30,295 nucleotides of DNA from a virus, in the IMG/VR virus record IMGVR_UViG_3300002514_000058, positions 1 to 30,295 of that record; one strand, given 5' to 3'. Shown here one piece after another: positions 1-30,295 of the stretch (within the stretch, counting starts at the first letter, position 1; the number at the start of each line of letters is the position of its first letter). Below the pieces are notes generated by a model. That model was not told the DNA's origin and searched no databases. It saw only the letters and a program-made list of their open reading frames with translations. The translations under genes were made by a program, and so were the position numbers.

Positions 1-491
1 ATCATTACTCTACAGTTGGCACCAATCTTGCGCTTGCCCTTGGTCCCTGCTGCTAAGAGCACAACACCAGCCGACATCACACGACCTAGCCCGTAAGTGT
101 GGATCTCACACTTCTCTTCTGTTTGTCTCATTACATCATAGATAGAGAACATATCAACAGCAGTTCCACCGGGAGTAGAAATGATAAGTTCAAATGGATG
201 GTAGATGGTTGTAGGCTCTTCGCTGCCTTCTTCTAAGATGTCTTCCCTACCCGACTCTTTTAAGATAAGGAAGGCTGAGATAATATCAGTGGCCATCTTG
301 TCGTCGATCTCACCGTATAGTTGAGCTACCCTTAAATCGGATGACGGGGATTGTCGAGGGGCCATAGCTGAGAGCATGGCTTCTAACTCTTCTTGCAACT
401 CTTCCTGTGTGAGTTCTTCTGTCTCTTGTGGGGCCGCCTCCTCCTGCTGGGGCTCTTTACCCTTTTTCTTCTTGGCTATCTTGATGCTCAT
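1..491 (-). CDS. clpP: ClpP-like serine protease (S14), 3' end cut by window
   Basis: The 163 visible residues match the N-terminal part of the ClpP/S14 protease family, the barrel-shaped proteolytic partner of Clp ATPases in the cytoplasm. Residues 57-61 (QLYGE) begin the domain. ISTPGGT (104-110) is the oxyanion-loop motif. RVMSAGVVLLAAG (137-149) holds the nucleophile Ser140. The catalytic His and Asp would lie beyond the window edge, so an intact triad cannot be confirmed. An acidic Gln/Glu-rich extension (about 11-45) precedes the domain and is longer than in typical bacterial ClpP. The ATG at 491 follows a strong AAGGAGG. The gene overlaps the end of the upstream 99-residue gene by 35 bases. 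Phage ClpP-like proteins can act in prohead maturation or alongside host Clp ATPases; the sequence does not decide which. Confidence 0.88.
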   Translation of the reverse strand, partial: MSIKIAKKKKGKEPQQEEAAPQETEELTQEELQEELEAMLSAMAPRQSPSSDLRVAQLYGEIDDKMATDIISAFLILKESGREDILEEGSEEPTTIYHPFELIISTPGGTAVDMFSIYDVMRQTEEKCEIHTYGLGRVMSAGVVLLAAGTKGKRKIGANCRVM

Positions 492-756
492 TGCTTGCCC
501 CTCCTTTTGTAAGTTTAAAAAAAATCTTGCCGCCATCCCAAAGAACGTCGGCCTCTCCTTTTAAATACTTTATCAAAAGATTAAATACCTGTTCTGCCTC
601 TTCATAATTGAGATTATCCCCTTCTTTCATCTCTCCTAGATAATTAATCACTGAGTTTGTTTTAAACGCTTTTGCTGCATAATAAATATTCTCCCTTATC
701 TCAAAAGAACTATCATACATCTTAATAAACTCCATTATATCTTTCTTTGCTAGCAT
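457..756 (-). CDS. Hypothetical 99-residue protein
   Basis: I do not recognise this small protein. It is mixed in charge, probably helical in its first two thirds, and has a Lys/Glu-rich tail. It starts 2 bases after the stop of the upstream membrane-protein gene and its 3' end overlaps the clpP start by 35 bases, so the clpP ribosome binding site lies inside this frame and translation may be coupled. The ATG at 756 has no clear Shine-Dalgarno. An internal ATG at 735 is preceded by AAAGAAAG and is a reasonable alternative start, which would give 92 residues. There is no signal peptide or membrane segment. Confidence 0.6.
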   Translation of the reverse strand: MLAKKDIMEFIKMYDSSFEIRENIYYAAKAFKTNSVINYLGEMKEGDNLNYEEAEQVFNLLIKYLKGEADVLWDGGKIFFKLTKGGASNEHQDSQEEKG

Positions 757-757
757 A

Positions 758-1129
758 TTATTTGTACAATTTATCTACACTTTGAGTCACTTTAGTCCAG
801 TCATAGTTGTTAAGTAACTTAGCATAGTGTTTTGGGTAGACCTCTACCATTTTAAGATAAGTCATTTCTTTCCAAGCGTTAAACGTTGCAGCATCCAACT
901 TCTTGATTAACTCAAGTTGCTCCTCTGGGGTTTCGAACTCTTTCATCGTTTCGTATTTTAATGATTTGATGAATGCAATATCTTGCGACGTGGAGAGGAG
1001 AAGCATTACGATTTGATCCGTTGTGCTTTTTACAAAATCGTAGCTGTGCCCAATGTCCATCACTTTAGCAATGATGCCATAACAAAGAGCCCCGCCAAAG
1101 AAGAGAGATGCCGCTAACCAAAGTTCCAT
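758..1129 (-). CDS. Small single-pass membrane protein, unknown function
   Basis: The 123-residue product begins with a hydrophobic stretch (residues 3-24) with Gly-Gly and Ala, typical of one N-terminal transmembrane helix or uncleaved signal anchor. A hydrophilic, mostly helical region of about 100 residues follows. I chose ATG 1129 because GGAGG sits just upstream (1133-1138); the frame is open to a TTG at 1144 that overlaps that site. I know no family for it. A role at the inner membrane is inferred from the anchor only. It lies directly downstream of a rho-independent terminator (1143-1175), so it depends on readthrough or an unseen promoter. Confidence 0.65.
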   Translation of the reverse strand: MELWLAASLFFGGALCYGIIAKVMDIGHSYDFVKSTTDQIVMLLLSTSQDIAFIKSLKYETMKEFETPEEQLELIKKLDAATFNAWKEMTYLKMVEVYPKHYAKLLNNYDWTKVTQSVDKLYK

Positions 1130-1142
1130 ATTGCCTCCAAAC

Positions 1143-1175
1143 AAAAAAAGGGGGACCCGTTATAGGATCACCCCT
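1143..1175 (-). terminator. Rho-independent terminator after acidic repeat protein gene
   Basis: Read on the minus strand, AGGGG-T-GATCC pairs with GGGTCCCCCT across a 6-base loop (TATAAC). The stem is 10 bp with one bulged T and one G-U pair, and a run of seven T follows. It sits between the stop of the acidic protein gene at 1215 and the next start at 1129. Confidence 0.85.
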
Positions 1176-1214
1176 GTATAATACCAAAAAAACATTAGAA
1201 ATGCAACTGCTATT

Positions 1215-1841
1215 TTACTTTTTGTTTGATTTTGTTTCTTGTGTGAGTCTTTGGATAACACGGGCGTAGACTTCCTCAACAGTATCTGTCTTGGTATCGT
1301 CTCCTTCAAGAGCAAGTTCTTCTTCCTCTTCCTCTGCTTCCAATTCATCACCAGCCATTGGGCCTTCAAGATCAACGTCGGCTTCCAAATCGGCCTCCAT
1401 CTCATCGTCTTGAGATACTTCCACTTCTTGTCCTAGGACATCCTGAAGGGCAGCCTCAAGGGCAGCCATCAACTGGTCAACGGAAACCATTCCGCCGCCC
1501 GGGTCTGACTGTGGCTCTTCTTCTGGTGCGTCTAATGCGACGTCCATTTCCATTTCTTCGTCTTCGTCTTCGAGGGCCGGCTCTTCATTCTCTTCTACAG
1601 CAGTTTCCTCGGAGGCCTCTTCAACAGTCTCATCAGTAGATTCTTCTACAGTTTCGTCTGTGGCTTCTTCGAGTTCTTCTTCTGTGCCTTCTTCTATCTC
1701 TTCTTCAGCAGCTTCCTCAACGGTCTCGTCTGTAGACTCTTGAAGCTTATCTTCAACAAAACTGTCACTAAGGCCGTCGATTGTAGCTAGCTTCATGAAG
1801 CGACGGATAGTGCTTTCGTTTAACATATCGTTCTTTTTCAT
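1215..1841 (-). CDS. Highly acidic Glu-repeat protein, possibly scaffold-like
   Basis: This 208-residue protein has an ordinary N-terminal segment (about residues 5-33, with TIRRFMKLA) followed by an extremely Glu/Asp-rich region. TDETVEE occurs three times (37-43, 61-67, 69-75). A short less acidic helix lies near 117-137, then a second acidic block and a more basic C-terminal tail. Such composition suggests a disordered polyanion. In phages, acidic Glu-rich proteins are often prohead core or scaffold proteins or DNA mimics, but nothing here proves either. The ATG at 1841 has AAGGAGAT upstream. The gene is closed by the terminator at 1143-1175 and preceded by a 93-base gap containing another terminator, so it looks like its own transcription unit. 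Confidence 0.75.
   Translation of the reverse strand: MKKNDMLNESTIRRFMKLATIDGLSDSFVEDKLQESTDETVEEAAEEEIEEGTEEELEEATDETVEESTDETVEEASEETAVEENEEPALEDEDEEMEMDVALDAPEEEPQSDPGGGMVSVDQLMAALEAALQDVLGQEVEVSQDDEMEADLEADVDLEGPMAGDELEAEEEEEELALEGDDTKTDTVEEVYARVIQRLTQETKSNKK
1617..1733 (-). repeat. TDETVEE coding repeats in acidic protein
   Basis: These bases encode residues 37-75 of the acidic protein, where the heptapeptide TDETVEE occurs three times; the last two copies are separated by one residue. The degenerate Glu-rich units between them suggest growth by duplication or slippage. Confidence 0.7.
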
Positions 1842-1906
1842 TTCTAATATCTCCTTGTATTTTGAAAAAATGAAACAAAATCATTAGTAAATAGTAATAT
1901 GAAACC

Positions 1907-1930
1907 CAAAAAGCATTATAAAATTATGCT
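1907..1930 (-). terminator. Probable rho-independent terminator after sigma-like gene
   Basis: On the minus strand AGCAT pairs with ATGCT around an AT-rich loop that can extend the stem, followed by TTTTT. It sits 5 bases after the stop of the sigma-region-4-like gene. The stem is short and AT-rich, so it may be weak. The rest of the 93-base gap (1842-1934) is AT-rich and shows no convincing promoter. Confidence 0.55.
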
Positions 1931-1934
1931 CTTA

Positions 1935-2201
1935 TTAAGTGGATTCGTTTTTCTCTAAAAACTTCTTAAGCCCTTTTCCTGTAATACCTAGTTTGTTCAG
2001 GGCTTTTTCTTCTATTTGCTTCACTCTGACGAAGGATATTCCTAAGCGATTAGCGGATTCTCTAAGGGTCATCCGGCTGTCCGGGTGGTTGTTAACTGCA
2101 ACCACTGTGCAGTTTAGGTCATCGTCGTAATCTATCCACAGCCTGCATTCTTTTTTATTACAACATTGTTTTTTGTTTTCGCACTGTTCAAAGCATTTCA
2201 T
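1935..2201 (-). CDS. Small sigma-70 region 4-like protein with Cys-rich N-terminus
   Basis: Residues 44-72 (MTLRESANRLGIS, then VRVKQIEEKALNKL) match the helix-turn-helix of sigma-70 region 4, which binds the -35 element. The family pattern is MTLxEVGxxLGVTRERVRQIExKALxKL. At 88 residues it lacks regions 2 and 3, so it is not a complete sigma factor. The N-terminus holds six cysteines (C3, C7, C13, C14, C19, C31), a possible metal site. Known phage parallels are minimal sigma-like or co-activator proteins such as T4 gp55, but homology to gp55 is not claimed. The start overlaps the upstream stop as ATGA (2198-2201). It is a candidate regulator of phage or host transcription; a simple DNA-binding role is the alternative. 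Confidence 0.7.
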   Translation of the reverse strand: MKCFEQCENKKQCCNKKECRLWIDYDDDLNCTVVAVNNHPDSRMTLRESANRLGISFVRVKQIEEKALNKLGITGKGLKKFLEKNEST

Positions 2202-2542
2202 AGGTCTGGAAACTCCTGTTCAATAATGTCGAAGATGCTCTCAAGTTCTTCTTCTTTGAGAGCAAATTGTTTTTCCACTTCCCTGCCCTTCTTTCTTAAA
2301 GACTTGCCCTTCCTAAGCCTGCCTTTATTATACTTTTTCTTCTCTTCCTTGACCTTCTCTACATAAGCAATGAGGTTCTCGTCTCCACTAAGGTAGCCAG
2401 TCACGATGTCCCTAAAGAACTCCCCTTGATAAAAGCCATCGTAGTGGAGACGAATGCGTAGGTCGGCATGTCTCTTGTCGGTTTCCTTGAATTGGATTAC
2501 CTTGTTGAGATTGCCATAATCTATCTCGTGCTTATCGCTCAT
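2198..2542 (-). CDS. Hypothetical basic/coiled protein, 114 residues
   Basis: I do not recognise this protein. The first half is mixed, with an aromatic patch around residues 32-47. The middle (about 64-90) is strongly Lys/Arg-rich and probably helical, and the C-terminal 25 residues are acidic (EEELESIFDIIEQEF). A basic centre with an acidic tail would suit a nucleic-acid- or protein-binding adaptor, but that is inference. It starts inside the stop of the IMPDH/GMPR gene (TAATG at 2542), with AAGGAATT upstream, and its stop overlaps the sigma-like gene start, so these three genes are probably translated from one message. Confidence 0.7.
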   Translation of the reverse strand: MSDKHEIDYGNLNKVIQFKETDKRHADLRIRLHYDGFYQGEFFRDIVTGYLSGDENLIAYVEKVKEEKKKYNKGRLRKGKSLRKKGREVEKQFALKEEELESIFDIIEQEFPDL

Positions 2543-3561
2543 TAATTCCTTGACAAGATGTGTGTGTAACTCTCAGCCTGACCCGCTGGTGTTTGGCGGA
2601 TAAATTGTGCCTTGGACTGTAGTTCAACAATGGTTCTTGCGCCCGAGTAGGACATTCCACTTTGGATGCCGCCTCGTAAATCAGCCAAGATATTGTTCAC
2701 ATCCCCTTTGTATGGAATAGTTGTAGAGATACCCTCGGGAGTTGAGGTCTTGCCTCGCCAGTTTACTTGGGCCTCACTTGATGCCATGCCACGATAGACT
2801 TTATATTTCTTGTTGCCGTTGTCGAATACTTGGCCCGGGGCTTGGTCTGTCCCTGCTAGCATTGATCCGAGCATAACAAAATCCGCACCGGCGGCCAGGG
2901 CCTTGACAACATCTCCACTGGTTTTCATACCACCATCAGCAATGATAGGAACGGGACAGCCATACTCAACGCAGTCAATGACAGATTGCAAGGTCGGGAT
3001 GCCATGACCTGATACCAGCCTTGTGGAACAGATGCTCCCGCCGCCGATCCCGACGCGCACACTGTCTGCGCCCCAGTTAGCCAAATCTTTTGCTCCCTCT
3101 CCCGTTGCAACATTGCCGGCCATAATGTGAACACTGCTTCCATGCTTTGCCTTGAGATGTTTAAGGGCCTCGAACATCATATAGTGATGGCCATGGGCCA
3201 CATCAACACACAGGACATTAGCGCCGGCCTTAACCAATTCCTGTGCCCTCTCTTGGTAATCGCCCGTCACGCCAATAGCTGCACCAATAATACCTTGGCC
3301 TTCGGATTCATCCTTCATGTAACCAACTATCTTCGATTGGTCTTCGATGGAATTGTACCTGTGAATGATGCCGAGCCCACCGTTAGCGAACATGGCATAG
3401 GCCATGCCATATTCAGTCACCGTGTCCATGGGGCTGGAGACGATTGGTAAGCTAAGAGTGAGGCCGGCATCCAGCTCATTGCTGGTGTGTAGGGCTTTTC
3501 TGCTTTCAATATCGGAATACTGAGGGACAAGTAACACATCATCAAAACTCAGGCTAGCCAT
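2542..3561 (-). CDS. IMP dehydrogenase / GMP reductase family enzyme, no CBS domains
   Basis: This is a purine enzyme of the IMPDH/GMPR TIM-barrel family, acting either on IMP to XMP (towards GMP) or on GMP back to IMP. The N-terminal FDDVLLVPQYS and SSPMDTVT are family motifs. GNVATGEG (149-156) and GIGGGSICSTR (171-181) surround catalytic Cys178, and ADGGMKTSGDVVKALAAGAD is the phosphate-binding segment. YRGMASSEA precedes a short flap and EG. At 339 residues it lacks the CBS pair of ordinary IMPDH (about 480-500). GNVAT and the C-terminal AGQAES resemble IMPDH, while the length and the short flap without an Arg-Tyr dyad resemble GMPR, so the reaction is unresolved. It shares the nucleotide theme with dut and RNR. 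Confidence 0.85.
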   Translation of the reverse strand: MASLSFDDVLLVPQYSDIESRKALHTSNELDAGLTLSLPIVSSPMDTVTEYGMAYAMFANGGLGIIHRYNSIEDQSKIVGYMKDESEGQGIIGAAIGVTGDYQERAQELVKAGANVLCVDVAHGHHYMMFEALKHLKAKHGSSVHIMAGNVATGEGAKDLANWGADSVRVGIGGGSICSTRLVSGHGIPTLQSVIDCVEYGCPVPIIADGGMKTSGDVVKALAAGADFVMLGSMLAGTDQAPGQVFDNGNKKYKVYRGMASSEAQVNWRGKTSTPEGISTTIPYKGDVNNILADLRGGIQSGMSYSGARTIVELQSKAQFIRQTPAGQAESYTHILSRN

Positions 3562-3925
3562 TGTACAACCTCTCTTTCAAAAGTCTACTCATCTTATCGC
3601 GGGTCTCTTGGGACACAGCATTCTTAGCGCAACCGAGAAGGCTGGCTACCTTAAGTGCTTGTTCTTTTGTGGCGATGAAGGTTGCGTCGGTGTCGCCCTC
3701 TTGATTGAGTTTCAATCCATATTCCCCTACAAGCTTTTTCTTAAGGAACGTAAACTTCTTTTGTGTTTCTCTCTCGGCATAAATACCAAGTTGTTCTTCT
3801 CCCGTCCAGTAGATCTGGTCTGTCTTCATCCCCTTCCTGCTTGGGCTGATCGGGTCACCACAAGCATCTTTCTTGTAGCGTAGGTTGTTATCAATACAGA
3901 ACTGCTTAAATTCCTGCTTCGTCAT
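3554..3925 (-). CDS. Hypothetical 123-residue protein
   Basis: I find no recognisable family. The protein is Lys-rich and hydrophilic with no membrane segment. Its last 30 residues (SQETRDKMSRLLKERL) form an amphipathic basic helix, and that end overlaps the IMPDH/GMPR start by 8 bases. The start is ATG 3925, preceded by TTGGAGGATCCG; the frame stays open to a TTG at 3937, which overlaps that ribosome binding site and is unlikely to be used. The start lies within the 3' end of the zinc-finger gene. The residues around DACGDPISPSRKGMKTD suggest a globular N-terminal part, but I assign no role. Confidence 0.6.
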   Translation of the reverse strand: MTKQEFKQFCIDNNLRYKKDACGDPISPSRKGMKTDQIYWTGEEQLGIYAERETQKKFTFLKKKLVGEYGLKLNQEGDTDATFIATKEQALKVASLLGCAKNAVSQETRDKMSRLLKERLYNG

Positions 3926-4193
3926 CGGATCCTCCAAATACTTTTTCTATGCCCTCGTCAACTTTCTGTTGACAGTCAGGGCAGATTAGGGTTACTCTCT
4001 TCTGTTCTTCACTGACGACTACTCGCCAAGTCATCGCCATGTCTTTACTCTTCTTATCAAAGTCCGCACTACAAACAGAGCAGTTGTCGGGGCGCATACC
4101 GAACATAGACACTTGACGTGTCAAGGTTTCTTGTGCATCCTTCTTTGCCTTGATGTCTTTTTTTCTGCCGACTTTCTTGGATAGCTTGCCCAT
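3906..4193 (-). CDS. Small zinc-ribbon-like protein, unknown role
   Basis: The 95-residue protein has a very basic N-terminus (GKLSKKVGRKKDIKAKKD) and two CxxC pairs (C38/C41 and C71/C74) about 30 residues apart. This is the arrangement of a zinc ribbon or treble-clef finger. It suggests nucleic-acid binding or assembly of a metal-stabilised complex; no specific family is recognised. Its ATG overlaps the dut stop (TAATG at 4193), so it is probably co-translated with dut, and its end overlaps the start of the next gene. Confidence 0.7.
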   Translation of the reverse strand: MGKLSKKVGRKKDIKAKKDAQETLTRQVSMFGMRPDNCSVCSADFDKKSKDMAMTWRVVVSEEQKRVTLICPDCQQKVDEGIEKVFGGSDDEAGI

Positions 4194-4663
4194 TAGCGAT
4201 CACCCGTAGAGCCAAACCCACCTTCGCCTCGGGTAGAGCCATTGTTGAGATTATCCTCGGTGATTTCCTCAATACCACAATGGACGATTGGAACGAGGAC
4301 TGCCTGCGCGATCTTGTCACCGGGCTTGATCTTCTGTGTCTCTACTCCAATATTGTGTAGGTTTACATAAATCTCGCCATCATAGCCGGGGTCAACAACA
4401 CAGGCACCTACAACTAGCTGTCGCTTGGAAGCGATGCCTGACTTGTTCTTAATTTCCAGCATGTACCCTTCTGGGATTTCTGTCTTTAGTCCGGTTGAGA
4501 CAAGGCTGCTTCCTCTGGCCGGGATCCAGTAATCACCATTTTCCTCTGTGCAGACCCCCCGATTGCCGTTCGGACAATAGAATAGGTCCATACCTGCGTC
4601 TGTCCTGTGTGCTCGCACAGGTAGTTTAGCGTTTGCTCTTAGTCTATAAAACTTTAAATTCAT
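4193..4663 (-). CDS. dut: dUTPase (trimeric type)
   Basis: It hydrolyses dUTP to dUMP and pyrophosphate, keeping uracil out of phage DNA and feeding dTMP synthesis. All five motifs of trimeric dUTPases are visible in order: I DAGMDLF (22-28), II NKSGIAS (73-79), III GACVVDPGYDGE (86-97), IV PGDKIAQAVLVP (114-125) and V RGEGGFGSTG (145-154). The length of 156 fits the family. There is a small insertion between motifs I and II (PNGNRGVCTEENGDYW). ATG 4663 has AACAGGAGT upstream, and a good sigma-70-type promoter overlaps the end of the preceding gene, so dut probably heads a unit running through the zinc-finger, IMPDH/GMPR and sigma-like genes. Confidence 0.96.
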   Translation of the reverse strand: MNLKFYRLRANAKLPVRAHRTDAGMDLFYCPNGNRGVCTEENGDYWIPARGSSLVSTGLKTEIPEGYMLEIKNKSGIASKRQLVVGACVVDPGYDGEIYVNLHNIGVETQKIKPGDKIAQAVLVPIVHCGIEEITEDNLNNGSTRGEGGFGSTGDR

Positions 4664-4679
4664 TATTTACTCCTGTTAA

Positions 4680-4708
4680 AATCTAACACACTCACACGCA
4701 CATGTCAA
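4680..4708 (-). promoter_or_regulatory. Sigma-70-type promoter upstream of dut
   Basis: The minus strand shows TTGACA (4703-4708), a 17-base spacer and TAGATT (4680-4685), with dut starting about 17 bases downstream of the -10. The -35 lies inside the 3' end of the 212-residue gene. The -35 is perfect and the -10 matches four of six. Confidence 0.65.
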
Positions 4709-5330
4709 GTGTTTTTTCAATATCATTATTATTAATTAATGTGTAGGTAAAACTGTTCTTATACATCTCAGATGCAACATGACAGATCTCCATAAACTCA
4801 TAAAAGTCCTTGCTGCTCTGAAACACTTGGCAGCCGGCAGACACACCACCAGTATATTCCCTGTCGTCTGGGCCCCACTGACGATGGATGTTGATGCCGT
4901 ACATTCCCTCGTGTATCTTACCTTCGTAGTCTGGTGTCCTGTCCCTGTTGTCGTCGCGCCAGATCTTAACCTTGCCTAATCGTTGACAGAGCGCTGTGTA
5001 TCTTCGCTTGCCTCCGTGGGTGCCGACCTTGTAGACGCCTCGGTATTGGCCAGGGACTAGGATTGCAGAGCCACCCTTGACGATGGGCTTCTTCAAAATA
5101 CTTGTGCCAGGTTCTGTTGTAGCTGCGTATGTATCCACCACCCACCTATTATTAATCTTATAGGCCAAGCAAAGCCAATCGTCAAACTTATCTGCCTTGC
5201 CTGATTGATTGCGAATGCCGACGATGTTTAGGTTATAGTCTCCTTTATCGAAGAAGGCATAACCTTTTGTCTGATATACTTGCCTTAGTCTTTCTATAAA
5301 CTCTAGCGCTTCGTCTTGATGTTTTCTCAT
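4692..5330 (-). CDS. L,D-transpeptidase/YkuD-like phage protein, possible cell-wall enzyme
   Basis: This 212-residue protein carries GINIHRQWG followed by VSAGCQVF in its C-terminal half. That resembles the His...SxGC catalytic signature of L,D-transpeptidase (YkuD) folds, with Cys as nucleophile, although the spacing and context differ from the canonical family. Upstream are ILVPGQYRGVYKVGTHGGKRRYTAL and RDDNRD, which look like a conserved substrate-binding core, and an N-terminal FDDWLCLAYK segment. It has no signal peptide. If it is a wall enzyme it could be a lysin needing a holin or a modifier of peptidoglycan crosslinks; I infer this from the motif alone. ATG 5330 has GGGAGAC upstream. 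It lies 12 bases after the DNA polymerase III gene, an odd place for a lysis gene. Confidence 0.55.
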   Translation of the reverse strand: MRKHQDEALEFIERLRQVYQTKGYAFFDKGDYNLNIVGIRNQSGKADKFDDWLCLAYKINNRWVVDTYAATTEPGTSILKKPIVKGGSAILVPGQYRGVYKVGTHGGKRRYTALCQRLGKVKIWRDDNRDRTPDYEGKIHEGMYGINIHRQWGPDDREYTGGVSAGCQVFQSSKDFYEFMEICHVASEMYKNSFTYTLINNNDIEKTLDMCV

Positions 5331-5342
5331 TTGTCTCCCTTA

Positions 5343-8300
5343 TTAGAGTACGCGGAAGTTGTGATACATGGAACGAGTAGAAAACCCCCACTGGTCGTTG
5401 TGATCTAGCTTGGCCATGTAAGGTCGGTTGACCTGAACGTGATCTTTCTCTGGCTTTACTCCCCAACACCTGATGGTGGTGATAACATTGTTATCATCGA
5501 TGACTTCCAAAACATAATATACCTTGTCGTTCTTGGTCTTCTTGATCGTAACCTTACGAGGAATGAACCACACCAATCCCAACTCCTTATCATACTCGGA
5601 GATAGCTGGCACGCCGTATTCACTTAGTTGTGCTAGCGTGTCCTCCTTGACGACTAGGTTGATTGGGAACATACCAGTTAGGTCTGTTAGATATTGTATT
5701 CTCTCCTCTGTTGAAAAGTCTCCCTCTTCTGCATAGGTCTCTATGTTCTCTAACAAGTGTTGCTTCTTCCTAGGTCTGTCAACTGCAACAGAAGACCAGA
5801 AGTGTTTTGCTCCTGCAAACCTATCATCTTGCAGCGACTTGAGAGCGCCTGACCTACAAAGGACATCGAGAGCTTTCTTGTTGAGTTTTGAATACACAAC
5901 CTCCTCGTGGAACAGGAATTCTTCAATCGTATCGAAAGGCCGATGCATCAGGATTTGATCCATTGCCGAGGCCCCCAACCCTTTGATGGAGGTTAGTGGT
6001 TGAATGAGTGTTTTGCCATCACCACTAATCTCCCAGACCTTGCCGGAGGTATTAACATTGAGTGGCTCGATCCTGAAGTCCATGCTCTTGGCGACACCAA
6101 TAGCCTTTTCTTTTCTGCTATCAGGCTCTTTATCAAGGAACGCTGCCATCCACTCTGCTCGATAGTAGTTGAGCAGCCAAGCGCATTGGAACGACAGAAT
6201 AGAGTAGGATACTGCGTGTGACTTGTTAAAGCCGTAGCCAGAGAAGTACTCGAAGTTGTTCCAGAGTTCCGCTGCTTGGTCCTCAGTCATCTTCTTATTG
6301 ACACAACCCCTCACAAACTTCTTGCGGATCTTCTCCTTATCCTTGGCTCCCTTGCCAGTCCCCTTCTTTGTCAGCAACTTACGGAGCAGGTTGCCCTCGT
6401 CAAGACTGATGTTCTCTCCAAGCTCGTGTGCCAAGGAGGCAATCTGCTCTTGAAAGATAAGGAAACCGTATGTCTCCTTGGTTACATCTTTCACTTGTTT
6501 GTTGATGTAGTTGATGTCTCGGGGATTTTCCTTTGACTTCACATACTTTCTGTCAACATTAGCGCCTAGGGGGCCCGGGCGATAGATGCTAGTGATAGCT
6601 GAAATGTCGATGATGTTCTTAGGCTTCGCCTTCTTACAGAAGTTCTGCGCTCCACTCTCTGTGAACTGGAAGATACCAGCCCACTTGCCTTTGTGAAAGA
6701 TATTCTTGTATACCTTAGAGTCTTTCAAATCAATCTTGTCTGGGTGGAGGTGCTCGTCATAGTAGTCTCGCACATCTTTGAAGGTTGGGTTGGGGTTGTT
6801 GTAGTGCCGTTTGAGGATGTGTCGGATAGCTGTCTCGATCATACGCAACGAGGCTAGCCCCAGCACATCAAACTTAATAAAGCCTAGTGGTTCTAGGTGG
6901 CGAACATTCTGCCCTTCGGACCATGGTGTCTGGATTACTCCCCCACTTCTAATCAGTGGCATGTGTTTATCTAAGTCTTCGCCAACTACCACCCCTCCAG
7001 CATGTCGGCTGGTGCTACGCACTTGGCCGTAGATAACCTTAATGTGGTCCTTGATGTGGGGGTACTTCTCCAAGTAGCCTTGTAGACTGTCCGAGAACTC
7101 CATCAACTCTTCAAAGGTAGGGATATATACACCCGACTTAATACCATGCTTGGCCTTGGCCTTGGGCGTAGCCTCGCTTACCATGCGAGATGTAACCGCA
7201 TTCGCCTCCGCAAATGGGATGTCATACAGTTTTGAGATGTCCTTAACCAGTGACTTCAGTTGCAAGGTATTAAAGTTAGAGATAGGCACAACGGTTGTGG
7301 GGCCCCATTTCTCCTGCATAATCTCTTTGAGTTCCATAGGGCTGGATACATCATAATCAATATCGGGGTAGTCTGTTGCATCCTTCCGAAGAAAACGGGC
7401 GAACTGTAGGCCGTACTTGATGGGATCTACCTGTGTAATCCCCAACGCATAAGCAACAAGTGATCCAGCAGCCGAGCCTCGGCCGGGACCAGCCAGTTGA
7501 TTCTCTGTTGCTGTGTCTGCGATGGCCTTCATTGTAAGAAAGTATTTACTAAACCCTCGGTCAGAAATCACAGAGAGTTCTTCCTCTAGTCTCGCCTTGT
7601 ACTCAGGATTGGTCAAGAGCCCAAGTTTATTGAGACTTTCTAGGCTGGTTGTCTCTAGTGCAGCGTCTGCCGTGTATCCGTTGGGAACAACGAAAGAGGG
7701 AAGTCTTACCTCGTTATCCGGCATAAAATCTTCGATGCGGTTGAAGGCGATGTTGTGCGTCTCAGTAATTGAATCCATAACCAAATCATCATCATATTGC
7801 ACTCCGTTGAGTTCTGTGTAATGTTTATAGCTCTCCCACATCTGATCGCCGTTCTTTGGGTATAGCTCGTAGCCAACCTCTGCTACGCTCTCTGGTAGCT
7901 CGTCCGATAACCATGCTGGCTTGCCTTTTCCTAGGAAGCCTAGGCGTTTGTAGAGTTCCCTATCCTTCCAAGTATCGGGTGTAGGGTAGTGACTATCTGC
8001 CGTGGAGATCAGTTTAATCCCAAACTCCTTGTGCATCTGAATGACTAAGTTGTTAATCATGTGTTGTTTCTTATCTGTGTGCCATTGAAGTTCGCCATAC
8101 CAGCGGTCACCAAAGATGTCTATCATCTTCTTGGTTGTGTCCCTGAACGCGGTAGTACAAGCATTCTCGTCAGTGATACATTCGTTCTCATTGTCCCAGA
8201 ACTTCCAGAAGTTTGCAGCGTACACGCCGCCCATACATGCAGAGGCAGCAATAACGCCTTCGTTGTGTTCCTTCAAAACCTCGTAGTCCACTCGGGGGAA

Positions 8301-8777
8301 ACGAAAGAAGTATTCATCCGAGTTTGATTTGGAGATCATGGCGAAGATATTGTTGAGTCCCGTCTGGTTCTGTGCCAGGAGAATGAGATGTGAGCGTTGG
8401 TTTAGAATACTCTTGGACCTCTTGGTCTCTGCTTCATTTTCAACAGACATAGTTGTGCTGTCTTTAATTTCGTTTGCTCGCTTCTTATCTTCTTTGGCCT
8501 TGTCTCGCTCTTGGTTCCAAGCACCTAGGCTTGGAATGAAGTACGCCTCGACGCCAAAGATGGGCTTGAAGTTCTTTCCCTCCGCCTTCATCTTCTTGGC
8601 ATGTAGGACTTGATAAGCCATCCCATTCATGTTGCCGTGGTCTGTCAAGGCTAGCGCCTCGCAACCATTCTCATAGGCGTAGTCCATGTGATCTTGCGGG
8701 TACCCTAGCGCATCAAAGGGTGAACCTGCTACTGAGTGGGCGTGTAAGCCTACGAATGGAATGCTACTCTTTTTCAA
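5343..8777 (-). CDS. dnaE: DNA polymerase III alpha subunit (family C), replicative
   Basis: A full-length 1144-residue family C polymerase catalysing template-directed DNA synthesis. The PHP domain is at the N-terminus, with HAH (12-14), TDHGN (45-49), GVEAYF (75-80) and TADSH (259-263), so several metal ligands remain. The polymerase core shows GPGRGSAAGS (430-439) and PDIDYD (471-476) with catalytic D472 and D474; a third Asp is in KFDVLGL. A helix-hairpin-helix region (KALDVLCRSGALKSL) and an OB-like region (KVYYVLEVIDD) follow. A charged insertion lies near residues 85-120. I see no separate epsilon, clamp or tau subunit in the window. The start is TTG 8777, preceded by AGGAGAGGATAT and overlapping the upstream gene by 14 bases; no ATG precedes the PHP motif. 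The phage also encodes a family A polymerase. Confidence 0.97.
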   Translation of the reverse strand: MKKSSIPFVGLHAHSVAGSPFDALGYPQDHMDYAYENGCEALALTDHGNMNGMAYQVLHAKKMKAEGKNFKPIFGVEAYFIPSLGAWNQERDKAKEDKKRANEIKDSTTMSVENEAETKRSKSILNQRSHLILLAQNQTGLNNIFAMISKSNSDEYFFRFPRVDYEVLKEHNEGVIAASACMGGVYAANFWKFWDNENECITDENACTTAFRDTTKKMIDIFGDRWYGELQWHTDKKQHMINNLVIQMHKEFGIKLISTADSHYPTPDTWKDRELYKRLGFLGKGKPAWLSDELPESVAEVGYELYPKNGDQMWESYKHYTELNGVQYDDDLVMDSITETHNIAFNRIEDFMPDNEVRLPSFVVPNGYTADAALETTSLESLNKLGLLTNPEYKARLEEELSVISDRGFSKYFLTMKAIADTATENQLAGPGRGSAAGSLVAYALGITQVDPIKYGLQFARFLRKDATDYPDIDYDVSSPMELKEIMQEKWGPTTVVPISNFNTLQLKSLVKDISKLYDIPFAEANAVTSRMVSEATPKAKAKHGIKSGVYIPTFEELMEFSDSLQGYLEKYPHIKDHIKVIYGQVRSTSRHAGGVVVGEDLDKHMPLIRSGGVIQTPWSEGQNVRHLEPLGFIKFDVLGLASLRMIETAIRHILKRHYNNPNPTFKDVRDYYDEHLHPDKIDLKDSKVYKNIFHKGKWAGIFQFTESGAQNFCKKAKPKNIIDISAITSIYRPGPLGANVDRKYVKSKENPRDINYINKQVKDVTKETYGFLIFQEQIASLAHELGENISLDEGNLLRKLLTKKGTGKGAKDKEKIRKKFVRGCVNKKMTEDQAAELWNNFEYFSGYGFNKSHAVSYSILSFQCAWLLNYYRAEWMAAFLDKEPDSRKEKAIGVAKSMDFRIEPLNVNTSGKVWEISGDGKTLIQPLTSIKGLGASAMDQILMHRPFDTIEEFLFHEEVVYSKLNKKALDVLCRSGALKSLQDDRFAGAKHFWSSVAVDRPRKKQHLLENIETYAEEGDFSTEERIQYLTDLTGMFPINLVVKEDTLAQLSEYGVPAISEYDKELGLVWFIPRKVTIKKTKNDKVYYVLEVIDDNNVITTIRCWGVKPEKDHVQVNRPYMAKLDHNDQWGFSTRSMYHNFRVL

Positions 8778-9642
8778 TATCCTCTCCTATCCTATTAAAC
8801 TTCTTTCCTGCTAGTAAGTCGTTGTGTCTTTCAAGTCTATGACCTGAACCCAAATAGTCTCTTAGTCCTTCCCAGCTATCTATATTAAAATAGTCTGGGA
8901 TTTTGACTATGTTTACTCCACTATTATCTCCTATCCCGAACACTTTGTCAAGAGAAAAATAACGAGCAGAATATCTTTCTTCTAGAGGTAGGATATCAGA
9001 AGGGAATTGTCCCTTGGGTGCCTTCTCATATGCTCCGGTTGCCGACTCCCTCAAGTGTCGCCTGTATGCTTTAAACTCTTCGGGACTAAAGCAGAACCCA
9101 AGATACAAACCATCCCTGACTGTCTTCTCATTCCAACTGACAAAGAAGCCTTCGTCATCTAGGATTGTCTTTCTGTGCTCTCGGAGGAACTCAAAGTTGT
9201 ATACTCCGTATGGAAAGGCGGCGTAAAACTTATCCGGCAGCGTCCACTTGCTGATGTTCTTGCTTATATAGTGTGCCGTGTTGGCTCCATAGAGTACGCT
9301 CCACGCTAGGCAGTCCCTCCGATCTCTATCGCGGGGATGGATCGGCACATAGTGAATTGGTATTTGTCGCCTATTGTCTGAGAGGTTTCCGGTGTCGAAT
9401 GTCCGATTGATGTACACTGGGTCTTCTACATATTCCCCTAGCCTTTTGCGGATAAGGGGCTGCATGTCGTCGCTACACACAACCCAAATGGTATTGCAGC
9501 CTGCCCAGGCACACTCTAATACCGCTCGCTCAACTGCTAAATAGTCTGCTCCGATTGGCTGAAGGGAATCATGCCAAGGAAAATTAAAATCGAGGGCTTG
9601 GCCCGCTGTGGGGACAATACCTGCTAAATGTCTTACACGCAT
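8764..9642 (-). CDS. Nucleotidyltransferase-like (GT-A fold) protein
   Basis: The N-terminus (GIVPTAGQALDFNFPW at 8-23, SLQPIG at 26-31, AGCNTIWVVCSDD at 47-59) resembles NTP-transferases of the sugar-nucleotidyltransferase fold, which begin VPAAGxGxR, then LxPI, then AGxxxIxVV. The usual Arg after the Gly loop is missing. Residues around 110-150 (DCLAWSVLYGANTA, then FYAAFPYGVY) could form the second half of the Rossmann-like domain. The 292-residue length fits the family. It might make an activated sugar or nucleotide for phage DNA or surface modification; that is inference. ATG 9642 lies inside the end of the cysteine synthase gene (10-base overlap) with a weak ribosome site, suggesting coupling. 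Its end overlaps dnaE. Confidence 0.5.
   Translation of the reverse strand: MRVRHLAGIVPTAGQALDFNFPWHDSLQPIGADYLAVERAVLECAWAGCNTIWVVCSDDMQPLIRKRLGEYVEDPVYINRTFDTGNLSDNRRQIPIHYVPIHPRDRDRRDCLAWSVLYGANTAHYISKNISKWTLPDKFYAAFPYGVYNFEFLREHRKTILDDEGFFVSWNEKTVRDGLYLGFCFSPEEFKAYRRHLRESATGAYEKAPKGQFPSDILPLEERYSARYFSLDKVFGIGDNSGVNIVKIPDYFNIDSWEGLRDYLGSGHRLERHNDLLAGKKFNRIGEDIEKE
8923..8951 (-). promoter_or_regulatory. Candidate internal promoter upstream of dnaE
   Basis: Inside the nucleotidyltransferase-like gene the minus strand shows TTGACA (8946-8951), a 17-base spacer and GATAAT (8923-8928), about 145 bases before the dnaE start. It matches the other promoters in the window, including the C before TTGAC. 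Being inside a gene it could be chance; the coding sequence there reads FSLDKV. Confidence 0.4.
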
Positions 9643-10499
9643 GAAAGGTAACGTTCGCCTCTATCACAAAGTATCGTAACCACGATACCGTCAGGATTGT
9701 TTGCTTCAATCCATCTTTCCGATGCTAACACATTTGCTCCAGAACTTATACCAACCAATAAACCACTTTCTACTAGTTGTTTCATTCTTGCCTTAGCATC
9801 ATCTGTTGAGACTAATAATACCTCATCTACCATGTCCAAGTCAACTAAAAACTTTGATCCGTCACCAATTCCTTGAATGCCATGTAGCCCGGGACTTCCG
9901 CCGCTCATTACTGGCGATTCTGATGGCTCAATGGCCAGTGTCTTCATGCGGAGGTGCTTTTCTTTTAATCTCGCTGAAACTCCCATAAGAGTTCCTCCCG
10001 TGCCTGTGCCGTCTAGGAACGCAGCAACGGTCATGCCCTTGGTCTGTTCGAGGATTTCCATGCCTGTAGTTTCGTAGTGGCATGCAATGTTGTCGGGGTT
10101 GTGAAACTGGTTGAAGTTGAATGTGTTGGGCTCTTCGCACATTTTGTTTCGGAGGGCGATGGCACCATCAAAGTCGCCCGGGTCGACCTCTATAATCTCA
10201 GCCCCAAACATTCGCATCATCTGCTTTCGTTCTTCGCTCATGTTGCATGGCATGACGATCTTAACCCTGTAGCCCATACTAACCCCGAACATAGAGACAG
10301 CGATTCCTGTGTTGCCGCTGGTGGCTTCAATGATAGTGTCCCCCTCTTTTAAGGAACCTCGTTCTTGTGCCCTGGAAAGAATGTAGAATCCTATTCTGTC
10401 CTTAATGCTACCGCTAGGGTTGTATGTTTCGAACTTGGCATAAAGCTTATCACTCAACTTAATCAATGGCGTGTTGCCCACTAACTTTCCTAATTTCAC
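9633..10499 (-). CDS. cysK: Cysteine synthase (O-acetylserine sulfhydrylase family, PLP-dependent)
   Basis: This 288-residue fold-type II PLP enzyme would make cysteine from O-acetylserine and sulfide (or a relative such as cystathionine beta-synthase). NTPLIKL (9-15) is the family start. NPSGSIKDR (27-35) carries the Schiff-base Lys33. TSGNTGIA (60-67) binds the substrate carboxylate and GTGTGGTLMG binds the PLP phosphate. GIQGIGDGSKF and GISSGAN are also family motifs. It is somewhat short for CysK (about 310-325), trimmed at the C-terminus. The start is GTG 10499 in a TAGTG junction with the upstream gene. It is a host-type metabolic gene in a phage, possibly boosting cysteine or sulfur supply; cysteine synthase versus a close relative is not settled from sequence alone. 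Confidence 0.92.
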   Translation of the reverse strand: MKLGKLVGNTPLIKLSDKLYAKFETYNPSGSIKDRIGFYILSRAQERGSLKEGDTIIEATSGNTGIAVSMFGVSMGYRVKIVMPCNMSEERKQMMRMFGAEIIEVDPGDFDGAIALRNKMCEEPNTFNFNQFHNPDNIACHYETTGMEILEQTKGMTVAAFLDGTGTGGTLMGVSARLKEKHLRMKTLAIEPSESPVMSGGSPGLHGIQGIGDGSKFLVDLDMVDEVLLVSTDDAKARMKQLVESGLLVGISSGANVLASERWIEANNPDGIVVTILCDRGERYLSCV

Positions 10500-10939
10500 T
10501 ATTGACCGCCCATCATTGAAGCGCCGCCTTCTGCGCCGCCGCCCATCATCTCCATCATTTTCTCAATCATTTTCATAATGATCATCAACATAATCAGCTT
10601 CATCATATCTTCAATAGACATCTCGCCAGCTTGGCCGCTCTCGCCAGCTTGGCCCATCTCGGAGTTCCCCCCTATCTGAAGAGATTCTGACGTGCTCATG
10701 TTTTGCTCAGAATATGCTTGGTTCTGGTTGGTGTTGAAGATGTTTACCTCAACCCCTCCACACCCATCCTTACCTCCGCCGTCTGTCGGAGTTCCTGCTG
10801 GTGTATCTGCTTTTTGATCTCCGGCCTTGCTTGCCCCGGATCCTGGGTCTACTGCGGGCGTTCCACCGCCACTCCCAGCCGCTCCGACGCCACCGGCTGC
10901 ACCGGCTCCTCCGCCGCTTACCGCACTTACGCTTGACAT
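10499..10939 (-). CDS. Gly/Ala-rich protein with Met-rich C-terminal helix
   Basis: The 146-residue product has a Gly/Ala/Ser-rich, probably disordered N-terminal half, a Cys-Gly-Gly near residue 60, an Asn/Gln-rich centre, and a striking helix at about 107-132. That helix runs MSIEDMMKLIMLM, then IIMKMIEKMMEMM, with Met, Ile and Leu making up most residues and Lys/Glu spaced on one face. It ends in Gly/Met. I recognise no family. The helix might insert in a membrane (holin-like) or form an oligomeric bundle; charged residues make a plain transmembrane helix uncertain. ATG 10939 is preceded by GGGAGGAAGG; the frame is open to 10969 but that start overlaps this site. The stop overlaps the cysK GTG (TAGTG). 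Confidence 0.7.
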   Translation of the reverse strand: MSSVSAVSGGGAGAAGGVGAAGSGGGTPAVDPGSGASKAGDQKADTPAGTPTDGGGKDGCGGVEVNIFNTNQNQAYSEQNMSTSESLQIGGNSEMGQAGESGQAGEMSIEDMMKLIMLMIIMKMIEKMMEMMGGGAEGGASMMGGQ

Positions 10940-10965
10940 TTTCCTTCCTCCCTTGCTCATTGTCA

Positions 10966-11841
10966 TCATGTTCGCAAGAGGCCGCTTTGCGAAACTCTCC
11001 TGTTGAACTCATATAAGTAAGTATAGGCAGAAAGTGTTTTGTCCTCTTTTAAAAAAGACTGAACAATCTCTAACTCGCTGTTATTAGTTTTGTTTCTTCT
11101 TGTTTCGCGATAGTAGTGCTCTAGTTTTATTGGGGCGTATTTGTATCTTTCGGACGATTTTGGATAGGTTGGGTTCTTTCCGTTGCGGGGGCCGCGAATA
11201 CCCATCTCGTGCAAAAGCACCTTTGTCCTTATTCTCGTCATTGTTTCGCCGTAATCAAAAATCCCTATTTGACTCTCCGTTAGATTAGATATGACCAGAA
11301 TGTCGTTGTCATTTTGTTTTGTCCCGTTTCTCTGAGATGGGTAAAAGAAAAGTTCTGACACAAAAGTGTCATCAGTGTTGACATATTGTAGATTGTTTTC
11401 TCCACAGGATCTAACACTTATCCAGTCGAAGACTTTGTACTTATGAAAAGTATTCTTTATCTTTATGACGTCGTTAACTTCGTAATAGTAATTGCGAGAG
11501 TTCGTCTTAACTACCACGAGGTCGTCCTCTTCGCGAATGGTTATCGCCTTGAGGCCGAAGGGCAAGAGGCCAGAGGAGGACATAACGAATACAAGGCGGT
11601 TCCACAGTTCTATCTTTGGGGTGCCAAACTTAATCGCACCGTCGAGGCTGGACATTTTTATCTCTACTCTATTGTGATTGAATAATTCCAGTGGGAAATC
11701 CAAAGGCAAGAACTCAAAAGGTGTTGGCTCAATTACCTCCTTGAATATGAAAGTGTAGCTATTTAGATAGGCGTAGATGAGAGAGGATAGGTCGGTGCCT
11801 ATGACGAGTTTGTCTACTTTGTAGTGGTGCCTTTTATACAT
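10966..11841 (-). CDS. Hypothetical 291-residue protein with Rossmann-like N-terminus
   Basis: I do not recognise this protein. Its first 30 residues (VDKLVIGTDLSSLIYAYLNS, then YTFIFKE) read as strand-loop-helix-strand with a VIGxxLS turn, as in nucleotide- or flavin-binding Rossmann folds, but the classic GxGxxG is not present. The body is mixed alpha/beta with many Asn, Tyr and Phe (EDDLVVVKTNSRNYYYEVND, then KYKVFDWISVRSC). The C-terminal 90 residues are basic (RRNKTNNSE). It starts in the last codons of the exported-protein gene (28-base overlap) with no clear ribosome site, so coupling is likely. A role in metabolism or host takeover is possible, but I assign none. Confidence 0.7.
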   Translation of the reverse strand: MYKRHHYKVDKLVIGTDLSSLIYAYLNSYTFIFKEVIEPTPFEFLPLDFPLELFNHNRVEIKMSSLDGAIKFGTPKIELWNRLVFVMSSSGLLPFGLKAITIREEDDLVVVKTNSRNYYYEVNDVIKIKNTFHKYKVFDWISVRSCGENNLQYVNTDDTFVSELFFYPSQRNGTKQNDNDILVISNLTESQIGIFDYGETMTRIRTKVLLHEMGIRGPRNGKNPTYPKSSERYKYAPIKLEHYYRETRRNKTNNSELEIVQSFLKEDKTLSAYTYLYEFNRRVSQSGLLRT

Positions 11842-12137
11842 TTGGTGTAGTCAGTCTCTTCTTTGTTGACTTCCACACTATCATCAAACGATGGTTTTTT
11901 ATAGGCTTCGTTAGCATTTTCTGGAACCTTGTTACCCTCTTTGGTCCAATTGGCGAAGAGGTTATTGTTCTTGAGTTGCTCAAAGAGTTCCTTGTTACTC
12001 TCCAATTCCTCTTCAAAGTTGCTATCCTTGTCAATATTGATCTTATAAGTAATGTAATCTTCTTTTTCTGGTTCTTCTGCAAACACTGGAGTAGCGGTAG
12101 CCATAGCACAGATAATGGCGATAGTAGTAAGTTTCAT
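11814..12137 (-). CDS. Small exported protein with signal peptide
   Basis: The first 20 residues (MKLTTIAIICAMATATPVFA) form a classical Sec signal peptide, with a Lys near the start, a hydrophobic core and A-x-A before a likely cut, giving a mature start EEPEKEDY. The mature region of about 87 residues is hydrophilic and Glu/Lys/Asn-rich with one Cys near the end, so it is probably periplasmic. I know no family; candidates include a lysis accessory or a superinfection factor, neither supported by a motif. ATG 12137 is chosen with AGGGGTG upstream; the frame opens three codons earlier at a GTG. Its 3' end overlaps the next gene. The terminator at 12154-12180 lies just ahead of it. Confidence 0.75.
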   Translation of the reverse strand: MKLTTIAIICAMATATPVFAEEPEKEDYITYKINIDKDSNFEEELESNKELFEQLKNNNLFANWTKEGNKVPENANEAYKKPSFDDSVEVNKEETDYTKCIKGTTTK

Positions 12138-12153
12138 TATAAACACCCCTGAT

Positions 12154-12180
12154 AAAAATTAAGGCACCCGAAGGCACCTT
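12154..12180 (-). terminator. Rho-independent terminator with TTCG tetraloop
   Basis: On the minus strand AAGGTGCC pairs with GGTGCCTT across a TTCG loop (8 bp, two G-U pairs), followed by AATTTTT. The G-U pairs become C-A mismatches on the other strand, which fits minus-strand function. It ends the unit holding the co-chaperonin gene, and the rest of the 87-base gap (12138-12224) shows no strong promoter. Confidence 0.8.
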
Positions 12181-12224
12181 TATAACGGTTGTAAATAGTT
12201 TGTAAGTCCAGAAAAAGACATTAT

Positions 12225-12527
12225 TTATTCTTCTTCAACAAACATTCCCACAACGTAGTTTTCAAGAACAATTTCGTGTTCTTCTCCCGCCACGCTTACG
12301 CTTTCAACCATTGAGCCGTCAACAACAACTTTGGAACCCCTTTGGTAAATGAGTTTCTGATAGATGCCGTCCCTCTTGCAATCATCTGCACAGGCGAGGA
12401 CTGTAGCCATGACGTACTTGTCTTTTGGTATTACATAACCTTCAGGCAAGAGGACACCAGAATTTTCGATGTCCTCTTGCTTTTGGGTTTGAACTAGCAG
12501 ATATCTGTTCTTTGGATTAAATATCAT
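12225..12527 (-). CDS. GroES/gp31-like co-chaperonin
   Basis: The 100-residue protein follows the layout of the GroES/Hsp10 family, whose members cap the GroEL folding chamber. It begins with a strand NRYLLVQTQK, has the mobile-loop region SGVLLPEGY (GroES has GGIVL), then YVMATVLA (GEVLAVG), GSKVVVDGSMVE (GDIVIFNDGYGV), and ends in EIVLENYVVGMF (VLIMSESDILAIV). Identity is low, and T4 gp31, a known phage GroES substitute used for capsid folding, is similarly diverged. If so, it would partner host GroEL to fold phage proteins. ATG 12527 has AGGGGGT upstream. It follows the GapR-like gene by 8 bases and is closed by the terminator at 12154-12180. Confidence 0.65.
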   Translation of the reverse strand: MIFNPKNRYLLVQTQKQEDIENSGVLLPEGYVIPKDKYVMATVLACADDCKRDGIYQKLIYQRGSKVVVDGSMVESVSVAGEEHEIVLENYVVGMFVEEE

Positions 12528-12535
12528 GATACCCC

Positions 12536-12781
12536 CTAGTATGGAACCTTAGCAACTTTCTCGTACATATCAAGCAACTGTTCAATGTCCTCATCGTTCT
12601 TCAACATACGATAGGCGCGGATGGCAGAAGACATTTCATCCTTACTCAGCCAACCATTCTGAACATAGCTCTTTTTGAGATCTTTCCGATGCTCTTGGTA
12701 GGGCAACATTTCTGCCTCCACTTCGGCTAGGGCCCGAATAAAGTTTCCAATATACTCTTGCTTTGTTTTATCGTCAGACAT
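12536..12781 (-). CDS. Small helical protein, GapR/DUF2312-like
   Basis: The 81-residue helical protein has a heptad-like first helix (IRALAEVEAEMLPYQEHRKDLKKSY), then NGWLSKDEM, and a second helix (IRAYRMLKNDEDIEQLLDMYEKV). This order resembles DUF2312/GapR, small nucleoid-associated proteins that bind overtwisted DNA, whose pattern is ...IKEVYAEAKGNGFD...VRIRKQD...LDLY. The similarity is by eye and short, so the call is tentative. An unrelated helical adaptor is the alternative. ATG 12781 has GGAGGAAAG upstream and a near-consensus promoter about 33 bases before it, so it is probably strongly expressed early. Confidence 0.5.
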   Translation of the reverse strand: MSDDKTKQEYIGNFIRALAEVEAEMLPYQEHRKDLKKSYVQNGWLSKDEMSSAIRAYRMLKNDEDIEQLLDMYEKVAKVPY

Positions 12782-12813
12782 TCTTTCCTCCGTTGGTTGT
12801 CTTTACATTATAT

Positions 12814-12841
12814 ATTATAACCATTTTTCAACAAAAGTCAA
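12814..12841 (-). promoter_or_regulatory. Sigma-70-type promoter upstream of GapR-like and co-chaperonin genes
   Basis: The minus strand has TTGACT (12836-12841), a 16-base spacer and a perfect TATAAT (12814-12819), then the ribosome site and ATG at 12781. It fills the 69-base gap after the ribonucleotide reductase gene and defines a short unit ending at the terminator 12154-12180. Confidence 0.8.
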
Positions 12842-12850
12842 GCACTTTTT

Positions 12851-14719
12851 TTATTTAATTTCACATGCTCCGCCGGCACAGGCGGCCTGGTCTGTGAGAT
12901 TGGTATTGTCTTCTAACTCAATTACCTTTGTCAAATCAACTTTTTCAAGCATAGCTAACATAGCCTCGTATGTTTCCTTTGAGCAGTCTTCAAACGGAGC
13001 CTGCCTGTAGGTTCCCCCGTCGTGAGGTAAAACAGATAAGCCGTTGTAGACATCTCTATTGTCCCACATCCATTCGCCAACGTCTGCCCACTCTGCTTCT
13101 TTAATAGAGATGGTAGCCGATACATTATGGGTGTTTTGCCCTCGCCTTGTCCCGGGACTAACCCACTCTTTGCTGACCTTGGCTACCCTCTTAAGTAGAG
13201 ATAGTGCACTCTCCGTCCGCATAATGGCACCATCGGGAGCTTTCTGTGGAACAGAAATAACCGCTGTGTCATGGGGCCTAAAGTATTCATCTTCGATCAT
13301 GTCTGGATGATTAACTAGGAGATGAGTATAGATTGCCTCATTTTTGCCCACTCGAATGCGGCGGACATAGTAGTCATTGTGCCACGCATGAATCCCGCTG
13401 GATGTTCCGAGGGCCAACGACGTTGTTCCGGCAGGTTTGACAGTTGTTGTTCTGGCTGCTTTGTTGACTCCAATGAGTTTTGCAACTCGCTCATTCTCCA
13501 TCATCACAACTTTGGATGCCTCGGTCGTGTCTAGTTCGAGAACCTTTCCAGATGCGATGCCAGTCATGCTGACGCCGATCAACGCTTCTTTTTCTGTGGT
13601 TCTTCGCCAGATGTCTCGCAAGTAGTGGAAGTCAGTGTAACCTGCTTGAAGCGTCCCAATGAACGCTGCGGCTCTCACGCGACTGTTCAACTCGCCCTGA
13701 CTCTCAACATCACTTACATTCACCTCTGTTAGATTACAGAACTGATATGGGCGCAGGGCAATCTCGCAGCAAGGATTTGTCCCCCAGTCTTTATCATTTG
13801 AAAAATAAAACCCTGGTTCTCCGCTACCCGATTCCCTCACTCTCTCCCAAAGATCTTGGAAGAACTCTTTAGTAATTCGATGACGAAGGAGCACAACCGA
13901 GTTGTTTGCTCTGCCTCTCTGCGGGTTGGTCTCCCACCAATTGCCTGTCTTGGCGGCGATCATTTCTTGGTCATCGGCTGAGAACAAAGAGATAAGCGCT
14001 GCCCTGCGGATACCCCCAGCCAATACTGCGTCTGCAATGTGGCAGATCATATCGTGAGCTTCAATGGTAGAAAGCTTATCTCCATTTTCTTTAGCCTCAA
14101 ACATTCCCTGGAGCTTGACTAGGCATTCCTTGAGGGGTTGTGGGCCCGGGGCTTTGCCTCCCGATGTTACCAGGCGTGCACCCTTGGGGCGGATGTCTGA
14201 GTAATCAAAACGAAGTTTAGAACTGCCTTGGAAATAGGATCGCACCATGGCTTTCACAGCATCGGCCCAACCCTCGATGGAATCGTTGATTAAGAATCTT
14301 CGTGTCCTCTTTGACGTCGGCTTGTTAATGGGCGGTAGCTTCTCCACATGGTGGGACTGCACACTGTATCCAACTCCCGTCCCTCCCAGCAAAAGAAACA
14401 TTATTTCCCCGAACACTCGCCAATCATCAATCGGCGCAAAGGCGCAGTTGTAGATTCGATTAGGTGCTACCTCGATAGGCTTGCCGCCAAACTGCATGGA
14501 TCGCATGGACGGGAGCACTTTCTTGTCGTGTACCATCTTGTAGGCGGTATTGATCTCCTCTCTTAGCTCTGGGTAATTCTTAACGTGCATGGCCTTATTT
14601 CTATTCACGATTTCTTTCCAAGTCTCTCTGCGCTCTTTTTTGGGAAGGTATCTTGCGTATTTCATATGCACAGTGATATCAGATAAAATATCTCTTGCAA
14701 CTTTATCTTTGTCTGTCAT
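12851..14719 (-). CDS. nrdJ: Class II (adenosylcobalamin-dependent) ribonucleotide reductase
   Basis: It reduces ribonucleotides to deoxyribonucleotides, supplying DNA precursors, with the radical made from vitamin B12. The 622-residue length and motif order fit monomeric class II enzymes of the Lactobacillus RTPR type. NCAFAPIDD has redox Cys92, LLGGTGVGYSVQ is at 110-121, and NPCCEIAL (316-323) has the radical Cys317 and Glu319. QFCNL has the partner Cys328, and the C-terminal tail has C614 and C619 (CAGGAC) for re-reduction. An extra Cys318 beside the radical site is unusual. There is no small radical subunit, as expected for class II. ATG 14719 has AAGGGGAC. It sits 13 bases after the helicase gene, apparently in the replication operon. 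Confidence 0.93.
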   Translation of the reverse strand: MTDKDKVARDILSDITVHMKYARYLPKKERRETWKEIVNRNKAMHVKNYPELREEINTAYKMVHDKKVLPSMRSMQFGGKPIEVAPNRIYNCAFAPIDDWRVFGEIMFLLLGGTGVGYSVQSHHVEKLPPINKPTSKRTRRFLINDSIEGWADAVKAMVRSYFQGSSKLRFDYSDIRPKGARLVTSGGKAPGPQPLKECLVKLQGMFEAKENGDKLSTIEAHDMICHIADAVLAGGIRRAALISLFSADDQEMIAAKTGNWWETNPQRGRANNSVVLLRHRITKEFFQDLWERVRESGSGEPGFYFSNDKDWGTNPCCEIALRPYQFCNLTEVNVSDVESQGELNSRVRAAAFIGTLQAGYTDFHYLRDIWRRTTEKEALIGVSMTGIASGKVLELDTTEASKVVMMENERVAKLIGVNKAARTTTVKPAGTTSLALGTSSGIHAWHNDYYVRRIRVGKNEAIYTHLLVNHPDMIEDEYFRPHDTAVISVPQKAPDGAIMRTESALSLLKRVAKVSKEWVSPGTRRGQNTHNVSATISIKEAEWADVGEWMWDNRDVYNGLSVLPHDGGTYRQAPFEDCSKETYEAMLAMLEKVDLTKVIELEDNTNLTDQAACAGGACEIK

Positions 14720-14732
14720 TCGTTTGTCCCCT

Positions 14733-16085
14733 TTATTTGTTTTTTAACTTCTTGTATTTTTCTCTAAGTGATTCGCTCTGGCTTTTAACAGACGGAGCCG
14801 TGCCGTTTTCTATGGTCCCCATCGATAACACCTTGATACTGACGTTGGATGTATCCATTCTGATCGGGTATACAATTCCATCAGGGCCATTCCTGTTCTT
14901 TGCAACAAAGATCCTGCCTTTATTTGTTTTTTTATCCTCAACTGTTCTAGAAATAGTACAGATGAAGTCAGCCACAAAACACTTATTGAAGGCTTCGGAA
15001 ATGGCTTCCATTGTAATAACTTCGGCATTCAATCCACTGCGGTTCGTTTGCGAGGCCGTCCAGATTGGACACTCAAAGACCTGAGATATTCCTCTTAGTT
15101 CTTCATATATAGATTCCAAATCATGTCTTTTCTCATTTGTTCTACGATTAATTACTGGTCGCAACAAGTCAGCATAATCAACGATGATCATGTCAACGGA
15201 TATGCCTCTGGATTTTATTCTTTCGAGGTGATTTTTAATCGTGGTTGTGGTGGCTGATTTCGTCGGATACTCCTTAATAATGACGTTGCCCTCGATGTCC
15301 TTGATCTTCTCGTAGATTTCCTCTTTAAAGTGGAACATTTCTTTTAGTTTTAGCCCAGTAATACAACTGTCATAACGACCAGCGATGGAAGTATCTGCCA
15401 TCTCTAAACTATAGTGGATGACTGTCTTGCCCAACTTTACCGCTTGTGCCCCAAGATGAACCAGAGCCATAGACTTACCAGCACCAGTTGGAGCAATGAC
15501 CACCCCCAGTTCTCCATTCCCTAAGCCATCCTTGCAAATCGCATCGATTTCTTTCCACCCGGTTGTTATTGGGTTTCTTTGTTTGATTTTAAATCTCTCT
15601 TCGAAGTCCAGCTTGTAGTCGTATCCAAAATCAGTATCGGAACCTAACTTAAGAGCGTCGTTAATTACAGTGCTAATCTCATCGAAAGAGGAGCGGTTAA
15701 GGAGTTTAACCGACTGCATCATGGCTTCTTTTAGTTTTTGCTTTTTGCAGAAGTCTAGAGAAGTTTCCTTGACGTAATCACAGTCTTCTGCAATAGAGGA
15801 ATCCTTAAGAACGTTAACCAAATATTCCCTGGCTTGTTCTTTTACGACGTCATCATCGATGTTGTTTTTGACTAGTGAAGCCATGATTTTAAGAGAGGGG
15901 TAAACCTCGTATCTCTCTTTGTAATCATAGATGCTGCGAACTATAGACTGGAGGTATTTAAACTCCAGAAAATTCACGTCCAAAACTTCGCCTAGTTGGT
16001 CTGCGAAGACTCTCTCAGTCAAAACCAGGTAAGTCAGCTTGTCTTGAAATGTCTTACCAAACTTTGAGAAATCGGTCTTTTCCAT
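14733..16085 (-). CDS. Replicative DNA helicase, DnaB/gp41-like
   Basis: It unwinds DNA 5' to 3' ahead of the replication fork as a RecA-fold hexamer. Walker A is APTGAGKS (198-205); Walker B is in VDMIIVDYADLL; TASQTNRSG and FVAKNRNGPDG correspond to the DnaB H3/H4 region with the arginine-finger area. The N-terminal 150 residues are helical, as in DnaB/gp41, and there is no primase zinc finger. A Lys-rich tail (SLREKYKKLKNK) follows. I chose ATG 16085, which overlaps the stop of the upstream membrane-protein gene (TAATG) and has GGAAGGAAG before it, giving 450 residues; an in-frame ATG at 16121 is possible but lies inside that gene. No primase was recognised in the window. Confidence 0.93.
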   Translation of the reverse strand: MEKTDFSKFGKTFQDKLTYLVLTERVFADQLGEVLDVNFLEFKYLQSIVRSIYDYKERYEVYPSLKIMASLVKNNIDDDVVKEQAREYLVNVLKDSSIAEDCDYVKETSLDFCKKQKLKEAMMQSVKLLNRSSFDEISTVINDALKLGSDTDFGYDYKLDFEERFKIKQRNPITTGWKEIDAICKDGLGNGELGVVIAPTGAGKSMALVHLGAQAVKLGKTVIHYSLEMADTSIAGRYDSCITGLKLKEMFHFKEEIYEKIKDIEGNVIIKEYPTKSATTTTIKNHLERIKSRGISVDMIIVDYADLLRPVINRRTNEKRHDLESIYEELRGISQVFECPIWTASQTNRSGLNAEVITMEAISEAFNKCFVADFICTISRTVEDKKTNKGRIFVAKNRNGPDGIVYPIRMDTSNVSIKVLSMGTIENGTAPSVKSQSESLREKYKKLKNK

Positions 16086-16366
16086 TATCTTCCTTCCAAT
16101 AGGCTGTATTCTCTTGCCCATGCTTCCACTTGCTCTCTCGTGGGTTTATTACGTTGCTTTTTCGTCCTAGACATCTGGATTAGACACAGCAAAATGCTAG
16201 TCCCAATAAGAGCAGCATACACAATTCCGGTGTACATGGCAAGCATCGGGGATGCCAGGAGAGCTATCATACTCATTACACCCGTTAGTTTGCCAATGCA
16301 GAAGAGGACAGTTGCCACCTTAGTCAAAGATGATAGTCTTTCCCAAAAGAATGTGTTATCTTCCAA
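16085..16366 (-). CDS. Small two-helix membrane protein in replication operon
   Basis: This 93-residue protein has a hydrophobic region of roughly residues 16-65 (VATVLFCIGKLTGV, SMIALLASPMLAMYTG, IVYAALIGTSILLCLIQM) that reads as two transmembrane helices, followed by a basic cytoplasmic tail (SRTKKQRNKPTREQ). It starts with TTG 16366, right after the flap nuclease stop and 8 bases after GGAGG, and its stop overlaps the helicase ATG. Two short helices and a basic tail also describe class II holins, but its place between nuclease and helicase suggests membrane attachment of the replication machinery or host takeover. I cannot decide between these. Confidence 0.7.
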   Translation of the reverse strand: MEDNTFFWERLSSLTKVATVLFCIGKLTGVMSMIALLASPMLAMYTGIVYAALIGTSILLCLIQMSRTKKQRNKPTREQVEAWAREYSLLEGR

Positions 16367-17335
16367 CTATTTGCCCTCCTTGCTCTGCACTACCATTTTA
16401 TTAAAGAGAACGAACAGGTCGTTCCAATCATAAGCACCGAAGCCGTCCTCAATCATCTTAGCTCTTACACCAGATTTATTAAAATTTAATTCTGGATTGT
16501 TGATCATTTTCCTAATATATTGTGCGCTTTGCGCTGATATGTTGGGAACGTAGAGTTGCATCATCTTATAGTTCTTGGCGATTATATCTTTCTTTTCTAC
16601 GATATTCTTAAAGACTTTTAACTTACTTTCGACGCCTTCAGCATAGTCTACAAGCTCTTGGATTGTATAAGGTTTATCCTCAGACAGAAAGGGGAAACGC
16701 TTAGATACGGTGGCCAACCCTGCGCCACCGATTCCCGGCAGGTTGTCACTCTTATCGCCGGCTATGGCCCGGGCCAAGGCAAAGTTGGTTGGGTGGATTT
16801 GATACTGTTCCAAGATCCTTTTCTTGTTTAGGATTTGTTTTTGAATTGGTCGATAAAGAATCGTAGTGTCATCACACAGTTGGATGAAATCCTTGTCTGA
16901 ACTTAGGATTATCTTGTGATGGTCGGATAGGGCTTGAGATTGGGAGACCAACGCAATAATATCGTCAGCCTCCACGTTCTCAACATAAGACTGCAAGATA
17001 GGCATCTCATTTAGATACTCGATGATCCTCTCCTGTTGCCAGTTCTTATTGTCCTCCTGCTCGCCAGCAGTCATGTTGTGTATATCTCGGTTGAGACGAA
17101 CGGGCTTTCTGCCTGCTTTGTAGTTCTTGTCCATACTCTTGCGCCGTTGGGATCCACCGTCCCAAGCAACAAAGATTATGTCTGGATTTATTGTTCTACA
17201 GACAGCTTGTAATGATTTAATAAAGCCTTTTGTACCGCCGATGGGTTGTCCGTTTGTGGAAAGGCTTGGGTCTACAATGTAGTTCCTCATGAAAAGGTTC
17301 AGGGCGTCAATCAATAATACTCTTTTATTCGTCAT
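16367..17335 (-). CDS. 5'-3' exonuclease / flap nuclease (T4 RNase H-like)
   Basis: It removes RNA primers and 5' flaps during lagging-strand synthesis. At 322 residues it matches the PIN/FEN-type phage nucleases. LLIDALNLF (7-15) holds the first metal-binding Asp10, and YKAGRKP (72-78) is the helical-arch basic motif. VEADDIIAL (121-129) and SSDKDFIQL (145-153) hold acidic ligands, and GDKSDNLPGIGG (193-204) is the helix-hairpin-helix DNA-binding loop. The family A polymerase in this window has no 5' nuclease domain, so this separate protein would supply that activity. Its ATG overlaps the preceding small acidic gene by 11 bases. Confidence 0.93.
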   Translation of the reverse strand: MTNKRVLLIDALNLFMRNYIVDPSLSTNGQPIGGTKGFIKSLQAVCRTINPDIIFVAWDGGSQRRKSMDKNYKAGRKPVRLNRDIHNMTAGEQEDNKNWQQERIIEYLNEMPILQSYVENVEADDIIALVSQSQALSDHHKIILSSDKDFIQLCDDTTILYRPIQKQILNKKRILEQYQIHPTNFALARAIAGDKSDNLPGIGGAGLATVSKRFPFLSEDKPYTIQELVDYAEGVESKLKVFKNIVEKKDIIAKNYKMMQLYVPNISAQSAQYIRKMINNPELNFNKSGVRAKMIEDGFGAYDWNDLFVLFNKMVVQSKEGK

Positions 17336-17510
17336 ACTCCAACTCGATGCCTAAGTCTTTGAGGATTTTTTCAAGTTCCTCATTTAACTTGTCTTCGTCG
17401 TTGGAGTCAACATAGTTGTGCTCTTCAAGAACTGCCATGAAATAAAGAGCCTCACTAATTAACTCTTGCATTTCTTCCAGTTTCTCTTTGAGACTTTCAA
17501 ACTGCTTCAT
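17325..17510 (-). CDS. Small acidic helical protein
   Basis: The 61-residue product is almost all helix-forming and strongly acidic (KLEEMQELISEALYFMAVLEEH, then NDEDKLNEELEKILKDLGIELEYDE). I know no family. Its ATG has a strong AGGAGG and it is the first gene after the promoter at 17583-17611, with its 3' end overlapping the flap nuclease start, so it may control translation of that gene or act as a small partner protein. DNA mimicry or inhibitor roles are conceivable for such a peptide but unsupported. Confidence 0.65.
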   Translation of the reverse strand: MKQFESLKEKLEEMQELISEALYFMAVLEEHNYVDSNDEDKLNEELEKILKDLGIELEYDE

Positions 17511-17582
17511 AGTAAGCCTCCTCTTGTATTAGTAGAACTAACTATGTCGCTATTTGCTTTTTAGCCTCCAACGATTTGATAT

Positions 17583-17611
17583 ATAGTAACAAAACATTTG
17601 GGGAAAGTCAA
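17583..17611 (-). promoter_or_regulatory. Sigma-70-type promoter upstream of small acidic/flap nuclease genes
   Basis: The minus strand has TTGACT (17606-17611), a 17-base spacer and TACTAT (17583-17588), about 75 bases before the ATG at 17510. It lies in the 107-base gap 17511-17617. The rest of the leader shows no terminator. Confidence 0.65.
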
Positions 17612-17617
17612 GAACTA

Positions 17618-17866
17618 TTAATAGTATTTGTAGATTATTTTCTTCTTTTTCTTTGGGTAGGGCCGGTACTTGTAGATGTACTTAGTCTTAGTCTTGTAAA
17701 TATACTTGGGAACGTATTTGACTCTGGTTTTATACTTGGTTTTGTAAACGTATTTGGGGACATAGATACGCTTTTCAACGATGGTGGGCTCTTTTATGTG
17801 GTGTACCTTAAAGGCACATCCGGAGAGAAAAATAGCAGCGATAAGTCCAAGAAATATATTCTTCAT
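17618..17866 (-). CDS. Lys/Tyr-repeat lipoprotein
   Basis: The 82-residue precursor begins with a lipoprotein signal peptide (MKNIFLGLIAAIFLSGC), with lipobox LSGC and the lipidated Cys17, so it should be anchored in a membrane of a Gram-negative envelope. The mature part is very basic and repetitive: YVPKYVYKTK and YVPKYIYKTK are near-identical units separated by YKTRVK, and the tail reads KYRPYPKKKKKIIYKYY. Alternating Tyr/Val/Lys suggests extended strands. Small phage lipoproteins include outer-membrane spanins (Rz1, usually Pro-rich) and superinfection-exclusion proteins; this sequence proves neither. ATG 17866 has TAGGAGG upstream. It sits between recA and the flap nuclease unit. Confidence 0.8.
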   Translation of the reverse strand: MKNIFLGLIAAIFLSGCAFKVHHIKEPTIVEKRIYVPKYVYKTKYKTRVKYVPKYIYKTKTKYIYKYRPYPKKKKKIIYKYY

Positions 17867-17908
17867 TACAATAGCCTCCTATATTACTTAGACGTATCGC
17901 TGTGCTAT

Positions 17909-19009
17909 TTATTCATCGCTTTCCTCATAAAAGTCTTCTGCTTTGCCTAGGCGCTTGTCGAACTTCTGGATTACTTCCTCGTCCATAACATCGTAGACAC
18001 GCTGCTTAAAGGTGGGATCTTGCATCTTCTCATCCCACTTAGAGGGCTGAAACTTTACGACCTTACCGTCTCCCATCTCTAGGGAATACCATGCGCCAGA
18101 ACTCGTCATGTAGTTTGAGCCTTTGATGGCCTCGAACAAGCTTTGATCATCTTGAACACCGATGTCGTCAGTGCCCCATAGAATCTTGAAGTTGCACTGG
18201 CGTCCTTGAGTTCCGAACCTGCTCTTCTCTAGCTTGACCTTTACCTCAGAGCCGATGCGGAAGCCGCTATCATCTAGCACAAAGGATGCCTTCGCCTTTC
18301 GGCCTGTGAGCCAAACACGAAGAGAATAAGCATAGATCATAGCCTTGCCGCCGGGAGTAACATAAGGCGTTGTCATTGCCTCGCTCGGGCTTCGGGTGAT
18401 GTTACTCTTCAACTGGTTCAAGACCAAGAAGGTTGATTGGCTGTTGGCAATAGGAACAGTCAACTTTGACATACCCTTGGCCAAGATCCTCGCCTTTACT
18501 GCCATGGAAGACTGCGGATTAAAGTCTCCTTCCACGTCGGATATAGCAGGTGTAAGAGCAAGAGAGTCCCAAATGAAAAGCATGCGATTTTCATTGTTAG
18601 CCAAAAGATCCTCGATAGTTTCAAGCACAAACTCAACAGACTGAGCTTGAACATATAATAAAGTATTAACATCGCATCCTGCCTTTTCCAAAAACGAAGG
18701 GTCAATAGCAGACTCGGAATCGAAGTAGATAACATCAATTCCTTTCTTCTGTGCGTTTGCTGCGACTTGCGCTGCCATGTATGATTTACCTGTTGCTTCA
18801 AGACCTGCAATCTCCGTTACTTTGCCGACCGGAATACCGGCCAACTTTCCTTTGCAAATAATAGAGTCTAGCCAACGAGAGCCAGTTGGAATCCAATCTG
18901 TGACTTCGGTTGGGTTCTCCTCATTTAAATTGTGTGCCACGGTCATGCCTGCGCGTTTATTAATCAACTTACGCATGTCGGCCATGGATAGCTTTCCTGT
19001 CTTAGCCAT
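17909..19009 (-). CDS. RecA/UvsX-like recombinase
   Basis: It forms filaments on single-stranded DNA and catalyses strand exchange, supporting recombination-dependent replication and repair. In 366 residues it shows the RecA core: Walker A GLEATGKS (69-76), YFDSESAIDP with the catalytic Glu region, Walker B LFIWDSLAL, and LVLNQLKSNI with the sensor Gln, followed by TPGGKA. An acidic C-terminal tail (EDFYEESDE) is typical of RecA/UvsX. It is intermediate between bacterial RecA and phage UvsX, so I give no symbol. ATG 19009 has TTAGGAG. It follows a terminator hairpin (19029-19051) and I see no promoter in the 44-base gap, so expression may depend on readthrough. Confidence 0.94.
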   Translation of the reverse strand: MAKTGKLSMADMRKLINKRAGMTVAHNLNEENPTEVTDWIPTGSRWLDSIICKGKLAGIPVGKVTEIAGLEATGKSYMAAQVAANAQKKGIDVIYFDSESAIDPSFLEKAGCDVNTLLYVQAQSVEFVLETIEDLLANNENRMLFIWDSLALTPAISDVEGDFNPQSSMAVKARILAKGMSKLTVPIANSQSTFLVLNQLKSNITRSPSEAMTTPYVTPGGKAMIYAYSLRVWLTGRKAKASFVLDDSGFRIGSEVKVKLEKSRFGTQGRQCNFKILWGTDDIGVQDDQSLFEAIKGSNYMTSSGAWYSLEMGDGKVVKFQPSKWDEKMQDPTFKQRVYDVMDEEVIQKFDKRLGKAEDFYEESDE

Positions 19010-19028
19010 TGTTTCTCCTAAATCAAAG

Positions 19029-19051
19029 TCTGGGGGGACAAGCCCCCCAGA
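19029..19051 (-). terminator. Hairpin after DGDHR protein gene, probable terminator
   Basis: On the minus strand TCTGGGGGG pairs perfectly with CCCCCCAGA around loop CTTGT (9 bp). The following CTTTGATTT is a poor T-run, so it may attenuate rather than stop transcription into recA. It has the same loop as the hairpin at 20113-20133. Confidence 0.65.
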
Positions 19052-19053
19052 TG

Positions 19054-20022
19054 TTAACGCTCAATAAGATCATTAATTATATGCATCTTGACAACCTTCT
19101 GGCGGTATTTTCGCGTACACTTGTTGTCCTTTGAATCTCGCCAATGGCTAACGATTCCTCTCGCAATCGATTCACCATGTTTGTGGTGGACACGGCCTCC
19201 CTTATCTTTGAATAAGGTGGCCGCCTCTCGCTGATCAAACATGTTTGCGTAGCGATTGAAGAAGGATACAAAGTCCCCATACAGCTTGTTGTTACTAGAG
19301 TTAGACAAGACAGGGTACACACTGTACATGATTGTTAGACCCTCCAGAAGTTCTCCCTTTAGCATATTGTCGGCCGGCCAACAGTTGCGAAGAAGCTGGA
19401 CTGCTCGTCGAACGTTTGACTCTCCGTGCTTTAGACATCGACCAAAGGCTCCCACCGTGACATGTGGAGAGTTTTTGGCCCCCACAGTTCCCCCAGCGTC
19501 AGGAGATCCACAAACACTCACACCACAACGACGCAGTTTTAATTCAATCACCAGGGCTTCTGGCTCTTTTGCCAGTACTTGATGAATAAACACCTCTTCT
19601 TTGTTGGCGTTCTTTCGGCTAGCCCAGTTGATTTCATAAAAAAGCTTGTGGTATTCCTCTTTTGTCTTGACTGGAATCCTGTATCCCGGCATCGTTTGCT
19701 TGCCCGGGAAGGCGCGTCGGTACATATGCTTTCGATGATCCCCGTCCAGAAGCTTCAAGAGTGGCGAGTTATTTCCATGATACTCTTCAAAATCGGGATC
19801 GGAGCGGAATTTCTCTGGAAACTCTGCTACGACAACTGGAGTATACATATTCCAGTTCCACCCGCCTTTGAGGTTCTTATTAATAGTGGATTCGTTTGTG
19901 GCCCGATTAATGAGTGACTTCATGAACACAGAAACACTCATTGTGACCCCAGGGCTTCCACTCGTGGAAATGTTTTGCGGCAATGTGGCATTACCTTTTT
20001 TGCTAATTAATGAATTTGACAT
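19054..20022 (-). CDS. DGDHR-motif (ParB/DGQHR-like) protein
   Basis: The 322-residue protein contains LLKLLDGDHRKHMYRR (about 88-103), preceded by VVVAEFPEKFRS and followed by IPVKTKEEYHKLFYEIN. The motif DGxHR and its setting resemble the ParB/DGQHR superfamily, whose members bind or cut nucleic acid or nucleotides (ParB is a CTPase). Later sections include four or five Cys (RRCGVSVCG, GRCLKHGE, RNCW) and His/Lys-rich stretches (GGRVHHKHGESIARG) that could bind DNA. I cannot tell binding from nuclease activity. ATG 20022 follows AAAAAGGAG. It lies between ssb and recA, which suggests a DNA transaction. A hairpin follows its stop. The 115-base upstream gap has only a weak promoter-like pattern. 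Confidence 0.6.
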   Translation of the reverse strand: MSNSLISKKGNATLPQNISTSGSPGVTMSVSVFMKSLINRATNESTINKNLKGGWNWNMYTPVVVAEFPEKFRSDPDFEEYHGNNSPLLKLLDGDHRKHMYRRAFPGKQTMPGYRIPVKTKEEYHKLFYEINWASRKNANKEEVFIHQVLAKEPEALVIELKLRRCGVSVCGSPDAGGTVGAKNSPHVTVGAFGRCLKHGESNVRRAVQLLRNCWPADNMLKGELLEGLTIMYSVYPVLSNSSNNKLYGDFVSFFNRYANMFDQREAATLFKDKGGRVHHKHGESIARGIVSHWRDSKDNKCTRKYRQKVVKMHIINDLIER

Positions 20023-20112
20023 AATATTTTCTCCTTTTTAGAATGTCATATGATAGTCTTTTGAAGCCTTTCGGTCTAACACAGGGCTCTACCTTCCCTA
20101 TAATATAAAAGT

Positions 20113-20133
20113 GAGGGGGCACAAGGCCCCCTC
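20113..20133 (-). terminator. Rho-independent terminator after ssb
   Basis: On the minus strand GAGGGGGC pairs with GCCCCCTC around loop CTTGT (8 bp perfect), followed by ACTTTTAT. It starts 5 bases after the ssb stop, so ssb forms a single-gene unit with the promoter at 20916-20944. Confidence 0.82.
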
Positions 20134-20137
20134 TATG

Positions 20138-20887
20138 TTATCCTGCCAGTTCTTTCAGAGCAGCCTCGACGTCGTTGGAGGGCGTTTCTTTGCCCCCGTA
20201 CTTCGAGGTCTCGGTTGATACCGATTCTGCATCTACCTCAGAGTTGAGGAATTCGTCAAGGATGTTTTGCACATCTTGAGTGGACTTGCGGTCGAAGAGT
20301 GTATCAAGGTCTGGAACAGTTGTGACAATCTCCTGACATGCTTCATCGCCATCTTCACATAATGGGGAGGATTTACGTCGTGGCTGCACCTTTGTTTGTG
20401 GATACATCATGCCGGGAGCCTTCCCATACGCAAGAACAAGATCAGTCCCTTCGCTTGGGTCAGTGATGTCACCGTAGTCTGGATTGAGAACCAGACTGAG
20501 GAGGGTTTCGTATACGGTCTTGCCGTACCCCCATACCTTAACACCTTCGGTTTCTTGTCCGCGAACGAGGACAGGAGAGAAGAAGCGCTGGCGAGCAAAG
20601 AGGCTTTTGGCCTGTGTGACACTCTCCGTTGAGCCTTCGTTGAAAAGCTTAGTAGCAAAGTTACACACAGGACAGTCATCCCCAAAGTTGCGCTTCGGAC
20701 AAAGGAAGCCAGAGTTGGCTCCCAGGTTGTAGTGGAAGTGATGCTCCTTGAAGGGATCTTCATCTGGCGAGGGGAGGATGCGGATTACATTCTCTCCATC
20801 TTGTGGACGCCAGAAGTCAGACTTCTTTCCCCCCTTGCCTTGAGCAGCACTGAGTTTTTGTTTCATTTTGTCTAGATTAATAGCCAT
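20138..20887 (-). CDS. Single-stranded DNA-binding protein, gp32-like
   Basis: It coats single-stranded DNA at the fork and organises replication and recombination proteins. The 249-residue layout follows T4 gp32. A basic N-terminus (LDKMKQKLSAAQGKGGKKSDFWRP) serves as a cooperativity arm. The OB core opens with ENVIRILPSP. A zinc site uses H50 or H52 with C63, C72 and C75 (FLCPKRNFGDDCPVC); T4 gp32 uses His plus three Cys. A flexible acidic C-terminal region follows (SEVDAESVSTETS, DVEAALKELAG). ATG 20887 has AAAGGAG and a perfect-consensus promoter, consistent with a highly made protein. It has its own terminator. Confidence 0.9.
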   Translation of the reverse strand: MAINLDKMKQKLSAAQGKGGKKSDFWRPQDGENVIRILPSPDEDPFKEHHFHYNLGANSGFLCPKRNFGDDCPVCNFATKLFNEGSTESVTQAKSLFARQRFFSPVLVRGQETEGVKVWGYGKTVYETLLSLVLNPDYGDITDPSEGTDLVLAYGKAPGMMYPQTKVQPRRKSSPLCEDGDEACQEIVTTVPDLDTLFDRKSTQDVQNILDEFLNSEVDAESVSTETSKYGGKETPSNDVEAALKELAG

Positions 20888-20915
20888 TTTTTCTCCTTTA
20901 AAAAATTATGTTACC

Positions 20916-20944
20916 ATTATAAAACGAACTTAAACAAATGTCAA
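20916..20944 (-). promoter_or_regulatory. Consensus sigma-70-type promoter upstream of ssb
   Basis: The minus strand has a perfect TTGACA (20939-20944), a 17-base spacer and a perfect TATAAT (20916-20921). The ssb ATG is 29 bases further on. The -35 partly overlaps the stop end of the tubulin-like gene. It is the strongest promoter in the window by sequence. Confidence 0.88.
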
Positions 20945-21780
20945 GAACTTTTTTCATTTTGTACCATTGATGTATTTGCTACGAAATAAGCATATTTGTC
21001 GGCGTATTGAGTAGAAAACACACCATAAGATACTTTTACGTCTTTCTCTTGCGGTGTGTCTTTTACTTGCGCCATAATCTTATTCATCAAGGTTTTATCA
21101 GTTTTTAGTTCCATCTCAGGAATGGCATAATAATACCGCTTTTCCACAACATTGTCAAGAGAAAAGAACGGACTCTCTTCGCCTGTTTCTGGATTTAATA
21201 TGCCAAAGGTTGAAATACGACACGGGTCTTTGGGGCTTGATAGGGTACCAACAACTGGCTTTGTGTGATTGAATATATTTATCATGTGGATAGTTGCCAC
21301 AATAACTTCGTTTAAGCTATCGTAATATCCCATAATCGGGGCTCCGCCTAAGATTTTGTCTATCTGCTGGTTGTCAATGGCATAAAACTGCTTAAAAACG
21401 CCAGATCTTGCATAATGTTGGAGCGCTCCAAATACAAGATTCGTTTGCATCCTTCTCATATCGGAAAGGGTGGCCACGTCTGGATGGATGTATAGGATGC
21501 TTACGTTTCCTTTGTCGTGGATTTGCTCTAGGGCTCGCAGGGCAGCGCCAGAAATGATGCTGGCTCCGGAGACAACAAAGAGTATCTCTCCGCTTACATC
21601 TCGCAGGCCGTCGCTAATATCAGGAAAGTTTTTCTCATACTCTTCCGGATGGTTTTGCTCTGGTATGCGAATGGACGCACCATCTTCGTGGTCAATCGTG
21701 ATCGTTTTGTATTGTGGATGCTTTGAAAAGGCTTTGGCTAATTTATAACCCACACTTCCAAGCCCTATTAGTATATCCAT
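20941..21780 (-). CDS. Diverged tubulin/FtsZ-superfamily-like protein
   Basis: The 279-residue protein shows the order of elements of the tubulin/FtsZ GTPase fold. GLGSVGYKLAKAF (6-18) is a T1-like Gly loop. FVVSGASIISGAALRALEQI (68-87) replaces the GGGTGTGAAP signature. DMRRMQTNLVFGAL (107-120) is followed by FYAIDNQQIDKILG (132-145), like FtsZ IPNDKLLKVLG. MGYYDSLNEVIVATIHMI (150-167) is like LLDAFGAANDVLKGAVQGI (FtsZ helix H7), and GTLSSPKDPCRIST (178-191) stands where the T7 loop would be. The Gly signature is degraded and the protein is shorter than FtsZ (about 380), so GTPase activity and polymerisation are uncertain; a Rossmann-type protein is the alternative. ATG 21780 has GAAGGA. It sits between polymerase and ssb. 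Confidence 0.5.
   Translation of the reverse strand: MDILIGLGSVGYKLAKAFSKHPQYKTITIDHEDGASIRIPEQNHPEEYEKNFPDISDGLRDVSGEILFVVSGASIISGAALRALEQIHDKGNVSILYIHPDVATLSDMRRMQTNLVFGALQHYARSGVFKQFYAIDNQQIDKILGGAPIMGYYDSLNEVIVATIHMINIFNHTKPVVGTLSSPKDPCRISTFGILNPETGEESPFFSLDNVVEKRYYYAIPEMELKTDKTLMNKIMAQVKDTPQEKDVKVSYGVFSTQYADKYAYFVANTSMVQNEKSS
21130..21158 (-). promoter_or_regulatory. Candidate internal promoter in tubulin-like gene
   Basis: The minus strand shows TTGACA (21153-21158), a 17-base spacer and TATTAT (21130-21135), inside the tubulin-like gene. It shares TTTTCTCTTGACAA with the candidate at 8923-8951, where both encode FSLD. Since the only near downstream gene, ssb, has its own promoter, this may be chance. 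Confidence 0.3.
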
Positions 21781-22955
21781 AAGTCCTTCATCTCTCCAAA
21801 GTTTCTTCCGCCAGCAACATTGGCCTTAAATCTCCCGAAAGGAGTGGCCATAAACTCCCAATAAAGCATATTGATAAACTCCCCGTCTTCATCTGCATAG
21901 TCTAACACAATACTGTCATGAATGATAAATGCTATTTTGGTTTTCTTGCCCTCTAACATTTCGTTTATCGCAATTGCCCTGTCCATAATCAAATCGCTGC
22001 AAGTACTTTGTATGATATAGTTTAGGGCGTGGTATTCATCAGAAGGAATTTCTCGATGGTACATGGTTTTTACGTGAGTACCATCCCAGAAAAGCTTCTT
22101 GACGGCTTCCCTATCGTAGAGTTTAGATAGGATCTCATCTTCGGCATTTGGGTTGTAAAGCCACGAAAAAAGTTTCTTCTTTGCCTCGTCTCTGGTTACT
22201 TGGCCGCCGAATAATTCATATGAGTTGTAATCATGAAGGTCGATGTAGGGTTGGCTTTTACCTAAGAGGCCCAAAAGGACGCGAACTTCTGCTGCATTAT
22301 AATCGAATTCAACAAACCAATTGTTAGTTGGCTTAATGATTTTCCTATACTTCTTGTCCATTGTTAGAATAGGGAAGGAATTCTTCTGAGTTGTGAGTCT
22401 TCCAGTCTTTGTGCCGAAAGGGTTGTATTTAATATAAGGCTCTGTCCTCATTATTTTTCTATAGAAGTCTTTTGTTCTTGGAGTCGCCAAGTCGTTATTC
22501 AAAACAGACAAATCAATATTTAGCTTTTGGTATTTGATGTCTGTGACCACCTTAGTGATTTCGACTAAATTATCATAGTTTTGTGGGCGGGTGTGCGTTT
22601 CTAGCACATGGCTTGTGATCTTGTCCTTAAGCTCGCAGAACTCTTTCAAGAACCCTTCGGGCACAAGGTCGAAGAAACAATGGTCTTGCATGGAGATCTT
22701 AGCTATAGAGAATGATTTGTGGAATGCCTTAAGTTTTGACCAGATACGGTCGTAATCCTCCTTAAGTTCGGGAGGACAGACTTCGCCCAGGGATTTGCCA
22801 GCGCAGTAGATATTGGCGTATTCCAGCTTAAAATCCTTGAGAAAAGAAGAATACTTCCATGTGCGCTCGGCTTCCTTTGGTAAGTCTTTATGAATTACCC
22901 CATCAAAATATATGCCGACACACTTTTCTTTTTCGTCGAGAGCCTGGAATAACAA
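21768..22955 (-). CDS. Family A DNA polymerase, polymerase domain only
   Basis: The 395-residue protein carries the Pol I/T7-type palm and fingers. TKTGRLTTQ (182-190) is the TGRL motif. FVEFDYNAAEVRVLL (214-228) is motif A with catalytic D218. RDEAKKKLFSWLYN (255-268) is the O-helix pattern R...K...F..Y. IIHDSIVLD (344-352) is motif C with catalytic D347, the usual HDE being HDS. There is no room for a 3'-5' exonuclease domain and the N-terminal 150 residues are not recognisable. The start is TTG 22955 with AGAAGG upstream, since an in-frame stop lies a few codons before and no ATG exists. It overlaps the tubulin-like gene by 13 bases. Whether it shares the fork with DnaE or does repair is unknown. 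Confidence 0.88.
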   Translation of the reverse strand: MLFQALDEKEKCVGIYFDGVIHKDLPKEAERTWKYSSFLKDFKLEYANIYCAGKSLGEVCPPELKEDYDRIWSKLKAFHKSFSIAKISMQDHCFFDLVPEGFLKEFCELKDKITSHVLETHTRPQNYDNLVEITKVVTDIKYQKLNIDLSVLNNDLATPRTKDFYRKIMRTEPYIKYNPFGTKTGRLTTQKNSFPILTMDKKYRKIIKPTNNWFVEFDYNAAEVRVLLGLLGKSQPYIDLHDYNSYELFGGQVTRDEAKKKLFSWLYNPNAEDEILSKLYDREAVKKLFWDGTHVKTMYHREIPSDEYHALNYIIQSTCSDLIMDRAIAINEMLEGKKTKIAFIIHDSIVLDYADEDGEFINMLYWEFMATPFGRFKANVAGGRNFGEMKDLWIY

Positions 22956-22965
22956 TGCTGACCTT

Positions 22966-24462
22966 CTAGTAATATTGTTTCAAGTAGATCTGAATATAAC
23001 TCATTGCGCCCTGAAAGTCAAGAGAATAATAAATTTGTTCTATTTTGTTTAGATTGCTTATCTTTTTAACATTTGATAAATTAACTCCAATTTCCCTTAG
23101 TCTTATCAAAAAATATGCTCTGAGCCAAAATAGGTCCCCATATTTGTTACTAAATTGGCTTTCTTCTATAATATCCCTAAAGTGGTCTCTTATTTGCATG
23201 GCCTTGAAATATCCGGAGGGTGCACTAGTTTTACAATAAGAAGGAACAGCCACCACCGGGTAGGTGGAGACATAAGTATTATAGAAAGAAAACAAATACA
23301 CTTTTAAATTTTCGATGTCAAAAATGTGACTTGGTATATAATAGGAAGCAAAAAGATCATCTGTTGTTATATTATCATATGGCTTAAAACGCAAAAGATG
23401 GTCGTGTGTTTCTATTTTCCCAACCTCTATGGTGGGGGAGAAGCCCGGGCCGCCACTCATTGATCGCGGCTGTATTACCCAATTAATAATTTCGTGTCGG
23501 TGATTTCCAATTGGCTGGCCCATTATTTGCTGATCGGGCCAATAAAGAGCAGTTGTGCGCCCATTCCCATTTTCGTCAACTTCATAGTCGTGCCAGTGTT
23601 CGATGATTTTTCCAGCATTAACATTGCTGGTTGAGGGCAAATTTTCTCCCACTTTGGTGTAGGTAGAAAACTGTCCTCCCCTCTTTGTTTGTGCCTTGAA
23701 GATTGGCTCCTTAATATATCTCCTTGCATACTCATGCATAACAGGGGATTGCAAATTTGCAACGAGACGCCATGGGGCGTTCTTATCAACCAAAAACCCA
23801 AACTTAGAGGCGGCAAGTGTATAGAAACTGAAATTTGGGCTGCTCAAGAACTTGTCGACTTTCTCATTGTCATCCCCATGACTAGAAAGAGACAATTCTA
23901 TACATAGGCCACTACTATTGTGTCCCGTGTGGCGAGAAGATATAAGTCCTGTTTTAGTTATTGGCGCAATTGAGATAAGGTCATTTAAGTAGCCGTTCAT
24001 GAAAAGGTCCAAAAACGTATCAAAACTTTTAATATTTTTGTGCCTAAGTCTATTATCCAGATAAGGCCCAACAAATGCGTTATAATGACTATTCATTCTT
24101 TCTTGGTATTTCTCACTAACGCCTTCCCATGCCCGGGCCGCAGACCAATTTTGTGATATAAAATTATCTGGGGGCATTCTGTTAGCGCTATCAATTTTCA
24201 TGTATTTTTCAAAATCGAAATATGCATCGGCTACAAAATTAAGTGCCCAAACATTAGAATTGCCAACCTGCTTCAAGTGATCAGAATCAGGGAATATAAA
24301 ATCATTTCTATTATTTAATTTGCCATAGTTTTTGTGGTCGGCCATTCTAAAGTCTATCGGATTCGGACTAGATGGATCAATGGGATACATAGTTTGGTAT
24401 TCGCTTCTTTTTTTAAAAAGATCCGATGAGCTTTTCGTTCTGTTTGTTGCAAAATTAACCAT
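22966..24462 (-). CDS. Presumed virion structural protein, 498 residues
   Basis: I do not recognise a named family. The protein is soluble-looking, rich in Asn, Ser, Tyr and Phe, with no signal peptide or membrane helix. Notable segments are WALNFVADAYFDFEKYM (72-88), PITKTGLISSRHTGHNSSGLCIEL, FYTLAASKFGFLVDKNAPWRLVANL, and a central Gly/Thr/Ser-rich part (KAQTKRGGQFSTYTKVGE). Its size and position in the tail gene block, directly after the 1047-residue protein, suggest a tail or baseplate component; that is by context only. The ATG at 24462 has AGGAGT. A polymerase-operon promoter lies within its last 20 codons. Confidence 0.75.
   Translation of the reverse strand: MVNFATNRTKSSSDLFKKRSEYQTMYPIDPSSPNPIDFRMADHKNYGKLNNRNDFIFPDSDHLKQVGNSNVWALNFVADAYFDFEKYMKIDSANRMPPDNFISQNWSAARAWEGVSEKYQERMNSHYNAFVGPYLDNRLRHKNIKSFDTFLDLFMNGYLNDLISIAPITKTGLISSRHTGHNSSGLCIELSLSSHGDDNEKVDKFLSSPNFSFYTLAASKFGFLVDKNAPWRLVANLQSPVMHEYARRYIKEPIFKAQTKRGGQFSTYTKVGENLPSTSNVNAGKIIEHWHDYEVDENGNGRTTALYWPDQQIMGQPIGNHRHEIINWVIQPRSMSGGPGFSPTIEVGKIETHDHLLRFKPYDNITTDDLFASYYIPSHIFDIENLKVYLFSFYNTYVSTYPVVAVPSYCKTSAPSGYFKAMQIRDHFRDIIEESQFSNKYGDLFWLRAYFLIRLREIGVNLSNVKKISNLNKIEQIYYSLDFQGAMSYIQIYLKQYY
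22993..23021 (-). promoter_or_regulatory. Sigma-70-type promoter at the virion/replication boundary
   Basis: The minus strand has TTGACT (23016-23021), a 17-base spacer and TATATT (22993-22998), embedded in the 3' end of the 498-residue structural gene. The family A polymerase starts 38 bases after the -10. It would begin the replication transcription unit. Confidence 0.68.
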
Positions 24463-24488
24463 GATTTTTACTCCTAATCAGCTTTTGC

Positions 24489-27400
24489 CTATTCGATATC
24501 GGCGGTGGCGGCTGTCTCTTGGTCTACGCCGTATACATATTCCCCATCTGCATTAACATATACAGGTACCCCGGCTCCGGACTGCCCATAAGTCACCAAA
24601 CCGCCTATGGGACCGCCTTTCGGGGACGGGCCGCCGGCTCCTTTTTTCTTCTTGTTGGATGTCTTCTTCTTCTTGTTGGATGCTTTCTTCTTCTTGCCGA
24701 CTGCCTTCTTGGTCTGTTGTGCGTTAGCTTTGCGCGGGGCGATAGATACCGCGCCAGTGGCAGCACCAGAGGAGACCCATTTTCCAACCACTTGCGTTTC
24801 CCACTCTCCATCAGAAATAGTATTCGACACAGAGGTGACCAAATAATATCCCCCTATGCCTATGGTTCTCGAAAAAGAATTGAGGCTCTGGGGAGATCCC
24901 ATGCCCACCGTTGAGGGGTCGACATAGATGTGCATTCCGGGCTTCAGCAAGGTGTTCCCTATTAGAGTTAAATCAATATCAAATATGGCCCAAAGTTGTA
25001 TTGATTCTTTGTTTTCTAGAAAGGCTCGTTCGACCATCATGGTTGTGAATCCGGGCTTTTTATTTTTTCTAAACTTAAATTGCTTTACAAGGCCACTACT
25101 TATCCCAGGCTTAAAATGAAAAATTCCCTTATTTAAGTCTGATTGTTCGTTCCCTCTCCAAGTCGCCCCAATCCTGCTGTCATTGGAATAATATACCACA
25201 TAGCTCCATCTTTTATTTGGAGAGACACTCTTTACTCCCATTCTGGAATGTGCGATTTTGGATTTTAAGGCTCCATTTAAATAAAATCTCTTGCTTCCCG
25301 CGCCGGAGCCGAGGTAGGGGGTGGCAACAGAACCGACTTGCTTGCTGGAGCCGGCTGCATAGGCAGACTCTAGCGGTTGATTTAATTCAATTGTTACTGT
25401 GTCAACCGTAATAGGATTCTCTATCGATGTTCCAAAGCACTTTTGATTCAACGATGGTGCAAGCAATTGATGAATAGCTTGTCGGAGGAAATCATGCAAA
25501 TAATATTCATCCAAATCTTTTTCGACAACGTTCTTAAAGAAGAATTGCTGGTACATATCTAGGGTAATTGGAATGTCGGCTATGTTTGCCAACTCTACAA
25601 CTTGACCTTGGCCAACATCAATATTGATGGGGCCCATAACAAAACCAAGATGATCCGATTTTAATTTACCACTTATTCTATTTTGTTCTATCGTTGCATT
25701 TACCAAGTCCCCAAAGTAAAACCAGTGTATTTTTTGGATATCCGAAAACTCGTCTTTTGAGTCGGCCTCTGTGTTGAAAAGACTAACGTTAAAGGCACTG
25801 TTGAAATCATTTCCGATCTTACTAAAAAATCCCGTTGGGCGGCCGGCTACTGTACTGCGTCCTTTTTTGCCTACCATATCATTAAAACCCAAGGACAAGA
25901 GGGCTTCTTTGTGGGACAGCTTTCCCCCGCTGTCTTTAACCTTTTTGTTTACCATTGCATCAAAGTCCATACTTTCTGCGCCGCTGCTGTCTACCCCTTT
26001 TCTGCTGACCACTGATCTTAAATTGCTTCGCAATCTGTTCGCGGCCCGGGCGTAATCTTGGGCCGATGTTATGCCCTGGCTTTTGACTACTTGATCTATT
26101 TTTGCTTGCAATATTTTCTCGAATTCTTCTCCATACAAAATTAGAGCCGTCTTTGCAACAACCATAGATCTTAATTTATCATGTGCAACTATTGTTTGTA
26201 GCACCCTTCCATATTTGCTAATTTTATTTCTCTGCTTCAATCGTGAAAGTCGATTTGTTACGGCGCGAGTTGCCTCTTCAGCTGATTTCACGTCCTTTTC
26301 TGCGTCTCGTATGACTTTATCTGCTTCCGCGATTTCATCTAGCGTCGAAAACCCGGTTGACCCGCCGCCTGTCGAAGCTCTTTGGCTGGCGGATTTAGTG
26401 GCCAAGTAAGAGGGGTGCGAAAGCCATCCGTTCACGGGCGGAAGAGCTTCCTTTTCATCTCTGACCTTTTTAAGTTTTTCCTTTGCTTTTCTAGTATTAG
26501 CTCTCTGTTTGGACAATAGACCTTCGACTTCTTTCACAGCAGCGGCAGCCGATTGAGTCCCTTCACCAAAAATGTCATAATCAAATTTGTCCTCCAAGTC
26601 CTGCTCTAACCTTGCCTTATAATTAACAGTTAAGTTTATAACTCCATTTTCCAATATATCCAAATCATACTCTACCAAATTAAGAATCATAGACAGAGTG
26701 CTGTCTTCGAGGGCGGTGTCCAACCTGCCGCCGTTCTTCATGTAGCCTACTTCTAGTTGTAGTTCATATGACTTGGGATCATACATTTTTGGATCTCGCT
26801 GCCCTCTTCTTAAGACAAGATCAGCCAAGCTGTACCCCCCTCTATCGGCCATTAGCGCTTCTCCGCTAGAAAGAAAAAAAGATATCCTTACATCCACAAT
26901 CCTTCCTGCTCCAAAAGCATTTTGGTTTTTAAAATCAAAATCAAGACTCTTGAGGCCAAAGTCAAGACCCGCACCGGATGACCCCAGTATGTTTTCGAGC
27001 GATTGAGGATTGCCCTGGCCATAAGAAGGGGGCAATACTATTTGTGTCTTCCTAGGGCCGCTGACTTTCCAAAGCTTTATCTTTGGGTATAGTTTAGCCT
27101 TTTCAGTATTATCCATGTTTACAAAGGATCTCATAGAATCCCTTCTGGGATAGTACCCGTTTACTTTTGACACAAAAGAAGCAACATCATTGTCCAATAG
27201 ACAGGAAAAGTTTGGCCATCCAAAACTATTTATCTGGGAGACAGAGGCTCTGGTGAATGCTGACAAATTATCTCTTATAAAGCACAAGTGCAGGGGAGTT
27301 AAATCGGGGGCTTTGCTGTCTGCCGAAAGTGCGGAAGCAAGACCCTCTACAAACTCTAGGGCCTTTGCGCTGGGTTTTCCTACCAAAGAGCGGTCAGAGG

Positions 27401-27632
27401 CGGCCACTTTTGGGCCCGTCTTTGCATGGTTGAGGTGGTCTTGTTTAAAGGCCTCCTTGGAAACAGAGTCGAGGCCGGCGGAGGCCGCCGCCGGAACGAA
27501 CTTGTTGATGGCCGCTTGTTGCGGGTTCTTGGCTGCGTTTGTGGCCTTGAGTTGTGCGTCAAGGATGTTAACCACACCGTCTTTATTGAGATCTTCAGGG
27601 TGGAGCCCGGGATCCCCTGGCTTATTAGACAC
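24489..27632 (-). CDS. Large tail-associated protein with dockerin-like loop and Lys repeats
   Basis: This 1047-residue protein is probably a tail or baseplate component by size and neighbours. Residues 14-25 (DLNKDGVVNILD) match the dockerin/EF-hand calcium loop, with ligands at D14, N16, D18, N22 and D25. An Ala-rich linker follows. Around 225-340 are beta-rich segments (YELQLEVGYMKNGG, DLDILENGVINLTVNYKARL). A coiled coil spans about 370-480 (VKEVEGLLSKQRANTRKAKEK). Beta-rich regions follow to about 960, and the C-terminal part has three KKKKxSN-type repeats, then a Gly-rich and acidic tail. No enzyme motif is visible. The start is GTG 27632 with AGGAGGAT upstream. It follows the LysM-like gene by one base. 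Confidence 0.8.
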   Translation of the reverse strand: MSNKPGDPGLHPEDLNKDGVVNILDAQLKATNAAKNPQQAAINKFVPAAASAGLDSVSKEAFKQDHLNHAKTGPKVAASDRSLVGKPSAKALEFVEGLASALSADSKAPDLTPLHLCFIRDNLSAFTRASVSQINSFGWPNFSCLLDNDVASFVSKVNGYYPRRDSMRSFVNMDNTEKAKLYPKIKLWKVSGPRKTQIVLPPSYGQGNPQSLENILGSSGAGLDFGLKSLDFDFKNQNAFGAGRIVDVRISFFLSSGEALMADRGGYSLADLVLRRGQRDPKMYDPKSYELQLEVGYMKNGGRLDTALEDSTLSMILNLVEYDLDILENGVINLTVNYKARLEQDLEDKFDYDIFGEGTQSAAAAVKEVEGLLSKQRANTRKAKEKLKKVRDEKEALPPVNGWLSHPSYLATKSASQRASTGGGSTGFSTLDEIAEADKVIRDAEKDVKSAEEATRAVTNRLSRLKQRNKISKYGRVLQTIVAHDKLRSMVVAKTALILYGEEFEKILQAKIDQVVKSQGITSAQDYARAANRLRSNLRSVVSRKGVDSSGAESMDFDAMVNKKVKDSGGKLSHKEALLSLGFNDMVGKKGRSTVAGRPTGFFSKIGNDFNSAFNVSLFNTEADSKDEFSDIQKIHWFYFGDLVNATIEQNRISGKLKSDHLGFVMGPINIDVGQGQVVELANIADIPITLDMYQQFFFKNVVEKDLDEYYLHDFLRQAIHQLLAPSLNQKCFGTSIENPITVDTVTIELNQPLESAYAAGSSKQVGSVATPYLGSGAGSKRFYLNGALKSKIAHSRMGVKSVSPNKRWSYVVYYSNDSRIGATWRGNEQSDLNKGIFHFKPGISSGLVKQFKFRKNKKPGFTTMMVERAFLENKESIQLWAIFDIDLTLIGNTLLKPGMHIYVDPSTVGMGSPQSLNSFSRTIGIGGYYLVTSVSNTISDGEWETQVVGKWVSSGAATGAVSIAPRKANAQQTKKAVGKKKKASNKKKKTSNKKKKGAGGPSPKGGPIGGLVTYGQSGAGVPVYVNADGEYVYGVDQETAATADIE
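24641..24704 (-). repeat. 21-base coding repeat (KKKKxSN x3)
   Basis: Three tandem 21-base units encode KKKKASN, KKKKTSN and KKKKGAG near the C-terminus of the 1047-residue tail protein. The pattern of AAG/AAC-rich units suggests slippage or duplication and yields a highly positive segment. Confidence 0.75.
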
Positions 27633-27633
27633 T

Positions 27634-28008
27634 TTAGTATCCTCCTGCTGGTGGTGGGCTGTTTGACTCTATGGAAGTATAAATACTTAATATTTCCTCT
27701 AGGGGATTTGGTATCAAAACCACATCTCCAAATTGAATATTTGCTTCGGTGGGCAAATTATTAAATTGCGCTATCACCCACCAATGCGTTGGGTTATCAT
27801 AATATTGAGCGGCCAACTTATAGAAATGATCGCCTCGTTTCCAAATGTGGTCTATGATTGTCAAAGAGGAGATCTGTTCTTTTTTTAAATTCATAAAATT
27901 TGGAGTGGCATATTGCTGCACTTGTCTTGCGCCGCGATCTTTAAGCACATTTTTATACATTTCAGTAGAATTTGTATTTATCTCTCTGTTGTCATATCTT
28001 GAAGTCAT
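27634..28008 (-). CDS. Baseplate wedge protein, gp53-like with LysM domain
   Basis: The 124-residue protein ends in a LysM-type fold. IDHIWKRGDHFYKLAAQYYDNPTHWWVIAQFNN is followed by IQFGDVVLIPNP, as in T4 gp53 and small LysM baseplate or tail assembly proteins. LysM binds glycan in other settings; in phage baseplates it is a structural connector. An N-terminal extension of about 45 residues and a Pro-rich tail (NSPPPAGGY) flank it. It precedes the 1047-residue tail gene and follows the tail-tube-associated gene, consistent with contractile-tail baseplate assembly. ATG 28008 has AGGATTA upstream, a weak site. Confidence 0.75.
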   Translation of the reverse strand: MTSRYDNREINTNSTEMYKNVLKDRGARQVQQYATPNFMNLKKEQISSLTIIDHIWKRGDHFYKLAAQYYDNPTHWWVIAQFNNLPTEANIQFGDVVLIPNPLEEILSIYTSIESNSPPPAGGY

Positions 28009-28022
28009 TTTTTATAATCCTA

Positions 28023-28925
28023 TTATTTTTTCTCTTTATCGCTTTTAAATAACGCTTTCCACTTGTCCGACACTCTCTTCCATGGTTGCTCAATTCGGGC
28101 CTGCTCGTCAGTTTGGGCAGATAGGATCGAGTTTGTTTGCGATAGTACATAATCCCCATAAACGCTACCGGGCGGGATTGCTCTTCGAACAGGAGTACCG
28201 TCCCCTTCCGGAAGGTCGTTGGCTGCTCCACCCAGAGCGCCCTTGTACAGGTGGCCTGGTTCTAATTGATTGTTGCCTAGAACGCCGTAATGAATGGGGG
28301 AGAAGCTCAGTGTTAGGGTAAATACCTTTGGAAGAATCTCCCCGGGCAGAAAGGCGAAATCCCCAGGGCCCATAGCCTGTAGTACACCAAATTCCATATC
28401 GGGAGTAATTGATAGGGAACTTATTGTGCCATGCAAAAAGTCATCTGGTGCGCTGTTGTCCCATACCAAATTCATATATCTTATCGCCATAACTGGGGCC
28501 TCTGTAACGCTTGTTCCTTGATAGGAAGGATACATAAGCCTTGTCAAGTTGCTTATATTGGCCATGTTTCTTCTGGCTTCGGATTCATTCCCGGCAACAA
28601 GCTTCCAAGACATAGCCATTTGTCTTTCAGTATTCTTAAAAGACTGGATTGGATCTTGGCGGCCGAAGACCGAATCTTTGTTGAAATTTTGATTGAAATT
28701 GTCGTTCATAGATTCCATAAAAGCAACAAAAGTTATGGGGCTTGTAAGATTGGAAGCCCTCGCGATTTTTAAAACAAGGCCCTGATTGGCCAGCCCTGCA
28801 ACAGAATTGGTGTATCCTCCCAATCCATATTTACCAAATGCCCAAGATGCATCATCGAGTTGTTGGCCATAAAAATCATTTGTTCTTTTTAGTTGTTCTT
28901 TTTTCTGCTCTTCATATGATTTCAT
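28023..28925 (-). CDS. Baseplate/tail-tube-associated structural protein
   Basis: This 300-residue protein has a core FGRQDPIQSFKNTERQMAMSWKL, then MAIRYMNLVWDN, then GTISSLSITPDMEFGV, then LPKVFTLTLSFSPIH. That order resembles proteins at the tube/baseplate junction of contractile tails, such as T4 gp48 and gp54, which begin tube polymerisation. The match is by motif feel, not by a full alignment, so the specific part is unsure. The N-terminal 20 residues are charged (KSYEEQKKEQLKR) and the tail is Lys-rich. The gene lies between the tape measure and the LysM gene, the usual place for baseplate hub genes. The start is ATG 28925; a GGGTAT lies just upstream, a weak ribosome site. Confidence 0.6.
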   Translation of the reverse strand: MKSYEEQKKEQLKRTNDFYGQQLDDASWAFGKYGLGGYTNSVAGLANQGLVLKIARASNLTSPITFVAFMESMNDNFNQNFNKDSVFGRQDPIQSFKNTERQMAMSWKLVAGNESEARRNMANISNLTRLMYPSYQGTSVTEAPVMAIRYMNLVWDNSAPDDFLHGTISSLSITPDMEFGVLQAMGPGDFAFLPGEILPKVFTLTLSFSPIHYGVLGNNQLEPGHLYKGALGGAANDLPEGDGTPVRRAIPPGSVYGDYVLSQTNSILSAQTDEQARIEQPWKRVSDKWKALFKSDKEKK

Positions 28926-28936
28926 TTATAAATACC

Positions 28937-30295
28937 CTAGGCCTTTTCGGAAGGTAATGGCGCATTTCTTCCGAATCCAAAATTGTCATTGATGCGACTA
29001 ACAACTGTCTTTGCAAGTTTTCTACCGTCTACTTGCATAACAACCTCCAGGGGTTGTGGAGCTGGTTGTTGTTGTTGCTGTTGCATTATTGCCTTCGTTA
29101 ATTTTTCAACTTGTTTTGCTAACACCGGGACGAGTGCAGCACCAGCGATTCCGGATTGGCTAATCTTATCAGCTATTCTGACATCCTTTTGGCTAATTAC
29201 TTCCGCTCCCCCTTTGGGAGCCTTTGCAAATACTTGCTCACCCGGGTCAACCTGCACTGTTGCGCCGGGTGGGATGAATCCACCAAACTGTCTTCTACTA
29301 AAAACTGTTGGCATTTCTGCTTCTTTGAGGAACGCGGTCGTGGCTTTGCCCGTGCCGATTTCCCCTAGGGGTACCGATTGTGTGGTTGTTTGATTTTCCG
29401 CCCCTCCAGATGATATGACACCAAATGCACCTAGTCCGAAGGCGGCGGCAACGCCTCCAAACAAGAGTGCCAAGGGGATGTTCCCGGCAATCGCGGTGAC
29501 AGCTGCGGCGATACCTGCGAGAGTGGCGATCATTCCCATTCCCTCTGTGCTGAGATGGTCACTCAGCTTTTTGACTGCCAAATATCCACCTATGAAGCCG
29601 GCTGCGAGTCCGCTGAAGGCCGTGGCGGTGGCCGAAGATAGTCCGAGCATAGAGAAGGCTACATAATCGACCGCCGCCCCTACCGAATATAAGATAAGTG
29701 CGATATCACCACCCCATTTAATAAACGAGGCAAGCATATCGACAACGGGAATCAAAGCCTTTAGAAGCGGTGTTAAAGTAATAGTCAGTGTTTGCAAAGC
29801 AGAATTCATTTTGTCCATTACGCTGGCGGTGTCTTTTATCGCATTCATCATTTGCTCTTCTGTTGAGAGCATATCTTTTTCTGTGAGCTGTTGGCCTTCC
29901 ATGATTTTTTGCAAATTGCCAAAACTAATGCCCATTTCGTCAGCCAAAAGCTTTCTTTCATAAAAGCCCATGTCGTCCATGCTCTTACCAGCTTGCCGGA
30001 ATGCGTCCTGAAGCAGTTCAACTTGAGCAACAGGGCCTTTGCCTGCTGCCATAACTAAATCGAAGGCATTCACAAAAGAGCCACCAAGTACAACATTAAT
30101 GGTAGCAACTTTACTTGCTGCGCTTTCAAAATCTTGGAGGCCCTGAGTTAAATTGAATAAATCTTGGGCTCCCGTCTTCATGTCTAGGCCGAATTGCCTT
30201 GCAGCTATAGCAGTATCTGAAAATACTTTTTGGGCTTTCGAACCAAAGAGAGACAACTGTGGCATCAATTGATTAAACTGGGCCGAGAGGGACCT
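28937..30295 (-). CDS. Tail tape measure-like protein, N-terminus beyond window
   Basis: The open frame runs to the window end with no stop before 30295 (RSLSAQFNQLMPQ is read from the edge), so at least 453 residues are the C-terminal part of a longer protein. It contains helical segments and clustered hydrophobic stretches (IALILYSVGAAVDYVAF, ATATAFSGLAAGFIGGYLAV, GIAAAVTAIAGNIPLALLFGGVAAAFGLGAF) as in tape measure proteins, which set tail length and exit with the DNA. Then come FGGFIPPGATVQVDPGEQVFAKAPKGGAEVISQ, a pattern often seen near tape measure C-termini, a MQQQQQQ run and a basic end. It is the first gene of the visible tail block. In-frame TTG/ATG at 30268/30265 are internal. Confidence 0.78.
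   Translation of the reverse strand, partial: RSLSAQFNQLMPQLSLFGSKAQKVFSDTAIAARQFGLDMKTGAQDLFNLTQGLQDFESAASKVATINVVLGGSFVNAFDLVMAAGKGPVAQVELLQDAFRQAGKSMDDMGFYERKLLADEMGISFGNLQKIMEGQQLTEKDMLSTEEQMMNAIKDTASVMDKMNSALQTLTITLTPLLKALIPVVDMLASFIKWGGDIALILYSVGAAVDYVAFSMLGLSSATATAFSGLAAGFIGGYLAVKKLSDHLSTEGMGMIATLAGIAAAVTAIAGNIPLALLFGGVAAAFGLGAFGVISSGGAENQTTTQSVPLGEIGTGKATTAFLKEAEMPTVFSRRQFGGFIPPGATVQVDPGEQVFAKAPKGGAEVISQKDVRIADKISQSGIAGAALVPVLAKQVEKLTKAIMQQQQQQPAPQPLEVVMQVDGRKLAKTVVSRINDNFGFGRNAPLPSEKA

Follow-up and report, generated by a model that had tools for sequence, protein, structure and literature searches.

The window analysed here, i.e., bases 1-30295 of a 42,942-base virus record (30,295 bases), encodes a 1047-residue tail protein with a short stretch resembling the calcium loop of dockerins near its N-terminus. 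This raises the question of whether the loop is a genuine calcium-type site, which part of the virion carries it and what it may do there. An earlier note described residues 14-25 as an exact type I dockerin loop with ligands at positions 1, 3, 5, 9 and 12, which is borne out by direct translation: minus strand 27558-27593 reads DLNKDGVVNILD (D-L-N-K-D-G-V-V-N-I-L-D), all five positions are D or N, and the five-ligand set and the DG at positions 5-6 are intact. We take D14, N16, D18, N22 and D25, plus a backbone oxygen, to be the ligands of one Ca2+. The coordinates of the loop, of the gene that carries it and of its neighbours are given in Table 1. The GTG start of this gene, hence the translation of the loop, is well supported: it lies one base away from the stop of the preceding LysM gene and has its own Shine-Dalgarno-like site, and no AGGAGG-like site accompanies the next in-frame starts (codons 20, 76, and 83).

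Table 1. Features of the loop-bearing gene and its surroundings in the window.
Feature	Position	Strand	Basis
Tape measure-like protein, C-terminal part, continuing past the window end	28937..30295	-	Weak PHROG tail/tape measure matches
300-aa protein between the tape measure and the LysM protein	28023..28925	-	No convincing Pfam/PHROG match; conserved in relatives
LysM protein, 124 aa, baseplate wedge-like	27634..28008	-	Pfam LysM 21.2 bits; phrog_7145 (baseplate wedge subunit) E 2.9e-7
AGGAGG, Shine-Dalgarno-like site, 8 nt upstream of the hub GTG	27641..27646	-	Sequence
Predicted baseplate central hub protein, 1047 aa, GTG start	24489..27632	-	ORF, fold matches
N-terminal hub extension, about residues 1-87, GC 56%	27372..27632	-	Missing from most relatives
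Dockerin-type loop DLNKDGVVNILD	27558..27593	-	Translation; Pfam Dockerin_1 positions 2-17 of 57, 17.5 bits
Predicted helix after the loop, residues 23-35	27528..27566	-	AlphaFold2, full-length and fragment models
Predicted hub core, residues 175-955, gp27/gp44/VgrG-like, with long helical insertions	24768..27110	-	VIA-align Z 12-15 to solved baseplate hubs
C-terminal hub tail, residues 956-1047, Lys-rich, low model confidence, GC 55%	24492..24767	-	Model, composition
498-aa protein downstream of the hub	22966..24462	-	No Pfam/PHROG match; conserved in relatives

The dockerin-type loop is more than a chance resemblance. A six-frame scan of the window returned one strict, one intermediate and one loose match, all of them the loop at residues 14-25, and no strict or intermediate match was present in the other 12.7 kb of the record (L002, part of the 118-locus background set) nor in any frame of the 118 related loci, whose total of 1,106,494 bases counts overlapping contigs. 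The strict and intermediate patterns were likewise missing from thirty shuffles of the window (908,850 bases). By chance alone, a loose D.[DN].DG pattern emerged in 803 of 20,000 residue shuffles of the hub protein, as would be expected if the motif were fortuitous and bound no calcium, but only four of the same shuffles gave the intermediate pattern and none the strict one, and with the full pattern equally missing from 1.1 Mb of related loci we find a fortuitous motif hardly credible. Ambiguous bases occur near window position 30296 and in a few other places of the record, since the ORFs past the window contain X residues.

The part of the virion that carries the loop can be named from the predicted fold and from the neighbouring genes. 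None of the 37 aligned members (the hub and 36 relatives) matched a hub family of Pfam or PHROG at E 0.01. The AlphaFold2 model of the protein, built on a 37-sequence alignment (pLDDT 72, pTM 0.70), matched best with VIA-align a chain of a cyanobacterial contractile system (7b5h_AJ, Z 15.0, 264 residues, 3.5 A), and also matched a phage P1 baseplate chain (9vzk_1, Z 14.4), Mu gp44 (1wru, Z 13.5) and T4 gp27 (1k28_D, Z 12.4), at an identity of about 6-15% only. With Foldseek, the best PDB match was a tail tip chain of phage Bxb1 (9d93_Oa, E 7.8e-4). In the window, the gene comes after the tape measure and LysM genes, the LysM-like/hub order is the same in the relatives L005, L007, L009, and L010, and the remainder of the record harbors genes matching the major capsid and tail tube proteins of named phages. 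The position of the LysM gene is gp53-like, in T4 naming. Together, the fold matches and these fitting neighbours mark the modelled 1047-residue protein as the gp27/gp44/VgrG-like hub at the centre of a contractile-tail baseplate. With the hubs of T4 (gp27), Mu (gp44), VgrG, P1, and phi812 it shares the fold of residues 175-955, whereas the long helical insertions and the extra N- and C-terminal pieces set it apart. A helical stretch at about residues 360-483 (window 26184-26555), inserted in the hub core, varies in length among the aligned relatives.

Other genes of the region deserve mention in their own right. The 300-aa and 498-aa proteins of the baseplate region (28023-28925 and 22966-24462) are family-less, yet they are kept beside the hub in relatives. 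A PolA-like gene (21768-22955) is present separately from a DnaE-type polymerase (5343-8777), and the phage also bears an IMP dehydrogenase (2542-3561), a class II ribonucleotide reductase (12851-14719) and a PALP enzyme (9633-10499) that we read as cysteine synthase-like.

Dockerins are paired repeats, whose tandem loops form a domain with the cohesin as partner. The Pfam Dockerin_1 profile (PF00404) matched the record with 17.5 bits (E 2.2e-4), below its cut-off of 22.9 bits, and the whole hub protein with 14.1 bits (E 0.054); depending on the stretch tested, the score varied from 14.1 to 18.9 bits and was always under the cut-off. Only 16 of the 57 profile positions are spanned, which corresponds to one repeat out of two. 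In the PDB, the best-scoring sequence match of hub residues 1-100 was a dockerin, that of a cellulosomal family-48 hydrolase (2y3n_B, E 0.0045). The earlier note saw a single repeat at the N-terminus of a tail protein and proposed a search for another; the six-frame scan of the window contains no second repeat and the profile match stops at position 17, so that this description holds, the tail protein being now specified as the central baseplate hub. AlphaFold2 predicts a loop followed by a helix, as in one dockerin half, in both the full-length and the fragment models. The block means for the helix of residues 23-35 are 53-57 pLDDT in the full-length model, whereas in the fragment model (residues 2-90) the loop and the next helix have block means of 87-89 and the remainder 50-66, a confidence biased towards the loop because the fragment alignment was selected by the motif itself. 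Outside residues 12-31 of the N-terminal piece, model confidence is low. For the N-terminal fragment model, Foldseek gave no PDB match and VIA-align no matching chain, a result that speaks neither for a novel fold nor against one.

The helix that follows the loop is hydrophilic. Type I dockerins are expected to have at this place a hydrophobic helix, which packs against their second repeat, and the mean hydropathy in the hub (-0.8) is lower than in all 48 paired dockerin-like contexts compared; among the matches listed, 9 of the 73 single-loop viral contexts have a post-loop helix as hydrophilic, an observation more compatible with a free-standing loop than with a two-repeat domain. Cohesin-like domains elsewhere in the genome, which the earlier note suggested looking for, did not appear in a cohesin profile (PF00963) search of the 42,942-base record, which may be a fragment. 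Cohesin matches arose solely in 2 of 23 records, at a sub-threshold 15.9 bits. They map to a 433-aa ORF located downstream of the capsid gene, and since the equivalent ORF of this virus gives no match, we dismissed them as probable chance matches. The hub thus has in common with type I dockerins the 12-residue loop, with D or N at positions 1, 3, 5, 9, and 12 and DG at 5-6, and the predicted helix after it, but unlike them it exhibits one loop instead of two, a partial profile match under the cut-off and a hydrophilic helix, with no cohesin found. If it were a true dockerin, the hub would bind a cohesin, either within the virion or at the surface of the host, a reading that the Pfam and 2y3n_B matches of the loop sequence would suit, but which the single repeat, the sub-threshold score and the absence of any cohesin match in the record render extremely improbable. 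Docking in the dockerin sense, one of the roles first envisaged for the loop, is not supported, and the loop is a calcium-type loop of the dockerin kind, yet no true dockerin.

The loop belongs to a piece of the hub that most relatives do not have. Relatives were reached via the tail tube, the PolA-like gene and the hub alignment, and none of the 76 distinct homologous ORFs compared, nine of which are open at the 5' end, contained the fuller dockerin-like loop pattern anywhere. Ten of these 76 homologues match a looser D.[DN].[DNS]G pattern, but we set them aside because their matches lack the hydrophobic and acidic residues that come later in a dockerin loop. In the 36 homologues aligned with the hub (P0001) at 19-31% identity, a median of 24 residues precedes the column of P0001 residue 112, compared to 111 in P0001 itself; the five ligand columns are all gaps in 31 of them, and the other five have no ligand set. 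Long N-termini, with at least 90 residues before the same column, are present in L009, L174, L192, L193, L010, L198, and L206, none of which has the loop, and a Dockerin_1 search of 23 records gave a match in this virus alone. Conservation, which had been put forward as a check on the loop, was therefore not found as far as these distant homologues go, and no close homologue turned up. Beyond these relatives, a tblastn search of 50,697 phage records with the whole hub or only its first 100 residues as query returned nothing even at E 10, the hub of a relative (L203) likewise returned nothing at E 0.001, direct viral-contig scans with the hub, P0003 and the N-terminal 90 residues gave no relative, and neither did a genome-contig scan. 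The collections may omit the records nearest to the window, so that closely related hubs bearing the loop may exist. No homologue with the extension was found, and there is consequently no evidence of selection keeping the ligands.

Base composition differs along the gene: GC content stands at 41-43% across most of the core and at 48.7% in the helical insertion of residues 358-470, but rises to 56.4% in hub residues 1-88 and to 55.1% in the C-terminal tail. This tail is absent from L005, L007, and L010, three of the four relatives first aligned, and the fourth, L009, has a different long tail. The GC-rich ends and their absence from relatives point to N- and C-terminal pieces added to the hub.

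We lean slightly towards the reading that the hub carries a single dockerin-type calcium site on an acquired N-terminal extension of about 87 residues, an accessory decoration that does not act through a cohesin. One Ca2+ would be held by the five side chains and the backbone oxygen named above, and would cap and order the following helix (residues 23-35), whereby the extension would become stiffer and protease-resistant once the virion meets calcium; such a stabilisation by the loop is plausible. Because relatives lack the extension, the hub core presumably works without it, which would make the extension an accessory outside the core injection machine, with no cohesin binding. The same extension may also be a mere passenger, recently acquired from a dockerin-like source and without function in the virion, the loop being intact only through its youth. 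A loop unique to this hub among the 76 distinct ORFs, a base composition unlike that of the hub core and a weakly hydrophobic post-loop helix would all suit a passenger, and the five ligands and DG left intact and the 87 open, well-started codons speak against it, yet both are compatible with a young passenger, an origin that we consider rather unlikely.

Docking could also take place without a cohesin, if the calcium-ordered N-terminus bound another part of the virion, e.g., the wedge ring, an adjacent hub subunit or an accessory spike protein. The matches to the hub fold mostly start at residue 168 or later (about residue 171 onward), so the extension, lying outside this fold, could reach neighbours, and another phage tail-tip hub (L058, see below) carries a Dockerin_1 domain over the cut-off; however, the baseplates of relatives manage without the extension and the binding partner is only hypothetical, so that we judge such docking improbable. 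Even fainter is the prospect of a maturation switch, in which the loop would remain unliganded during assembly in the calcium-poor cell, then fold and lock the hub onto a neighbouring baseplate part after lysis into calcium-rich surroundings.

The preferred reading, a calcium-type loop decorating a phage structural protein, can be compared with similar loops elsewhere. Viral proteins often contain one dockerin-type loop on its own: scanning viral contigs for the loop gave at least 120 stretches with at least 132 instances of the loop in at least 124 distinct contexts, and, among the matches listed, 75 of 124 contexts are single-loop and 49 have a second loose loop within 15-75 residues. Among the same listed matches, 51 loops lie at most 60 residues from the C-terminus and 15 at most 35 residues from the N-terminus, 27 of the 78 loop-bearing proteins scanned match Dockerin_1 at E 1e-4, and further ones match tail proteins, endolysins and lectin domains. 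No other hub of the present family was found among 4,548 ORFs of the 120 motif-bearing loci listed (E 0.01). The tail-tip hub of L058 (4029-6068; Prophage_tail, E 1.3e-18) shares with our hub a calcium-type loop on a phage hub, but its dockerin (30.2 bits at 523-567) exceeds the cut-off and follows the hub domain on the C-terminal side. A dockerin stretch like that of L058 occurs in one phage record only, MT835558. Viral contigs also contain small proteins (79-111 aa) in which a dockerin-like loop precedes a Lys/Arg-rich tail (L046, L047, L053, L054, L064, L104, L116, L134, L148, L152, and L159): at least 20% K+R after the loop was counted in 11 of the 15 closed ORFs of 60-135 aa among the motif matches listed.

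In the literature, calcium-binding Dx[DN]xDG loops are described as having evolved repeatedly and independently in many unrelated folds (PMC3123361); the hub has the same linear motif with a later acidic ligand, but its calcium site is only predicted, and the text of that paper never uses the word phage. The phage lysin LysGH15 is reported to have an EF-hand-like calcium site of the loop-F type that was likened to dockerin (PMC4022735). It shares with the hub a calcium-type loop of this pattern on a phage protein, whereas its loop lies in the catalytic CHAP domain of a lysin and the calcium was seen in the structure. Similarly, gene 40 of phage VvAW1 is reported to have blastp homology to a dockerin protein (PMC3558961) and would share with the hub a dockerin- or EF-hand-like loop on a phage protein.

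As single loops are common in viral proteins, including the tail-tip hub of L058, a dockerin-type loop on a phage structural protein is already a known kind of feature. No earlier report of such a loop on a baseplate hub was found in the open-access literature searched, and its placement, alone on the hub at the centre of a contractile tail, is modestly unusual. The loop opens no new system and represents an ordinary case of a known kind; if calcium binding were demonstrated, it would add another example of phages fitting a small borrowed metal site onto a conserved part of their machinery.
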